Below are positions 1 to 64,000 of a stretch of DNA of 64,000 nt, one piece after another. The notes under the pieces were generated by a model. That model was given only the letters and a program-made list of their open reading frames with translations, searched no databases and was not told the origin of the DNA. Position 1 is the first letter of the stretch. The number at the start of each line of letters is the position of its first letter. Source of the DNA: an uncultured Alphaproteobacteria bacterium (GTDB taxonomy: Bacteria > Pseudomonadota > Alphaproteobacteria > HIMB59 > GCA-002718135); contig CACHBB010000004.1 of assembly GCA_902577945.1 (NCBI GenBank), positions 1-64,000 on the forward strand, written 5' to 3'. A program made the position numbers and the translations under genes.

Positions 1-252
1 AGTACTATAAATTTCACTATTAATTTTTGCATCGTTTAGAATATTAACTATTCTTTTGCACTTAGATTTATCTCCATCTAAAATATGAACTACTGCGTTA
101 ATTCTAATATCTCTTACGATCGGTATTTCTCCAAAACCAAAATATTGCATTCCACACATACAAACTCTTTTTTCAACATCACAAGTTCCAGCATTTGATA
201 TGTTAAAAAAGCTCAAGGATAACAAAATAATCGAAAAATATAAAATTTTCAT
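1..252 (-). CDS. Small secreted cysteine-containing protein, truncated by left edge
   Basis: Reading the minus strand from an ATG at 252 gives 84 in-frame codons without a stop up to base 1, so the C-terminus lies outside the window. The first ~21 residues (MKILYFSIILLSLSFFNISNA) form a typical signal peptide: one lysine, a hydrophobic stretch and a small residue at the predicted cut. The mature part begins GTCDVEKRVCMCG and carries four cysteines (three near the N-terminus), which suggests disulfides in the periplasm. I do not recognise a family. The gene is transcribed away from the left edge of the recombinase gene, on the same strand and 50 bases downstream of its stop. Confidence 0.7.
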   Translation of the reverse strand, partial: MKILYFSIILLSLSFFNISNAGTCDVEKRVCMCGMQYFGFGEIPIVRDIRINAVVHILDGDKSKCKRIVNILNDAKINSEIYST

Positions 253-302
253 ATTTTTTTTATAAATATTATTAATTTTAAGGAAATATTAAAATTTAAT
301 AG

Positions 303-1370
303 TTATATTTTCTTAGCTACACTGATTTCTTTTATATCTGTAATTTTTGTATATCTATCTATCATCTGAGTAGTTTTATGTCCGCTCATTTTCATAATTT
401 CATGAGTTGGAACTCCATTCATTCTTGCTTGAGTTATAGATCCAATTCTTAAACTATGGCCTGATATTTTATCACATTCACTTAATCCAGCTTCTTTAGC
501 TCTTTTTTTTAAAATTAAAACAAAGCTTGTATCAGTTAAACTAATTTTTTTATTATTCTCATTAAGCTCATATTTTCGAATTGAATTAGCTTTATCAATA
601 CGATAGAAAAGGGGACCTGAGTTTACCATTGATATCTCTAGCCAATGATTTAGCGCTCTAACTGGACAATATAAAGCTTCTTCATCACTTTTTTTCTGTA
701 AATAAATTACCCTACCTTCACCTTTTTGATCAGTTTTAGAAAATGGTATCATTATTTGAATTCCTTCATTGTCATATTTTAGATGTTCATATTTCATGCC
801 TAGTAACTCTGATCTTCTACAAAAACTAAAATAACCTACTAAAATTAATGCTTTATCCCTTATATTTTTATAATCATCTGAATTATTAGGTATCAAATCT
901 ATTATCTGCTCAATATCTTTTCTAAGTAATTCCTTTGCTTGTCCTGCTTTATTATTTTTTTCATCTCTTACAATAGCGCTTATAGTTTCTGAAATGGCTG
1001 GGTTTTTTCTATCAAATTGAAATCCACCTAATCTATATTTATACGTTATTGAGGCTAATATTCTTTGTATTGTAGAAGCTTTATAAGCTGATGAAGAGTA
1101 GGGGTTATTATTTATATTTTCTCTTCCTGGTATATTGCTCAATCCTTTTAGAACTTTAGCTTCAGGATCTTCGTGTAACCAATGCATGTAGTTTGCAACA
1201 AGTGAATAAGCGCTATCTAAATCATCGACGTCTAGAGGTTCACATTTGTAATTATTTTTACAGTAATCTATAAATTTTAACCAATCTCCATTATATTTAT
1301 CTTTAGTGTTCTTGGCTTTAGATTTCTCTCTAAGTTTACTTACATTATCATTTATTGATATTTTAACCAT
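303..1370 (-). CDS. Tyrosine recombinase / phage-type integrase
   Basis: 355 residues, the usual length for the family. An N-terminal SAM-like core-binding domain (about residues 10-140) precedes the catalytic domain (about 150-350). Catalytic residues are visible in order: Arg185 in CRRSEL, a likely beta-hairpin Lys near 212-216, His305-x-x-Arg308 in GHSLRIG, His331 in SGHKTTQ and the nucleophile Tyr340 in DRYTKI. All family signature residues are present, so the enzyme is probably active in strand exchange. It is not an obvious XerC/XerD because it lies alone, outside the usual neighbourhood. Nine bases upstream of the ATG is a perfect 9-6-9 inverted repeat that could be its operator or core site. 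No tRNA or attL/attR pair is visible nearby, so its element, if any, is not delimited here. Confidence 0.9.
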   Translation of the reverse strand: MVKISINDNVSKLREKSKAKNTKDKYNGDWLKFIDYCKNNYKCEPLDVDDLDSAYSLVANYMHWLHEDPEAKVLKGLSNIPGRENINNNPYSSSAYKASTIQRILASITYKYRLGGFQFDRKNPAISETISAIVRDEKNNKAGQAKELLRKDIEQIIDLIPNNSDDYKNIRDKALILVGYFSFCRRSELLGMKYEHLKYDNEGIQIMIPFSKTDQKGEGRVIYLQKKSDEEALYCPVRALNHWLEISMVNSGPLFYRIDKANSIRKYELNENNKKISLTDTSFVLILKKRAKEAGLSECDKISGHSLRIGSITQARMNGVPTHEIMKMSGHKTTQMIDRYTKITDIKEISVAKKI

Positions 1371-1378
1371 TATATATA

Positions 1379-1402
1379 TTACGATAATTACAGTTATCGT
1401 AA
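1379..1402. promoter_or_regulatory. Perfect inverted repeat upstream of the recombinase gene
   Basis: The arms TTACGATAA (1379-1387) and TTATCGTAA (1394-1402) are exact reverse complements separated by the six bases TTACAG. The element ends 9 bases upstream of the recombinase start codon at 1370. Two arms around a 6-base centre is the geometry of tyrosine-recombinase core sites such as dif (11-6-11), but an autoregulatory operator is equally compatible. The symmetry stops abruptly: bases outside the arms do not pair. Confidence 0.6.
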
Positions 1403-1495
1403 ATAATAGTCAAGAAGAAATAATAATATATATAAATCAATATTTTAAATATATAAATTAATATCATTTATAATATCATAAACTAGATATAGATT

Positions 1496-1531
1496 TTCAC
1501 GTGTAATAAAATACTGTATATAGTGTATAAA
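1496..1531 (+). promoter_or_regulatory. Candidate promoter giving a leaderless sirtuin mRNA
   Basis: TTCACG (1496-1501), a 17-base spacer, then TATAGT (1519-1524) resembles a sigma70-type promoter. The ATG at 1532 lies 7 bases after the -10 box, where transcription would be expected to start, and there is no Shine-Dalgarno sequence. Match to consensus is partial, so this is a candidate only. Confidence 0.35.
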
Positions 1532-2257
1532 ATGGAACAATTACCGCAGATTTCAGCTGATTCCCAGATCTTTGTATTAACGGGTGCTGGTATAAGTAAA
1601 GAGTCTGGAATTGAAACATTTAGAGACTCAGATGGTTTATGGAATAATCACAGGATTGAAGATGTTGCTAGTCCGGAAGGATTCTATAGAAACCCTACTC
1701 TTGTCTACGATTTTTATAATAAACGTCGAAAAGAACTAAATTCAGGAATAAAGCCAAATAGGGCTCATATTTTACTACATGAATTAGAAAAAACATATAA
1801 AATTCATATAGTTACACAAAATATCGATAATTTACATGAAATTGGAGGATCATCATCAATTATTCATATGCATGGTGAACTCAATAAAGCTAGATGTATC
1901 ATGAATGAAAACCATGTATTTGATTGGTTAGAGGACCTAAATGAGACTCACAAATGTCCTGAATGTGGATCTCAAATGAGGCCTCATATTGTGTGGTTTG
2001 GTGAAATGCCAATGCAAATGGATGAAATTCATGATTTAGCAGAGCAATCTAGTCTATTTGTTTCAATAGGTACTTCTGGACAAGTCTACCCTGCTGCTGG
2101 TTTTGTTACGATGTTTAGAGATATGCGTAAACCAACAGTTGAATTAAATCTGGAACCATCAAGTAATCAAGAACAATTTGATTTTGCTATTCATAAACCT
2201 GCTACAGTTGCGGTTGAAGAATTTAAAAATTTACTTTTAAGCAATATAAAAAACTAA
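1532..2257 (+). CDS. cobB: NAD-dependent protein deacylase, Sir2 family (CobB type)
   Basis: About 241 residues from the ATG at 1532. An in-frame GTG at 1523 would add three residues, but it falls in the probable -10 region. Sirtuins remove acyl groups from lysines using NAD+. Rossmann and catalytic motifs are present: GAGISKESGIETFRD, QNIDNLH and HMHG with the catalytic His. The zinc site has one Cys in ARCIM followed by CPEC, the same reduced pattern as E. coli CobB, followed by RPHIVWFGE. The FYNKRR motif supplies the Tyr and Arg that bind acidic acyl groups in class III sirtuins (SIRT5/CobB), predicting desuccinylase as well as deacetylase activity. Divergent from the recombinase; probably monocistronic. 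Confidence 0.93.
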   Translation: MEQLPQISADSQIFVLTGAGISKESGIETFRDSDGLWNNHRIEDVASPEGFYRNPTLVYDFYNKRRKELNSGIKPNRAHILLHELEKTYKIHIVTQNIDNLHEIGGSSSIIHMHGELNKARCIMNENHVFDWLEDLNETHKCPECGSQMRPHIVWFGEMPMQMDEIHDLAEQSSLFVSIGTSGQVYPAAGFVTMFRDMRKPTVELNLEPSSNQEQFDFAIHKPATVAVEEFKNLLLSNIKN

Positions 2258-2340
2258 TTTATTCACGTTATTAAATTTTTTTTAACAAAAAAATTTTTCT
2301 AGAACTTTCTTTATAAAGAATCATTCGCATTAATGTTGTT

Positions 2341-2796
2341 ATGACAAAAATACGTCCTGATTACACTAAAGCGCGTAATTATTATATTAAAGGAGAGGGA
2401 AATGAGTACCCTACTCTTCAAGATATCGCTACTGAATTTAATTATTCTTTATCAACACTAAGAAAACAAGCAGCAAATGAAGGCTGGCTTTCAAAAAGAA
2501 AAGAAAGAATTGATCTTAAAGAAACAATTAAAATGAGAAAAGATTTTATGGGAAAAGCTTCTAAACTTACCAATGTTTCTTTTAATGCAATAAGTGCCGC
2601 AGAATATATAATCAATAAAATTCAAGAAGAGCAAAAGCAAATTGAATTAGGACATAAAAGTTTTGATGTTCACATTGCTACTAAGCAAATTTGGGCTTTA
2701 AATAATGCAATGAAACTTGTTGAAAGAGGTCAACAAACACTTGATGAAATTGAAAATGGCCACATGTCCCCTCTTGAAGATTTTACTTTTTTATAA
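2341..2796 (+). CDS. HTH protein resembling phage terminase small subunits
   Basis: 151 residues. Residues ~22-52 (YPTLQDIATEFNYSLSTLRK...GWLSKRKE) look like the DNA-binding helix-turn-helix found at the N-terminus of small-terminase-like and phage-associated proteins. The remainder is charged and mostly helical (for example INKIQEEQKQIE), consistent with oligomerisation. No large terminase, portal or capsid gene is present, so a phage role cannot be claimed; it may be a domesticated DNA-binding protein. Its proximity to the recombinase is compatible with a remnant of an integrated element, but that is inference. No Shine-Dalgarno is visible. Confidence 0.5.
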   Translation: MTKIRPDYTKARNYYIKGEGNEYPTLQDIATEFNYSLSTLRKQAANEGWLSKRKERIDLKETIKMRKDFMGKASKLTNVSFNAISAAEYIINKIQEEQKQIELGHKSFDVHIATKQIWALNNAMKLVERGQQTLDEIENGHMSPLEDFTFL

Positions 2797-2839
2797 AACC
2801 TTATCTTTACATCATAATAAGCTGAACTAATTTAAAACT

Positions 2840-3385
2840 ATGCACAAAATAGTTTTTCTATTTATTTTCTTATTTTCTAGCAGTCTTTTCTCTGCTGCAT
2901 CTCCTCCATCAGAGGAAGAAAGTTCCCCTCCATCAAATAATAATTCAAGTAGTAATACTGCTGAAGATAATAGTTCTACTTCAGGTCCATCAGCTAATAT
3001 TAATATTTCTAGAGATGATCATTTATTTATTTTGTACAAAAAATCGTATGACCTTGTGTATGAAAAAAAATACACAAAAGCTATTAAGTTACTCGAAAAA
3101 GTTATTAAACGAAAAGATTTAAATGAAAGAACAGCCGATTTTTATAATCTACTTGGATATTCTTACCGTAAACAAAGTAATCCTGATTTAGATAAATCGT
3201 ATTCTTTTTATATGATTGCCCTTGAAGCAGATCCAAATCACATCCCTACTCTTGAATACTTATCAGAATTATACGTTACACTTGGTAATGAAAACAAATC
3301 AAAAGAATTATTAGAAAAGATACAATATTTAGATAATAATAATTCTTCTAAATATCCAAAAGTAGAAAAAAAATTAGATTATTAA
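2840..3385 (+). CDS. Secreted tetratricopeptide-repeat protein
   Basis: 181 residues with a signal peptide (MHKIVFLFIFLFSSSLFSA). A Ser/Pro/Asn/Glu-rich low-complexity linker (about 20-57) is followed by two to three TPR-like helical hairpins (about 58-165), recognisable by the patterns YTKAIKLLEKVI, YNLLGYSYRKQ, YSFYMIALEADPNH and LSELYVTLGN. TPRs bind proteins, so this is probably a periplasmic or envelope adaptor; no partner is known. It converges with the giant repeat-protease gene, whose stop lies 1 base away, so co-function is possible but unproven. Confidence 0.7.
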   Translation: MHKIVFLFIFLFSSSLFSAASPPSEEESSPPSNNNSSSNTAEDNSSTSGPSANINISRDDHLFILYKKSYDLVYEKKYTKAIKLLEKVIKRKDLNERTADFYNLLGYSYRKQSNPDLDKSYSFYMIALEADPNHIPTLEYLSELYVTLGNENKSKELLEKIQYLDNNNSSKYPKVEKKLDY

Positions 3386-3386
3386 A

Positions 3387-6300
3387 TTACCACTTATATT
3401 GGCCAGTTAAACTCATTCTAATACCAGAATCATTTCCTTCAACGTGATTGTAATCATTAATTTGACTAAGGTTGATGCCAATATCAACATTATTACTAAA
3501 TGATTGCGTATAATTAATACTCATATCTAATTGTCTTCCTGAGCTTTCTAAATCTATTTCTTTATATGCATAAGGAATATTTCCATCAAGATCTGCTAAT
3601 CCAGGAATACGAACTTTTAAGGCACCACTTTCAATTCTATTTGGCTGACTAACCGAGAATGATAACTTGTTTTGTTTACCTTGAAGGTTATGCAATGAAA
3701 TAGATGCGTTTAAACTTGAACTAATAACATTAGTTGTTCCTTCTATTAAACTATGATTTGCATTATCCATTCTTGATTGACCAAGTGTCCCAGAGAAACT
3801 TAAAGATAAATTATCAATTCTTTTTCCTAAATTCATACCAGTAAATAAAGAATTAGGATTTGCATTGCGATATCCTAATGCTCCTTTTCCTTCTGAGAAT
3901 AAGAATGTATCTTTTTCATCTAGCGTTCCAATCAGGAATTCAACTTTTGTATTTTCATCTGTATCTAATTCAAAGGAAGCAGCTAAAGTTTCTGTTTTTA
4001 ATTCATTATCTAATTCCTCACCTTTATATTCAGAGTTATGATATCCTAATACTGCTTTAATATTTCCTATTGTGTATTCACTATTCACACCAAGACCATT
4101 TGTTTTACCAACAAATGGATTACGTTGCGGTCCAAAATAAAAATTATTTCCATTATTAAAGCTAGCAAATTTTTGTATTGCTGCATTTGGCGACTCAAGA
4201 GTAATATATGCAGTTTTTTCTTCATCCGTTGTATATGATAATGCGTTAGCTGCATTAAATTCACTTTCAAATTGTGTGTTATCTTTTATCTGACCAAGTT
4301 TAGCTAAATCTTTATTAATATTATAGGCCGGTGGTTTTTGAATTGTCTTTTCATCATTTAGAAGAGAAGACATATTAAATTTAAATCCACCATTTAATCC
4401 ATCATAGAAGTATCCAGTTTCATTTGAAAGTCCTTCACTTATTGCATCTCCCATTAAACCAGGTACTGATAATGTTGTTGCGGCAACATCATATCTAGTT
4501 TCTGATAAATATGTTTGATCGTTATTTCCATTATTTTGACCTACGTGATTTGTGTTACCTGTAGTTATAGAGGCAGGATTGGCATTAGATGTAATTGGAG
4601 ACATTGCTGCCATGAAATCAGGTAGTCCATGACCCCATGTATTATGATATCCGTGTTTAATGCTAGCTCCATGTGTTGTAAATGTAGTATTACCAGCAGG
4701 AGTGAACCAACCATTATTTGCTGAAGCTAAAATTCTATCTACGATTTGCTCTGGTGTATGATTAGGAAATGCCTGTTTAACTAATGCAACTCCACCTGCT
4801 ACCATTGGCGCTGTATAAGACGATCCCCCAACTTGCAAAGTTGCATAATATGAAGTTCCAGTAGATTCATCATAATAAGTTTGATGATTTGTTGCATAAC
4901 TATCTGCTGTGAGGCAAAACTCTCGTGCTTTACCACAAGGATTTCCATAGAGAGTAAACTCAGATTCAGTAATACCAGACATATCTGTGCCAGTAAAATC
5001 TGCCCAAATAACTGACAACCAAGCATCGGATAAATCTTCTAAAGAATTACCTAAATTATCAGTACCACCATTGTACCAATATGGTAACGCAGCTAACCAG
5101 GAAGCGTCACTATCTGTGCTATAATTTCCATTCGCAAAAACAATTACACCAGATTGCTGAAAATTATCTAAAGCAGTTACGTATGTCTGCCAATCACTAG
5201 TTTGTGCTGCTGGAACACTTGCATTACCACTAAAGTTATATCCAGCAATTTGATCCATTGTAAACGATGCTTTATTATTGTCATACAAGGTTTGAAACTC
5301 TGTAGCGTCTTTCATAGATGTAGAAGTATCTTTTTGACCCCAACTATTATTTGAAGCGATCGCACTGTAACCTCTTGCAGCATCTAGATCTGCTGCAAAG
5401 TCATCACCATCATAAGTTCCTTGTGTATCGGGTATTGATGAAAGTACTAAATCAGCATCTGGTGCAACGCCAGAAAATAAACTTGATGTACCTGCAGTAT
5501 TATCTCCAGCAGCAAATGTTGCAACAGCGTTACAATGATAATCTGTTGCAGTATCATTTTGGAATGTACTTTCACCTGAACCTCCATCATCAAGGTTATA
5601 AATTGTTTTATTATTAAAAACGGGTACGTTAGTATTGCAGTTAAAATCAGCTATATGAATTGTTTGACCAACACCAGTTAAATAATTTGATCCATCTGTC
5701 ATAGCTTGAACCTCATTTATTCTCATTTGAGTATATGGATGCACAGAACTTCCAACAAGATGAGTATCAATATTTGAATATTGAGCATCAGATGCAACAC
5801 TCGAACTTGTTACTGAATCAGACCCACTATCTGCAAATGCAGTAGCTGTTCTTAATGCATATTCTGTTATCGTGATGGAAACAGAGGTTGTTCCTGAAGT
5901 AGAAGAGTCAGCTCCTGAAACACTTGAAATAGATATCGTTGCTGTCTCTGATCCTTCATTAACTGTATCTTCAGTTGGATTAAATGTTGCCGTACCTGTT
6001 GTAGCTCCAGCACTAATAGTTATGTTTGAAATTTCAGCATAATCACTTGTTTCTGTTGCTGTACCACTTGTTCCTATTACAACAGTTATGTCTTCATCCG
6101 CTACTTGTGTTGAGGTTGCTGTTAAGGTTATATTAGATCCATTATCATAAACACTTGTACTACTGGTACTCAACGATACTGTTGGTGCAGATTCATTTTC
6201 TGTAATAGTAATAGTTTGTGTTTGAGTTCCATCTTCTAGTACTCCTGATTTACCAGAAACAGTATTTATACTAACTGTAACAGCTTCATTACCTTCATAT

Positions 6301-9300
6301 ACTGAGTCGTCCTCTGGAGTAAAATTAACTGTTCCCGTTGTGCTAAGAGCAGAAATAGTAATATTATCCACACTACCACTTCCATCTGTAAAATCTGTTC
6401 CTTCTGTTGCACCGGAGAACGAAAGATCAACAGTAATATTTTCATCTGTTGCTCCACTTAAGGTTGCGGTCATAACGACAGAAGAGCCTGAATTTTCGGC
6501 TATACTTGAAGAAGCAACACTTAATGCTACAGTAGGAGCACTATCATCTTCAGTAATAGTAAAGGTACCTGTTTCATCACCGCTATTAATTGTTGCATTA
6601 CTTGGACTCGATAAAGTCATCGTAACAGTTTCATTACCTTCATAAACATTATCTTGAATAACTGTTACAGGAATATTTCCTGTTGTAGCACCAGCGCTTA
6701 TTGTTAACGTTCCATCTGTTGCCGTGTAATCACTACCAGCTGTCGCTGTTCCATTAGATGAATCATAATCAACTGTCACATCTTTGCCCGAAGCTGCTGA
6801 TAGAGTTACTGTCATGTTTGTTGATGTACTGCTTTCATTTGTTGATGAAGGACTGTTAATAGATAATGTAGGAGCACTATCATTATCTGTAATTGTTAAG
6901 GTTCCAGTTCCACCTGTGATTGTACCACTTGAAGGGTTACTCAGGGTAATTGTTACTGTTTCATTATTTTCATCTAATGTGTCGTTTGTTATTGCTACTG
7001 TAAATGTTTTAGAAGTGTCCCCAGCACTAAATGTTAATGTACCATTTGTAGTTGTGTAATCTGAACCTGCTGTTGCTGTACCAGCAGATGTTGCATATTG
7101 TATTGTCTGGGAGGAAGAATATGCACTGCTCAAAGCCACCGTAATAGTGGCATTACCAACATCTTCTGCAACAGTAACATCTGCTACTGAGAAATTACCA
7201 CTGTCATCATCAGTTATAGTTATAGTAACAGATTGATTACCATCCTCAGTGGCACTTCCCCCAGATACTGTATCAATTGCAATCGTAGCTGTTTCATTTC
7301 CTTCAACAGTTGAATCATTAGTTGGTGTAAAATTAGCTGTCGTTGTCGTCGATCCAGCACTTATTGTCATATCATCTATTGTACCACTACCATCCGTATA
7401 ATCAGTTCCCTCTGTTGCGGTACCGCTTGTGCTTAAGGCAACAGTTACATCAGCTGTTGTTGCAACTGATAAGGTAGCTGTTAATGTAAGTGAAGTACCA
7501 GCATTCTCGGCAATAGAAGTATCACTAGTAGTAAGAGTTACTGTTGGTGCTGAGTCACCATCTGTTATTGTAATGGTTATTGATTGCGTTCCACTTTCTG
7601 TTGCGCCTCCCCCTGATACATTTGACATACTTACAACAAGAGTTTCATTTCCTTCATAAAGAGAGTCAGCTGTTGGATCAAAACTATAACTCGCTTGAGT
7701 ATTACCAGCATTAATAGTGATATCACCAGATGCTAAATAATCACTGGAATAATCTGCTGAACTTGCCGTTCCACCCAAAGTGACACTTACTGTAACTGTC
7801 TGAAACGTAGCTCCAGACAGTATAGCTGTTATACAGCTTGCTCCCGCACTTTCAGAGACAGTTGATGAAATAGAATTTGTATTACTACAATTGTTTAAGG
7901 TCATAGTAACTGTTGGTGCACTCTCATCATCTGTTATTGTTATGGTAACTTCTTGCGGTGTACTATTTTCTGCTACTCCTGTTTTTCCTGATACACTATT
8001 TATAGCAATTACCGCTGTTTCATTAGACGTTGCATCATAGATACTATCATTTGTTGGAGTAAACGAAACAGTTCCTGTTGTTGCACCAGCACTAATAGTA
8101 ATATCAGAAAGATTACCATAATCTGTTCCTTCAGTCGCTGTTCCCGAAGTATCTAAAGTAACTGTAATGGCAGAGTCTGTTGTACCACTTAAAGTTGCCG
8201 TCAATGTTAAAGAAGATCCTGCATTCTCAGCAATACTTGTAGCACTTACTGCCAAAGTAACAGTTGGTGCACTTTCGTCATCTGTTATTGTTATAGTAAC
8301 TTCTTGCGGAGTACTATTTTCTGCTACTCCTGTTTTTCCTGATACACCGTTTATAGCAATTATGGCTGTCTCATTACCTTCGTAAACAGAATCATTAGTT
8401 GGGTCAAATGTAACAGTTCCTGTCGTTGCACCAGCACTAATAGTAATATCATCAAGATTTGATGTACCACCATCATCAGAATAATCAGTTCCCTCTGTTG
8501 ATGTACCTGAAGTATCAAGGGCAACAGTAATATCTTCATCTGTTGTTCCACTTAATGTTGCTGTTAGAGTAATAGTTGAACCAGAATTTTCAGCTATTGA
8601 TGATGCGTCTACGGCTAAAGAAACTACAGGCGCAGATTCATCTTCAGTGATTGTTACAGTGACAGATTGAGAACCACTTTCAGTTGCACTACCTCCTGAC
8701 ACACCTGAAATAGATATGCCGGCTGTTTCATCTCCTTCATACACATTATCATTTGTTGGATCTACTGCTGCCGTTCCTGTTGTAGAACCAGCACTTATTG
8801 TAATATCTGAAACCGTTGCAAAGTCAGTGCCTTCTGTACCTGTTCCCCCTGTACCATCAATAGTAACCGTTACGTCTTGAAATGTTGCATTCGATAACGT
8901 TGCAGTAATTGCAACAGTACTAGAAGAATCTTCATCTATAGCATCTGCACCTTTTGATAATGTAACTGTTGGAGCGCTTTCATCATCCGTAATTGTTATT
9001 GTTACATTTTGTGTTCCATCTTCAGTGGCGCTACCACCAGACACACCACTGATATCTATTGTTGCTGTCTCATTTGAAGTTGCATCATAGATACTATCAT
9101 CTGTTGGAGTAAAATTAACGGTTCCTGTTGTCGAGCCAGCAGAAATTACAATATCATCAATTGATCCACTTCCATCGGTGTAATCCGTTCCCTCAGTTGC
9201 TGTGCCAGAAGTTGATAGAGCAACAGTGACATCAGCAGTTGTTGCTACAGATAGAGTTGCAGTTAGTGTTAACGATGAACCAGCATTCTCTGCAATGGAT

Positions 9301-12300
9301 GTTGCACTTGTTGAAAGGGTTACAGTTGGTGCTGATTCATTATCCGTAATCGTTATTGTTGCTGATTGTGATCCACTCTCTGTGGCACTTCCACCAGAGA
9401 CACTATTAATAGCAACTGTTGCTGTTTCATTTCCTTCATAAACACTATCATTGGTTGGTGTAAATAAAACAGTACCTGTAGTTGCTCCTGCACTGATTGT
9501 AATGTCATCGAGATTACCTGACCCATCGGTGTAATCGGTTCCTTCTGTTGCTGTACCACTTGTACTTAAAGCAACAGTGACATCAGCTGTTGTTGCAACA
9601 GACAGAGTTGCTGTTAAAGTTAACGATGAACCAGCATTTTCCGCAATAGTTGTATCACTGACAGTTAATGTAACAGTTGGTGCACTTTCATCCTCTGTTA
9701 TTGTGATTGTAACTGATTGATCACCGTTTTCTGATGCATCTCCACCAGAAACACTACTAATAGCAACTGTTGCTGTTTCATCATCTTCATACACACTGTC
9801 ATTTGTTGGTGTGAAATTTACTGTACCAGTTGTAGATCCAGCACTGATTGTAATATCATCTATTGCTCCACTTCCATCCGTGTAATCAGTTCCTTCTGTT
9901 GCTGTTCCTGACGTTGATAGCGCAACAGTAACATCTTCATCACTTGTGCTAGAGAGAGTTGCGGTTATAGTAAGAGAACTACCGGCATTCTCTGCAATAG
10001 AAGTTGCGCTAACAGTTAAAGTAACACTTCCCGCACTTTCATTATCTTGAATCGTAATCGTAGCTGATTGTGATCCACTCTCTGTTGCACTTCCACCTGA
10101 GACACTACTAATAGCAATCGTAGCCGTTTCATCACCTTCATAAACTGAATCATCAGTTAGTGTGAAGTTAACTGAACCTGTCGTACTTCCTGCGCTAATA
10201 GTGATGTCATCAAGATTGCCAGAACCATCAGTGTAATCAGTTCCTTCTGTTGCTGTACCACTTGTACTTAAAGCAACAGTTACATCTTCATCTGTTGCAC
10301 CAGATAATTTTGCTTCTATTTTTAAAGACGTCGATGAATTATTCTCCCTAATGGATGTACTTGCGTAATCATATCCTAAACTATCTATTTTAATAGATAA
10401 AGTAACAGTAGGCGCTGATTCATTTTCTGTAATAGTTATAGTAACTGCTTGAGTTCCACTCTCACTTGCTTCACCGGTAACGCTACTTATAGCAATTGTA
10501 GCAGTTTCATTTCCTTCATAAACACTATCATCAGTTGGCGTAAAGTTAACTGTACCTGTTGTACTTCCAGCACTAATAGTAATATCATCAACATTGCCAC
10601 TTCCATCGGTATAATCCGTTCCTTCTGTTGCCGTACCAGATGTACCTAATACAACGGTAACATTTTGATCGGTTGCTCCAGATAACGTTGCTGTTAAAGT
10701 TAATGACGTTCCTGCATTTTCTGCAATAGACGTTGCACTAACAGCAAGTGTTACTGTTGGTTCAGATTCATCTTCTGTAATTGTAACGGTAACAGATTGT
10801 GAACCACTTTCACTAGCTCCTCCACCTGAAACGGTATCAATTGCAATGACTGCTGCTTCATCATCCTCATATACCGCATCATTTGTTGGATCAAAGGTTG
10901 CTGTTCCCGTTGTTGAGCCTGCGCTGATAGTAATATCGGAAATTGTTCCGTAATCTGTTCCTTCTGTTGCAGCTCCACTAGTACTTAATGCAACTGTTAC
11001 AGCTTCATCTACTTTTATAGAAAGAGTTGCTGTTAATGTTACGGTTGATCCAGAGTTCTCAGCAATGGATGCAGCACTTCTTGCTAATGTTACTGTTGGT
11101 GCACTTTCATTTTCTGTAATTGTTATTGTTACCGATTGTGATCCACTCTCTGTGGCACTTCCACCAGATACACCATCAATCGAAATGATGGCTGTTTCAT
11201 TTTCTTCATAGACTGGATCTGATGCATCATCAGTTGGGGTGAAACTTACGGTACCAGTTGTACTACCAGCACTAATCGTAATATCATCGAGATTACCAGA
11301 ACCATCCGTGTAATCAGTTCCTTCAGTGGCGGTACCAGCTGTTCCAATAGTAACTGTTACATCCGCAGTCGTAGCTGTAGATAAGGTTGCTGTAATGGTT
11401 AATGATGATCCAGCATTCTCTGCAATTGATGTATCACTTACAGTTAATGTAACTGTTGGAGCACTTTCATCTTCCGAAATTGTAATCGTAACAGATTGCG
11501 TTCCACTCTCTGTGGCACTACCACCAGAGACACTACTAATAGCAACTGTTGCTGTTTCATCACCTTCATACACACTGTCATTGGTTGGTGTAAAGTTAAC
11601 TGTTCCTGTTGTGCTACCAGCACTAATAGTAATATCATCTATATTCCCTGACCCATCGGTGTAATCGGTTCCTTCTGTTGCTGTTCCAGAAGTTGATAAT
11701 GCAACTGTAACATCAGCTGTTGTTGCAACTGATAATGTCGCTGTTAATGTGAGAGATGATCCTGCATTCTCTGCTATACTTGATCCACTAGTACTTAAAG
11801 TTACTGTTGGTGCACTTTCATTTTCTGTAATTGTAATAGTAACAGCTTGTGTACCACTTTCACTTGCTCCACCACCTGACACACCAGACACAGAAATACC
11901 TGCTGTTTCATTTCCTTCATAAACATTATCGTCTGTTGGATCAAAAGTTACAGTACCTGTAGTACTGCCAGCACTAATCGTAATGTCTGATACTGTACCA
12001 AAGTCTGTTCCTTCAGTTCCTGTTCCACCAGTACCATCAATGGATACTGTAACATCTTGGAAGGTGGCAGTTGATACAGTAGCTGTTAAGGTAATTGTAT
12101 CACTAGAATTTTCTGCAATAGATGATGACGCCGCTGCTAAAGTAACGGTTGGTGCACTTTCATCATCCGTTATTGTTATAGTAACTGCTTGCGGTGTACT
12201 ATTTTCAGCAACACCCGTTTTTCCTGAAACGCCATTAATTGATATGGTTGCAGTTTCATTTGACGTTGCATCATAGATACTATCATTAGTTGGGGTAAAT

Positions 12301-15300
12301 AAAACAGTACCTGTAGTTGCTCCTGCACTAATCGTAATATCATCGATGTTGCCCGAGCCATCGGTATAATCTGTACCTTCAGTCGCTGTTCCCGAAGTAT
12401 CTAAAGCAACGGTAATATCTGCATCTGTTGTACCAGATAATGTTGCCGTTAAGGTTAAAGATGATCCTGCATTCTCCGCAATAGTTGTATCACTTACTGC
12501 TAAAGTAACAGTTGGTGCACTTTCATCATCCGTTATTGTAATAGTTACTGATTGTGTTCCGTCTTCACTTGCATCTGCTCCTGATACACCGTCAATAGAA
12601 ACTATTGCTGTTTCACTTCCTTCATAAACACTATCATTGGTTGGTGTAAATAATACAGTTCCAGTTGTTGAATTAGCGGAAATAGTTATGTCATTTAAAT
12701 TTCCACTTCCATCGGTATAATCGGTTCCCTCTGTGCCTGTTCCACCAGTTCCAATTGTAACTGTTACATCTTCATCTGCTTTTCCAGATAGTGTCGCTGT
12801 AATAGTAAGAGATGATCCTGCATTCTCTGCAATACTATTTGCACTAACACTTAAAGCAACTGTTGGTGCACTTTCATCCTCTGTTATTGTAATGGTTACT
12901 GATTGTGTTCCACTCTCTGTAGCGCCACCTCCTGAAACAGATCCAATAGAAATAATAGCTGTTTCATTTCCTTCGTAAATGGCATCATTTGTTGGTGTAA
13001 AATTAACGGTACTTGTTGTACTACCGGCGCTAATAGAGATGTCATCAACATTACCACTTCCATCAGTGTAGTCTGTTCCTTCTGTTGATGTACCACCTGT
13101 ATCAATACCAACAGTTACTGTTTCATCAGTTGCACCAGATAAGGTTGCTGTTAAAGTTAATGATGTCCCTGCATTTTCTGCAATACTTGTATCGCTAACA
13201 GAAAGTGTTACAGTTGGTGCAGATTCATCTTCTGTTATTGTAACGGTAACAGATTGAGAACCACTCTCACTAGCACTTCCGCCGGAGACGCCATCAATCG
13301 TAATAGTTACAGTTTCATCATCTTCATAAATATTATCATCAGTTGGATCAACAGACGTTGTGCCTGTTGTGCTACCTGCACTAATAGTAATATCAGAAAT
13401 AGTTGCATAATCTGTTCCTTCTGTTCCACCTGATGCACCAATTGTAACGGTAACATCTTGGTATGTTGCATTTGATAATGTTGCGGTAATCGTAACAGTA
13501 CTAGAAGAATCTTCATCAATAGCTGGAGCACCTCTTGTTAGTGTTACTGTTGGTGCACTTTCATTATCGGTAATAGTAATTGTTACTGATTGAGTTCCAT
13601 TTTCTAATGCATCACCTCCTGAAACTGTATCAATGGACACCGTTGCTGTTTCATTTGATGTTGCATCATAAATACTATCATCTGTTGGCGTAAAAGTTGT
13701 CGTTCCTGTTAATGATCCAGCAGTAACAGTAATATTCGACAAAGATCCATAATCTGTTCCTTCAGTAGCACTACCAGATGTACCAAGTGTAACGGTAACA
13801 TCTTCTGATGCCGTTTTAGATAGCGTTGCCGTTAAGGTTAACGTTGAACCTGAATTTTCTGCAATCGATGCTGAGCTCACAGTTAACGTAACTCGAGGAA
13901 CACTTTCGTCATCTAAAATACTAATGGTAACAGATTGCGATCCACTCTCTGTAGCACCACCACCACTGACACCACTAATGGCAATTGTTGCAGTAACAGT
14001 ATCTGTTTCATCGGAGTCATCGGTTGGATCAAAAGTTGCTGTTCCTGTTGTGGAACCAGCACTAATAGTAATATCAGATATATTACCATAATCCGTTCCC
14101 TCTGTTGCCGTACCAGATGTACTAATTGCAATAGTTACATCTTGATAAGTTGCATTTGATAGTGTCGCTGTTAACGTAATAGTTGAAGCAGAATTTTCTG
14201 CAATACTAGTTGATGATGCTGCTAATGTAACAGTGGGTGCACTATCATCATCTGTTATTGTAATTGTTACTGATTGTGAACCACTCTCACTAGCACTTCC
14301 ACCTGAAACACCACTAATAGCAATGGTGGCAGTCTCATCGGATGCCGCATCATACAAACTATCATTTGTAGGTGTAAAGCTTACTGTACCTGTTGTTGAT
14401 CCAGCCGAAATAACAATGTCATCTAAATTTCCTGAACCATCGGTGTAATCCGTTCCCTCAGTTGCGGTACCACTTGTACTTAAAGCAACAGTGACATCAG
14501 CTGTTGTTGCAACTGATAACGTTGCAGTCAGTGTTAACGAAGAACCAGCATTCTCTGCAATTGTATTATCACTTGTTGCAAGTGTGACGGTTGGCGCTGA
14601 TTCATTTTCTGCAATTGTAACACTTACTTGTTGTGTTCCATTTTCAGTAACACCAGATTTTCCTGAAACACTTCCAATATCAATGGTCGCTGTTTCATCT
14701 CCTTCATAAATATTATCATCTGTTGGATCGAGTGTTGACGTACCTGTTGTTGCACCTACACTAATGGTAATATCCGAAATTGTTCCATAGTCTGTTCCCT
14801 CTGTTGCGGTACCAGATGTATCTAGTGCGACGGTAACAGCTGTATCTGTTACACCAGAAATAGTCGCCGTTAATGTGATAGTAGAAACAGAATTTTCATC
14901 TATTGACGCTGCACTTCTTGTTAACGTAATAGTTGGTGCTGATTCATCTTCAGAGATCGTAATAGTAACAGATTGTGAACCACTCTCACTAGCATCAGCT
15001 CCCGAAACACTACTAATAGCAATTATTGCCGTTTCATCACCTTCATACACACTGTCATTTGTTGGTGTGAAATTTACTGTACCAGTTGTAGATCCAGCAC
15101 TGATTGTAATGTCATCTATATTCCCTGACTCATCTGTATAATCGGTTCCTTCTGTAGAAGTTCCAGAAGTAGATAAAGCAACGGTTACAGCTTCATCGGC
15201 AGCACCTGATAACGTAGCAGTAATTGTTAAAGATGATCCAGCATTTTCGGCAATACTTGTTGCACTAACACTTAAAGCTACTGTAGGTGCAGATTCATCT

Positions 15301-18300
15301 TCTGAGATAGTAATAGTAACAGATTGAGAACCACTTTCACTAGCTCCTCCTCCAGATACACCAGTGATAGCAATCGTTGCTGTTTCATTTCCTTCATAAG
15401 TCGAATCATTAGTCGGAATAAAGTTTACTGTTCCTGTAGTTGATCCAGCACTAATAGTAATATCATCTATATTTCCTGACCCATCGGTGTAGTCCGTTCC
15501 TTCTGTTGCTGTACCAGAAGTTCCAATAGCTACTGTTACCGTTTCATCAGTTGCTCCACTTAAAGTTGCAGTTAATGTTAATGATGATCCTGCATTTTCC
15601 GCAATTGATGTATTACTAACTGTAAGAGTAACTGTTGGAGCACTTTCATTCTCTGTAATCGTAATGGTAACTGATTGCGTCCCACTTTCAGTTGCATCTG
15701 CACCAGAAACGGTATCAATAGCAATAACTGCTGCTTCATCATCTTCATAAATATTATCATCTGATGGATCAAAACTAACTGTACCAGTCGTAGAGCCAGC
15801 TGAAATTGTTATATCATCTAAATTACCTGCACCATCCGTATAATCAGTACCTTCCGTAGCTGCGCCGCTAGTACTTAATGATACAGTTACATCTTCATCC
15901 GCTATATTAGATAATGTTGCTGTTAAGGTAAGAGTAGAATTTGAATTCTCAGTTATACTACTTGCGCTTGTTGCTAGAGTTACCGTTGGTGCTGATTCAT
16001 CTTCTGTAATTGTAACGGTAACAGATTGAGAACCACTTTCACTAGCGCCTCCACCTGAAACGGTATCAATAGCAATAACTGCTGCTTCATCACCTTCATA
16101 TACTGCATCATTTGATGGATCAAAACTAACTGTACCAGTGGTAGAGCCAGCTGAAATTGTTATATCATCTAAGTTACCACTTCCATCTGTATAATCTGTT
16201 CCCTCTGTTGCAGCACCACTTGTACTCAAAGATACTGTTACAGCCTCATCTACTTTTATAGAAAGGGTTGCTGTTAATGTTACCGTTGATCCAGAGTTTT
16301 CAGCAATGGATGCAGCACTTCTTGTTAAAGTTACTGTTGGTGCTGATTCATTTTCTGTAATTGTTATTGTTACTGATTGCGTTCCACTCTCTGTTGCTCC
16401 ACCTCCTGAAACAGATGCAATAGAAATAATCGCTGTTTCATTTTCTTCATACACAGGATCTGATGCATCATCAGTTGGTGTGAAACTTATTGTACCAGTT
16501 GTACTTCCTGCACTAATCGTAATATCATCAAGATTACCACTACCATCGGTATAGTCTGTTCCTTCTGTTGCAGTTCCAGCTGTATCTATTCCAACCGTAA
16601 TATTTTCATCTGTTGCTCCTGATAGAGTTGCAGTCAGTGTTAACGAAGAACCAGCATTCTCTGCAATTGTATTATCACTTACAGTTAGAGTTACAGTCGG
16701 TGCAGATTCATCTTCTGAAATTGTAATCGTAACAGATTGTGATCCGCTCTCTGTTGCTCCACCTCCTGAAACAGATCCAATAGAAATTGTTGCACTTTCA
16801 TCATCCTCATAAATAGAGTCATTCGTTGGTGTAAAGTTAACTGTTCCTGTTGTGCTACCAGCGCTAATGGTTATGTCATCAATATTTCCTGACCCATCAG
16901 TGTAGTCCGTTCCCTCTGTTGCACCACCCGATGTATCAATACCAACAGTAACATCTTGGAATGTTGTACCTGATAAAGTTGCTGTTAAAGTTAAAGATGA
17001 TCCAGCATTCTCTGCAATAGACGTAGCACTAACACTTAAAGTAACAGTTGGAGCACTTTCATCATCATTAATAGTAATAGTAACTTTCTGATCTCCACTT
17101 TCACTAGCCCCTCCTCCTGATACACCACTTATAGAAATGATGGCAGTTTCATCTGAAGTAGCATCATATACATTATCATCTGTCGGCGTGAAGGTAGCTG
17201 TTCCAGTTGTTGATCCAGATGAAATAGTTATATCAGAAACTGTTCCATAATCTGTTCCCTCAGTTGCTGTACTTGAACTTGATAACGAAACAGTTACATC
17301 TTGACTAGTTGTTCCACTTAATGAAGCAGTAATTGTAATGGATGAATCAGCATTCTCGGCAATACTTGTTCCACTTGCTGCAAGTGTAACAGTAGGAGCA
17401 GATTCATCTTCGTTAATTGTAATTGTTACAGATTGTGTTCCATTTTCCGTTGCTGATCCACCACTAACCGTATCAATAGCAACTGTTGCTGTTTCATCTG
17501 TTGATGTTTCATACATATTGTCATTAGTAGGTGTGAACGTTGTTGTTCCTGTTGTTGATCCAGCGCTAATGGTAATATCAGATAGAGATCCATAATCTGT
17601 TCCCTCTGTTGCTGTACCACTAGTGCTAAGTGTAACGGTAATGTCTGAACCTGAAACAATTGAACTGGTTGCTGTTAAAGTTAAAGATGATCCTGCATTT
17701 TCTGCAATCGATGTTGCACTAACAGTTAATGTAACAGTTGGTGTTGCTTCATTATCATTTATCGTAATTGTGACTGATTGCGACCCACTCTCTGTTGCAT
17801 CAGCTCCTGAGACACTACTTATTGCAACTATAGCTGTTTCCGCTACATCAGAAATAATATCATCGGTTGGATCAAAAGTAGCCGTACCAGTTGTATTGCC
17901 GGCTGTAATTGTAATATCAGAAATTGTCCCGTAATCTGTTCCTTCCGTAGCAGTACCTGATGTAGAAATACCAACTGTAATGTTTTCATCGGTTTCTACA
18001 GATGAAGTAGCAGTAATGGTTAAGGTTGAGTCAGAATTCTCAGCAATACTTGAAGCACTAACAGAAAGTGTAATTGTTGGAGCACTTTCATCTTCAGAAA
18101 TGGTTATTGTAACAGCTTGAGTACCGTTTTCTGATGCTTCACCACCTGAAACACTATCAATAGAAATCGTTGCTGTTTCATCACCTTCATACACACTATC
18201 ATTTGTTGGTTTAAAACTAATTGTCTCTGTTGTATTGCCAGCTGTAATAACAAGATCATCGATATTCCCACTTCCATCAGTATAATCCGTTCCTTCTGTT

Positions 18301-19991
18301 GCAGTACCTGAAGTTGCAATAGTAACTGTAACATCAGCGGTTGTTGCAACTGATAACGTTGCAGTTAAAGTTAATACAGATCCAGAATTTTCATCAATAC
18401 TAGTTGCACTTGTTGATAGTGTTACAGTTGGCGCACTTTCATTCTCTTCAATTGTTAGTGTTACTGATTGAGATCCACTTTCAGTAGCACTTCCACCGGA
18501 AACACCGGTAATAGAAACAGTTGCTGTTTCATCAGTACTTGTTTCATATAAATTATCATCTGTTGGTGTAAATGATGCTGTCCCTGTAGTATCTCCAGAA
18601 GAAATAATAATATCAGAAATTGTTCCATAATCTGTTCCTTCTGTTGCACTACCAGATGTTCCAATTGAAACAGTTACATCTTCACTTGTGGGGTTAGATA
18701 AAGTTGCTGTTAAAGTAATAGAAGTGCCAGCATTCTCTTCAATACTCGATGAACTAGCAGCCAATGTAACTGTAGGTGCACTATCATTTTCTTCAATTGT
18801 TAATGTTACTGATTGAGACCCACTTTCAGTTGCTCCTCCTCCTGATACAGTGCCAATTGCAATCGTGGCCGTTTCATCTGTTGATGTTTCATACATACTA
18901 TCATCAGTTGGGGTGAATGTTGTTGTTCCTGTTGTTTCACCAGCACTAATGGTAATATCAGATATTGTTCCATAATCTGTTCCTTCTGTTGCAGTACCAG
19001 AAGTATCAAATGATACAGTGATATCTGAGCCAGAAATAATTGAACTTGTTGCTGTAAGGGTAATTGATGATCCTGCATTCTCTGCAATACTAGATGCACT
19101 AGCTGCCAAAGTTATAGTTGGAGCAGCTTCATCATCTACAATTGTTACAGTTTGAGAGTTTAAAGTATTTTTACAAAATGTAATATCTCCACCACTTGGA
19201 GTAAGACTGATATCAACCGTTTCATTTATATCCGAAATTGAATCATCTATAGTTGAAATTGAAAAAGATGTATTTGATCCATTTGCATTTATAATTTCAT
19301 AATCTGTGTCTTCAGTTGCAGAACCAGAAGTAGAAATAGTGTAAGATACTCCACCCGGAGCACCCGTAATGGTAAAATCAATAGTACTTGATGAATCTTC
19401 ATCAATTGAAGAAGAATTTTGGGATAATGAGGCATTAACGTTACATCTTATTTCATCATCACTATTTATAAGATAAAGAAAGTAGCCAGTTACAAGAGTT
19501 GCAAAATTTGTTTCTTGTTTGATCTGTTTTGCACTTTTATTATTTTCAATTATTTCAACAGTTGGAATATTTGAAAATAATTTTGGTAGAAGATCTGATT
19601 TTCTTAACTGAAAATCGCTAATAATTGCATCTTTACCTCTTAATAAACTGTCAATTGTAAAAATATGATTTGGATATTTTTTGATAAATTCATCAATCGT
19701 TAATTCAGGATTATTAGGGATATATTTTTTATCTATAAATTGATTTATATTTTTGCCAAAATTAACTCTATCATGAAAATTCTTTGGTAATTTTGTTTTA
19801 AAAGATTGGATTAAATTATCTTCTATTGATAAATTTTTAGAGTCTAAACAGCTTTGAAAATTCTTTTTATATTGCTCAAGATCTTCAGAATACTTAATAC
19901 ATTTATCAACCTCCTGAAATGTATTAAAATCAAACGCTAATAATTGAGAACTAGATAAAATTAGAAAAAGTGAAATAACTATTTTTTTCAT
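3387..19991 (-). CDS. Giant secreted Calx-beta repeat / subtilisin-like autotransporter protein
   Basis: 5534 residues. A signal peptide (residues 1-19) and an N-terminal region (to ~165) with no recognised domain are followed by ~39 Calx-beta-like units of ~116 residues (about 170-4710). These repeat xPTVTL...IAEN...TEGTDY...ISAG.TTGT...ESGSQSVTITI.EDES. Next comes an S8 protease domain (about 4711-5150): Asp4782 in IHIADF, His4819 in DYHCNAVATFAAG, an oxyanion Asn near 4882 in NNSWG and Ser5058 in GSSYTAPMVAGG. The last ~330 residues alternate beta strands and end in aromatic QYKW, as in autotransporter barrels. Likely role: surface-anchored or self-released protease/adhesin. Oddities: the protease follows, rather than precedes, the repeats, and the gene is visibly less AT-rich than its neighbours. 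No type I secretion genes adjoin it, which favours type V secretion. Confidence 0.9.
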   Translation of the reverse strand: MKKIVISLFLILSSSQLLAFDFNTFQEVDKCIKYSEDLEQYKKNFQSCLDSKNLSIEDNLIQSFKTKLPKNFHDRVNFGKNINQFIDKKYIPNNPELTIDEFIKKYPNHIFTIDSLLRGKDAIISDFQLRKSDLLPKLFSNIPTVEIIENNKSAKQIKQETNFATLVTGYFLYLINSDDEIRCNVNASLSQNSSSIDEDSSSTIDFTITGAPGGVSYTISTSGSATEDTDYEIINANGSNTSFSISTIDDSISDINETVDISLTPSGGDITFCKNTLNSQTVTIVDDEAAPTITLAASASSIAENAGSSITLTATSSIISGSDITVSFDTSGTATEGTDYGTISDITISAGETTGTTTFTPTDDSMYETSTDETATIAIGTVSGGGATESGSQSVTLTIEENDSAPTVTLAASSSSIEENAGTSITLTATLSNPTSEDVTVSIGTSGSATEGTDYGTISDIIISSGDTTGTASFTPTDDNLYETSTDETATVSITGVSGGSATESGSQSVTLTIEENESAPTVTLSTSATSIDENSGSVLTLTATLSVATTADVTVTIATSGTATEGTDYTDGSGNIDDLVITAGNTTETISFKPTNDSVYEGDETATISIDSVSGGEASENGTQAVTITISEDESAPTITLSVSASSIAENSDSTLTITATSSVETDENITVGISTSGTATEGTDYGTISDITITAGNTTGTATFDPTDDIISDVAETAIVAISSVSGADATESGSQSVTITINDNEATPTVTLTVSATSIAENAGSSLTLTATSSIVSGSDITVTLSTSGTATEGTDYGSLSDITISAGSTTGTTTFTPTNDNMYETSTDETATVAIDTVSGGSATENGTQSVTITINEDESAPTVTLAASGTSIAENADSSITITASLSGTTSQDVTVSLSSSSTATEGTDYGTVSDITISSGSTTGTATFTPTDDNVYDATSDETAIISISGVSGGGASESGDQKVTITINDDESAPTVTLSVSATSIAENAGSSLTLTATLSGTTFQDVTVGIDTSGGATEGTDYTDGSGNIDDITISAGSTTGTVNFTPTNDSIYEDDESATISIGSVSGGGATESGSQSVTITISEDESAPTVTLTVSDNTIAENAGSSLTLTATLSGATDENITVGIDTAGTATEGTDYTDGSGNLDDITISAGSTTGTISFTPTDDASDPVYEENETAIISIASVSGGGATESGTQSVTITITENESAPTVTLTRSAASIAENSGSTVTLTATLSIKVDEAVTVSLSTSGAATEGTDYTDGSGNLDDITISAGSTTGTVSFDPSNDAVYEGDEAAVIAIDTVSGGGASESGSQSVTVTITEDESAPTVTLATSASSITENSNSTLTLTATLSNIADEDVTVSLSTSGAATEGTDYTDGAGNLDDITISAGSTTGTVSFDPSDDNIYEDDEAAVIAIDTVSGADATESGTQSVTITITENESAPTVTLTVSNTSIAENAGSSLTLTATLSGATDETVTVAIGTSGTATEGTDYTDGSGNIDDITISAGSTTGTVNFIPTNDSTYEGNETATIAITGVSGGGASESGSQSVTITISEDESAPTVALSVSATSIAENAGSSLTITATLSGAADEAVTVALSTSGTSTEGTDYTDESGNIDDITISAGSTTGTVNFTPTNDSVYEGDETAIIAISSVSGADASESGSQSVTITISEDESAPTITLTRSAASIDENSVSTITLTATISGVTDTAVTVALDTSGTATEGTDYGTISDITISVGATTGTSTLDPTDDNIYEGDETATIDIGSVSGKSGVTENGTQQVSVTIAENESAPTVTLATSDNTIAENAGSSLTLTATLSVATTADVTVALSTSGTATEGTDYTDGSGNLDDIVISAGSTTGTVSFTPTNDSLYDAASDETATIAISGVSGGSASESGSQSVTITITDDDSAPTVTLAASSTSIAENSASTITLTATLSNATYQDVTIAISTSGTATEGTDYGNISDITISAGSTTGTATFDPTDDSDETDTVTATIAISGVSGGGATESGSQSVTISILDDESVPRVTLTVSSASIAENSGSTLTLTATLSKTASEDVTVTLGTSGSATEGTDYGSLSNITVTAGSLTGTTTFTPTDDSIYDATSNETATVSIDTVSGGDALENGTQSVTITITDNESAPTVTLTRGAPAIDEDSSSTVTITATLSNATYQDVTVTIGASGGTEGTDYATISDITISAGSTTGTTSVDPTDDNIYEDDETVTITIDGVSGGSASESGSQSVTVTITEDESAPTVTLSVSDTSIAENAGTSLTLTATLSGATDETVTVGIDTGGTSTEGTDYTDGSGNVDDISISAGSTTSTVNFTPTNDAIYEGNETAIISIGSVSGGGATESGTQSVTITITEDESAPTVALSVSANSIAENAGSSLTITATLSGKADEDVTVTIGTGGTGTEGTDYTDGSGNLNDITISANSTTGTVLFTPTNDSVYEGSETAIVSIDGVSGADASEDGTQSVTITITDDESAPTVTLAVSDTTIAENAGSSLTLTATLSGTTDADITVALDTSGTATEGTDYTDGSGNIDDITISAGATTGTVLFTPTNDSIYDATSNETATISINGVSGKTGVAENSTPQAVTITITDDESAPTVTLAAASSSIAENSSDTITLTATVSTATFQDVTVSIDGTGGTGTEGTDFGTVSDITISAGSTTGTVTFDPTDDNVYEGNETAGISVSGVSGGGASESGTQAVTITITENESAPTVTLSTSGSSIAENAGSSLTLTATLSVATTADVTVALSTSGTATEGTDYTDGSGNIDDITISAGSTTGTVNFTPTNDSVYEGDETATVAISSVSGGSATESGTQSVTITISEDESAPTVTLTVSDTSIAENAGSSLTITATLSTATTADVTVTIGTAGTATEGTDYTDGSGNLDDITISAGSTTGTVSFTPTDDASDPVYEENETAIISIDGVSGGSATESGSQSVTITITENESAPTVTLARSAASIAENSGSTVTLTATLSIKVDEAVTVALSTSGAATEGTDYGTISDITISAGSTTGTATFDPTNDAVYEDDEAAVIAIDTVSGGGASESGSQSVTVTITEDESEPTVTLAVSATSIAENAGTSLTLTATLSGATDQNVTVVLGTSGTATEGTDYTDGSGNVDDITISAGSTTGTVNFTPTDDSVYEGNETATIAISSVTGEASESGTQAVTITITENESAPTVTLSIKIDSLGYDYASTSIRENNSSTSLKIEAKLSGATDEDVTVALSTSGTATEGTDYTDGSGNLDDITISAGSTTGSVNFTLTDDSVYEGDETATIAISSVSGGSATESGSQSATITIQDNESAGSVTLTVSATSIAENAGSSLTITATLSSTSDEDVTVALSTSGTATEGTDYTDGSGAIDDITISAGSTTGTVNFTPTNDSVYEDDETATVAISSVSGGDASENGDQSVTITITEDESAPTVTLTVSDTTIAENAGSSLTLTATLSVATTADVTVALSTSGTATEGTDYTDGSGNLDDITISAGATTGTVLFTPTNDSVYEGNETATVAINSVSGGSATESGSQSATITITDNESAPTVTLSTSATSIAENAGSSLTLTATLSVATTADVTVALSTSGTATEGTDYTDGSGSIDDIVISAGSTTGTVNFTPTDDSIYDATSNETATIDISGVSGGSATEDGTQNVTITITDDESAPTVTLSKGADAIDEDSSSTVAITATLSNATFQDVTVTIDGTGGTGTEGTDFATVSDITISAGSTTGTAAVDPTNDNVYEGDETAGISISGVSGGSATESGSQSVTVTITEDESAPVVSLAVDASSIAENSGSTITLTATLSGTTDEDITVALDTSGTSTEGTDYSDDGGTSNLDDITISAGATTGTVTFDPTNDSVYEGNETAIIAINGVSGKTGVAENSTPQEVTITITDDESAPTVTLAVSATSIAENAGSSLTLTATLSGTTDSAITVTLDTSGTATEGTDYGNLSDITISAGATTGTVSFTPTNDSIYDATSNETAVIAINSVSGKTGVAENSTPQEVTITITDDESAPTVTMTLNNCSNTNSISSTVSESAGASCITAILSGATFQTVTVSVTLGGTASSADYSSDYLASGDITINAGNTQASYSFDPTADSLYEGNETLVVSMSNVSGGGATESGTQSITITITDGDSAPTVTLTTSDTSIAENAGTSLTLTATLSVATTADVTVALSTSGTATEGTDYTDGSGTIDDMTISAGSTTTTANFTPTNDSTVEGNETATIAIDTVSGGSATEDGNQSVTITITDDDSGNFSVADVTVAEDVGNATITVALSSAYSSSQTIQYATSAGTATAGSDYTTTNGTLTFSAGDTSKTFTVAITNDTLDENNETVTITLSNPSSGTITGGTGTLTITDNDSAPTLSINSPSSTNESSTSTNMTVTLSAASGKDVTVDYDSSNGTATAGSDYTATDGTLTISAGATTGNIPVTVIQDNVYEGNETVTMTLSSPSNATINSGDETGTFTITEDDSAPTVALSVASSSIAENSGSSVVMTATLSGATDENITVDLSFSGATEGTDFTDGSGSVDNITISALSTTGTVNFTPEDDSVYEGNEAVTVSINTVSGKSGVLEDGTQTQTITITENESAPTVSLSTSSTSVYDNGSNITLTATSTQVADEDITVVIGTSGTATETSDYAEISNITISAGATTGTATFNPTEDTVNEGSETATISISSVSGADSSTSGTTSVSITITEYALRTATAFADSGSDSVTSSSVASDAQYSNIDTHLVGSSVHPYTQMRINEVQAMTDGSNYLTGVGQTIHIADFNCNTNVPVFNNKTIYNLDDGGSGESTFQNDTATDYHCNAVATFAAGDNTAGTSSLFSGVAPDADLVLSSIPDTQGTYDGDDFAADLDAARGYSAIASNNSWGQKDTSTSMKDATEFQTLYDNNKASFTMDQIAGYNFSGNASVPAAQTSDWQTYVTALDNFQQSGVIVFANGNYSTDSDASWLAALPYWYNGGTDNLGNSLEDLSDAWLSVIWADFTGTDMSGITESEFTLYGNPCGKAREFCLTADSYATNHQTYYDESTGTSYYATLQVGGSSYTAPMVAGGVALVKQAFPNHTPEQIVDRILASANNGWFTPAGNTTFTTHGASIKHGYHNTWGHGLPDFMAAMSPITSNANPASITTGNTNHVGQNNGNNDQTYLSETRYDVAATTLSVPGLMGDAISEGLSNETGYFYDGLNGGFKFNMSSLLNDEKTIQKPPAYNINKDLAKLGQIKDNTQFESEFNAANALSYTTDEEKTAYITLESPNAAIQKFASFNNGNNFYFGPQRNPFVGKTNGLGVNSEYTIGNIKAVLGYHNSEYKGEELDNELKTETLAASFELDTDENTKVEFLIGTLDEKDTFLFSEGKGALGYRNANPNSLFTGMNLGKRIDNLSLSFSGTLGQSRMDNANHSLIEGTTNVISSSLNASISLHNLQGKQNKLSFSVSQPNRIESGALKVRIPGLADLDGNIPYAYKEIDLESSGRQLDMSINYTQSFSNNVDIGINLSQINDYNHVEGNDSGIRMSLTGQYKW
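5858..19440 (-). repeat. Tandem array of ~39 coding repeats (~345 bp unit)
   Basis: The array encodes the Calx-beta-like units of the giant protein. From the unit starting APTITL near 19126 down to 5858 there are 38 recognisable units by my count; dividing the span by 38 gives ~116 codons each. One more degenerate unit lies N-terminal (to about 19440). Most units share long near-identical DNA stretches such as the segment coding TDGSGN.DDITISAG. Units 36 and 37 (about 6540-7200) have the more generic Calx-beta signature ATAGSDYT. Two units carry insertions (see findings). Confidence 0.9.
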
Positions 19992-20121
19992 AAAAAGCTT
20001 ATTTTATTTATGAATCTATAAAGATTTTTGTCTAATTTTTAAGTAAAACAAGTATTGAGCAAAATTTTAATAATAAATAAATGTAAATTATTTATAAAAA
20101 AAATATATATTTTTCAATTAA

Positions 20122-21036
20122 TTATAATAAATTTCTAATATTATTAATTAATTCTTTTGCTATTTTAATATTTTCTTCAAAATAAGGGTAATGTTTAGGT
20201 AATAATTCAAAATTAAAATTAGTATTTTTAGGAAATTGCAATTCATCAAATATTTCATCAAAGGGGATATTACCCCATCCTAATGGCAAATGAATATCAC
20301 CCAAACCATAACTAACTGCTTCAGATTTATAAAACGTTGGCATTTTTTGCAATAATCCAAAAGAGTCGTGCATGTGGAGATGCTCACTTAATGGAGCCAT
20401 TGTTTTTATTTCACTTATATAATCAGCATTATTATAATTACAGTTAATATAAGCGTGGGAAAAATCTAAACATGCTTTAATTCTTTTATGATTGATTTGA
20501 TTTAAATTATGCGCAATTTCACTTGGTAAAGGAGCGTAAGCCTCCATATTAAATGGAAATAAGCACTCAATAGCTAGAGTAACGTTACAAGAATCAGCTA
20601 AACTCGATAATTCTTCATAACACTCGTTTTGTTTTTCTAATAATTCACTGTAATGATTTTTATCTTCAAATATTTTTTTGGTTGTATATCCAAAATGGGT
20701 CACTAAATGCGAAGCACCTAATTCACCTGATACTTCAATATTTTTTTTTAAAACCTCTTTGTGATCAGTAAAAAACTCTTCATCCATTAAGTTTACTGAA
20801 AGTTCTCCGTGAACAGTATAATTAAAGTCAAAAGTAGAAATAATTTTTTTTAGTTTATCTATTTCGGGTTTAAAAATTTTTTTTCCCACAATTATATCTA
20901 AAGCATAAATTGGTAATTCTATTGAATCTACTTCTAATAATTTAAATTGAGTAAGTTCTCCTTCTAGAATTTCTAAATTACTACTACTATTATTGTTTAC
21001 AGATGTTCCAGTAATTGAAAATCCAACTTTATTCAT
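20122..21036 (-). CDS. Sugar-phosphate isomerase/epimerase-like TIM-barrel protein
   Basis: 304 residues, the size of the AP-endonuclease-2 (xylose-isomerase-like) TIM-barrel family. Candidate metal ligands lie at the ends of predicted strands: Glu in LAIECLFP, Asp/His in ACLDFSHAY, His in EHLHMHDS and Glu in FNFELLPKHY. The HGE and THFG motifs near residues 76-115 also fit the barrel. Family members isomerise or epimerise sugars, inositols or hydroxypyruvate; the substrate cannot be read from the sequence. It is divergent from an MFS transporter 85 bases away, which may import its substrate (inference). Confidence 0.75.
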   Translation of the reverse strand: MNKVGFSITGTSVNNNSSSNLEILEGELTQFKLLEVDSIELPIYALDIIVGKKIFKPEIDKLKKIISTFDFNYTVHGELSVNLMDEEFFTDHKEVLKKNIEVSGELGASHLVTHFGYTTKKIFEDKNHYSELLEKQNECYEELSSLADSCNVTLAIECLFPFNMEAYAPLPSEIAHNLNQINHKRIKACLDFSHAYINCNYNNADYISEIKTMAPLSEHLHMHDSFGLLQKMPTFYKSEAVSYGLGDIHLPLGWGNIPFDEIFDELQFPKNTNFNFELLPKHYPYFEENIKIAKELINNIRNLL

Positions 21037-21121
21037 AAATTTTCAAGTAGGTTATATTTATTAAAATAATGTTAAGAAAAAAAAACTTTTTTAATTTTAT
21101 ATTCTTAGTAAAGTAATCATA

Positions 21122-22339
21122 ATGTTACATAAAGTTCCCGTTCATAAACTGGGTATAGGTTCGATTTTTTCTTATGGTTTTCTTTTTTATTTATTTGCAC
21201 CAGTAAAACCTTATTTGTCTAATTTTTTAGAAACTTCAGAAACTTCCATCCTTATAATTTTAACTATAAATTTACTAATTCAAGCAGCAATAATGCCTAT
21301 CATTGGTAAATATATTGACAAATTTGGTGGATTAAAGGTGATGAGGATAGGTTTTATTATTGGCAGCATAGGTATTTGTTGTTTGGGTTTAATTGAATTG
21401 AATTATATATATTTTCAAAATTTTTTTTGGTTATCGTTATGTCTTATTTTAATATCAACAAGTCTTTCTATGTGTGGTTATGAATGTTCATTTAGTACAG
21501 TCATACAATTAGATGAAAAAAATTCTAGGAAAAATATTTCCATAATTACTTTTTATGGCGGAATTGCAAGTACTATAACCTGGTTATGTATTTTCCCACT
21601 AATAGATATTTATAATCTATTAATTTCTTGTCTCATAATAAGTAGTTTATTATTAATTTATTCATTGATTATTAATTATGAAATTAAAAATCATACGCAT
21701 TTAAATATACAAAAAAATAAATTTAAAAAATTCAATTTCCTTAAATTGGATATAAAACAAAGATTAATTTTTCTAATATTAAGTATATCAAATTTCTTAA
21801 ATGTCTTGGTATTTGCATCACTAACACTTTTTTGGATAAATTGGTTTTCAGAAATTTATGAAAACCCAAGCTTAGCAATAATATTAGCAAGCATTTATGG
21901 CCCCTTCCAAACTATTGGAAGATTAATCGAGATGTTTTTTGGATCAAAATTTGACGCAAGAATAACGGGAACGATTGGATGCATTATTACTGCAATTAGT
22001 CTTATTTTAGTTCAATTTGATAATATATACTTTTCAATTTTATCAATGATCTTATTTGGGATGGGTCACGGTGTCATAACTGTTACATTTGGATTTGTTA
22101 CTAATCTTTACTTTGATGCAAAGATTTATGGTCAGGCAAAAAGTTTAATTGCATCTACAAGCAATATAGCAATGGCTATTGGCCCAAGTCTTGGTTCATT
22201 TTTATATTTTTATAGTGGGTATTTGATGTTTACATCTATGCTTGTAATTAAAATAATAATGACTTTGATGTTTGCTTTATTAATAATTTTCGAACCAACG
22301 AATGCTGTTCATAAAAACATAAAATTTCACAGAAAATAA
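21122..22339 (+). CDS. Major facilitator superfamily transporter
   Basis: 405 residues with about 12 hydrophobic segments. The loop between TM2 and TM3 carries the MFS motif A-like IIGKYIDKFGGLKVMRIG, and GSKFDAR is a second copy between the two halves. The central loop (about 195-215) is lysine-rich, as usual for the cytoplasmic linker. Substrate unknown. It is divergent from the TIM-barrel gene, with which it may form a uptake-plus-catabolism pair. A small secreted protein follows 56 bases downstream on the same strand. Confidence 0.8.
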   Translation: MLHKVPVHKLGIGSIFSYGFLFYLFAPVKPYLSNFLETSETSILIILTINLLIQAAIMPIIGKYIDKFGGLKVMRIGFIIGSIGICCLGLIELNYIYFQNFFWLSLCLILISTSLSMCGYECSFSTVIQLDEKNSRKNISIITFYGGIASTITWLCIFPLIDIYNLLISCLIISSLLLIYSLIINYEIKNHTHLNIQKNKFKKFNFLKLDIKQRLIFLILSISNFLNVLVFASLTLFWINWFSEIYENPSLAIILASIYGPFQTIGRLIEMFFGSKFDARITGTIGCIITAISLILVQFDNIYFSILSMILFGMGHGVITVTFGFVTNLYFDAKIYGQAKSLIASTSNIAMAIGPSLGSFLYFYSGYLMFTSMLVIKIIMTLMFALLIIFEPTNAVHKNIKFHRK

Positions 22340-22395
22340 TAATTAAAAGAAAATTTTAATAAAAAATTCATCAAAAAAGTATATTTTACGAAATT

Positions 22396-22830
22396 ATGAA
22401 TAAATCAGTTTTTATAGGTTTATTAGCAATATCTTTTTACGTTCAAGCTGATAATCATAAAGTCTATATTCCCATTGAAAGTGGTGCAGGTAAAATTGAG
22501 GATCCAGAAGCGTATTTTAAAGAATACTTTTATAATTGTAATGATCCTGAAATTTTAAATCTCAATGCTAGATTAGAAAATGCTCTAGGAAGAATAGCTG
22601 AAGAAAAGAAAAAAGAAATAAATGATATCAGAAATGAAGGTGTCAACCTATGTAATGAAGGTAAAACTTTTTTTGCAAAAAATAAACTCACTGAAGGCTT
22701 TACCAAAGCAGAAGCTGCCGGTGAAGAGTATCTAAAGGACAGTGATAGTTTTTTTACCGGATCAGAACTTCAAGATTCAAAAAAAGATGAGACTAATCAG
22801 GATAAAAAACCTTGGTGGAAGTTCTGGTAA
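22396..22830 (+). CDS. Small secreted hypothetical protein
   Basis: 144 residues with an N-terminal signal peptide (MNKSVFIGLLAISFYVQA). The mature protein has a central charged helical stretch (RLENALGRIAEEKKKEIND), two cysteines (NCNDPE, NLCNEG) that could pair, and an aromatic basic C-terminus (KKPWWKFW). I do not recognise the family. It converges on the phn operon, leaving 28 bases between stops without a clear terminator hairpin. Confidence 0.6.
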   Translation: MNKSVFIGLLAISFYVQADNHKVYIPIESGAGKIEDPEAYFKEYFYNCNDPEILNLNARLENALGRIAEEKKKEINDIRNEGVNLCNEGKTFFAKNKLTEGFTKAEAAGEEYLKDSDSFFTGSELQDSKKDETNQDKKPWWKFW

Positions 22831-22858
22831 ATTTTTAATTATCTCTTAAAAAAAAATT

Positions 22859-24238
22859 TTACTTCACTATAGCAACAAATACGTTACCAATTAATTTCCT
22901 TCTCAACCATTGTGAAAATGTATCCATCAAAAAAACAACAATTAAAATTAAAATTGACATATAAGCAACGTTTTCAAAATTAGCACCTGTCATTATCGAG
23001 TCAAGAAATAACAAACCAATACCTCCCGCACCCATTGCACCTAAAATGACAGCACTTCTTGTGTTTGACTCAAAATAGTAAAGTGATTGAGAAACAAAAA
23101 CTGGAAGAATTTGCGGTATTATTCCAAACCTGTGTTGTTGATTTCTTGTTGCGCCTGTTGATTCAACTCCTTCATTTTGATTTTTTTCAATATTCTCAAT
23201 TGCTTCAGACATTATTTTTCCTAAGGTACCTGTATCTGTGAATGCAATTGCTAGAATACCCGTATAAAGACCAGGTCCAAAAGCTCTTAAAAAAATCAAA
23301 CTCCAAATTAAAAAATCAATTCCTCTTAAGGAGTCAAAAAATCTTCTTATAAAAAACCTAACAAAATTAAAAGGAGTTATGTTTATTGCTGCTAAAAATG
23401 CTAAGAGAAGACCAAATATAGTAGCAAATAATGTTCCTATCACAGCCATAAAAATGGTATCCCTTAATGAAGAAAAAACCAATCCATGAAACCACTGCTC
23501 ATTAGATAGAAATTCATTAAACATAAAGCGAGCATTTGATATTTCTGGATCTAATCTATTTGACGAAAAAAATAATAAAAATAATTCTGATGATGAATAC
23601 TTATTAAAAGGGCTTGCAAAATCAAAAAAGAAATATTTCCAACCAAATTGGAATCTATGTATTTCAATTTTTTCCGAATAAACTTGCAATCTTTCAAATA
23701 AACTTGGCCTAACCTCAACTTTGTTTTCAGTAATCCTAATCCATTTAGGTAATTTTGGATCATCAAATGTATACCCTTCAACTGTAGGTTTTCCATTTAA
23801 AAGTTTAAAAGTTAGCAGGAGATTTTTTTCTTCCTCATCGCCAAATCCTTTCATTTCAATTCTGTCTTTAAAAATATCGATTATTCCTTGATTATTAAAT
23901 ATTACTGAATGTTTATTAGTATCTGAAAGGAACCATTCTGGAAAATCTTTAGGATCATATTTAGTAAATGCCCCTCCTTCATAGCTTATAGTAACATCGC
24001 TTGTATCACTCCATTTTGTATTGATATGATCTTTGTAAGAGTATGAATCTTGAATCAATTTAGCTGCAAAATCAGGCTTAAATTGATCTGTTAGCTTGTT
24101 AAAACCAAGAGAGTAAAATGCAAAAATAGAGTATGAAATAATTAAGAATAAATAAAAAAAGCTTCTTAAGTATTTAGAAAATTTAATATTTATGATATCA
24201 CTGTGTTTTTCTAAAAATTCTTTACTAACCTTATCCAT
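22859..24238 (-). CDS. phnE: Phosphonate ABC transporter permease PhnE, second copy with large periplasmic insert
   Basis: 459 residues, much longer than a usual PhnE (~260-290). TM1 (about 26-45) is followed by ~200 mostly polar residues (about 46-250) predicted to be periplasmic, then the standard permease domain starting near WFHGLVFSSLRDTIFMAVIG. The cytoplasmic EAA-like loop is visible (SEAIENIEKNQNEGVES...FGIIPQ), followed by SRSAVILGAMGAGGIG-type sequence typical of PhnE. Its start overlaps the stop of the first phnE by one base (TAATG), so translation is probably coupled. The two proteins likely form a heterodimeric channel for PhnC and PhnD. It is the last gene of the operon. Confidence 0.9.
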   Translation of the reverse strand: MDKVSKEFLEKHSDIINIKFSKYLRSFFYLFLIISYSIFAFYSLGFNKLTDQFKPDFAAKLIQDSYSYKDHINTKWSDTSDVTISYEGGAFTKYDPKDFPEWFLSDTNKHSVIFNNQGIIDIFKDRIEMKGFGDEEEKNLLLTFKLLNGKPTVEGYTFDDPKLPKWIRITENKVEVRPSLFERLQVYSEKIEIHRFQFGWKYFFFDFASPFNKYSSSELFLLFFSSNRLDPEISNARFMFNEFLSNEQWFHGLVFSSLRDTIFMAVIGTLFATIFGLLLAFLAAINITPFNFVRFFIRRFFDSLRGIDFLIWSLIFLRAFGPGLYTGILAIAFTDTGTLGKIMSEAIENIEKNQNEGVESTGATRNQQHRFGIIPQILPVFVSQSLYYFESNTRSAVILGAMGAGGIGLLFLDSIMTGANFENVAYMSILILIVVFLMDTFSQWLRRKLIGNVFVAIVK

Positions 24239-25113
24239 TATTTATCTTTCGGAATAATAAAGCTTCCACCAATTAATTTCTGCCGGGTAAAAGTTGAAAA
24301 ATAATCAAGTAACGTAATAGTCAAAATTAGTAAAAACATTACAGCAGTGATTTTGGCTCCAAAATTCCATTGAATTAAAGTGTTAAGCTGTTCACCAATT
24401 CCTCCGGCTCCAACAAACCCGAGTATTGTTGATGCTCGAACATTTATTTCTGCTCTTAATAAACCATAACTTAGTAAAATAGGCATTACTTGTGGCAAAA
24501 CACCAAATCTTATTCTAGACAACCAGGATGACCCAACAGACTCTAATCCTTCAATCTGTTTATTATCTGCATTTTCAATAGCTTCAGAAAATAACTTTCC
24601 CAAAGCACCCGCTGTATGAATAATTATTGCTATAACGGCTGGTATCGGAGATCGACCTAGTAAATAAAGTAAGGTTATAGCAAGAACCAATTCAGGAAAA
24701 GCACGACAAATATCCATAATCCTTCTTGCAGTCCAAACAATAGTTTTATTTTTAATTAAATTTCCACTTGCAAATACACTAAGAATTAAGGCTAATATTG
24801 CACCAACAATTGTAGAAAATAAAGCCATATTAAAAGTATAAAGAAGATCAGGAACGTAATCTAAGACGTATCCAAACCAACTAAAACCAGCATCAAAAGT
24901 TTTAGCAAATAAAGCAATGGGATAATCAAAAAAATTATCTATTCCTCTTACAAAACTTCCAGCATTAGATTCTTCTGCAACATATGTTCCCGTTGCTAAA
25001 ATTAAAATAATAGCTGCTATAGAGATTACAGAATAAAGCATTCTCGTTCTAGCCATCTTGTTAAGATTATCTTCAAGATATTTTAAGTGATTAGGTAGCT
25101 CTTTATTATTCAT
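24238..25113 (-). CDS. phnE: Phosphonate ABC transporter permease PhnE, first copy
   Basis: 291 residues. TM1 (about 25-45) is followed by a short periplasmic loop and a five-helix permease domain. The coupling loop reads SEAIENADNKQIEGLESVG...RFGVLPQVMP, and RASTILGFVGAGGIG is the conserved PhnE segment near the end. It pairs with the longer PhnE immediately downstream. Upstream, a strong hairpin separates it from phnD, and its own ATG has no good Shine-Dalgarno, so it is probably made at lower levels than the binding protein. Confidence 0.92.
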   Translation of the reverse strand: MNNKELPNHLKYLEDNLNKMARTRMLYSVISIAAIILILATGTYVAEESNAGSFVRGIDNFFDYPIALFAKTFDAGFSWFGYVLDYVPDLLYTFNMALFSTIVGAILALILSVFASGNLIKNKTIVWTARRIMDICRAFPELVLAITLLYLLGRSPIPAVIAIIIHTAGALGKLFSEAIENADNKQIEGLESVGSSWLSRIRFGVLPQVMPILLSYGLLRAEINVRASTILGFVGAGGIGEQLNTLIQWNFGAKITAVMFLLILTITLLDYFSTFTRQKLIGGSFIIPKDK

Positions 25114-25132
25114 AATATAAAATAAAAGGAAA

Positions 25133-25158
25133 TCAAAGCGAGCTTATACTCGCTTTGA
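25133..25158 (-). terminator. Intra-operon hairpin between phnD and phnE
   Basis: A perfect 10-bp stem (TCAAAGCGAG at 25133-25142 with CTCGCTTTGA at 25149-25158) and 6-base loop follow the phnD stop. On the transcript the stem is followed by a U-rich but interrupted tract (UUUCCUUUUAUUUU). It is best read as an attenuator or 3'-end stabiliser that raises binding protein over permease, as is common in ABC operons. Confidence 0.8.
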
Positions 25159-25170
25159 CACTTTAGAAGA

Positions 25171-26100
25171 TTAACCTCCAATTTTAGCTAATCTTGCAGC
25201 AACGATACCTTCGTAGAATGAATGATCAACGTCAACATATTGCTTAATTTCACCATAAGCTATATTTTTAGAACATTCTTTATCATTTGCATGAATCCAT
25301 TCTAATAAATTTCTCATATGTTCAATCATAGCGATTGGCAAATCAGTGCTTAATGATTGAGGGCCCTCAGGAATAAGTGAAGAAGACCATAATTGAACTA
25401 GATCATCCATATTAAGAATACCTTTATCAACCATTCTTCTTAAATTTCCATTTGAGTAACCTTCTTCCCATTTACCTACACCAGATACCCAAGTAAAAGA
25501 TGCATCAACATCGCCATTTAAAACGCCTAAGACTCCTGGCTCATGTCCACCCATAAAGTTAACTGATTCAAAGAAATCTTCATTAATACCCATACTTGCA
25601 AGTTCAGTAGATGGTATTAGAAAGCCAGATGTTGAATTCGGATCCGCATAACCTAATTTCTTTCCAGCCATATCTTCTAGGGATTTTAATCCAGAATCTT
25701 TTCTAGCTACTAAGACAGAATAATAACCAGTAGCTCCGGCGGGATTCATCCAAGTTGATATTGGTACGATTGCAGTAGGATCTTCAATATATACACCAGC
25801 GTAAGAAGAAGCTCCAAATCCTGCCATATCTAAGTTTCTACCAATTATTGATTGCATGGTACCAGCGTAATCTTTGAATGTAAAAATTTTTGCAGGTACA
25901 TTTAAAGATTCGGTTGCATAATCTGCAAAGCATTGTTGTAATCTAATTTGATCAGAGGCATTTTCACCTCCAAGTATTCCAATTCTAAAGTCTGGTCTAA
26001 ATTTACTTAGGTCAAACTTCGGCATTTCATGACCTCCGGCAAAAGAATTTGAAGAGATAAATAAGCCAAGCAAGACTGTAAATATAAATTTTCTAATCAT
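25171..26100 (-). CDS. phnD: Phosphonate-binding periplasmic protein PhnD
   Basis: 309 residues with a signal peptide (MIRKFIFTVLLGLFISSNSFA). The type II periplasmic-binding fold is recognisable from RIGILGGENASDQ, GFGASSYAGVYIED, MAGKKLGYADPNSTSGFLIPS (read with a break at NST) and the SFTWVSG segment, all characteristic of PhnD-type proteins. It captures phosphonates in the periplasm and delivers them to PhnE1/PhnE2/PhnC. A strong Shine-Dalgarno (AAAGGAGA, about 8 bases before the ATG) and a stable hairpin after the stop suggest it is the most highly expressed product of the operon. Confidence 0.95.
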   Translation of the reverse strand: MIRKFIFTVLLGLFISSNSFAGGHEMPKFDLSKFRPDFRIGILGGENASDQIRLQQCFADYATESLNVPAKIFTFKDYAGTMQSIIGRNLDMAGFGASSYAGVYIEDPTAIVPISTWMNPAGATGYYSVLVARKDSGLKSLEDMAGKKLGYADPNSTSGFLIPSTELASMGINEDFFESVNFMGGHEPGVLGVLNGDVDASFTWVSGVGKWEEGYSNGNLRRMVDKGILNMDDLVQLWSSSLIPEGPQSLSTDLPIAMIEHMRNLLEWIHANDKECSKNIAYGEIKQYVDVDHSFYEGIVAARLAKIGG

Positions 26101-26141
26101 ACGTTCTCCTTTAAATATTAGTAAAATTTAAGTTTAATTTA

Positions 26142-26966
26142 TCAATCAAGACCTTCCCCCTTTTTGTTACCAATTAGCCTTTCTTGATTATCACCCAAAG
26201 ACGTAGAGGTAATAGCGGCTTCAAAAGCTTCTTCAGCTTCGGCGCCGTAAATATCTCTTGCAGTTTCATCTTTAAGTAATTCAGGTTGGTCATCGAAAAC
26301 TATGTTTCCTGTTTTCATACCAATTATTCTGTCGCAATATTTTTTTGCTGTATCCAATGTATGTAAATTACATATAACCGTAATATTCTTTTCTTTATGT
26401 ATTTTTTGCAATGACTCCATTACTAATCTTGCATTATAGGGATCTAATGATGCTATGGGCTCATCAGCCAGAATCATGGAAGGGTTTTGCATTAAGGCTC
26501 TGCAAATAGCTACTCTTTGTTGTTGACCGCCTGAAAGAGTTTCCGCTCTTTGTAAAGCAGTTTCTGCCATTCCTAATTTATCAAGATTAATAAGAGCCTC
26601 TGTTCTCTCTTCTTTAGTAAAAAGTTTTAAAGAACTTTTAAAAAAACTTTGTTCATTTAACGTGCCTAGAATTACATTTGTCAAAACATCAAGTCTTGGA
26701 ATAAGATTAAATTGCTGAAAAATCATTGCACAATTTTTTTGCCATGCTCTTTTTTTATTTTTTTTAAAATCTAAAATATTTTCATCTTTAACTATAATTT
26801 TTCCACTAGTTGCATCCGTTAATCTATTAATGATTCTTAACATTGTAGATTTACCAGCCCCTGATCTTCCAATAATACCTATCATTTGAGGTTTATTGAT
26901 ATTTAAGGAAATGTTATTTACCGCTTTGTTGTCACCAAAATGTTTCGAAAGATTTATTATTTGCAT
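26142..26966 (-). CDS. phnC: Phosphonate ABC transporter ATP-binding protein PhnC
   Basis: 274 residues with all ATPase motifs: Walker A GRSGAGKST near residue 33-41, Q-loop IFQQFNLIPRLDV, signature LSGGQQQRVAICRAL, Walker B ILADEPIASLD and the H-loop in ICNLHTLD. QFNLIPRLDVLTNVILG is typical of PhnC among ABC proteins. It powers uptake through the two PhnE permeases. A C-terminal acidic tail (AEEAFEAA...) follows the standard fold. It is separated from phnD by 41 bases and lies 54 bases downstream of phnM. Confidence 0.95.
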   Translation of the reverse strand: MQIINLSKHFGDNKAVNNISLNINKPQMIGIIGRSGAGKSTMLRIINRLTDATSGKIIVKDENILDFKKNKKRAWQKNCAMIFQQFNLIPRLDVLTNVILGTLNEQSFFKSSLKLFTKEERTEALINLDKLGMAETALQRAETLSGGQQQRVAICRALMQNPSMILADEPIASLDPYNARLVMESLQKIHKEKNITVICNLHTLDTAKKYCDRIIGMKTGNIVFDDQPELLKDETARDIYGAEAEEAFEAAITSTSLGDNQERLIGNKKGEGLD

Positions 26967-27020
26967 AAAAAATAATTGGTAAATTATTTTTATTACAAAA
27001 AGGTTAATGTTATTTTACGA

Positions 27021-28157
27021 TTAGTTTACTCTTTTGCCTTTAATATAAACTTCTTTGATTAACGGTGTATTTTCTACAAAGGCAACTCTAAGAAAATCCG
27101 ATCTTTTATTAATTTCAATGTGACCCCTGTCATCTAAACCAACTGAATTTGCTGGATTATAAGAAACTAATTTAGTAGATTCACTTAAATTCACACCTTT
27201 ATGTAATAATTTAAATACAGATTGTATTAGACTCAAAGGAACATAATCAGATGAAAATATATCAACTAAATCAAAGTTGTTATCCACTAAATCATTTACC
27301 GAAACATTATCCGAGTGTGATTTATTTCTTATAAAATTTGGAGCACCTAAAACTGTTTTCATTTTGAGTTTTTTTGCTTGTTTAACAGCTTCTAAGGTAG
27401 TTGGAAATTCACTAATATAAATTCCATTTTTGCTTGCTTCATTTACATGTTCTTCTGTCGTATCATCGTGAGAAGCCATAATAATTTTTTTCTCTCTCCA
27501 TATTGTTGATACTTTTGGTCTATTCTTTTTTTCTGCTTCTTTTGCCGTTTCCTCTAGTCTTAACATTTTTTCATCAAAATCATATGCACCATGGGATGTA
27601 AAATTACTTCCTTTACCGTAAAATTCTAGCATTTTTTCTTTATTTCTCCATTGTCTCTGTCCAGGAGTATGATCCATTAAAGAAGCTAATGCTATATATT
27701 TGTTATCATAGTATTTTTCTAATGTTTCTAAGAGCTCAGGATCAGATAATTCACATCTATAGTGAAGATGGTGATCAGCTTTGAATAAACCTAAATCCTT
27801 ACCTCTGGTAATCGAAGTTATTATATCATCCAAAATACTTGTTCTAATTTTTGTATAGTTTCCAACTAATATTGCATCAAAAACCGTTGTTATACCAGAA
27901 GAAATAATTTCATTATCATTAGCTATTGCAGCTGCAATTTTATTAGGCCAAATTGCATTTGGTCTAGGAATAAAATGTTTTTCTAAGTTATCTGTATGAA
28001 GCTCTATAAATCCTGGTAATAAATAATCACCTTCAAAATCAATTGCATTAGAGTTATTTAAATTACCCTTATCAATGTTTAAAATTGTTTCATCAAAATT
28101 TATTGAGCCAATAAAAGTATCATTTAAAGTAACTATATTTGCATTTTTAATTATCAT
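27021..28157 (-). CDS. phnM: RPnTP hydrolase PhnM (C-P lyase pathway)
   Basis: 378 residues of the amidohydrolase superfamily. PhnM removes pyrophosphate from alpha-D-ribose-1-alkylphosphonate-5-triphosphate, giving the substrate for PhnJ. The metal-binding HTD in LPGFIELHTDNLEKHFIPRP (given as family-typical segment), KADHHLHYRCE, SLMDHTPGQRQ and MASHDDTTEEH supply the histidines and aspartates expected. The start overlaps the end of phnL by 11 bases, implying coupled translation. Confidence 0.95.
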   Translation of the reverse strand: MIIKNANIVTLNDTFIGSINFDETILNIDKGNLNNSNAIDFEGDYLLPGFIELHTDNLEKHFIPRPNAIWPNKIAAAIANDNEIISSGITTVFDAILVGNYTKIRTSILDDIITSITRGKDLGLFKADHHLHYRCELSDPELLETLEKYYDNKYIALASLMDHTPGQRQWRNKEKMLEFYGKGSNFTSHGAYDFDEKMLRLEETAKEAEKKNRPKVSTIWREKKIIMASHDDTTEEHVNEASKNGIYISEFPTTLEAVKQAKKLKMKTVLGAPNFIRNKSHSDNVSVNDLVDNNFDLVDIFSSDYVPLSLIQSVFKLLHKGVNLSESTKLVSYNPANSVGLDDRGHIEINKRSDFLRVAFVENTPLIKEVYIKGKRVN

Positions 28158-28842
28158 TTGGAATGTATTTTTCTAAATTAATTTCTCTTGTACATATTTC
28201 ATTTCTAATTTTTTTATCATGAACTATAACTATTATTGTTACATCTTTTTTAAGTTTTGATTTAATCATATCAATGACGATGGATTTATTAATATCATCG
28301 AGAGATGCTGTTGGCTCATCTAATAAAAGAATAGAATAATTCCCAATTAATGTTTTAGCTAAATTTACTCGTTGTTGTTCACCTCCAGAAAAAGTCAATG
28401 GTGATAAATTCCACATAGATTCTTGTATATTTAATTCAGATAAAAGTTTTTTTATTTTTATTAATGAGTGTTCATCAAATAAAGACTGTTGTTTTAGAGT
28501 ATCAGATACTATTTCAATTGTTGGAACCCTAGGCAAAACTCTTAAAAACTGACTTACATATCCAATGAAATATTTACGAAGATTTATTATTTGATGTTCT
28601 AATGAATTAGCAATATTGATTTTATTATTATTATAAATATTAATTTCACCTGAAGATGGTAAATAATTTCCATATAACATTTTTAAAAATGTAGATTTAC
28701 CAATTCCAGATTTTCCAACTAGCGCAATACATTCTCCTGTCTTTATTTCTAAATTAATATTTTTTAAAACATTTAATACGGTGCCCTTCTGATTATGCAG
28801 AATAAATTTCTTATTAACGTTTTTTAATTCGATAATTTTCAT
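28147..28842 (-). CDS. phnL: C-P lyase ATP-binding subunit PhnL
   Basis: 231 residues, ABC-ATPase fold: Walker A GKSGIGKST, Q-loop YVSQFLRVLPRVP, signature FSGGEQQRVNLAKTL and Walker B LLLDEPTASLD. The LRVLPRVP segment is distinctive of PhnL. Together with PhnK it is associated with the PhnGHIJ core rather than with transport, as established for E. coli. It begins two bases after the phnK stop. Confidence 0.94.
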   Translation of the reverse strand: MKIIELKNVNKKFILHNQKGTVLNVLKNINLEIKTGECIALVGKSGIGKSTFLKMLYGNYLPSSGEINIYNNNKINIANSLEHQIINLRKYFIGYVSQFLRVLPRVPTIEIVSDTLKQQSLFDEHSLIKIKKLLSELNIQESMWNLSPLTFSGGEQQRVNLAKTLIGNYSILLLDEPTASLDDINKSIVIDMIKSKLKKDVTIIVIVHDKKIRNEICTREINLEKYIPNDN

Positions 28843-28844
28843 TA

Positions 28845-29621
28845 TTAAACTTGTAAAATAGATGAAGTTAAAAGCTGTGTGTAGGAATGTTGAGGATCAT
28901 CCAAAACTCTATCTGTTAATCCTGTTTCTACAACTATGCCATCTTTCATAACCAATAATTTATCAGTTAAAAATCGCACAACTGCTAAATCGTGTGTTAC
29001 TATAATCATAGTAACATTAATATCTCTTACAATACTCTTAATAGTATCTAGTATTTTAGCTTGTACAGACACATCCAACCCCCCTGTTGGCTCATCCATA
29101 AACACTATCTGCGGGTTTGATGATAATATTTTTGATATTTGAAGTCTTTGCTGCATTCCGCCTGAAAAACTTAAAGGAAATTCATCAATTCTATCTGAAT
29201 CCATCTCAGTTTTTTCCATCCAATATTTTCCAGTATTTCTTAAAAATGAATAGTTTTTTTCAGATACATTGAGAAGTCTCTCTGCAATGTTACCTCCAGC
29301 ACTAATTCTTAAATTTAAACCATCTCTTGGATTTTGATGAACTATTCCCCACATGGATCTCATCAATTGTCTTTTTTCTTGTTCAGGTAGAGAAAGAAAG
29401 TCTTTTACACCCCCTTGATCTAGCGATATGTTAATTTTTCCTGCAGATGGAGAAATTTCTCCTGACAAGCACTTCAACAGTGTACTTTTACCTGAACCAG
29501 ATTCACCAACAATGCCTAAAATTTCACCTTTATACAAATCAAAATTTATACCTTTGCAACCAATTTGGTTTCCATAAAAATGTGTAAGGTTTTCCACATG
29601 CATTATTTTTTTAATATTCAT
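28845..29621 (-). CDS. phnK: C-P lyase ATP-binding subunit PhnK
   Basis: 258 residues, ABC-ATPase fold: Walker A GESGSGKST, Q-loop GIVHQNPRDGLNLRISAGGN, signature FSGGMQQRLQISKIL, Walker B IVFMDEPTGGLDVSVQAK and H-loop VTHDLAVVRF. The HQNPRDGL and GLDVSVQA patterns match PhnK, which docks onto the PhnGHIJ core. Its start codon overlaps the phnJ stop by four bases. Confidence 0.94.
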   Translation of the reverse strand: MNIKKIMHVENLTHFYGNQIGCKGINFDLYKGEILGIVGESGSGKSTLLKCLSGEISPSAGKINISLDQGGVKDFLSLPEQEKRQLMRSMWGIVHQNPRDGLNLRISAGGNIAERLLNVSEKNYSFLRNTGKYWMEKTEMDSDRIDEFPLSFSGGMQQRLQISKILSSNPQIVFMDEPTGGLDVSVQAKILDTIKSIVRDINVTMIIVTHDLAVVRFLTDKLLVMKDGIVVETGLTDRVLDDPQHSYTQLLTSSILQV

Positions 29622-30454
29622 TTATTTTTCTCAAGATTGCTTTTACAAAAATCTGTATCTGAACATATAAAATTTTTCTTTCCCTCATTATTGATAATTA
29701 TTTCATCTAAGTAACTCTTCGTTGAACCACATATTGAACAACATTCATCCCATGTTTGTATTTCAAAGGGATGATCATCAAAATCAAGACTTTTAACTTT
29801 AGTGTAAGGTGGAATTGCGTAAATTCTTTTTTCTCTTCCTGCGCCAAATAATTGCAACGCTTCCATATTATTCATTTTGGGATTATCAAATTTAGGTATT
29901 GGTGTTGGATCAGTAATATATCTGTTATTTGTTTCTACTGGATAAGCCCAAGTTTTTATTACTGAGCCAAATTGAGAAATTTCTTCGTATAATTTTACAT
30001 GCATTAATGCATATTCTTTATACGCATGGAGTTTTCTAGTTTCTTTTTCTTTAGGCTCTAATTTCCTTAGTGGTTCTGGTTGAGGAACTTGATAAACAAT
30101 GATTTGATCTTTATTTAATGTTGTTTCAGGAATTCGATGTCTAGTTTGTATCAAGGATGCTTCTGCAGTTCTATCTGTAGTCATGATATTGCATACACGT
30201 TTAAAAAAATTTTTAATAGAAACAGCATTAGTAGTATCATCAGCACCCTGATCAATTACTTTTAGAATATCTTGCTTACCAATTATAGAAGCTGTAACCT
30301 GGATACCTCCTGTTCCCCATCCATATGCTAATGGCATTTCTCTTCCTCCAAATGGACATTGATAGCCTGGAATGCAAACAGCTTTTAGAATTTTTCTCCT
30401 TATCATTCTTTTAGTTGCTTCATCCAAATACGCAAAATTAAAACCAGTTTTCAT
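29618..30454 (-). CDS. phnJ: Radical-SAM C-P lyase PhnJ
   Basis: 278 residues. PhnJ homolytically cleaves the carbon-phosphorus bond, releasing the alkane (methane from methylphosphonate). The cysteine signature C-x2-C-x21-C-x5-C is intact: Cys239, Cys242, Cys264 and Cys270, the first three being the [4Fe-4S] ligands and the last the thiyl-radical cysteine by analogy with E. coli. FGGREMPLAYGWGTGG (about 35-50) contains the glycine-rich segment that hosts the glycyl residue. It overlaps phnI and phnK by four bases each. The complete motif predicts an active enzyme. Confidence 0.97.
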   Translation of the reverse strand: MKTGFNFAYLDEATKRMIRRKILKAVCIPGYQCPFGGREMPLAYGWGTGGIQVTASIIGKQDILKVIDQGADDTTNAVSIKNFFKRVCNIMTTDRTAEASLIQTRHRIPETTLNKDQIIVYQVPQPEPLRKLEPKEKETRKLHAYKEYALMHVKLYEEISQFGSVIKTWAYPVETNNRYITDPTPIPKFDNPKMNNMEALQLFGAGREKRIYAIPPYTKVKSLDFDDHPFEIQTWDECCSICGSTKSYLDEIIINNEGKKNFICSDTDFCKSNLEKNK

Positions 30455-31539
30455 AATTTTTTTCCCTGCAGAATTTCATTTCTAAGTTTTCGAATAAGGT
30501 TTAGTTCTCCTTGAAAGTCAACATAATGAGGAAGTTTTAGATGTGTTACAAATCCTTGTGCCTCAACATTGTCAGCATGATAGAGAACAAATTCTTGATC
30601 TTGAATTGGGAATTTGATTTCTTCACCGTACCCTTCACTCTTTAATGCTCTATCCACAATAGAAATAGCCATGGATTTTCTTTCATTATAGCCAAATGTT
30701 AAACCATAACCTCTCGTAAATTGGGGCGGGGTATTTTTATTTCCTGCAAATTGATCTATCATTTGACATTCAGAGATTTCAATTTCGCCAATACAAATTT
30801 CAAAACCTAATTCATCTGGTGAAATAAAAATATCAACAATACCGTATTTAATTTCTCCAACAAAAGGATGAGTTCCTTTACTTCCAAATCCCCTAATAGC
30901 AGAATAAGATAAACCTAGAAGAAAACCCTCATCACCCCTAGCTAGTATTTGCATCCATTGATCTCTGGATGCAGGAAATTTCATAGGATCTCTCGTAACA
31001 TCAAATGGATTATCATTTAAATTGTTAATTTCCTGCTCTAATAAATTCTCATTATTAAGATAATCAATAACACTAGGAAATTCTTTATTTTTAGGTTCTT
31101 GGTTATTGATGTTTTCATATGAATTTATCTCATCTTCTTTCATTAGAGAAAAATCTAATAATCTGTGAGAATAATCAAATGTTGGGCCAAGTATTTGTCC
31201 GCCCGGTATATCTTTAAAACTTGCAGATATTCTTCTTTTTATAATAATTTTGCTTGTATCTATAGCAGTTGAGTAAGCATATCTTTCTAAAGTGGTTCTA
31301 TAAGCTCTCAATAAAAAAATTGCCTCGACCAAATCTCCTTGAGATTGTTTTATTGCTAAAGCAGATAAATCTTTATCATATAATGAACCTTCATTAATTA
31401 CTCTATCAACTGCAAAACTTAGTTGTTCTTTAATTTGATTTATCTCAATACTTTTAGTGCCAGTTTCTTTTCTTTTTTTCTCTAAAAGTTTCAATGAGCT
31501 TTTGATTGCTTTTTCCCCTCCTTTTACTGCTACATACAT
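30451..31539 (-). CDS. phnI: C-P lyase nucleosidase subunit PhnI
   Basis: 362 residues, the expected length. PhnI, with PhnG, PhnH and PhnL, displaces adenine of ATP with phosphonate to give the ribose-1-phosphonate triphosphate. Conserved segments are MYVAVKGGEKAI at the N-terminus, RISASFKDIPGGQILGPTFDYSHRLLDF, GSKGTHPFVGEIKYG, ISECQMIDQF and YGLTFGYNERKSMAISIVDRAL. It overlaps phnJ by four bases and phnH by one base. Confidence 0.96.
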   Translation of the reverse strand: MYVAVKGGEKAIKSSLKLLEKKRKETGTKSIEINQIKEQLSFAVDRVINEGSLYDKDLSALAIKQSQGDLVEAIFLLRAYRTTLERYAYSTAIDTSKIIIKRRISASFKDIPGGQILGPTFDYSHRLLDFSLMKEDEINSYENINNQEPKNKEFPSVIDYLNNENLLEQEINNLNDNPFDVTRDPMKFPASRDQWMQILARGDEGFLLGLSYSAIRGFGSKGTHPFVGEIKYGIVDIFISPDELGFEICIGEIEISECQMIDQFAGNKNTPPQFTRGYGLTFGYNERKSMAISIVDRALKSEGYGEEIKFPIQDQEFVLYHADNVEAQGFVTHLKLPHYVDFQGELNLIRKLRNEILQGKKL

Positions 31540-32111
31540 TATTTTAACACCTTTGATGTTCGTGGCAGACAGAAAAAATCATCTTTACACGTAAGAATTA
31601 AGTCGACACCTCTTGGAAAAATAAAATTATTATTTTGCCATTGAGATTGAAAATTTTTAGGTAAATTAGTTGGGGATATTGATTTTGTTTTTTCAATACC
31701 AGGACCTTCAATTATTAATTCTTCACCGTTAATCAGATCTTCAACTTCAATAATTATCGTGGATGAGTTGTCAGGATATTCATCTGAGCCAAGATTAAAA
31801 TTTTCAATATTAAATTCCTTATTTTGAATAATTGCAAAGTCACAATGATTAGATTTTTCTATACAATTTGCATTTGTGTTGAATGTTATAAAGTTTTGTA
31901 TTTTTGATATCTTTTCAGAATCTATAAAAATTTTAGTATCAATATCAAATAACGTAAAAATAATATTAGCTGTTGAAGAATAAAGAACATTATCTGTTTC
32001 AAGATTTTCTGGAACTGTGAATATAGATCCAGGAAAAGAGGTTGCTTTTAAAATTGTTCTAAACATATTTTGTGATGAATGTGTTTGATCTTGATATCCA
32101 ATATATTCCAT
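31539..32111 (-). CDS. phnH: C-P lyase core subunit PhnH
   Basis: 190 residues, typical length. PhnH is a non-catalytic core subunit with a PLP-transferase-like fold without the cofactor. Recognisable segments are the N-terminal QNMFRTILKATSFPGSI (the family has a similar FR.....SRPG motif), the central LGSDEYPDNSSTIIIEV and the C-terminal IFPRGVDLILTC..FFCLPRTSKV. Start and stop overlap its neighbours by one base, so the phnGHI block is translationally coupled. Confidence 0.93.
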   Translation of the reverse strand: MEYIGYQDQTHSSQNMFRTILKATSFPGSIFTVPENLETDNVLYSSTANIIFTLFDIDTKIFIDSEKISKIQNFITFNTNANCIEKSNHCDFAIIQNKEFNIENFNLGSDEYPDNSSTIIIEVEDLINGEELIIEGPGIEKTKSISPTNLPKNFQSQWQNNNFIFPRGVDLILTCKDDFFCLPRTSKVLK

Positions 32112-32551
32112 TATCCATCACCTCTCACTAGTGTAAAGAAATCAACTTTTGATGAGTTACTTTCATTAATAATGTGATTTTCTTTTTTATTAATTTTATC
32201 TTTTAAATCTAAAATCATACTTTGAAGTTTAGAATAATAATTATTATCTTGCATTAAAGCATCTAAAACTGCTGCATACTCAGCTCTAATTTTATCTCTA
32301 CCTAGATGATACGAATAACCAGTTGTTCCTTCTTCTAATTTTATGACACATTTAGTTAATGTTGCTTCGCCTAGATTATAAGGATCTCCATTACCTCCTA
32401 ATCTTGCCCTTATCATGATCGACCCAACATTTGGTCCGTAAATTATTTTATAATCTTTAGTATAATTTATATTTTCAATACAATTTTTTAAATCTATTGT
32501 TTCTGTTTTTGACAAAATAGAAATCCAATCTTTTCTTTGTATTTCAGACAT
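32111..32551 (-). CDS. phnG: C-P lyase core subunit PhnG
   Basis: 146 residues. RLGGNGDPYNLGEATLTKC and YSYHLGRDKIRAEYAAVLDAL match the conserved parts of PhnG. It forms the centre of the core complex with PhnI. As the first phn gene of the operon it is preceded by only two bases by the stop of a small secreted ORF, and no phnF-type GntR repressor is present. Confidence 0.93.
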   Translation of the reverse strand: MSEIQRKDWISILSKTETIDLKNCIENINYTKDYKIIYGPNVGSIMIRARLGGNGDPYNLGEATLTKCVIKLEEGTTGYSYHLGRDKIRAEYAAVLDALMQDNNYYSKLQSMILDLKDKINKKENHIINESNSSKVDFFTLVRGDG

Positions 32552-32552
32552 T

Positions 32553-32801
32553 TTATTTTGCTCTTAAATCTTGATTTGAACTTGAAAATGAACCAAGAGG
32601 AGTAATAATATTTCTTTTGTTATGTTCATTAAAAGTACTTATTAAATCTAAATGTTGAAGAGACTCACATAATTGATCATCTGTTAGTTGCTCAGCTTTA
32701 ATATTATTCGTCACTAAATCAGTAAGTAATTTATTTACTTCATTTGATTTAGCATGAATTAAAGAAGGGAATATTAAAAGAAAAAATAAAAAAAGTTTCA
32801 T
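32553..32801 (-). CDS. Small secreted protein heading the C-P lyase operon
   Basis: 82 residues with a signal peptide (MKLFLFFLLIFPSLIHA, cut before KSNEV). The mature part is helical with a single cysteine (DQLCESLQHLDLIS). I do not recognise the family. It sits one base upstream of phnG in the same direction, so it should be the first cistron of the phn transcript and may serve phosphonate acquisition in the periplasm (inference). Confidence 0.65.
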   Translation of the reverse strand: MKLFLFFLLIFPSLIHAKSNEVNKLLTDLVTNNIKAEQLTDDQLCESLQHLDLISTFNEHNKRNIITPLGSFSSSNQDLRAK

Positions 32802-32856
32802 TTAAATTGATTTTTTATACTAAGTTATTTAATTTATTAATACGCTTCTTAATTAA
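32802..32856 (-). promoter_or_regulatory. Probable phn operon promoter region
   Basis: The 55 bases between the first operon gene and the terminator of the upstream GYD gene must contain the promoter. On the minus strand the AT-rich stretch ACTTAGTATAAAAAATC includes a possible -10 (TAGTAT or TATAAA). I do not see a convincing Pho box pair. Position is by exclusion rather than by a strong motif. Confidence 0.3.
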
Positions 32857-32877
32857 AAGCACCCTAATAGAGTGCTT
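32857..32877 (-). terminator. Rho-independent terminator of the GYD-domain gene
   Basis: Minus-strand hairpin AAGCAC (loop of nine bases) GTGCTT, followed by UUUAAUU, six bases after the GYD stop. It insulates that gene from the phn operon downstream. Confidence 0.6.
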
Positions 32878-32883
32878 CATGAA

Positions 32884-33201
32884 TTATGCAGTAGGAGGAG
32901 AAAAATCAACTTTATTTCCCATTTCCCTTACTTTGTTTAAATCAACAGACTCTAAAGTAACTGCCTCGGTAAGAGTTCCTGCTGCTTTTGCTTTTAATGC
33001 ACATGCAGCCATACTTTCAAATGAGTCTGCTTCAGTAATCATGACAAAATCATACTGCCCTCTTGTTATATGATAATCAATTAATTTGCCCCCAACACTG
33101 CTAACCATTTTTTCCATAGCTTCTTTTCTGTCTGAGTCTCCATTAATGATACCATCTGCACCTTTTTGGGAATAAATACCTAATGATATAAAAATTGACA
33201 T
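32884..33201 (-). CDS. GYD-domain protein
   Basis: 105 residues. The GYD signature appears as DYHITRGQYDFVMITEADSFE; family members are small ferredoxin-fold proteins of unknown function in many bacteria. The C-terminus (VDFSPPTA) is exposed and proline-rich. A strong Shine-Dalgarno (AAAGGAGA, 12 bases upstream) and its own terminator suggest an abundant single-gene product. It is divergent from the NTF2-like/ABM-like cluster. Confidence 0.75.
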   Translation of the reverse strand: MSIFISLGIYSQKGADGIINGDSDRKEAMEKMVSSVGGKLIDYHITRGQYDFVMITEADSFESMAACALKAKAAGTLTEAVTLESVDLNKVREMGNKVDFSPPTA

Positions 33202-33435
33202 TTAATAATCTCCTTTCAATTTAATTATAAATTATGATAGAATTTTTATTAAAAATTTATGAAGATCAACAATCTTTTTATTAATAAACCTAAAAGGTTT
33301 GAATAACTATTCGTCAATATTTATTATTTTTTATTAATAATATTATTTTTACTTAACTTAATTATTATTCAATAATAGAATATTCATAAAATTGTAAAAT
33401 TTTAATCTTAGGTTTTAAAAAGCAAAAGGAGATTT

Positions 33436-33756
33436 ATGTTATTTGAAAAATTACAAAAAGCATTTGAAGAAAAAGATGCAAAAGCTCACAGAGCTCTTTT
33501 CCATGAAGATCATGAATTTATTAGCCATAAGCAAAATAAAGTTTTTAAAAAAAGTGAAGGAAGCGAGGAGCAAACTTTAGAAATGTTTAATAATATTACT
33601 GAAGATAAAGTTCGTTGTATTTATGAAAATGATGAAATTTTAGTTACACATCGCTTTAATACTTATGCATCTGGCGATAAAGAAGCTTTAATGATGGTTG
33701 CATTAAAAAAAGATGGATTAATATGGAGAACAGAGACTGGTGCCACAGAAATGTGA
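33436..33756 (+). CDS. NTF2-like / SnoaL-like small protein (copy 1)
   Basis: 106 residues. The layout resembles the NTF2-like fold: helix FEKLQKAFEEKDA, then RALFHEDHEFISHKQNKVFKKSEG and strand-rich RCIYENDEILVTHRFNTY...ALMMVALKKDGLIWRTETGAT. Such proteins bind or isomerise small hydrophobic ligands or are cofactors of oxygenases; nothing specifies the ligand. A strong Shine-Dalgarno (AAAGGAGA) precedes it. The next gene is a paralogue 29 bases downstream, in a four-gene same-strand run ending at the AlkB-like gene. Confidence 0.65.
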   Translation: MLFEKLQKAFEEKDAKAHRALFHEDHEFISHKQNKVFKKSEGSEEQTLEMFNNITEDKVRCIYENDEILVTHRFNTYASGDKEALMMVALKKDGLIWRTETGATEM

Positions 33757-33785
33757 ATAAATTTTAATTTTATAAGGAGATAATT

Positions 33786-34130
33786 ATGAATTTAGGAGAA
33801 AAATTTGCTGAAGTATTTTTTAATTACACTGGTGAAACAAATGATGAAACACTTTCTTCTCTATTAGCAGATGATTTTATTTGGGAAACTATAACAAAAG
33901 CAAGGATTAATGATAAAATTTATGAAAACAAAGAAGAAACATTAAATACACTTGCACAAATTAAATCACCTCCTGATTGGAAAATTTTTTATAGTACTGA
34001 TGAAATACTAGTTGCATCATTACAAACAATTGCTCCAACAGATAATACTAAAAGAGGATTAATCGTTTCAGTTTTATTTGAAAAAGGTAAAGCAATTAAA
34101 ATGATTTCAGCAAATGGAGATGGAATATAA
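33786..34130 (+). CDS. NTF2-like / SnoaL-like small protein (copy 2)
   Basis: 114 residues, same fold and order of elements as the preceding gene: helix KFAEVFFNYTGETND, LSSLLADDFIWETITKA, then DWKIFYSTDEILVASLQTIAP...RGLIVSVLFEKGKAIKMISA. The shared DEILV motif before the last strands supports paralogy by tandem duplication followed by divergence. A strong Shine-Dalgarno (AAGGAGA) lies 8 bases before the ATG. Function unknown; the context suggests service to the same pathway as the AlkB-like oxygenase. Confidence 0.65.
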   Translation: MNLGEKFAEVFFNYTGETNDETLSSLLADDFIWETITKARINDKIYENKEETLNTLAQIKSPPDWKIFYSTDEILVASLQTIAPTDNTKRGLIVSVLFEKGKAIKMISANGDGI

Positions 34131-34152
34131 ACATTAAATATTAGGAATTCTT

Positions 34153-34422
34153 ATGAAAATTATTATGAATGTTAAATTAAAAGAAGGTTATGAAAAATGG
34201 AAAAATCTTTTTCTCAGTGTCGATACACATAGAGAAAAGTATGGAATAAAAGTTTTAGCATATGGCCATCCAAAAGATAATGAAAATAAAATTTATCAAG
34301 TTTTAGAGATTGAATCGATGGAAAAAATGCAAGAAGCAATGAAAGATCCAGAATTAGCAAAACTTAGAACTGAGGCTGGTGTTGATTTGGATAGTCAAGA
34401 AATTGTTTTTTTAGTTGAGTAG
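34153..34422 (+). CDS. ABM-like dimeric alpha/beta-barrel small protein
   Basis: 89 residues. The beta-alpha-beta-beta-alpha-beta order (MKIIMNVKLK / GYEKWKNLFLSVDTHREKYG / IKVLAYGHPKDNENKIYQVLEIES / MEKMQEAMKDPELAKLRTEAG / EIVFLVE) fits antibiotic-biosynthesis-monooxygenase-like or related ferredoxin-fold proteins. The function is unknown. The last codons (LDSQEIVFLVE) recur as a decayed copy at 36205-36240. It lies 60 bases upstream of the AlkB-like gene. Confidence 0.65.
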   Translation: MKIIMNVKLKEGYEKWKNLFLSVDTHREKYGIKVLAYGHPKDNENKIYQVLEIESMEKMQEAMKDPELAKLRTEAGVDLDSQEIVFLVE

Positions 34423-34467
34423 GTTTTAATTTTATAGAAAAAGATACGGTATGAATTAAATATAATT

Positions 34468-34498
34468 AAAGACTTCTTCACTATGGAAGCTTTTTTTT
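34468..34498 (+). promoter_or_regulatory. Hairpin with U-tract overlapping the alkB start codon
   Basis: AAAG-A-CTTC (34468-34476) pairs with GAAG-CTTT (34486-34493) with one bulged A, leaving a 9-base loop (TTCACTATG) that contains the alkB ATG, and is followed by a run of T to 34498. It could be a weak terminator for the upstream three-gene cluster or a translation-controlling element of alkB. A related hairpin precedes the 2-oxoglutarate oxygenase at 36310. Confidence 0.45.
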
Positions 34499-35526
34499 AT
34501 ATTATTATTTTAATATTAATGATTTTTTATCTTGTAACACCGCTGATATTGATTTTTTCAAGCTCTTTAGGCTTAATTATTGACCCTTTCTGGTCTATTT
34601 CACCATTTGTTTGGGTATTTATTCTAGTTCCCATTATTGATTTAGTTTTACCTTATTTAAATAAGCAAGATGTCGATTTAGAAGAAAATATATTCCATAA
34701 TTTTTCTATTTTGATTGTTCTTCCTTGTATTTTATTTCTAATAATTTTTGGTTTAATTGTTGTATCTAATCCTTCAATAACATTTTTAACTGCTGCTGCT
34801 TTAGGTGCAGCTGTTGGTATGTCAGGTGGTTCAATTGGTATTACAACAGCCCATGAGCTAATTCATCGACAAAATAAATATATGCGAGGTATTGGTGTGT
34901 TATTATTAATTGTATGTTGCTATGGTCATTTTCGCATAGAGCATATTTATGGTCATCACCGAAATGTTGCTACTAAAGAAGATCCAGCTACTGCTAGAAG
35001 AGGTGAAAATTTTTATTTTTATTTTGTTCGCTGTGTTATTAATAGTGTCATCTCTTCATGGAATATTGAAAAAAATATACTTTTAAAAAGAAATATAAAT
35101 TTATTAAATATTCGAAACAGAATGTTGCATTATTTCGTATTAGAATTTTTATTTTTAATAATTTCTTTTTATATTGCTGGTATAAATGGACTAGTATTTG
35201 TTTTGTTTCACTCTTTTATTTCAATACTATTACTTGAGCTTGTTAATTACATTCAACATTATGGTTTAGAAAGAAAAATGGAAAATGGTAAATATGAAAA
35301 ATTTACTGATCATCACTCATGGAATAGTCGTCATATATCCGCTAACTGGTCTACATTCAATTTAGGCCTGCATGCAGAACACCATCATAGAGCATCAAAA
35401 CACTATCCTCTTTTATCACAAGAAGAAAAATCAGTAGAAATGCCTGCCAACTATTCCATAATGTTAATAATGGCTTTAATTCCACCTTTATGGTTTTTTG
35501 TAATGGATAAAAAAATACATAATTAA
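34483..35526 (+). CDS. alkB: AlkB-type membrane di-iron hydroxylase
   Basis: 347 residues with six or so TM helices. The eight-histidine pattern of AlkB is intact: HELIH (124-128), EHIYGHHRNVAT (153-164), NYIQHYG (255-261) and LHAEHHHR (296-303). Members hydroxylate the terminal carbon of alkanes or related alkyl chains using a rubredoxin for electrons. No rubredoxin or rubredoxin reductase gene lies in the window. It is shorter than typical AlkB (~400), mainly at the ends. The ATG at 34483 lies in a hairpin loop and has no Shine-Dalgarno; ATG at 34519 (residue 13) is an alternative, though it would shorten the first helix. Substrate inferred, not proven. Confidence 0.85.
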   Translation: MEAFFYIIILILMIFYLVTPLILIFSSSLGLIIDPFWSISPFVWVFILVPIIDLVLPYLNKQDVDLEENIFHNFSILIVLPCILFLIIFGLIVVSNPSITFLTAAALGAAVGMSGGSIGITTAHELIHRQNKYMRGIGVLLLIVCCYGHFRIEHIYGHHRNVATKEDPATARRGENFYFYFVRCVINSVISSWNIEKNILLKRNINLLNIRNRMLHYFVLEFLFLIISFYIAGINGLVFVLFHSFISILLLELVNYIQHYGLERKMENGKYEKFTDHHSWNSRHISANWSTFNLGLHAEHHHRASKHYPLLSQEEKSVEMPANYSIMLIMALIPPLWFFVMDKKIHN

Positions 35527-35550
35527 ATTACTATAGAAAACAATAAATAA

Positions 35551-35575
35551 GCGGGAAATTAATCCCGCTTTTATT
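35551..35575. terminator. Bidirectional rho-independent terminator
   Basis: GCGGGA (35551-35556), loop AATTAA, TCCCGC (35563-35568), then TTTTATTTT. It ends the alkB transcript, and with the AT-rich left flank it also serves the convergent 4-TM gene. Confidence 0.85.
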
Positions 35576-35614
35576 TTAATTAAAACAAGCGGCTATTAAA
35601 ACGTTTGATATATA

Positions 35615-36046
35615 TTAATACCCCTCAAATATTGTTCTAATAATAATTAAAATTAATCCAACTAATGGGAACATAACTCCTCTAATATTAGGAGTAATTC
35701 CATAATTATTTACAAGATTAAAGTACCTAACTAATGAACTAATTAAAGCTATTGCAAAAAGCATAAATAAAAATGAATACCAAAACTTATATTGTACTAC
35801 ATTTTCTTCATAAGTATTCCCAGTAACATCAAAAGTTAATAATATTGACATTAATAACATTGTTAAAAAAACAGCACCTAAAGGGCCTCTAAAAACTAAC
35901 TTGGGTTCTTCATTTGAAAAACCTAATTCATTAAAAAATTTATTATTAAAATAAAACTGATAAATAATAAATAAATTAAAAAGCATAAATAAAACATGGA
36001 ATGTAAATGCCATTGTTCCTCCAGCCTCTAAAATATATTGGGCCAT
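35615..36046 (-). CDS. Small 4-TM membrane protein next to alkB (family member 1)
   Basis: 143 residues with four hydrophobic segments (about 12-32, 53-71, 87-105, 121-138). It is homologous to the protein at 48996-49397: both start EAGG/ETAGG, continue F..HV, share NKxF...GF and RGPLG/GRPLG before TM2, and end with P.I..IIRxxF/Y. I do not recognise a named family. A strong Shine-Dalgarno (AAAGGAGA) precedes it, unlike most genes here. It shares a terminator with alkB, and its paralogue follows a Rieske oxygenase, so a role linked to iron oxygenases (anchor, electron path or substrate entry) is a testable inference. Confidence 0.75.
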   Translation of the reverse strand: MAQYILEAGGTMAFTFHVLFMLFNLFIIYQFYFNNKFFNELGFSNEEPKLVFRGPLGAVFLTMLLMSILLTFDVTGNTYEENVVQYKFWYSFLFMLFAIALISSLVRYFNLVNNYGITPNIRGVMFPLVGLILIIIRTIFEGY

Positions 36047-36204
36047 AAAATCTCCTTTTTTAAAATAATTATAAAATTAATGATGATTCTTAATAAAAAA
36101 CTATTAAAAAATTATGAATAAAAATATTTTAATCTAATTTAATTGCTGTTGAGAGTTATACTCTAGTTTTTGTACAGAAATTTCTAAATTTTCTATTAAA
36201 TCAT

Positions 36205-36240
36205 TTAGATAGCCAAGAAATAGTTTTTTTAGTTGAGTAG
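36205..36240 (+). pseudogene. Relic of the ABM-like gene: last 11 codons plus stop
   Basis: Encodes LDSQEIVFLVE and TAG. By my alignment it matches the 3' end of the intact gene (34387-34422) at 33 of 36 bases, and all differences are synonymous. In-frame sequence upstream of it no longer resembles the intact gene. The similarity extends weakly into the following leader (…TATAATTAAA). It marks an old duplication that joined this region to the 2-oxoglutarate oxygenase gene. Confidence 0.8.
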
Positions 36241-36271
36241 ATTATAATTAAAAAATAGAATATAATTAAAC

Positions 36272-36309
36272 GGGGTATAAAGCCCTCTCCACTGAGGGAG
36301 TTTTGCCCC
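36272..36309 (+). promoter_or_regulatory. Nested hairpin abutting the start codon of the 2OG oxygenase gene
   Basis: GGGG (36272-36275) can pair with CCCC (36306-36309), enclosing AA/UU pairs and an inner stem CCCTC (36283-36287) with GAGGG (36294-36298) around loop TCCACT. The ATG follows immediately at 36310, with no room for a Shine-Dalgarno and no T-tract. The sequence AAAG-stem-CTYCACT-stem resembles the alkB start hairpin. It is a candidate translational control element; it does not match a riboswitch I can identify. Confidence 0.5.
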
Positions 36310-37170
36310 ATGATAAATATGAAAATACAAGAAGAAAATATTAGTTATTTTATTAATCTTGATAAATTTCCTATACACGAACCTCAAAGTTCAAAATATC
36401 AAACAATTGTAAAAGAAGCACGTGAAGCACTAGATTATGATGGTTGCTATGTTTTGAAATCCATTGTTAATTCAAATGCAATTAAAGATATGCAACATGA
36501 AGCATCAAGTATTGAGAGTTTTGCGCATTATACATCTAATAAAGTAAATGTTTACTTTAGTAAGGATGATCCATCGTATCCTAAAGACCATCCACGTCGT
36601 TTTTTTATGGAAAGAAGTAACGGATTTGTTTCAGGTGATAAATTTCCAGAAAAATCCAAGATAAAAGATTTATATTATTCTGAAATACTAAAAAACTTTA
36701 TTGCAGATTGTTTGGAAGTAAAAATGTATCACTATGCTGATCCTTTAGCTTCGCTAACAATAAATGTAAATAAACCAGGTGATCGTTTTTCTTGGCATTA
36801 CGATACAAATGAATTTACTGTCACTATGCTTGTGCAAGATTGTGATAAAGGAGGTATATTTCAATACGTACCAAGTATTAGAAATAAAGATGATGAATGT
36901 TATGATGAAGTTCAAAAACTTCTTCATGGAGATACCTCAAAGATAAAAGAAATAAAACTTAATGAAGGTGATCTTCAATTATTTAAGGGTCGCTATGCAC
37001 TTCACCGAGCAACTAGAGCAGAAGGAAATAAAACAAGAAATTTAGTTGTATTCACATACACTGAAAAAGAAAACGTTATTGGCTCTACTTATAGAACAGA
37101 AGAGCTCTACGGCAAAACTCTTGACGTTCATAAACAGACAAAAGTTAGAAGTGATAATTTAACAGATTAA
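36310..37170 (+). CDS. Fe(II)/2-oxoglutarate-dependent oxygenase
   Basis: 286 residues. The iron facial triad is visible as His163-Tyr-Asp165 in FSWHYDTNEFTVTM and His232 in YALHRAT; Arg243 in KTRNLVVFTY is the likely 2-oxoglutarate anchor. The pattern WHYD...GGIFQYVP...GDLQLFKGR..LHR resembles 2OG oxygenases acting on small molecules, such as amino-acid hydroxylases of the HalD/BesE-like group. Substrate unknown. An ATG at 36319 (Met4) is an alternative start. The next gene, a beta-hydroxyacid dehydrogenase, begins 4 bases after its stop, suggesting that a hydroxylated product is then oxidised by NAD(P). Confidence 0.8.
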   Translation: MINMKIQEENISYFINLDKFPIHEPQSSKYQTIVKEAREALDYDGCYVLKSIVNSNAIKDMQHEASSIESFAHYTSNKVNVYFSKDDPSYPKDHPRRFFMERSNGFVSGDKFPEKSKIKDLYYSEILKNFIADCLEVKMYHYADPLASLTINVNKPGDRFSWHYDTNEFTVTMLVQDCDKGGIFQYVPSIRNKDDECYDEVQKLLHGDTSKIKEIKLNEGDLQLFKGRYALHRATRAEGNKTRNLVVFTYTEKENVIGSTYRTEELYGKTLDVHKQTKVRSDNLTD

Positions 37171-37174
37171 AATT

Positions 37175-38107
37175 ATGAAAAAAATTGGAATGATTGGTCT
37201 TGGAAATATGGGAAGTGCAGTTGCACGGAATATTCAAAGAGCTAAATACCCTCTTTATGTTTATGATATTAACAAAGAAGCTGGAAAAAATGTAATAAAT
37301 AATGGTGGTATAGTTACTAACTCTCCAAAAGAACTTTTAAATGATGTTGATATAGTTGTTTCAATGGTTTTTGGACCAAAAGAAATTGAGGATGTTTTAA
37401 AGGGTGAAAATGGTATGCTCCAAACATCTTGCAAAGATAAAATTTGGATAGATTTAACAACTAGCTCCCCTACTCTTATGAGGAATTTAGCAAATGAATT
37501 TGAAGATGCTGGTGGATATGCAGTAGATGCCCCTGTTACAGGATCATTAGACTCAGCTATTCGCGGAGATATGATAATGTTTGTTGGTGGATCAGAAATT
37601 GCTTTAAAAAAAGCTAAGGAAGTTTTGGATAGAATTGGTAAAACAAGACGAGTGGGAAAATATGGCAATGGATACGTAGCAAAACTTGTTAATAATCAAT
37701 TATGGAAAATTCATGCTTCAGCAATTGGAGAGGCAATGGTCTTAGCTAAAAAAGCAGGTTTAGAACCAGATGTTTGGTGGGAAGTAATGAAAGGTGGTGC
37801 AGCAGATAGCTTTGTTCTTCATCACGATGTGCCATCAATATTTGCTGGTCATTATGATCCATCATTTCGCGTAGAATTAGCTTTAAAGGATTTAGATTTG
37901 ATACAAGAATTAATTAAAGAAAATAATACTAGAGCAGAATTAACTAATGCAGCACACAAAAGATTTAAAGAAGCCAAAGAACGTTACGGTGATGAAGCTG
38001 GAGAAATGACAGTTTGTAAATTAATTGAAGAAGATGGAAATGTTAATTTACAAGTAGATGGTGATTGGGTTGCGCCATGGGAAGTAAAACATCCTAATGA
38101 TACATAG
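37175..38107 (+). CDS. 3-hydroxyisobutyrate-dehydrogenase-family NAD(P) oxidoreductase
   Basis: 310 residues. N-terminal Rossmann motif GMIGLGNMGSAVARN (5-19), the substrate signature DAPVTGSLDSAIRG (118-131) and catalytic Lys170 in GNGYVAKLVNNQLW identify the beta-hydroxyacid dehydrogenase family (3-hydroxyisobutyrate, tartronate semialdehyde, gamma-hydroxybutyrate and similar substrates). The C-terminal helical domain has the usual ALKDLDLIQEL segment. It lies 4 bases after the 2OG oxygenase stop and 3 bases before an SMR-like transporter, so the three form an operon; exact substrate unknown. Confidence 0.88.
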   Translation: MKKIGMIGLGNMGSAVARNIQRAKYPLYVYDINKEAGKNVINNGGIVTNSPKELLNDVDIVVSMVFGPKEIEDVLKGENGMLQTSCKDKIWIDLTTSSPTLMRNLANEFEDAGGYAVDAPVTGSLDSAIRGDMIMFVGGSEIALKKAKEVLDRIGKTRRVGKYGNGYVAKLVNNQLWKIHASAIGEAMVLAKKAGLEPDVWWEVMKGGAADSFVLHHDVPSIFAGHYDPSFRVELALKDLDLIQELIKENNTRAELTNAAHKRFKEAKERYGDEAGEMTVCKLIEEDGNVNLQVDGDWVAPWEVKHPNDT

Positions 38108-38110
38108 CTT

Positions 38111-38437
38111 ATGTTATTAACTTATATATTTTTACTTTCAGCTGTTGTCCTAGGAACTGCATCTAATATTTTTGCCAAAGAAGCTTATGGATTTACAAAA
38201 TTATTTCCCTCCTTTTTAAGTGCGTTAACAATAATTCTGTGTATGTATTGTTTATCACAAGTGATGAAAACAATTTCAGCAGGATATACTTATGCTACTT
38301 TTGCTGGACTATGTATTATTGCAACCACAATCCTAGGTATTTTAAGATTTAATCAATGGCCTAATTTATATGCCTTTTTAGGATTAATTTTTATTATTAT
38401 TGGAGTTATATTAGTAAATCTTTTAGGAAAAAATTAA
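38111..38437 (+). CDS. Small multidrug-resistance-like (EmrE-type) 4-TM transporter
   Basis: 108 residues with four TM helices (about 2-20, 32-50, 58-75, 84-104), the size of SMR-family proteins. FLLSAVVLGTASNIFAKEA matches the first helix of SMR proteins, though the key acidic residue Glu14 of EmrE is replaced by Gly or Thr here, while a Glu lies at residue 24 (KEAYG). It therefore may export a different substrate, perhaps one linked to the two upstream enzymes. It is single-copy here, so it would act as a homodimer. Confidence 0.65.
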   Translation: MLLTYIFLLSAVVLGTASNIFAKEAYGFTKLFPSFLSALTIILCMYCLSQVMKTISAGYTYATFAGLCIIATTILGILRFNQWPNLYAFLGLIFIIIGVILVNLLGKN

Positions 38438-38439
38438 TC

Positions 38440-39375
38440 TTAAGTTCTAAGTGTTGTTTTAGCAACAACTAAAGATTTTTTTCTATTTTCTCTAAAGACT
38501 ATATATATACCACTTGCAACAATAAGAATGATACCAATAAAAGAATAAAAATCTGGCAATTCATCAAAAATAAAAAAACCTAAAATTACCGCAAAAATTA
38601 AATGAACATATTCTGCAGGTGCATTTATTAATGGAGACCCTACTCTATAAGCTGCAATTAAAGACATAATGCCTAAACTTCCTAAAACTCCAATGAATAA
38701 AATAAAGATAACGGTTTGAATGTCATTAAGGATCCAGGGATTATTTAAATTATCAAGAATATTAAAATTTATATCTGAGTTATATATCAAAGCACTAATT
38801 AAAGTTCCTCCAATAAATGAACCTATATAAATATGAAAAGTCTGTTGAAATAACGAATCTTTATCAGAAGTCTTTTTCGCTAATGTCATGGACAGAGCAT
38901 AACTGAACGCTGTAATAATAGGAAATATCATATAGATATTTATATTTGTGAAATCAGGCTTAATAATTAGCAGTGTTCCAGAGAAACCAACGATAATACT
39001 AAATATTCTATTCATACCTATTTCATTTTTTAAAATTAAATAAGAGAATATTGTAATAAAAAAAGGACTAACAAAAAATAAGGCTGTTGCTTCAGCAAGG
39101 CCAATTTTACTTAATGAAATAAAAAATAATAAAAAACCAAAAAAAAATGATATGCCTCTAAAGACAGCAACATAAGGATATGCAGAACTAAAGACAATAT
39201 TCTGTTTTGTATAAAGTAAATAAAAAATTAAAATTAAAGATCCTACTGTTGCTCTGAAAGATAGTATTTGAAGCAATGACAGATCATTAACTGTTAACTT
39301 TATTAAAGTATCGTGGACAATGAACAACAACATTCCAAATATAATCAGTATTAATCCTTTAATATTGTTATTCAT
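38440..39375 (-). CDS. EamA/DMT-family transporter
   Basis: 311 residues with ten hydrophobic segments arranged as two EamA repeats (about 5-135 and 145-295). SFRATVGSLILIFYLL, AEATALFFVSPFFITIFSYLILKNEI and PAEYVHLIFAVILGFFIFDELP are family-typical. Substrate unknown (DMT proteins usually export metabolites such as amino acids). It converges with the SMR-like gene, leaving 2 bases between stops, and is divergent from the ion-channel gene. Confidence 0.85.
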   Translation of the reverse strand: MNNNIKGLILIIFGMLLFIVHDTLIKLTVNDLSLLQILSFRATVGSLILIFYLLYTKQNIVFSSAYPYVAVFRGISFFFGFLLFFISLSKIGLAEATALFFVSPFFITIFSYLILKNEIGMNRIFSIIVGFSGTLLIIKPDFTNINIYMIFPIITAFSYALSMTLAKKTSDKDSLFQQTFHIYIGSFIGGTLISALIYNSDINFNILDNLNNPWILNDIQTVIFILFIGVLGSLGIMSLIAAYRVGSPLINAPAEYVHLIFAVILGFFIFDELPDFYSFIGIILIVASGIYIVFRENRKKSLVVAKTTLRT

Positions 39376-39433
39376 TAAATAAGGTATTAATACTATTTTT
39401 GTTTTAGAATAAACAAAAAATGGATTTTATAAG

Positions 39434-40120
39434 GTGATAGATTTTTTTTCTAAATTGCGAGATAACCGAATTTTTCAATTTACTGTTGTAATCATTATAA
39501 TTCTCAATGCAGTATTAATTGGAGCAACTACCTATGAATTAGAACCTTTATTTTTAAATTTCATTCATCTTCTTGATTATGCAATCACAATTTTTTTTGT
39601 TATTGAAATTTTGATACGATTTATAGGAGAAAAGGAGAAAAAAAACTTCTTTAAAGATGGTTGGAATGTATTTGATACAATTATAGTAGCTATATCACTT
39701 ATCCCTATACCAAATAATTCTAGCTACTTAGTTTTGAGATTGCTAAGAATATTTAGAGTATTAAGGTTAATTTCAGTTATTCCAGAGCTAAAAAAGATTA
39801 TTGAAGCAATTCTAGCATCAATAAAAAGAGTTTTTTACGTTAGTCTTCTTCTTTTTATAATACTGTATATTTACGCAACTATGGGCTCAATCTTATTTGG
39901 TGAAGATGATCCTGAAAGATGGGCAGATCTTGGTATTTCTCTAATAACACTTTTTCAGGTATTAACATTATCTAGCTGGGAAAATGTAATGTTACCTATG
40001 CAAGCAATTTATTGGTGGTCGTGGATTTATTTCTTTAGTTTTATAACAATATGCTCAATTACGATTTTAAATTTAGTAATTGCCATTCTGGTAGACGTTG
40101 TAAATCATCAAAAAAATTAA
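39434..40120 (+). CDS. Single-domain voltage-gated cation channel
   Basis: 228 residues with six TM helices, starting at GTG (AAGGTG). S4 carries four arginines at three-residue spacing (LRLLRIFRVLRLI, Arg102/105/108/111). The pore is LFQVLTLSSWENVM (174-186). In NaChBac-type sodium channels the filter is TLESW; here the glutamate position is Ser180 and a glutamate appears one residue after Trp (Glu183), so ion selectivity is uncertain. S6 ends with LNLVIAILVDVV, and the usual C-terminal coiled coil is nearly absent. It should act as a homotetramer in the inner membrane. The bactofilin gene follows 91 bases downstream. Confidence 0.85.
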   Translation: MIDFFSKLRDNRIFQFTVVIIIILNAVLIGATTYELEPLFLNFIHLLDYAITIFFVIEILIRFIGEKEKKNFFKDGWNVFDTIIVAISLIPIPNNSSYLVLRLLRIFRVLRLISVIPELKKIIEAILASIKRVFYVSLLLFIILYIYATMGSILFGEDDPERWADLGISLITLFQVLTLSSWENVMLPMQAIYWWSWIYFFSFITICSITILNLVIAILVDVVNHQKN

Positions 40121-40211
40121 AATTAATATATTTTAATATAAAATTATGTTAATTAGAGATTAAATTGCAGTCGTAGAATACCTGCATTATCAAAACACAA
40201 TGGAGGGATAA

Positions 40212-40670
40212 ATGTTTGATAAAAAAGAAGATAATACTACTTCAACGCCAGATGTATTTAGACCTGCAAAGGGTTCAGCAAAGGTTGTAATTGGTAATGG
40301 AGTAACCATTAGCGGTGAGATTAAAAAAGCAGATGAAGTACAAATTGATGGAGAAGCAGACGTTATAATGAAAACAGATAATTTAGTTGTAGGCGCAACT
40401 GGTAATTGCAAAGGTGATATTGAAACTCATAATGCAGATATTTGGGGTGTGTTTGACGGTGATATCAAGGCTTCAGGAACATTAACTATACAAGAACAAG
40501 GAAGAGTATCCGGTAAAATAGAGTATCAGAACATGCAAATTAAGCTTGGTGGTCAAGTAAGTGGTGATATTAAATTATCAGATAAAATTCAATCCATTAA
40601 AAAAGATCCTAAAACTGTAGCTGATGATAATGTATCTTTACAAGATGCAATGAAGAAAGATGGAAAGTAG
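40212..40670 (+). CDS. Bactofilin-family cytoskeletal protein
   Basis: 152 residues. The beta-helical bactofilin core (about 24-130) shows the regular six-residue repeats VVIGNGVTISGEI, EVQIDGEADVIMKTDNLVVG and GVFDGDIKASGTLTIQEQGRVSG, flanked by disordered polar tails. Bactofilins polymerise without nucleotides and scaffold local cell-wall synthesis or shape. A strong Shine-Dalgarno (TGGAGGGA) lies 6 bases before the ATG, implying abundant expression. A long hairpin and T-run follow the gene, so it is probably monocistronic. Confidence 0.9.
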   Translation: MFDKKEDNTTSTPDVFRPAKGSAKVVIGNGVTISGEIKKADEVQIDGEADVIMKTDNLVVGATGNCKGDIETHNADIWGVFDGDIKASGTLTIQEQGRVSGKIEYQNMQIKLGGQVSGDIKLSDKIQSIKKDPKTVADDNVSLQDAMKKDGK

Positions 40671-40719
40671 AAATTAAATTAATTTTTAACAATTAATTAT
40701 TATTTTTAACTTATCACTT

Positions 40720-40767
40720 ACATGTCGATAACTTGGCAATTTGCTAAACTCGACACATGTTTTTTTT
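40720..40767 (+). terminator. Long bulged terminator after the bactofilin gene
   Basis: ACATG/TCGA (40720-40728) pairs with TCGA-CA-CATGT (40750-40760), and an inner stem TTGGC (40733-40737) with GCTAA (40743-40747) closes loop AATTT. Seven or eight T bases follow. Larger than a minimal terminator; possibly also a stabilising 3' end. Confidence 0.7.
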
Positions 40768-40839
40768 CAATTTTTAGCTCTATTGTTATTCTAATAAATT
40801 AATATTAATAATCTGTTGTCGATTTGTTAAATAAATGAA

Positions 40840-41451
40840 TTATAATCCACCATGAGATAATAAAAAATTTGAAATCTTATCAATACCATTATTATTTTTC
40901 ATTTCACCAAAAACATATGGCAAACCATTTCTGGCTTCATTTACATCTTTTTTCATTTGTTCTAAATCCACATTAACATATGGAGCGAGATCAACCTTAT
41001 TAATTACAAGTAAATCAGATTTCTTTATTGCTGGAGCTTTTTTTCTTGGTATGTCGGCACCTTGCGCTACATCAATCATATAAATTGTTAGATCAACTAA
41101 CTCAGGACTAAACGTTGCTGCTAAATTATCACCACCAGATTCAATAAGTATTAATTCTAGATCAGGAAATTTTTTTTTCATTTCATCTACAGCTAGTAAA
41201 TTAATACTACAATCTTCTCTTATAGCAGTATGAGGACAACCGCCAGTTTCTACACCTTTAATTCTCTCTATGGGTAGAACTTGTGCTTTCATTAAGTATT
41301 CAGCATCTTCAGTTGTATAAATATCATTTGAAATAACTGACATAGAGATATTTTTAGATAAATGACGACATAACGCTTCAGTTAAACTAGTTTTACCTGT
41401 TCCTATTCCGCCGCCAATACCTACTTTTAAAGGTCCATTAATATTATTCAC
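40840..41451 (-). CDS. ureG: Urease accessory GTPase UreG
   Basis: 203 residues. P-loop [17 protein letters not shown], the metal-binding CPH motif in [27 protein letters not shown] and the guanine-specificity NKVDLAPYV are all present. UreG delivers nickel to apo-urease using GTP in complex with UreF and UreD. The start overlaps the ureF stop by four bases. Last gene of the operon ureDABCEFG. Confidence 0.97.
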
Positions 41452-42083
41452 GTTAGATATATCCTTGAGTCTAAATTTTCATGTTTAATAGCATAAATAT
41501 CGCCTATAAAAAAAGATGTACCAATATCTTTAAGAGTAAATTGCTTAGATTGTTCTAAAAATTTTTGAATTTGATCAATAAAGTTTACATTTAAAGTTTG
41601 TCCATCTTTTTGTGACATTGGTATATGCTTGACACTTACATTAATTAAATTCGAGATGAATGATTGCAGATAAAATTTAATTAGATCCTCAAAATTAATA
41701 TTAAAATACATTCCAGCTTTTGCTAAACAATAAATAAAAGAAGACTTTTCAGGTAAAAATAATTCCCAGCTATCTTTCATAATTTTTCTAAAAGAATTTC
41801 CCATATCAATCATTTCTATTTGTCTCTCTTTAGAAGATGCACTTGCTAAAATTAAATCATTGATATCATTATTATGATAAATTGACTTAATAAAAATGTA
41901 GTCATTTCTTAATGTTCCATAAAATAAAAGAGCATTTAAATATTCTTTAACATCATCTTTGTTATTAATTTTTTTATAATCTATTAGAGCTTCTAAACCA
42001 TGAGAGTAAGCATAAGAACCAATTGGGAAAGAGGATGAAAACCATACTTGTAATATTTGATGTGGATCTCTAATTGTACTCAT
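41448..42083 (-). CDS. ureF: Urease accessory protein UreF
   Basis: 211 residues from the ATG at 42083 ([11 protein letters not shown]), two bases after the ureE stop; a longer reading from 42149 would overlap ureE by 65 bases and add an unconserved N-terminus. The UreF signatures [19 protein letters not shown] and the C-terminal all-helical fold are recognisable (also [17 protein letters not shown]-like segment near the end). UreF gates the GTPase activity of UreG in the UreDFG complex. Confidence 0.93.
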
Positions 42084-42084
42084 T

Positions 42085-42528
42085 TTAGTGTTTATGGCTA
42101 TGTGTTCTTCCCATACCATAAGCGCCACCTTCTGGTTTAAATTTTTCAAAAACTTTTTTTACTTTTCCATTTAATTTTAGAATCATATCAAGAATTATAG
42201 CATCATCTTGAATTAGAATTCTGTTATCTTCAATTTGACAAGGTAAGTGCCTATTTCCTATGTGCCATATGATTTGTTTTAAATTATCACCTTTAATTTC
42301 AATTAAATTTTCTTCCTTAGATAATACTTTGATTAAATTTCCATTCTCTAATTCAAAAAAATGATTTTCATCCACACTTACCGTCTCTTTAAGATTTACT
42401 ATAAATTCAGTACCATTATTTGCTATTAATTTTTTTCGACGAATAAACCTCTCTTCATAAGAGAGAGTAATTTCATCTAATATTTCTTTATTTTGATTTT
42501 GATTAGTTATTTTGAAAGAAGTTTCCAT
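42085..42528 (-). CDS. ureE: Urease nickel metallochaperone UreE
   Basis: 147 residues. An N-terminal beta domain (RFIRRKKLIANNGTEF...) precedes the nickel-binding domain IIWHIGNRHLPCQIE, which contains the conserved His of the dimer-interface site. The tail is short (GMGRTHSHKH) and has only three His, not the long His-rich tail of enterobacterial UreE. It lies one base downstream of ureC and two bases upstream of the ureF start. Confidence 0.95.
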   Translation of the reverse strand: METSFKITNQNQNKEILDEITLSYEERFIRRKKLIANNGTEFIVNLKETVSVDENHFFELENGNLIKVLSKEENLIEIKGDNLKQIIWHIGNRHLPCQIEDNRILIQDDAIILDMILKLNGKVKKVFEKFKPEGGAYGMGRTHSHKH

Positions 42529-42529
42529 T

Positions 42530-44236
42530 TTAGTACATAAAATAACGTTGCGCTAAAGGCAATGTTTTAGCTGGTTCACATGTAATTAACTCACCATCAG
42601 CTACTACTTCATAAGTCTCTGGATTAACTTCTATATTTGGGCAATAATCGTTTAAAATCATATCCTTCTTAGAAATTTTTCTAATATTTTTAACGGGTAA
42701 TAAAGATTTACTAATTCCAGAATTTTCAAATGAATTTTTTTCTAAAGATGCTTTACTCACGAAAGTCGCAGTAGATTTTTCTAATGATTTTCCAAATGAA
42801 GAGAACATTGGTCGTGAATACACTGGTTGTGGTGTTGGAATTGAAGCATTTGGATCACCCATTTGTGCACAAGAAATATTCCCACCTTGCAAGATTATTT
42901 CAGGTTTAACACCAAAGAACGCTGTGTCCCAAATAACAATATCCGCGCGTTTATTTTTTTCTATACTCCCAATATGATCAGAAATACCGTGAGCTATTGC
43001 AGGATTGATTGTATATTTAGCAATATATCTTTTTACACGAAAATTATCATTATCACCTTGCTCTTCTTTTAGTTTTCCACGTTGCACTTTCATTTTATGC
43101 GCGGTTTGCCATGTTCTAATAATAACTTCACCAACACGACCCATGGCTTGACTATCAGAAGCAATAATTGAAAAAGCACCCATGTCATGCAGTATATCTT
43201 CTGCGGCAATTGTTTCTTTTCGAATTCGACTTTCAGCAAATGCCACATCTTCAGGTATTGATTTATCTAGATGATGACAAACCATCAACATATCTAAATG
43301 CTCTTCAATTGTATTAACCGTATATGGTCTTGTTGGATTTGTAGATGATGGAATAACATATTCTTCACCACAAACTTTAATTATATCTGGTGCATGACCT
43401 CCACCAGCTCCTTCAGTATGAAAAGCATGAATTGTTCTTCCATTAATGGCTTTAATTGTACTCTCAACAAATCCACTTTCATTTAATGTATCTGTATGAA
43501 TCATTACTTGAATGTCATTATCATCAGCTACATTTAAACAATTATCTATTGCAGCTGGAGTTGTGCCCCAATCTTCATGTAATTTTAGTGAAGATGCACC
43601 AGCAATTACTTGTTCTTCAAGAGCTTGAGGCAATGAACTATTTCCTTTTCCCGCAAATGCCAAGTTCATTGAAAATGCATCTGCAGATTGTATCATTTTT
43701 TCTATATGCCACGGTCCAGGAGTAACTGTTGTTGCTAATGTACCATGTGCTGGACCTGTCCCCCCTCCTAACATTGTTGTGATACCTGAGTGAAGAGAGT
43801 CATCAATTTGCTGAGGACAAATAAAATGAATATGACTATCAAATCCTCCAGCTGTTATAATTTTTCCTTCTCCTGCAATTATTTCTGTTCCAGGTCCAAT
43901 AATAATATTTACATTTGGTTGTGTATCAGGATTACCAGCATTTCCAATTTCGTTAATTAATCCATCTTTAAGACCAATGTCGGCTTTGTAAATTCCATTT
44001 ACATCAACAATTAAAGCATTGGTTATAACAGTATCAACCGCACCCTCTTGACGAGATACTTGAGATTGACCCATTCCATCTCGAATAACTTTTCCTCCGC
44101 CAAATTTTACTTCCTCTCCATATGTTGTTAAATCTTTTTCTACTTCAATAAAAAGTTCTGTGTCAGCAAGTCTGACTTTATCTCCAGTTGTTGGTCCATA
44201 CATATCTGCATATGCGTTTCTATCTATTTTTTTCAT
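42530..44236 (-). CDS. ureC: Urease alpha subunit UreC
   Basis: 568 residues, full length. All bi-nickel ligands are visible: His135 and His137 (SHIHF), carbamylated Lys218 (SSLKLHED), His247 (MIHTDTL), His273 ([11 protein letters not shown]) and Asp361 ([10 protein letters not shown]). The mobile flap Cys320-His321 (MVCHHLDKS) is intact. The enzyme hydrolyses urea to ammonia and carbamate in the cytoplasm. Start overlaps the ureB stop by one base. No urtABCDE transporter lies in the window. Confidence 0.98.
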
Positions 44237-44544
44237 TATAATGCACCCATAACTTTATTATTAAAACCAAATATTTTTCTATTTCCAGCTATTGGAATTA
44301 ATTCAACATCTTTTGATTGACCTGGTTCAAATCGAACAGCAGTACCTGATGGTATGTCTAAACGCATACCATTTGATTTTACTCTATCAAATTTTAAATA
44401 TTCGTTTGTTTCAGCAAAATGATAATGACTTCCAACTTGTATAGGTCGATCTCCACTATTTGAAACTTTAATAGTGATTGAGTGTCTGTTATCATTTAAA
44501 CAGATATCACTATTTTGTTTGATAATTATTTCTCCAGGTTTCAT
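44236..44544 (-). CDS. ureB: Urease beta subunit UreB
   Basis: 102 residues. Family segments [47 protein letters not shown] and [12 protein letters not shown] are all present. Structural subunit of the (UreABC)3 trimer. Overlaps ureA and ureC by one base each, implying tight stoichiometric translation. Confidence 0.97.
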
Positions 44545-44846
44545 TATCTAATCGGTTTATGTACTGTTACTAACTTTGTTCCATCAGGAAATGTTGCTTC
44601 AACTTGCACCTCTTGAATCATATCAGGTATTCCATCCATACAATCTTGTTTTTTAACAACATGTGCTCCAGTCTCCATCAATTCTGATACCATTTTACCA
44701 TCTCTTGCTCCTTCAATGACAAAGTCTGTAATTAAAGCTATAGCTTCTGGATAATTAAGTTTAACTCCTCTTTGTAAACGATTTCTAGCAACGTTTGCTG
44801 CCATACTGATCATTAACTTATCTTTTTCTCTTGGTGTTAGTTTCAT
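44544..44846 (-). CDS. ureA: Urease gamma subunit UreA
   Basis: 100 residues, the expected length. [26 protein letters not shown]-type sequence (here [19 protein letters not shown]), [33 protein letters not shown] are typical of UreA. It is separate from UreB, unlike the fused UreAB of Helicobacter. One base downstream of ureD. Confidence 0.97.
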
Positions 44847-45641
44847 TTATAAATCCCATGTTGTTGGAAGTTTATCATGAATTATTTTATTCATAATAAA
44901 TTTTAGTGTTTTTTTTAAATGATAATTATCATCTGCTAGGCATCTGATAATAATTTTATCATCAAATTTTGTCATTTCAACGTAGTGTTTATTTATATTT
45001 TTAAGGGTTTTTCTTAATTCATCTTCAATTTGGTTAATTATTTCACCAAATATTAAAATTGTTGATAAAGTTGATTGATTAGAAAATGTATAATTGTTTT
45101 TATAATTTGCATTGATTAAACCATTTATATTTACTGTTTCAAAATGTTTCAAAGATGAATTTACATAAATTTTCCAATTATCAACTAATGAAATTTTTTT
45201 AATTTTTTCAGACATTGCCTTTCGTCCAAAAATTGATGTTTCACAAAATATTAAATTTGAATTGTTTGTAAGATTTATATTTATTTTCCTATCTAACTTT
45301 GAATTATTAAATAAAATTAATTCTTTTGGTAACCAATATAAAGTTGAATTTTTAAGTGTTATATTAATTTCTACATTGGCAGGATCTCCTATACCTGCAT
45401 AAATTTTTTCTGCAGCTTGCGTGCTTACACTTATATCAGAATTAGTCGCAGTTATGTTTGTTTTAATTTTATCATTACACGTTATTCCACCAGCTGTATT
45501 AATTAAAACAATTTCTTGATTTGTATTATAATTATTAGGAAATAAAACTCTACAACAGCCATTTTGAAATAATTTTATTATATTGTTATTTTTAAATTTA
45601 ATATCACTAAAACCATTAGATCGTTCTAAAATTTTATGCAT
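44847..45641 (-). CDS. ureD: Urease accessory protein UreD
   Basis: 264 residues. Recognisable UreD segments are VLFPNNYNTNQEIVLINTAGGITCND, ATNSDISVSTQAAEKIY, LYWLPKELILFNNSKLDRK and LIFCETSIFGRKAMSEK. UreD forms the scaffold that channels nickel from UreFG to urease. First gene of ureDABCEFG; promoter presumably in the 101-base gap to the divergent gene at 45743. Confidence 0.94.
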   Translation of the reverse strand: MHKILERSNGFSDIKFKNNNIIKLFQNGCCRVLFPNNYNTNQEIVLINTAGGITCNDKIKTNITATNSDISVSTQAAEKIYAGIGDPANVEINITLKNSTLYWLPKELILFNNSKLDRKININLTNNSNLIFCETSIFGRKAMSEKIKKISLVDNWKIYVNSSLKHFETVNINGLINANYKNNYTFSNQSTLSTILIFGEIINQIEDELRKTLKNINKHYVEMTKFDDKIIIRCLADDNYHLKKTLKFIMNKIIHDKLPTTWDL

Positions 45642-45742
45642 ACAATTAATTTATTGAAAATAAATCTAAAATAAATATAAATTTTTATAAAATACACTTT
45701 TTAATATACAATCTAGATTAAAATATAGGATATAGTTTAAAT

Positions 45743-46150
45743 TTGATGAATAAATACATTTTAATATTTTTTATATTTATTTTTATCTCACCTGTGAATG
45801 TTATTGCAAATCAAATTAAACCTTTAGCTGAATTAAAATTATATGACTCTGAAAATTATACTCTTCATTTAATGGAAAGATGCTCTGTTTTATATGCAGC
45901 GTTATCTATTTTAGAAAACAATAATGACTATGAAAATAAATATAAAGTTTTTTTACAATCTTCAATAATTGCAAAAAATAAACTATTCCCAGATATAGAT
46001 GAAGCAACATTATATAAAAACAGCATAGAAGATTTTAAAATATCACTTAGTTTTTTTCTTCAAATATTAAAACAAAATTACCTAAAAAATAAATCATATT
46101 TAAGTGAAGAATGGTTAGTGGATGATTTTAATACATGTTTAAAGTTATAA
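45743..46150 (+). CDS. Small secreted hypothetical protein
   Basis: 135 residues with a signal peptide (MMNKYILIFFIFIFISPVNVIA). The mature region is helical with two cysteines (MERCSVLY, FNTCLKL) far apart in sequence that may pair. I do not recognise the family. It is divergent from the urease operon and converges with the DDAH-like gene. Confidence 0.6.
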   Translation: MMNKYILIFFIFIFISPVNVIANQIKPLAELKLYDSENYTLHLMERCSVLYAALSILENNNDYENKYKVFLQSSIIAKNKLFPDIDEATLYKNSIEDFKISLSFFLQILKQNYLKNKSYLSEEWLVDDFNTCLKL

Positions 46151-46180
46151 AACATATAAAATATTTTTATTTTTTTTGAC

Positions 46181-46948
46181 TCACCATCTAAGACTCATAC
46201 AACTTAATCCAGCATCAATTTTTGATATTTCATTTATATTAATTTTTATTAGATCGTATTTCGATGATAGTATTTCTTCTATTTTAAAAAAACCATCCGC
46301 TATAAGTATTTTGTTATTAACTCTCAAAGCATTTGCCGCAAGCTCTTCTCCCTCTGGCAATTTAATTAATTGAAAATTTTTACGAAGATAATCAATTTTT
46401 GACATTCTCTGACTAACTAATAATGTTTCTTCATCAATATAACTACATTCTGATTTAAAATGTAGAATGTCATTAGAAGTTTTACAAATTTTAACAGATG
46501 CGCCTAATAATTTAAGTAAAATTGATAAGTTTTTTGCACCTAATTCATTAGTTCTTTTCGACAAACCTATAATAAAATGGTTATTAATATTTAAAATATC
46601 ACCTCCTTCAATATTGCCATTTTCAATAATAAATATATTTTGAAAATAATTTACGATTTCATTTTTTATTATTTTACTTTCGCCTATTCTTGACGGATGA
46701 TATGGTTTTAAAATGATACAATTAGATTTATAAATAAGAGCTGGATCTTCAATAAACACACTATCAGGAAAATTTTTCAAACTCTCAAGATTGTGAATTA
46801 AAATTCCAGAATTTTTTAAACCTTTGACATAATCATTATGTTCTTTTAAAATTAGTTCATATTCAGGCTTAATATTACGAGAACTTAAAGCATTTATAAT
46901 ACTTTTACTTGGTTTTCTTACTAATGCATTTTTAAATATATGTGTCAT
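46181..46948 (-). CDS. Dimethylarginine dimethylaminohydrolase-like protein (DDAH)
   Basis: 255 residues from the ATG at 46948 (MTHIFKNALVRKPSKSI); a longer reading from 46969 runs into the adjacent tRNA gene and is rejected. Pentein-fold signatures are FIEDPALIY, ENGNIEGGDILNINNHFIIGLSKRT and the catalytic Cys in KIDAGLSCMSLRW, all as in DDAH. DDAH converts methylated arginines to citrulline plus methylamines. Methylamine release would suit the N-methylglutamate synthase genes at 55.9 kb (inference). Separated from tRNA-Arg by 6 bases. Confidence 0.85.
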   Translation of the reverse strand: MTHIFKNALVRKPSKSIINALSSRNIKPEYELILKEHNDYVKGLKNSGILIHNLESLKNFPDSVFIEDPALIYKSNCIILKPYHPSRIGESKIIKNEIVNYFQNIFIIENGNIEGGDILNINNHFIIGLSKRTNELGAKNLSILLKLLGASVKICKTSNDILHFKSECSYIDEETLLVSQRMSKIDYLRKNFQLIKLPEGEELAANALRVNNKILIADGFFKIEEILSSKYDLIKININEISKIDAGLSCMSLRW

Positions 46949-46954
46949 AATTAA

Positions 46955-47031
46955 TGGCGTGCCCGGCATGATTCGAACATGCGACCCCCAGATTAGGAAT
47001 CTGGTGCTCTATCCTACTGAGCTACGGGCAC
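46955..47031 (-). tRNA. tRNA-Arg(CCU)
   Basis: Minus strand GTGCCCG...CGGGCAC acceptor stem, D-arm GCTCAGTAGGATAGAGC, anticodon arm CCAGA-TTCCTAA-TCTGG with anticodon CCT (CCU), T-arm with GTTCGAATC, discriminator G and an encoded CCA (tgg at 46955-46957). It decodes AGG. Tyrosine recombinases often use tRNA 3' ends, but no integrase adjoins it. Confidence 0.97.
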
Positions 47032-47047
47032 TAGATTTATATTAAAA

Positions 47048-47734
47048 TTAATTATAAAATTTTCCTACTAAAAATAAACCTAATGAAACAGAAAAACCTA
47101 TACCAACTGCATATATAACTGTTCCTATCCCTACTATACCACCAAGATAAAATCCAATTCCAACCGCGCTAAGTTCAAGTAAAGTTCTTATAAGGGCTAT
47201 GGATTGATTGGTTTGCTTATTAATACCAGTCATTAATCCATCACGAGGTCCAGGACCTAAATTTGCAGCAAGATAATATCCACTTCCTATTCCAATAATA
47301 AATATACCAATAAAAACTTGGATTAATTGAAATAAGAATTCTTTAGGGTACGGTAAAAAAAATAATGATAGATCTATTACAACTGATATTAAAATTGCAT
47401 TTAATATAGTCCCAACGCCTGGCTTTTGTTTTAGAGGAAACCATAATAATAATACAGCAACACTTACTATGAATGTTGTAATACCGATTGTATAACCTGT
47501 TTTAAAAGCTAAACCTTGATGAAGAACAAACCATGGACTAACTCCTATATTTGCAGTAATTAATAGAGCTTCACCAATACCAAATAAAATTAAACCTAAA
47601 ATTAAATAAAAAATGGTTTTTATTTTTGGCTTTAAATTATACTCATATTCAGAACTCCAATGTAATTCAGGTATTTTTTTCAGAGTTAATATATAAATTA
47701 GGTTTTTAAGCATAAATTTTGTTTCCTTTATCAC
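47048..47734 (-). CDS. YczE/YitT-family membrane protein
   Basis: 228 residues with about five to six TM helices after a ~35-residue cytoplasmic N-terminus. GIGEALLITANIGVSPWFVLHQGL and YLAANLGPGPRDGLMTGIN are the conserved segments of the YczE/YyaS/YitT group. Function of the family is unknown (some members relate to transport or membrane stress). An ATG at 47713 (Met8) is an alternative start. It lies 17 bases upstream of tRNA-Arg on the same strand, so the tRNA may be co-transcribed. Confidence 0.75.
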   Translation of the reverse strand: MIKETKFMLKNLIYILTLKKIPELHWSSEYEYNLKPKIKTIFYLILGLILFGIGEALLITANIGVSPWFVLHQGLAFKTGYTIGITTFIVSVAVLLLWFPLKQKPGVGTILNAILISVVIDLSLFFLPYPKEFLFQLIQVFIGIFIIGIGSGYYLAANLGPGPRDGLMTGINKQTNQSIALIRTLLELSAVGIGFYLGGIVGIGTVIYAVGIGFSVSLGLFLVGKFYN

Positions 47735-47761
47735 ATAATAGAATTAAGCTTCTATTTATTT

Positions 47762-48940
47762 ATGAGTGAGATCTATAATTATATTGATCAAAGTAAGTTG
47801 TCTGTTGTTTTAAAATCTATTGAACACGCTCATGGACTACCAAATGAATGTTATCTTGAAGGTCCATACAATAAAATTGAAAGAAAAAAAATTTTTGAAA
47901 ATAATTGGGTTGTTGTAGGAACTGCAAGTTCTATACCTGTTCCAGGTGATATAAAGTCATTCAATTTATTAGGTATACCATTAATTTTAGTAAGAGATAA
48001 TAACTATAAAGTTAGAGTTTTCCATAATGTTTGTAGTCATAGAGGATACAAACTAATCAGCCAAGATTGTCATTTAAGAAAAGTTATTAAATGTCCTTAT
48101 CATTCATGGTCTTATGATTTTACAGGTAAATTAGTTGCTACTCCACATATTGGTGGTGTCAATATTCATGATCATAATGATTTTAGAAAAGATGATAGCG
48201 GGTTAAAAGAAGTTAAATCAATAATTTGGTTGGATTTAATTATTGTTAATATTTCTAATGATGCAATTCCATTTAATGAATATATAAAGCCATTAGAAAA
48301 AAGATGGTCAACCTTTATTGCTAAAGAAGATTATAATTTAATTTACCATCCTAAAGATTATGGTTATTTTAATTTTGAAGCTAAGTGTAATTGGAAATTT
48401 GCTATTGAAAATTTTTGTGAAAGTTATCATCTACCTTTTGTGCATCCAAATCTTAACAAATACTCTAAAATTGATGATCATTATCATATTCAAGGCCTGC
48501 CTAATCGTTTTGCCGGTCAAGGAACATTAGTATACAATCCAAAATTTAAGAATAATAAGTCATTTCCAAACTTTCCTAGTTGGCCAAGTAAAAAAGATAA
48601 GCAAGCAGAATATGTGGCATTATTTCCTAATGTAATGATAGGAATTCATAAAGATCATTATTATGCTTTCTGGTTAGAGCCCATTAATCATGAAAAGACA
48701 CTTGAGCATATGGAAATATATTATGTAGGAGAAGAAGCAGCTTTTTCAGATAAGTATAAAAATATTAGAGAAGAAAATTTTATTCAATGGAAAAATATAA
48801 TGAGAGAAGATTTAGATATTATAGAAGGTATGCAAGAGGGAAGAAATTCTCCAGCTTATAATGGTGGAAATTTTTCACCTGCGCTTGATAATCCAACACA
48901 CCATTTTGCGAAATGGGTTGCAAGTTCACTAATTAATTAA
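47762..48940 (+). CDS. Rieske-type oxygenase, alpha-subunit family
   Basis: 392 residues. Rieske [2Fe-2S] motif Cys91-x-His93-x17-Cys111-x2-His114 (VCSHRG...CPYHSWSYDFTG). The catalytic domain has the mononuclear iron site in ENFCESYHLPFVHPNL, with an Asp expected in the EDLDIIEGMQEG segment. Arrangement and size resemble choline/carnitine/stachydrine-type Rieske monooxygenases (ring-hydroxylating alpha family) that demethylate or oxidise quaternary amines; the substrate is not determined. No reductase gene is adjacent. A strongly Shine-Dalgarno-led 4-TM gene follows 56 bases downstream. Confidence 0.88.
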   Translation: MSEIYNYIDQSKLSVVLKSIEHAHGLPNECYLEGPYNKIERKKIFENNWVVVGTASSIPVPGDIKSFNLLGIPLILVRDNNYKVRVFHNVCSHRGYKLISQDCHLRKVIKCPYHSWSYDFTGKLVATPHIGGVNIHDHNDFRKDDSGLKEVKSIIWLDLIIVNISNDAIPFNEYIKPLEKRWSTFIAKEDYNLIYHPKDYGYFNFEAKCNWKFAIENFCESYHLPFVHPNLNKYSKIDDHYHIQGLPNRFAGQGTLVYNPKFKNNKSFPNFPSWPSKKDKQAEYVALFPNVMIGIHKDHYYAFWLEPINHEKTLEHMEIYYVGEEAAFSDKYKNIREENFIQWKNIMREDLDIIEGMQEGRNSPAYNGGNFSPALDNPTHHFAKWVASSLIN

Positions 48941-48995
48941 ATATATCCAGAATCATATAATACTTATAAAGTATAATAATTTAAAAGGAGGTAAA

Positions 48996-49397
48996 ATGAT
49001 AGAAACTGCTGGAGGAATGATTCCTTTCTTATGTCATGTTTTTTTAATTTTATTCGGAGGTTTCTTTGGCTTAAGTTTTGCTTTTAATAAAAACTTTGTC
49101 AAAAACAGTATAGGTTTTGAATCAAAAGATGCGATGTACATGGGAAGACCACTAGGCTTCTTAATGATAGGAGTTGTATTGATGCTAATAGCTACGTTAT
49201 TTCAAATTGGTGATTTTAAATCACCCAATGAAGTAATCGGTATTATGTTTATTTTTACTATTATTGCTTTTTGTTACAATGTTGGAACAACATTAAAAAT
49301 TTTTGAAAGTTTTGATGGAAAAGATTGGCCAATAAAGCATGCTATAAGACCATTAATACCAATGATAGTAATTATAATCAGATATTTTACTTTATAA
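48996..49397 (+). CDS. Small 4-TM membrane protein next to the Rieske oxygenase (family member 2)
   Basis: 133 residues with four TM helices. Homologous to the protein at 35615-36046: shared ETAGG near the N-terminus, F..HVF, NKNF...GF, GRPLGF, and the terminal PMIVIIIRY. It follows the Rieske gene on the same strand with a strong Shine-Dalgarno (AAAGGAGG) and ends at its own hairpin terminator. I do not recognise a named family. Confidence 0.75.
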   Translation: MIETAGGMIPFLCHVFLILFGGFFGLSFAFNKNFVKNSIGFESKDAMYMGRPLGFLMIGVVLMLIATLFQIGDFKSPNEVIGIMFIFTIIAFCYNVGTTLKIFESFDGKDWPIKHAIRPLIPMIVIIIRYFTL

Positions 49398-49405
49398 ATC
49401 TTAAT

Positions 49406-49429
49406 GCGGCATTTAATGCCGCTTTTTTT
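49406..49429 (+). terminator. Rho-independent terminator
   Basis: GCGGCAT (49406-49412), loop TTA, ATGCCGC (49416-49422), then seven T bases. It ends the Rieske/4-TM transcript and overlaps the end of the convergent 49428 gene region. Confidence 0.88.
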
Positions 49430-49826
49430 AATTAAAATAACTTCTAATTCTATTTCTTGATGCAAAATGTAAGATTAATGAAACTATAAACAAAAATAAA
49501 ACAAAATAATATTCTCTATATTCAACTTGGCTTGTGTAAAAAACAAATAAACAACAAAGTGTAAATGATTTAATGTAAATTTCTAAAAACTGAAGAGGAT
49601 AAAGTTTTTCTGATTGAAAAAAAATATATCTAAAACCAAAGTATGCAAAAGTTAAAAAAACAGCTAATCTGACTGAAGTAATTCTATGATATGGTATTTC
49701 TTGTTTTTCAACTATAGTGAATGGAAAATAAATAGTTACACCCATAATCTCTGCAATTATAAATACTATTGCCCATAAGCTTAATAAACCAATTATAATT
49801 TTAGCTAATGTTTTTACCATAATCAA
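49428..49826 (-). CDS. Hypothetical 4-TM membrane protein
   Basis: 132 residues with four hydrophobic segments (about 8-32, 50-66, 82-98, 106-122). A tyrosine/phenylalanine-rich loop (YHRITSVRLAVF, SEKLYPLQFLEIY) links the helices. I do not recognise the family. An ATG two codons in (MVKTLAK) is an equally good start. It converges with the Rieske/4-TM pair at the terminator. Confidence 0.6.
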   Translation of the reverse strand: MIMVKTLAKIIIGLLSLWAIVFIIAEIMGVTIYFPFTIVEKQEIPYHRITSVRLAVFLTFAYFGFRYIFFQSEKLYPLQFLEIYIKSFTLCCLFVFYTSQVEYREYYFVLFLFIVSLILHFASRNRIRSYFN

Positions 49827-49936
49827 AAATATGGTCTTTTTTTTACAAGGGTTTTGACCAACCTTTTTTTACATTTAAACTAAATTTTAAAAAAAAACAT
49901 AAATATTGATTTGATTGCAGAAAACTATGTTATTTT

Positions 49937-50332
49937 TTACCTAAAGTTTTCTTTAATTGGTGAAAAATAAAGCAAAATTAAGATAGCACCAGATACCATG
50001 CCTCCTAATTGATCTAATACAGTACCTAAAGAAGTATAAACAACTGAACCATTAAAATAATTTATGAGTATTCCTGAGACTATTAAAAACAAATATAATT
50101 TTTTACCATAAGAAATAAAACGATAAAGTAAGTTTAAAGTTAATAGATACAAAAAAAATAAGATTATCGATAATATCATAGAAAAATTTTCATATTTAGC
50201 AAGTAAGCCTTTTTCTAAATATTGATTAATAGCATTTAAATTATTGGAGTCGTAAGTAGATGACACAACAATAAGGACTAAAAGAGCAAAATCAATGATA
50301 ATTAAATTTTTAAAAATTTTCTCAATTTCCAT
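49937..50332 (-). CDS. Hypothetical 4-TM membrane protein
   Basis: 131 residues with four hydrophobic segments (about 10-26, 48-72, 78-98, 102-126). Glycine-rich LGTVLDQLGGMVSGAILILLYF lies near the end. No family recognised; no Shine-Dalgarno. Same strand as the phosphatidylcholine synthase gene upstream, 80 bases away, so possibly co-transcribed. Confidence 0.55.
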   Translation of the reverse strand: MEIEKIFKNLIIIDFALLVLIVVSSTYDSNNLNAINQYLEKGLLAKYENFSMILSIILFFLYLLTLNLLYRFISYGKKLYLFLIVSGILINYFNGSVVYTSLGTVLDQLGGMVSGAILILLYFSPIKENFR

Positions 50333-50411
50333 ATTTATTAAAAATTAACCCTTTATAATTTTAATAATAATTAACTTTATTTTATTCATTTTATAAAAAC
50401 CAAATTAATTA

Positions 50412-51140
50412 TTAATTTTCATAATCTTTTAATGATCTAATAAAACAAATCCATGTAAAATAGCCTGTACAGATTAACCAAATTATTAAAACAATAGTAT
50501 CATTAATTATTAAATTAAATTCCGACTTAGTTACTAATCTTAGGGTAGTAGCTGCCCATATAACTGTAAAAAAAATAGTTAAATTTCTAAATGATTTTAC
50601 TCTTAATGGATGAACAAATTTCCAGGGAACAAATGTCAAGATAGATAAGATGATTATAACAATTAAATTGATCCATTCATTTGTATTTAAGATAAAAAAA
50701 TATAAAACAACAACATTCCATACTGCAGGAAAACCTTGAAAATAATAATCATCAGTTTTCATATTAACATTGATAAATGTGTATAAAGAAACTCCAAAAA
50801 TTAATGCAGGTAAAATTAATTCAAAACCGTTTGGAACCATTTGAAACCAATAAATCATAAGTGCAGGATTAATAACGTAATTTAAATAATCAATTATAGA
50901 GTCTAAAATTATACCATCAAGGTTTGGTGCTTTTTCTTCTACACCTACTCTTCTTGCAAGAGTCCCATCAACTCCATCAACAAGTAAAGCCATTCCAAGC
51001 CATAGAAAACTCCCAACCTGATCATCATTTAAAATTGATACTAGAGCTAAAAACCCTAGGATAGCGCCAGAACCTGTAAATGCATGAACTCCCCATGCTG
51101 AAATTTGATCTTTATTGACTTTCATATAATGCCAGTCCAT
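50412..51140 (-). CDS. pcs: Phosphatidylcholine synthase
   Basis: 242 residues, about eight TM helices, CDP-alcohol phosphatidyltransferase family. The active-site motif reads D58-G-x2-A62-R63-x12-G76-x3-D80-x3-D84, the extended spacing typical of Pcs (most relatives have x8-9). Pcs condenses choline with CDP-diacylglycerol in one step in the inner membrane, as in Sinorhizobium and Legionella. Phosphatidylcholine needs exogenous choline, which fits a scavenging lifestyle. The first Met may be Met6 (MKVNKDQ), a more usual Pcs start. Confidence 0.9.
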   Translation of the reverse strand: MDWHYMKVNKDQISAWGVHAFTGSGAILGFLALVSILNDDQVGSFLWLGMALLVDGVDGTLARRVGVEEKAPNLDGIILDSIIDYLNYVINPALMIYWFQMVPNGFELILPALIFGVSLYTFINVNMKTDDYYFQGFPAVWNVVVLYFFILNTNEWINLIVIIILSILTFVPWKFVHPLRVKSFRNLTIFFTVIWAATTLRLVTKSEFNLIINDTIVLIIWLICTGYFTWICFIRSLKDYEN

Positions 51141-51207
51141 TTAACATTAAATTTAAACAAAGTTTAGTTAATTAAAACTATTCCTAGAGTTTTGGGAAAT
51201 AATATAT

Positions 51208-51585
51208 TTATAAAAGAGATATTATATCTTTGTCTCCTTCAGCAAAATTATAATTATTAAATTCTTCTTTTGATACCCAAGCTGCTTCTTCATGTTCTTT
51301 TAAAGTAATATTCCCTTTTATAATTGTGCAAAAAAAATAATGTAAATGAACATTAATTTTTTTATCACTATAATGTTCTTCACCTAACTTACTATCTACT
51401 GTAATATCAACATTTAATTCTTCTTTTATTTCTCTTATTACGGTTTCCTCTAGAGTTTCATTATCATCTTGTTTCCCCCCTGGAAATTCATAATAACCTC
51501 CGAGATGTTTATCTTTATTTCTTTTAGCAATAAAATATTTATTATTTTTTTTAAGAACAGCAGCAGCAACATTAATTTTTTTCAT
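51208..51585 (-). CDS. Nudix hydrolase, MutT-like (8-oxo-dGTP diphosphatase type)
   Basis: 125 residues. The Nudix box G37-x5-E43-x7-R51-E52-x2-E55-E56 is intact, preceded by LGGYYEFPGGKQDDNETLEE. MutT-type enzymes cleanse oxidised nucleotides. Translation is coupled to the photolyase-like gene: the start overlaps its stop by one base. The pairing suggests a DNA-damage module, which is inference. Confidence 0.88.
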   Translation of the reverse strand: MKKINVAAAVLKKNNKYFIAKRNKDKHLGGYYEFPGGKQDDNETLEETVIREIKEELNVDITVDSKLGEEHYSDKKINVHLHYFFCTIIKGNITLKEHEEAAWVSKEEFNNYNFAEGDKDIISLL

Positions 51586-53069
51586 TAAGTAGTATTATCA
51601 CGTATGAATTGATTTGCTTTTTTTATTATATATTTTTTTCTTTCAGGTTTCATTTTATCATAAATTTTAACCATCATGTTTAAACGAGGATTAGACTGAA
51701 AAAAACTTCTATTTTTATTGATAAATCGCCAGTACAATCCATCCATTATATCATTCCAATTACCTTTTTTAAAATTCATCATTTTCATAAAATAACTAGA
51801 TCCACAAATATATGGCTTTGTACTAAAAATTCCTCCATCACTAAACAATCCCATTCCATAAACATTGGGTGACATTACCCAATCGGAGCTATCGACAAAC
51901 ATTTCCATAAACCAATTATAAACTTCACTAGGTTTAATTTCACATAAGTTCATTATGTTACATAAAATCATTAATCTTTCAATATGATGTGTGTATCCAT
52001 ACCTTTGAGCATTTTTGATTGAATGGTCTAAAGGATCTAAACCTGTAGTGCCATCATACCATTTATTAGTAAGAGAATTTTTATGTTTAAAGAAATTATT
52101 TTCTTCTAATTGCTTATCATAATTTTGGTAAATACCTCTAATAAATTCCCTCCATCCAATAATTTGTCTGATATACCCTTCATAAGAATTGATTTTAATT
52201 TTATTTTCAACTTTTTTTAATCTCTCAATAATAATTTCAGGTGTTAATAAACCTAAATTAATCATGGGGCTTAGTGCACTATGAAATAAAAAATTATTAT
52301 TAGTATCGACTGCATCTTCGTAGTCACCAAATAAATTAAATTTTTTTATAATAAAATAATCTAACCATTTAACCGCATCACTACAAGTTGTTGGCAGCCA
52401 AAAATTATCAACTTCACCTGGGTGATTTTTAAAAATTTTATTAATTTGTTTTTTTAAAACTTTTGTATGTATTGTTTCTTTTGCAATTATCATTTCTGGT
52501 ATTTTAATATCTTTAGGAAGTTTTTTTCTGTTATCTTCATCAAAACTCCATTTTCCACCCTTAGGTTTATTATTTTCCATTAAAATATCTGTTTTAGTAC
52601 GAGCAATTTTATAAAAATTTGCCATAAAAGGTTTTTTTGTTTTACTTAAATAATTTTTAAATTCATCTCTGGAGTTTAAAAACATAGGTGATTGTATAAA
52701 AGTTAATTTAATATTATTTTTCTTACATAATGCGATTATTTTTTTTTCAAAAAATTTATCTTCAATTTCAAAAGAAGTTAATTCTTCATATTTATTTTTT
52801 TTTATAAAATTCTCTAATTTTTTTTCATAGGTAATTTTAAAATCCTTATTTAAATCAATATAATTTACTTTAAATTTATTTTTTTTTAATTCATCAGCAT
52901 AAGATCTCATTGAGGACAAAAAAAGTATAAGTTTTAATTTATGATGTTTTTGAAAAGTACAAAGATCATAACTTTCACACATAAAAATCGTTGAATTTAT
53001 GTGTTTTCTCAGATATTTTTGAGGGAATAATTGATTTCCTAATATTAAAAATAAATTTTTCATAAACAT
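51585..53069 (-). CDS. Photolyase/cryptochrome of the PhrB-like (FeS-BCP-related) family, cluster cysteines missing
   Basis: 494 residues: N-terminal alpha/beta domain (LILGNQLFP) and C-terminal FAD-binding helical domain. QIIGWREFIRGIYQNY, HHIERLMILCNIMNL, SSDWVMSPNVYGMGLFSDGGIFSTKPYICG and MDGLYWRFINKNR match deoxyribodipyrimidine-photolyase-related proteins. In bacterial FeS-BCP enzymes four cysteines bind a [4Fe-4S] cluster; from memory of that alignment, the positions here carry Met, Asn and Lys-type residues (FKKGNWNDIMDGLYW), so a cluster is unlikely. Known relatives with KKGDW..WDGLYW also lack it. Probable role: light-driven DNA repair or blue-light sensing. Confidence 0.85.
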   Translation of the reverse strand: MFMKNLFLILGNQLFPQKYLRKHINSTIFMCESYDLCTFQKHHKLKLILFLSSMRSYADELKKNKFKVNYIDLNKDFKITYEKKLENFIKKNKYEELTSFEIEDKFFEKKIIALCKKNNIKLTFIQSPMFLNSRDEFKNYLSKTKKPFMANFYKIARTKTDILMENNKPKGGKWSFDEDNRKKLPKDIKIPEMIIAKETIHTKVLKKQINKIFKNHPGEVDNFWLPTTCSDAVKWLDYFIIKKFNLFGDYEDAVDTNNNFLFHSALSPMINLGLLTPEIIIERLKKVENKIKINSYEGYIRQIIGWREFIRGIYQNYDKQLEENNFFKHKNSLTNKWYDGTTGLDPLDHSIKNAQRYGYTHHIERLMILCNIMNLCEIKPSEVYNWFMEMFVDSSDWVMSPNVYGMGLFSDGGIFSTKPYICGSSYFMKMMNFKKGNWNDIMDGLYWRFINKNRSFFQSNPRLNMMVKIYDKMKPERKKYIIKKANQFIRDNTT

Positions 53070-53158
53070 CTAAATAGTAAGTTATTAGAAAATTTATATA
53101 AATTATTAAATTTAATTGCTTATTTTAAACAATTTTTAATTATAGTAATTGATAATTA

Positions 53159-53668
53159 ATGACCAAATTAATAAAATTATTAGTAATTCCATCAATAATA
53201 AGTTTTGTACTAATTTCTTGCAATACCTCATCTCCAAATAAGGTAAAAAAATCTGATGCACAGAAAATAACTAATATAGAATATGGAACAATCAAAACCT
53301 CTCTTCCAGTAAAAATAGAAGGTGAAAGTGATTGGATTGGCGCAACTGCAGGAGCAATGATTGGGGGTCTTTTAGCATCTCAAATATGTGGAGAAGAAGA
53401 AATTCTAGGAACTAAGTGTCAAGATATTGCTATAGTATATGGAACAATTGGTGGAGCAGCTATGGGTTCAGTAATACAAGCTAAAATTGGTAATCATGAT
53501 GGATTCCAGTATATAGTAAATATTGATCAATGTGGTAATGACAATTCTAACTGTAAAAATGATCAAGAGAAAGCTTTTGTGCAAGGAGATGATAATGCTC
53601 TTCCAAATGGTCAAAGAGTTGTAATAATCTACGGTGATATAATAAGAGTTATGCCTTATGAAGAATAG
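53159..53668 (+). CDS. Outer-membrane lipoprotein with glycine-zipper (SlyB-like)
   Basis: 169 residues. Lipobox LISC with acylated Cys21, then two glycine-rich segments (GATAGAMIGGLLASQI and GTIGGAAMGSVIQAKIG) that form the glycine-zipper 2TM domain found in SlyB/Lpp-like proteins. A CGEEEILGTKC loop and a QCGNDNSNC loop may hold disulfides. The tail VVIIYGDIIRVMPYE resembles the end of SlyB-like proteins. The last codons overlap the next gene by 11 bases. Confidence 0.8.
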   Translation: MTKLIKLLVIPSIISFVLISCNTSSPNKVKKSDAQKITNIEYGTIKTSLPVKIEGESDWIGATAGAMIGGLLASQICGEEEILGTKCQDIAIVYGTIGGAAMGSVIQAKIGNHDGFQYIVNIDQCGNDNSNCKNDQEKAFVQGDDNALPNGQRVVIIYGDIIRVMPYEE

Positions 53669-54518
53669 TTTAGTAAAATTCATTTTTTGCTTTCTTTTAT
53701 TATTACCATTTAACCTAAATGCAGAATTAATTTTTGAAGACAATTTTCCAAAAGACATACAAGGTATTTGGAGCGATGATTGCAGCGCAGAATATCAAGT
53801 CTTCATAATATCAAATAACACAAGTATGTGGATTGATGATACATATGTTGGGTTTAATGTATCGAAAACCTCAAAGGTAAAAGAATGGTCAGCATATAAA
53901 TGGGGTGAATTAGATGGTAGTTATTATTATTTTTTAAAAAAAGATGGTGATAATTTACTTGAAGTTACTGCTCCTGATGATTGGGATGGTATAGATTATT
54001 CTTTTTTAAATTCGTCAGAGTATTCAGTTTATGAAAAATGCGAGTCAATACCTGGTGTCTTTCAAATTATTTATGGTGAAATTATTAATTTAATGAATTC
54101 TCAATTAATTGAAACATGTAATAATGATAATAATCCTGCAAATTGTATTAATGAAACTTTTGAATTTTTAGATGTATCTCAAGATGATGAATTGTCAGTA
54201 GCGGAATTAACTCGTGCAGCAAGAATAGCTATATACTTTACATTTATTGATAAAAGACGAGACGAAGATAGAGATATAGGTTTTGCGACCTACACTACAA
54301 CATCACTTATATTTCCTGCGTTATCAAAAATTATAATAGGGAATTATGATTATGATAATTCAAATACAATTTCTTTAAAAGAAATTTATACGGATCGTAT
54401 TGATACATTAGATTATCAAAATTTATTTAAAGAAAATTTAAAAGGAATAGATCCAGAAGAATTAAGAAGATTAATTGAAAACTTAGATTTTTTAAAGTCA
54501 TTACTAATGTTAAATTAA
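53658..54518 (+). CDS. Secreted protein with two EF-hand motifs
   Basis: 286 residues with a signal peptide (MKNSLVKFIFCFLLLLPFNLNA). Residues ~30-130 form an unrecognised beta-rich domain (IWSDDCSAEYQVFII...). The C-terminal half has two 12-residue EF-hand loops, 172-183 (DVSQDDELSVAE) and 231-242 (DYDNSNTISLKE), each with the 1,3,5,9,12 oxygen positions filled, predicting calcium binding in the periplasm. It overlaps the lipoprotein gene by 11 bases, so the two are translationally linked and may act together at the outer membrane. Confidence 0.75.
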   Translation: MKNSLVKFIFCFLLLLPFNLNAELIFEDNFPKDIQGIWSDDCSAEYQVFIISNNTSMWIDDTYVGFNVSKTSKVKEWSAYKWGELDGSYYYFLKKDGDNLLEVTAPDDWDGIDYSFLNSSEYSVYEKCESIPGVFQIIYGEIINLMNSQLIETCNNDNNPANCINETFEFLDVSQDDELSVAELTRAARIAIYFTFIDKRRDEDRDIGFATYTTTSLIFPALSKIIIGNYDYDNSNTISLKEIYTDRIDTLDYQNLFKENLKGIDPEELRRLIENLDFLKSLLMLN

Positions 54519-54562
54519 ATTACTTTCTTGACTTTTAAGTATATTTTTAAATATAAATAGAT

Positions 54563-54646
54563 ATGAACAAAAGAAATTTATATGCTGTTATTTCTTTAGT
54601 CTTTATATTTGCTGCTTTAAATCTAACTATTTATTTTTTTTATTAG
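54563..54646 (+). CDS. Candidate 27-residue single-TM small protein
   Basis: ATG at 54563 opens a short ORF, MNKRNLYAVISLVFIFAALNL then TIYFFY, ending TAG at 54646: a basic N-terminus and one 19-21 residue TM helix. It lies between the EF-hand gene and the next small ORF on the same strand. No Shine-Dalgarno is visible. Its strict signal-anchor layout is the only support. Confidence 0.35.
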   Translation: MNKRNLYAVISLVFIFAALNLTIYFFY

Positions 54647-54649
54647 ATT

Positions 54650-54853
54650 ATGGTAATTAGAAGTAAATCCAGTATTAATAAAAAAATTTACGAAATTAAT
54701 GGGCAAAAAACTATGTTTGGTTATGATAATGTTAATTTTAAAACAGTAAATTTACCTAAGAAACAAAAATATAAAAACTTATGTAGTAAATTTCGTTTAA
54801 AAAAATTTAATAAAATAAAGACAATATACCTTAATACATTAATTATTAATTAA
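54650..54853 (+). CDS. Small basic hypothetical protein
   Basis: 67 residues, lysine-rich (for example NLPKKQKYKNLCSKFRLKKF), with no recognised domain or signal. Its stop codon is immediately followed by the GTG start of the FAD oxidoreductase, which argues for real translation and coupling, but the composition of AT-rich DNA could produce it by chance. Confidence 0.4.
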   Translation: MVIRSKSSINKKIYEINGQKTMFGYDNVNFKTVNLPKKQKYKNLCSKFRLKKFNKIKTIYLNTLIIN

Positions 54854-55828
54854 GTGAAAAATATAGCCATAATAGGTGCTGGAATGACTGGTTTATCTCT
54901 AGCCTATAATCTTCAAAATACTAATATAACTATATTTGATAAGTCTTGGCGAGCTGGTGGCAGAGCATCTACTAGAAAACATGATGATTTAATATTTGAT
55001 CACGGAGCACATTATTTATCTCAAAAACATAAAGTTAAACAGCTAAATGATGTTTTAAATAAATTAAATTTGTTAAAAGAAAAAGAAATCATATTCTATG
55101 CTGATTTTAAAAAAAATGAAAAAATTAAAAAAAAGATTTTTGTTGGTAAAAATGGAATAAATTCAATTCCAAAAGGCATCTTTGAAAATATAAAAATTAA
55201 TAGTCATTTTAATACTAAAGTTTTAAAAATTTTTAAAAATAAAAAAAACAATTACGATTTATACACTGAAAATGAAGTATTTAAAGATTATGATATAGTT
55301 TTAGTTTGTATCCCTTTTTTTCAAGCTAAAGAATTAACTACAGATTACATAAAATTTTCAAATAATCACATACCTGAATATGATCCAATTTATACACTAA
55401 TGCTATCTTTTAAAGAAAAAACACATTTAAAAATTGATGGTGGATTAAATTTGCATGATGATATTAGTTTTTTTATGAAACAAAATTTCAAATTCCCTAA
55501 ATTGAAGAGTGAAAGTTGGGTTTTAAATATGAGTAGTGAATATACAAAAAAAAATTTAGATATAAGTAATGTTGAATTAGAAAATTATGCTTTTTCAATA
55601 TTTAAAAAGATATTAAAAGTAGATAATAAACCTTTTTTTATAAAAACCCATCGATGGCTATACGCACAAACGAAAACAACATATAATTCATTATCAAAAA
55701 AAAATTGGATAAATTCAAAAGATAATAAAATATTCCTTACTGGTGATTGGGTTTTAGGTAAGAGTTTGAGTGATGCTTGGAATGCTGGTTTGCAATTATC
55801 ACATTATTTAAAAATATTAGATATTTAA
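54854..55828 (+). CDS. FAD/NAD(P)-dependent amine-oxidase-like oxidoreductase
   Basis: 324 residues, GTG start. The FAD-binding Rossmann motif IAIIGAGMTGLSLAYNL, the FDKSWRAGGRAS loop and the C-terminal FLTGDWVLGKSLSDAWNAGLQL match renalase-like/NAD(P)-binding amine-oxidase-type flavoproteins. The substrate is unknown. It starts directly after the stop of the small basic ORF and lies 67 bases upstream of the N-methylglutamate synthase genes on the same strand. Confidence 0.8.
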   Translation: MKNIAIIGAGMTGLSLAYNLQNTNITIFDKSWRAGGRASTRKHDDLIFDHGAHYLSQKHKVKQLNDVLNKLNLLKEKEIIFYADFKKNEKIKKKIFVGKNGINSIPKGIFENIKINSHFNTKVLKIFKNKKNNYDLYTENEVFKDYDIVLVCIPFFQAKELTTDYIKFSNNHIPEYDPIYTLMLSFKEKTHLKIDGGLNLHDDISFFMKQNFKFPKLKSESWVLNMSSEYTKKNLDISNVELENYAFSIFKKILKVDNKPFFIKTHRWLYAQTKTTYNSLSKKNWINSKDNKIFLTGDWVLGKSLSDAWNAGLQLSHYLKILDI

Positions 55829-55895
55829 CAATTTTTTCTTTATTTTCCTTGCAATAGATTAAATTAAAAATATCTATATAATTCTCAGATTAATT

Positions 55896-56786
55896 ATGTG
55901 TGGAATAGTTGGTATTTATTTAAAAAAGAAAAATTTACATCAAAAACTTGGCAATTACTTGTCTGGTATGCTTGATAATATGTCATCAAGAGGTCCTGAT
56001 TCTGCTGGCTTTGCCATATATAATAAAAACAACTCATCAAGAACCTACAAATACTCTGTTTGTTGTCCTTCAGATTTCGATATAAAGAAATTTGAAATAA
56101 GTGTTGGCAATGAATTCAAAGACATCTTAATTAAGAGTGTTTCTGATCATTTAGTTATTTCAACTAAAACAAGTCCAAAACTTTTTCTTTCATTTTTAGG
56201 TAATAATTATAAAGAATTAAAAATAATTGGTTATGGTAAATCTATCGAAATCTTTAAACAAGTTGGTAACCCAAAAGAAATAGTTAAGAAATTTAAGTTG
56301 AACAAATTACAAGGCAGTCATGCAATTGGACATACCCGTATGGCAACAGAGAGTGCTATTACTTTAGATGGCTCTCATCCTTATTCTACAGGTGAAGATG
56401 AATGTTTGGTCCATAACGGATCTCTTTCAAATCATAACAATTTAAGAAGAAAATTAATTAAAAAAGGAAAGAAATTTGATTCATTTAATGATACTGAAGT
56501 TGCTGCAGGATATATTAGTAATCAATTATCAGAAACCAAATCTATGAAAAAAACACTAACGAAATGTCTTTCAAATTTAGATGGTTTTTACACATTTATA
56601 GCAGGTACAAAAAATGGTTTTGCAGTTTTAAGAGATGAAATAGCATGTAAACCTGCTGTAATTGCTGAAACTAAGGATTATGTTGCAGTTGCATCTGAGT
56701 TTCAAGCAATGGCACATCTTCCTGATGTAAATAAAGCAAAAATTTATGAACCAGAACCTGGAGTAGTTTATACATGGGGAAATTAG
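55896..56786 (+). CDS. mgsA: N-methylglutamate synthase-like subunit A (class II amidotransferase; GlxB/MgsA)
   Basis: 296 residues, class II glutamine amidotransferase with Cys2 nucleophile (MCGIVGIY), MSSRGPDSAGFA, GHTRMATESA, HNGSLSNHNNLRR and NDTEVAAGYI. Alone this fits GltB/PurF-like domains; the next two genes, a GXGXG domain and a central glutamate-synthase domain, identify the split three-gene set known as MgsABC or GlxBCD. The complex makes N-methylglutamate from methylamine and glutamate. It overlaps mgsB by 13 bases. Confidence 0.88.
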   Translation: MCGIVGIYLKKKNLHQKLGNYLSGMLDNMSSRGPDSAGFAIYNKNNSSRTYKYSVCCPSDFDIKKFEISVGNEFKDILIKSVSDHLVISTKTSPKLFLSFLGNNYKELKIIGYGKSIEIFKQVGNPKEIVKKFKLNKLQGSHAIGHTRMATESAITLDGSHPYSTGEDECLVHNGSLSNHNNLRRKLIKKGKKFDSFNDTEVAAGYISNQLSETKSMKKTLTKCLSNLDGFYTFIAGTKNGFAVLRDEIACKPAVIAETKDYVAVASEFQAMAHLPDVNKAKIYEPEPGVVYTWGN

Positions 56787-57469
56787 AAAACTTAGATTTT
56801 AAGAAAAACAGTCTTAGAAATATCAATAATTTTCTCCAAAATATTGATTTTAAAAAAAATCTAAGAGAGTTTGTAATTAGAAATCCAAGTGGCAATCATG
56901 CAATTTGTGCAGGTTTAAAAGAAGATATTTCTGTAAACATCAAAGGACATGTTGGATATTACTGTGGAGGTATGAATCAAAATGCAAACATAACCATTGA
57001 AGGTAACGCAGGTACTGGACTTGGTGAAAATATGATGTCTGGACTAATACATGTAAAAGGAAATGTTTCACAATCAGCTGGAGCAACAGCTCATGGTGGT
57101 ACAATAATTGTAGATGGTAACGCTAGTTCAAGATGTGGAATTTCAATGAAGGGTGTGGACATCATTATCAAGGGTTCAGTCGGTCATATGTCAGCATTCA
57201 TGGCTCAATCAGGCACTCTATTAATTTGCGGAGATGCCGGTGAAGCTTTAGGCGATAGTATTTATGAAACAGTTATTTATATTGCAGGAACACCAAAAAG
57301 TTTAGGTGCGGATTGTGTAGAAAAAAAAATAACAAAAAAAGATTTAATTAAAATAGATGAATTACTTAATATTGGAAAAATAAAAAAAATTAAATCATCC
57401 AAATTTAAAAAATATGGATCTGCAAGAAAATTGTACAACTTTAAAATAGACAATGTATCAGAATATTAA
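56774..57469 (+). CDS. mgsB: N-methylglutamate synthase-like subunit B (GXGXG domain; GlxC/MgsB)
   Basis: 231 residues, the beta-helical GXGXG domain that forms the C-terminal part of glutamate synthase: repeated glycine turns such as KGHVGYYCGGMNQNANITIEG, GNAGTGLGENMMSGLIHVKG, GGTIIVDGNASSRCG and GDAGEALGDSIYE (each quoted in part). The ATG lies inside the end of mgsA, so the two are translationally coupled. The stop directly abuts the next start. Confidence 0.88.
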   Translation: MGKLENLDFKKNSLRNINNFLQNIDFKKNLREFVIRNPSGNHAICAGLKEDISVNIKGHVGYYCGGMNQNANITIEGNAGTGLGENMMSGLIHVKGNVSQSAGATAHGGTIIVDGNASSRCGISMKGVDIIIKGSVGHMSAFMAQSGTLLICGDAGEALGDSIYETVIYIAGTPKSLGADCVEKKITKKDLIKIDELLNIGKIKKIKSSKFKKYGSARKLYNFKIDNVSEY

Positions 57470-58816
57470 ATGAAAAATAAAAGACAAAAAAATTCAACAA
57501 AACCAAGACAATCATGGACTTTTGATGAATACACCAACTCTGAAATTAGAAGAGCAGCTGAAACTGGTATTTATGATATTAGGGGCGGCGGTTCAAAAAG
57601 AAAATTACCTCATTTTGATGATTTGCTTTTCTTGGGAGCATCAATGTCCAGATATCCATTAGAAGGATATAGAGAAAAATGCTCTACTGATGTCATATTG
57701 GGCACTAGGTATGCAAAAAAACCTATTGAATTGAAGATACCAATTACAATAGCAGGAATGAGTTTTGGCGCACTCTCAGGCCCTGCTAAAGAGGCTTTAG
57801 GTAGAGGTGCTTCAATCGCTGGCACATCTACCACAACTGGTGATGGAGGAATGACAAAAGAAGAAAGAGGTCAATCAAAAACTTTAGTTTATCAGCTTTT
57901 GCCTTCAAGATATGGAATGAATCCAGATGATTTAAGAAAAGCAGATGCTATAGAAGTGGTTATTGGTCAAGGTGCAAAACCAGGTGGTGGAGGAATGTTA
58001 CTTGGTCAAAAAATTTCAGACCGTGTAGCCGAAATGCGCACATTACCAAAAGGAGTAGATCAAAGATCAGCTTGCAGACACCCAGATTGGACTGGTCCAG
58101 ATGATTTAGCAATAAAAATAACAGAATTAAGGGAAATAACTCAATGGAAGGTTCCAATTTTTGTAAAAATTGCAGGTGCACGTCCCTATTATGATACAGC
58201 TCTAGCTGTTAAAGCTGGTGCAGATGTCGTAGTTCTTGATGGAATGCAAGGAGGAACTGCCGCTACACAAGAGGTGTTCATTGAAAATGTTGGTCAACCT
58301 ACCCTAGCCTGTATTAGACCCGCAGTAGATGCGTTACAAGACTTAAACGTTCATAGAGAAGTTCAATTAATTATTTCTGGTGGAATTAGAAACGGCGCAG
58401 ATGTTTCAAAAGCATTAGCTCTCGGAGCAGATGCCGTATCAATTGGTAGTGCTGCAATGATTGCCATTGGTGATAATGATCCAAAATGGGAAAAAGAATA
58501 TAACAGAATTGGTTCAACAGCAGGTGCATACGATGATTGGCACGAAGGTAATGATCCAGCAGGTATCTCTACTCAAGATCCAAAATTAATGAAAAGATTA
58601 GATCCTAAAAAAGCTGGTAAAAAATTATCAAATTATCTTAAGGTGATGACTCTTGAAGCTCAAACTATTGCTAGAGCATGTGGTAAAAATGATTTACATA
58701 ACTTAGAACCAGAAGATTTGTGTGCTTTAACTGTAGAAGCAGCTGCAATGGCGAGAGTTCCTCTAGCTGGTACAAACTGGATACCTGGATCTGACCAAAA
58801 GAATAATTTAACTTAA
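57470..58816 (+). CDS. mgsC: N-methylglutamate synthase-like subunit C (FMN domain; GlxD/MgsC)
   Basis: 448 residues, FMN-binding central/large domain of the glutamate-synthase fold: GMSFGALSGPAKEALGRG, STTTGDGGMTKEE, GQGAKPGGGGMLLGQKI and KAGADVVVLDGMQGGTAA, with ISGGIRNGADVSKALALGADAV in the phosphate-binding part. It begins one base after mgsB. No methylglutamate dehydrogenase (mgdABCD) or gmaS is in the window. Its 3' end overlaps the convergent aminotransferase gene by 9 bases. Confidence 0.9.
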   Translation: MKNKRQKNSTKPRQSWTFDEYTNSEIRRAAETGIYDIRGGGSKRKLPHFDDLLFLGASMSRYPLEGYREKCSTDVILGTRYAKKPIELKIPITIAGMSFGALSGPAKEALGRGASIAGTSTTTGDGGMTKEERGQSKTLVYQLLPSRYGMNPDDLRKADAIEVVIGQGAKPGGGGMLLGQKISDRVAEMRTLPKGVDQRSACRHPDWTGPDDLAIKITELREITQWKVPIFVKIAGARPYYDTALAVKAGADVVVLDGMQGGTAATQEVFIENVGQPTLACIRPAVDALQDLNVHREVQLIISGGIRNGADVSKALALGADAVSIGSAAMIAIGDNDPKWEKEYNRIGSTAGAYDDWHEGNDPAGISTQDPKLMKRLDPKKAGKKLSNYLKVMTLEAQTIARACGKNDLHNLEPEDLCALTVEAAAMARVPLAGTNWIPGSDQKNNLT

Positions 58817-59992
58817 AAATTTTTTAATATTTTTTGCAGCCTGCCTTATCCGTTGTGTATTTTCAACTAAACCAATACGAACAAAACCCTCTCCGTTATT
58901 ACCAAATGCTAACCCTGGTGCTACAGCAACATCAGCTTTTATCATTAATTTTTTTGCAAATTTCATTGATCCAAATTTTTTAAATTTATGTGGAATAGGT
59001 GCCCAAACAAACATACTTGCCTTTGGTTTAGGAATATCCCACCCAGCCCTTCCAAATGACTCAATAAGAACGTCTCTTCTTTTTTTATAAATTTGTCGGA
59101 TTTCTTCTACACATTGCTGAGAGCCATTTAAAGCTGCTGTTGCTGCAACTTGAACAGGAGTAAACGCACCATAGTCAACATAAGATTTAATCTTAGTTAA
59201 TGCCTCAATAAGTGTTTTATTTCCAACTGCAAAACCAATTCTCCAACCAGCCATTGCATATGTTTTTGATAAAGTTGTAAATTCTACCGCTACCTTTTTA
59301 GCTCCATTAACTTCTAAAATTGATGGTGGAGGATTATTTTCAAAATAAATTTCAGAATAAGCTAAATCAGATAAAATATAGATACCATTTTTTGAAGCTA
59401 ATTTTACAAGATCTTTATAGAAATCTATATTAACTATTTGTGCAGTAGGATTTGAAGGAAAAGAAACTATTAGGGCTTTTATTTTAGAATTTTTTTTTAT
59501 ATTTCTTTCAATATTTATTAGATATTTTTGTGGATTAAATTCTCCGTTATAAATTGTTTTTAATGGAATTAATTTTGCACCAGCTATAGTAAAACCATAT
59601 GGATGCACAGGATACGAAGGGTCTGGACACAAAATTTTGTCACCTTTAGATGTAATTGCCTGCGCAAGGTTGGCCAAACCTTCTTTAGAGCCAATTGTTA
59701 CAATTATTTCTTTATTAATATCAAGATTTACACCAAACCTTCTCTTGTAATATTTTGCCTGAGCTTTTCTTAAACCATTAATACCTTTTGAAACAGAGTA
59801 TCTCCCTACTCCAGGTTTATCAATTGTTTCTTTTAATTTTTGCCTAATATGGATAGGTGTTGGCATATCAGGATTGCCCATACCAAAATCAATAATATCT
59901 TTTTTTTCTGAACGTAGTTTAATCTTAAGACTATTAATTTCTGAGAAAATGTATGGTGGGAGTCTGTTAATTCTTTCAAATTTAGATTTCAT
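58808..59992 (-). CDS. alaC: Aminotransferase, AlaC type (alanine/LL-DAP aminotransferase family)
   Basis: 394 residues, fold-type I PLP enzyme. Lys243 in TLSKTYAMAGWR is the Schiff-base lysine, with Asn181 (FPSNPTAQ), Asp209 (SDLAYSE) and an Arg near 373 (GFVRIGLVEN) as further ligands. The N-terminal RINRLPPYIFSEI...IDFGMGNPDMPTP resembles E. coli AlaC. Likely reaction: pyruvate plus glutamate to alanine plus 2-oxoglutarate. It converges on the mgs operon. Confidence 0.85.
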   Translation of the reverse strand: MKSKFERINRLPPYIFSEINSLKIKLRSEKKDIIDFGMGNPDMPTPIHIRQKLKETIDKPGVGRYSVSKGINGLRKAQAKYYKRRFGVNLDINKEIIVTIGSKEGLANLAQAITSKGDKILCPDPSYPVHPYGFTIAGAKLIPLKTIYNGEFNPQKYLINIERNIKKNSKIKALIVSFPSNPTAQIVNIDFYKDLVKLASKNGIYILSDLAYSEIYFENNPPPSILEVNGAKKVAVEFTTLSKTYAMAGWRIGFAVGNKTLIEALTKIKSYVDYGAFTPVQVAATAALNGSQQCVEEIRQIYKKRRDVLIESFGRAGWDIPKPKASMFVWAPIPHKFKKFGSMKFAKKLMIKADVAVAPGLAFGNNGEGFVRIGLVENTQRIRQAAKNIKKFLS

Positions 59993-60073
59993 ATTTTTTT
60001 AATAGATAATTTTTAAAAAAAAACTACTTTTAATAAAATTGATTTTTAACAATATTATTACTATTTTTAAGAT

Positions 60074-60775
60074 ATGACTAAATTATTATTTTATATTTTA
60101 CCGTTTTTGTTAGTTTTTCTCCCAAGCTTATGGGTAAACTATGTTTTAAAAAAATTTAATGTAACTTTTTCTGATATGCCATTTACAGGGAAAGAATTAG
60201 GTAAAATAATACTAGAAGAGCATAACATAAATAACGTTAGCATAAATTCAATAAAACAATTAGATCATTATAATCCAATAGATAAAAAAATTCACATTTC
60301 AGAAGATAAAATTAATAAAAAAAGTATTACTAGTATATCTGTAGTTGCACATGAAATTGGTCATGCTATTCAAGATAAGTATAATTATAAACCACTTAAA
60401 TTAAGACAAACTTTAATAGAGAAAACTTCTATCTTACAAAGAATAGGTTCATTTCTTTTAATTATAGGACTTCCATCAATTTTTGCTTTTACTAAAAGTC
60501 CTTTTATTACTTTACTAGCTGGAATTATAATAATGGGATGCCTATCAACGAATGTTTTAATTCATTTAGTAACACTACCTGTTGAATTTGATGCTAGTAA
60601 GAGAGCATTAAAAATTTTAGAAAAATATGTTCCAAAGAAAAATATTAAACAATGTAGAGCGGTATTGACGGCTGCTGCATTTACTTATTTGGCCCAATCA
60701 ATAGTCAGTATATTCAGATTAAAAATTATACTGTTATCTTTTGTTAATATTTTTAAATCACTAATTAGAAGATAA
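60074..60775 (+). CDS. Membrane zinc metallopeptidase (YugP-like)
   Basis: 233 residues. HEIGH (93-97) is the zinc-binding HExxH, with the third ligand expected in LPVEFDASKRAL. TM helices lie at ~4-24, ~122-140, ~145-165 and near the C-terminus, so the active site faces a membrane interface. Members of the Zn_peptidase_2 (YugP) family have no fixed substrate. It is divergent from the aminotransferase gene and 42 bases upstream of the fusion protein gene on the same strand. Confidence 0.82.
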   Translation: MTKLLFYILPFLLVFLPSLWVNYVLKKFNVTFSDMPFTGKELGKIILEEHNINNVSINSIKQLDHYNPIDKKIHISEDKINKKSITSISVVAHEIGHAIQDKYNYKPLKLRQTLIEKTSILQRIGSFLLIIGLPSIFAFTKSPFITLLAGIIIMGCLSTNVLIHLVTLPVEFDASKRALKILEKYVPKKNIKQCRAVLTAAAFTYLAQSIVSIFRLKIILLSFVNIFKSLIRR

Positions 60776-60816
60776 TTTTTCTTTCATTTAAATTATAATT
60801 ATTTAATTATTAACTT

Positions 60817-63429
60817 ATGAATATTGCAGAGAGAATTTCATTAGTTTTAATTGATAAAGGATTTAATTTAAGTCCTAATTATAAAACAGAAAAAATTATT
60901 AATGATGCTTCTAAATTAAAAAAAACATCAGAAGAAATATTAATTGCTAAACAGCATGGTATTGCAGATAAGCTTTTTATATTAATTAATGGAGAAGCAG
61001 AATTTACAAAAGATCATAATAATAAATTATATAAATTAGCTACTTTAAGAGGTGTGGGAATTCCTCTTGGTGTTTCTGGACTAAATCCACCAAGCAGATA
61101 TATGGCTGATATTTATGTAAAAGCAAATGCAGAATATATTGAAATTGATCTAAACAAACTAAAAGAAATTGAAAATAGTGACCCCTCTTATGCCAGTGTT
61201 TTTTATTCATATCTTGTGCTTCAATCAATGAATTTAATATGGTCATCAAGAAATTTAAATGATTGTCATTTACAAGATGATATCAGAATGTCTGAAGGAG
61301 TTAAAACGGGTGGAGAAATTATTAATACGAAAAGAATAAAAGATACAGCTTTTCTCGCCTTTCTCAATGATCAAGATTTATTAAAATTATTGAATTATAG
61401 TAGTATAAAACTTTTTTCTGCAAATGAATATATAACTTCTGAAGGACAAATATCAGATGGTATTAATATTCTACTTAAGGGAAAAGTTGATGCATCATTT
61501 AATAGTCACAAAAAAAATATTTTAGAAAAAAATACTAGGACAATTGCAAGGTCTGGAGTTGCTTTGTCACTTTCAGCGGGGTTACATGATATTAAATCTC
61601 CTTATACAATAAAGGCAACAAGAGATACGACTATTATAAAATTCTCAAATGAATTCATTGATAATTTAATTAAAAAAGATCCAGACTTAGCATTAAAATT
61701 TTTAAAACGTCAATTATGGCAATTAGGAAAATATATTCAATCTTCATCAGGTTTAACTACATATCCTGCTAAAGATGAAGCTGAATTGTTCAATTTTCTT
61801 TTAAATGATAATTCTTCAAGAATACCAGTGAATTCTAAACTTTATAATATACCACATCTTCTAAAAAACCATTTAACACATTCATTAGCATTTAATATTA
61901 TTTATGAAGTTGTAGTATCTGGTAATGAAAATGAAAAATCTATTGCCAGTCTTATGATAGACGCGATGTCTGGTTTAGAGAAAAAAAATAGATTTTTTAA
62001 TCAATTAAATAAAATTTATAATAGAGTTGCGACATCTCATGAAGAAATTAATAAAAAAACTTTGCAGAAACTTACAAATGCAGATTTTGTAAAAGCTTTT
62101 GATCAAGTACCTTATGTTATTAAAGGAATGGAAAACTTACCCGAAGAACCAACAAATATTTTTTTTTATAATCATCTAGCGAGCATTGAAGAAAATACAT
62201 TAGCTAATGGACATTCATTCAGTATAGATAGTCATTTTATATCAGCTAAAATCTTGTTTCCAAAATACGGAGATGGAGGTCAAAGGATAGCTAGGTATAG
62301 TAGAAATACAGAATTTTGGCGATATAATTATTATGAAAATTTAGATTATATTTTTGTTCACACACCTGAATCTGATAGACTAGAAGAAACCAATTTAGAA
62401 AAAAAGAAAAGAAAAGAAAAACTATTTGTAGAAACACAAAATATTTTTGATCAAAATAGACCACTTGTTATTGCTCCAGAAGGAACTAGCGAAACTGAAG
62501 ATAATATAACCGTTAACTCTCCAGGGCCTTTGAAGCCTGGTGCATTTTTATTAGCTAATCAACTAGAGCCAGAACCCTTTCTAGTTCCAATTGCTCTAGC
62601 TAATTTTGATCATTCAATATCAAATACAGTTTATTCAGCGATAATCAAAGAACCAATAAAAATAAATGATTATGTTAAAGATATTAAAAACAAAAAAGAA
62701 TTAGAAAAATTTTTAAATAATTATAGAGTAAAATTTAAAAGTTATGTTCAAGAAGCAATTGAATTGGCAAAAAATATTCATAATGATAAAAAAAAATTAG
62801 ATAATGTGGAAACAAATATTAATCTTGTTAGCCCCATTGAAGAGGAATATGAGGCTGATGTAAGAGAATTAGAAATTAATCTTCATAATAAGGAATTAGA
62901 AAACAAAAAAACAATCTTATATGGAAGTTCAACTTTTAAAGATTGGATAAATGCAGATAAGGATTTATCAATTAATAATCTAACAAACCTGGGCTTTGGG
63001 GGTTCAACTTTAGTAGCTTGTAGAAATTATTTCAATAGAATTGTTGTTCCGTACAGTCCTGATACAATGTTATTTTATGCTGGTGATAACGACATTGGTA
63101 GTGGAACTTCTGCTAGTGAATTATTAAGTGAATTTATTTTACTTACTTCTGAAGTTAGTGAGAAAATTCCACATACTAGATGTTTTTTTATTTCAATCAA
63201 ACCGAGTATTTTTAGAAAAGATTATCTAGATATTATTTTAGACGCTAATGAAAAAATAAAAAACGCTATCAATCATTTAGGCCAATGGAAATATATTGAT
63301 TTATGTTCTCCAATGTTAGAAACAGGATATGAAAAATTTTATGGTGATGACCCACTACATATGAACGTCTTAGGTTATAGTTTACTTAGTAAGTTGATAA
63401 GAGATGAATTAGCTGTATTTAACAGTTAG
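60817..63429 (+). CDS. Fusion: two cNMP-binding-like domains, PlsC-like acyltransferase and SGNH hydrolase
   Basis: 870 residues. Two Crp-like beta-roll domains (about 20-145 and 175-310; GIADKLFILINGEAEF and DGINILLKGKVDASF) precede a linker and an acyltransferase-like domain (about 425-650). The latter has NH453 followed by HX4E (NHLASIE), a second candidate HX4D at 466-471, and PEGTS at 554-558. The C-terminal part (about 698-868) is an SGNH hydrolase: Ser705 (YGSSTF), glycines 728/729 (GFGGST), Asn758 (GDND) and Asp845-x-x-His848 (DPLHMN). No TM helix is evident. Predicted role: nucleotide-responsive phospholipid acyl remodelling (inference). It overlaps the convergent GH4 gene by 4 bases. 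Confidence 0.85.
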   Translation: MNIAERISLVLIDKGFNLSPNYKTEKIINDASKLKKTSEEILIAKQHGIADKLFILINGEAEFTKDHNNKLYKLATLRGVGIPLGVSGLNPPSRYMADIYVKANAEYIEIDLNKLKEIENSDPSYASVFYSYLVLQSMNLIWSSRNLNDCHLQDDIRMSEGVKTGGEIINTKRIKDTAFLAFLNDQDLLKLLNYSSIKLFSANEYITSEGQISDGINILLKGKVDASFNSHKKNILEKNTRTIARSGVALSLSAGLHDIKSPYTIKATRDTTIIKFSNEFIDNLIKKDPDLALKFLKRQLWQLGKYIQSSSGLTTYPAKDEAELFNFLLNDNSSRIPVNSKLYNIPHLLKNHLTHSLAFNIIYEVVVSGNENEKSIASLMIDAMSGLEKKNRFFNQLNKIYNRVATSHEEINKKTLQKLTNADFVKAFDQVPYVIKGMENLPEEPTNIFFYNHLASIEENTLANGHSFSIDSHFISAKILFPKYGDGGQRIARYSRNTEFWRYNYYENLDYIFVHTPESDRLEETNLEKKKRKEKLFVETQNIFDQNRPLVIAPEGTSETEDNITVNSPGPLKPGAFLLANQLEPEPFLVPIALANFDHSISNTVYSAIIKEPIKINDYVKDIKNKKELEKFLNNYRVKFKSYVQEAIELAKNIHNDKKKLDNVETNINLVSPIEEEYEADVRELEINLHNKELENKKTILYGSSTFKDWINADKDLSINNLTNLGFGGSTLVACRNYFNRIVVPYSPDTMLFYAGDNDIGSGTSASELLSEFILLTSEVSEKIPHTRCFFISIKPSIFRKDYLDIILDANEKIKNAINHLGQWKYIDLCSPMLETGYEKFYGDDPLHMNVLGYSLLSKLIRDELAVFNS

Positions 63430-64000
63430 TTGAATTGAGGAAGATAATTTTTATGAGCATTTAATAATTGATCAACCATTGAATATATTTCATCAATAGA
63501 GAGAATGGAAGAAGTCAAAGGATCTAGCATTGCTGCATGATAGATATGCTCTCTCTTCTCAGTAATTGCAGCCTCAGCAGTTAAAATTTGAACATTAATG
63601 TTAGTGCGCATTAAAGCAGTTAATTGTTCGGGTAAATTGCCAATTTTTTGAGGTTTGTATCCATCAGAATTAATTAAACAAGGAACTTCTACACAGCAAT
63701 TATCTGGTAGATTGTTAATTAAATTACTATTCATAACATTCGCATTAATTGTAATAGTCTTATTATTTGTTACAGCCTCCATTATATGTGAGGCATATTC
63801 ATGGCTTAATTTTAAAGGTTCATTTTGTAAAGGCGTAATGTCCTTTTCTAATTCTTTCCAGGTTTTAGCATGATATTCACATCTATCTAAATACTCATCA
63901 ATTGGAATTTGATACTTGTTAATTATGTCATCTCTATTATTTTTTATAAACCATGGAACATATTCAGCAAAATGCTCACTTGATTCAGTTACAAAATAAC
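63426..64000 (-). CDS. GH4-family glycosidase, C-terminal part (truncated by right edge)
   Basis: The minus-strand frame is open from 64000 to the stop at 63426, at least 191 residues. YFVTESSEHFAEYVPWFI and LSHEYASHIMEA, then NLPDNCCVEVPCLIN, NLPEQLTALMRTNINVQ and EHIYHAAMLDPLTSS, are conserved in family 4 alpha-glycosidases (MelA, AglA, LplD types). These NAD- and Mn-dependent enzymes cleave by redox-elimination. A start at 63782 would cut a continuous GH4 sequence, so the true start lies to the right. Substrate (glucoside, galactoside or galacturonide) cannot be told from this part. Confidence 0.9.
   Translation of the reverse strand, partial: YFVTESSEHFAEYVPWFIKNNRDDIINKYQIPIDEYLDRCEYHAKTWKELEKDITPLQNEPLKLSHEYASHIMEAVTNNKTITINANVMNSNLINNLPDNCCVEVPCLINSDGYKPQKIGNLPEQLTALMRTNINVQILTAEAAITEKREHIYHAAMLDPLTSSILSIDEIYSMVDQLLNAHKNYLPQFN

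Follow-up and report, generated by a model that had tools for sequence, protein, structure and literature searches.

A mosaic junction in a hypervariable island

The window (the whole 64,000-nucleotide stretch analysed) comes from a genus that we take to be the AEGEAN-169 / SAR11 subclade V group, and it holds a hypervariable island whose gene content between the two edges differs in nearly every genome (Table 1). On the minus strand, a single open reading frame of 5534 aa (3387-19991), uncommonly large given that the genome assembly is 1.2 Mb, carries many Calx-beta-like repeats together with an apparent subtilase region and apparent outer-membrane end. A phosphonate uptake and C-P lyase-like operon at 20122-32551 lies within the variable island, and the 5' stub of a gene that reaches 730 aa in G069 (L152) is found at 32553-32801 (minus strand), another truncated island-junction gene. 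In the urease region, positions 43797-44082 (plus strand) match the Rfam family 5_ureB_sRNA at 100 bits, a match that is probably due to conservation of the urease genes at coding level and not to an sRNA. The HalD-like gene may start at the ATG at 36319, and its orthologues occur in 10 genomes. Halogenases of the HalD group are not known to have the aspartate that is present in the WHYD motif of this protein; therefore, judged from the motif, a hydroxylase is more likely than a halogenase.

Table 1 Positions of genes, mosaic pieces, promoter motifs and hairpins in the window
Feature	Position	Strand	Remarks
XerD-like tyrosine recombinase, left island edge	303..1370	-	Pfam PF00589, 1.2e-15
Sirtuin-like gene (F16), left island edge	1523..2257	+	
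ABM-like small gene, intact	34153..34422	+	89 aa; weak DUF3764 match; last 36 bases form the left repeat copy
Hairpin copy, probably decayed, between ABM and alkB	34461..34498	+	Now terminator-like (stem and T8); aligns in register with the intact hairpin
alkB-like gene, fatty acid desaturase fold	34519..35526	+	Pfam PF00487, 1.3e-29
Mosaic piece 1, with small membrane-protein gene (35615-36046, minus strand)	35572..36144		86% identity over 574 nt; the match in G028 is inverted and ~8 kb away from the hairpin
Mosaic piece 2, remnant of the 3' end of the F44 gene family	36141..36205	-	80% identity: 65 nt aligned with G063 and G049, 56 nt with G070
Mosaic piece 3a, ABM 3' tail remnant	36203..36240	+	LDSQEIVFLVE and stop
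-35 element TAGATT (putative)	36238..36243	+	Overlaps the ABM stop codon TAG; 17-bp spacer
-10 element TATAAT (putative)	36261..36266	+	Separated from the hairpin by 5 nt; offset also kept where the upstream modules are unrelated
Conserved hairpin, 38 nt, proposed small structured RNA	36272..36309	+	GGGGTATAAAGCCCTCTCCACTGAGGGAGTTTTGCCCC
HalD-like Fe(II)/2-oxoglutarate oxygenase gene	36310..37170	+	Pfam HalD PF23169, 2.6e-17
EamA-like transporter (minus) and ion-channel gene (plus), right island edge	38440..40120		

The 3'-terminal 36 bases of the ABM-like gene recur upstream of the HalD-like gene, as a preliminary description of this DNA had stated: 36205-36240 matches 34387-34422 at 33 of 36 positions, and the three differences (TTG/TTA, AGT/AGC and ATT/ATA) are each synonymous. 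In a whole-genome search, this pairing (E 1.4e-11) is the only significant second match, with the next at E 0.05. The relic is identical at 35 of 36 positions to the ABM gene tails of sister genomes G047 and G013, which have its letters at two of the three differing sites; at those two, therefore, it was the intact gene that changed. An AT-rich stretch and then a hairpin come after each copy, again as described, but the TATAATTAAA that was said to end both stretches lies 38 nt past the stop codon in one case (34461) and 20 nt past it in the other (36261). Once the two regions are aligned, the former falls inside the decayed hairpin and the latter is the -10 box, so the two occurrences do not constitute one shared feature.

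The relic had also been taken for the leftover of a second ABM copy, and the sister genomes bear this out, with an intact ABM gene directly left of the hairpin at ~30 loci, ending 27-47 nt (usually 31 nt) before it. The absence of ABM at this place in the window is therefore local and recent. Positions 35572-36311 form a mosaic of three pieces that are placed or ordered otherwise in sister genomes: the F44 3' end normally lies at +45 to +109 to the right of the hairpin (G063, G049 and G070), and 36203-36311 corresponds to the ABM tail, spacer and hairpin of ~35 genomes at 80-87% identity. Judged from these alignments, the ABM tail remnant is recombination debris of one exchange. ABM has been lost separately in G065, where just AGTAGATT and the promoter motif are left, and it is degenerate in G018; in both genomes, as in the window, the hairpin persists without it. 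The hairpin probably outlives halD too, since what stands behind it in G023 is a decayed halD-like start.

Conservation and covariation of the hairpin

The hairpin at 36272-36309 consists of 16-bp imperfect inverted arms separated by a 6-bp spacer. A covariance model finds it in 64 of the 102 genomes of the genus, one copy in each apart from two genomes that hold two, and in none of 60 other genomes of the order. A pattern search allowing at most 3 mismatches detects it in 49 of 151 relatives, which belong to a single genus, and a reversed-pattern control never matched in the same 151; of the first 49 copies, 38 have the same sequence. In the GTDB collection, 52 contigs also carry it, and the titles of all 52 are those of similar alphaproteobacterial genomes. 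Genomes of the genus that lack the hairpin fall into two groups, one in which the contig ends before the locus (G041, G052, G014, G076, G042 and probably G024), and a subclade in which the flanking marker is 72-74% identical and the neighbourhood different, or the marker was not found. Where the F2 marker is at least 79% identical, the hairpin is present at every assembled locus. The outcome that the preliminary description named as refuting, no relic in relatives or a leader that differs in all of them, was not observed: the leader hairpin is near-identical in relatives, but its neighbours are not.

At 36272-36309, Rfam 15 has no family at gathering score and none up to E 5. The exact-type pattern has 0 matches in viral contigs, and the 15 matches obtained there with a loose pattern have no matching stem and were taken as chance. 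The sole match outside the genus in a class-wide model search falls within a coding gene resembling alaS, weak model matches in another small-genome order are apparently in coding genes, and weak matches to model R2 elsewhere in the genus (16-19 bits) were taken as noise. An earlier description of the hairpin was not found in the literature searched, which covered few subscription journals.

An alignment of 15 hairpin variants, with one loop insertion and one deletion, shows both sides changed in 6 of 13 stem pairs (14 cells), while 96.4% of cells are paired. The stem occurs as CCCTC/GAGGG, TCCGC/GCGGA, TCAGC/GCTGA and TCTCC/GGAGA. Similarly, RNAalifold reports 6 pairs with compensatory change. 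None of 500 shuffles reaches this covariation and no slid register comes near it, figures that are weakened by a control set that is not phylogenetically independent. The comparison of G056 with G082 is unaffected by this weakness: the flanks of the two agree at 39 of 40 positions on the left and 51 of 52 on the right, and the hairpin differs at four bases that make up two compensated pairs. The internal loop, with GTATAAAG on one strand and (A)AGTTTTG on the other, is invariant in 14 of the 15 variants, the exception being G054 at the AG of the second strand, and the apical loop is also mostly conserved. The hairpin thus has the helix-preserving compensatory base changes by which a structured RNA is recognised, a pattern which argues that its structure is under selection.

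Promoter motif and additional copies

A sigma-70 promoter belonging to the hairpin itself may be read, at the level of motifs, at 36238-36266. In ABM-type loci the -35 is TAGATT or TAGATA, formed in part by the ABM stop codon and followed by a 17-bp spacer, and it is retained in G065, where the remaining ABM is lost. A similar -10 precedes hairpins with unrelated upstream sequences, including the ABM tail, two kinds of alkB tail, a MacA-type promoter region and a gene of G004. It stands at a fixed offset in 8 of 11 representatives against 4.4% at background positions, with the offset picked post hoc and several of the representatives homologous. A generic promoter scan found promoter-like sites not to be in excess in this AT-rich stretch.

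The preliminary description spoke of a duplicated leader. The two hairpins are indeed probably related, but they are very unequal. With model R1, the alkB-side hairpin scores 15.1 bits in G013, 12.7 in G047 and 7.1 in the window, always at the same spot, and converting the E-value of the G013 match to that place alone gives ~1e-5 by rough arithmetic. Its folding (the hairpin at 34470) has z = -0.6 relative to shuffles, compared with -4.2 for the hairpin at 36272. The weak alkB-side hairpin and the strong one are probably homologous, the former having decayed. The frame of an alkB start at 34483 is closed in G047, and the ATG at 34519 is therefore the likelier start.

Two recognisable copies exist only in G038 and G007, where they form direct repeats 5.2 kb apart that flank the same block, F11-F28-F19-F24 (L121 7081-12336 and L149 9000-14255, hairpin-oriented). 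In both genomes the second copy is of type C and intact, and the lowest score of its stem type belongs to the first copy, with 57.5 and 57.9 bits for these original copies compared with 58-67.7 for the stem type; single-copy G075 (58.0 bits) and G071 (58.8) score nearly as low, and the two-copy sample is two genomes. Decay of extra copies would fit action in trans, for which one copy suffices wherever it lies. At L138, L142, L152, L153, L164, L197, L198 and L203, ABM is followed by a conserved terminator, TTGAGGGTAATAATTATTTTGCCCTCAATTTT, that is like the lower stem of the G006 hairpin. The idea that this terminator after ABM in MacA-type loci is a hairpin without its upper stem is suggestive only against the G006 form, and was not used.

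A candidate small RNA gene and its alternatives

The orientation of neighbouring genes was counted at 64 loci (65 rows including the window). The hairpin lies between convergent genes at 41 of them, between a left gene that points away and a right gene that points in at 14, between divergent genes at four (the window, G071, G086 and G072) and between co-directional genes at four, the left gene being cut off where the contig stops in one. At 55 of the 64 loci the gene on the right runs convergently towards the hairpin and stops 6-130 nt short of it, leaving nothing downstream to control. It is accordingly improbable that the hairpin is a cis-acting leader or riboswitch for the following gene, even though halD starts 0-8 nt after it in the window, G062 and G047 and a small multidrug-type transporter gene lies 13 nt past it in G054. 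Several halD orthologues (in G004, G025, G050, G019, G034 and G031) are not adjacent to a hairpin, and as a general role the leader is refuted, since a co-directional downstream gene is not consistently present. As such, the earlier proposal that selection has acted on the DNA after the remnant stands, in that promoter motif and hairpin are kept, but its corollary that a leader was retained to control a different oxygenase does not agree with this orientation or with conservation of the hairpin across 64 genomes.

An unusual transcription terminator, or a stabiliser of mRNA 3' ends, between convergent genes would suit stop codons that often lie 6-35 nt from the hairpin, the T7 run that follows it in G054 and the resemblance of the decayed copy before alkB to a plain terminator. 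We regard this as quite unlikely, because a T-run is usually absent on both sides, the divergent neighbours in the window, G071, G086 and G072 leave nothing to end, and simple terminators elsewhere in the island lack such sequence conservation; a terminator scan did not pick up the hairpin. A leader needs a co-directional right gene and a terminator needs an incoming gene; neither is general, and therefore neither reading holds generally. It is likewise doubtful that the hairpin is an att- or dif-like DNA site for the island tyrosine recombinase, although left and right modules are combined freely, a XerD-like recombinase stands at the island edge and the two-copy genomes have direct repeats 5.2 kb apart. 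A crossover at the spacer would be expected to combine arms of different stem types, whereas the arms of types A, B and C remain matched (with G069 as a possible exception) even though the types have flanks in common, so that exchange would take place outside the hairpin or the hairpin would be carried whole. A recombinase site also leaves the putative promoter, the conserved asymmetric internal loop and the tolerated G-U pairs unexplained.

The hairpin is kept while its neighbours are swapped or lost, which makes a small RNA likelier than a switch for the adjoining oxygenase. What had been described as the leader of a second oxygenase is, on sequence grounds, most likely a small RNA gene in its own right within a recombining island. 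Specifically, we put a probability of about 0.6 on 36272-36309 being a single-copy gene for a small structured non-coding RNA that has its own promoter and likely acts in trans. The hairpin would form the body of an RNA transcribed from the promoter at 36238-36266, with the ABM stop codon of the remnant supplying the -35, and a probable protein partner would read the nearly invariant internal loop GUAUAAAG / AAGUUUUG between two covarying stems. Since the apical loop is mostly conserved too, base-pairing with an mRNA instead of protein binding is possible. A constant terminator that would set the 3' end of the RNA was not found after the hairpin. Recombination would swap the neighbouring genes in the island while promoter and hairpin stay, and halD would be a passenger that begins immediately after the RNA in three genomes, where it may be served by the same promoter. 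More tentatively, and at somewhat less than even odds, the hairpin would belong to a novel class of hairpin RNAs that act in trans and are strongly selected to remain single-copy; in this hypervariable island of an abundant uncultured marine lineage it would be the sole fixed element among replaceable genes, its extra copies decaying once one intact copy is secured.

The small RNA gene would be a near-invariant element of abundant, streamlined ocean bacteria that has been missed by standard annotation and Rfam. Persistence of the hairpin amid gene turnover offers a clean test of the role that a non-coding element has within such a flexible island, and a protein partner could be sought with the nearly invariant internal loop as a concrete bait. 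A gene-tail remnant can also mimic a selected leader when the adjoining RNA gene is the selected unit.

In small RNAs that overlap a 3' UTR and have their own promoter, the promoter overlaps the end of the upstream gene. The putative promoter here would overlap in the same way, but the hairpin persists where the upstream gene is lost or replaced. By analogy, the nearest published kind appears to be the rhtB-associated element of Candidatus Pelagibacter, a bulged hairpin without an assigned function that has two conserved stem portions, covariation and a conserved loop (Meyer et al. 2009, PMC2704228). Both are single bulged hairpins with conserved stems and loop and with covariation in marine Alphaproteobacteria (SAR11-type for the rhtB element). 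Compared by description only, the context of the rhtB element (rhtB, proC and liv genes) is largely conserved and a U-tract follows about half of its copies (PMC2704228), whereas here the context is variable and such a tract is rare. The SAR11_0636 element has widely varying neighbours, from which its authors infer a separately transcribed RNA (PMC2704228). The hairpin resembles it in the variation of neighbouring genes, but SAR11_0636 is a three-stem junction without covariation-supported pairs, and an Rfam scan of the region gave no match to it. Sites of the attC and dif kinds are likewise imperfect inverted repeats in recombining regions; attC occurs once per cassette, however, and the hairpin once per genome, with a putative promoter and matched arms. 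The hairpin does not resemble the XerCD dif consensus, and TGTATAAAAAATATTATGTTAAAT, a recurrent site in the genus, is the better candidate for dif. This candidate dif, or a one-base variant of it, is present in many genomes of the genus, for example at G018:C5:41163-41186.
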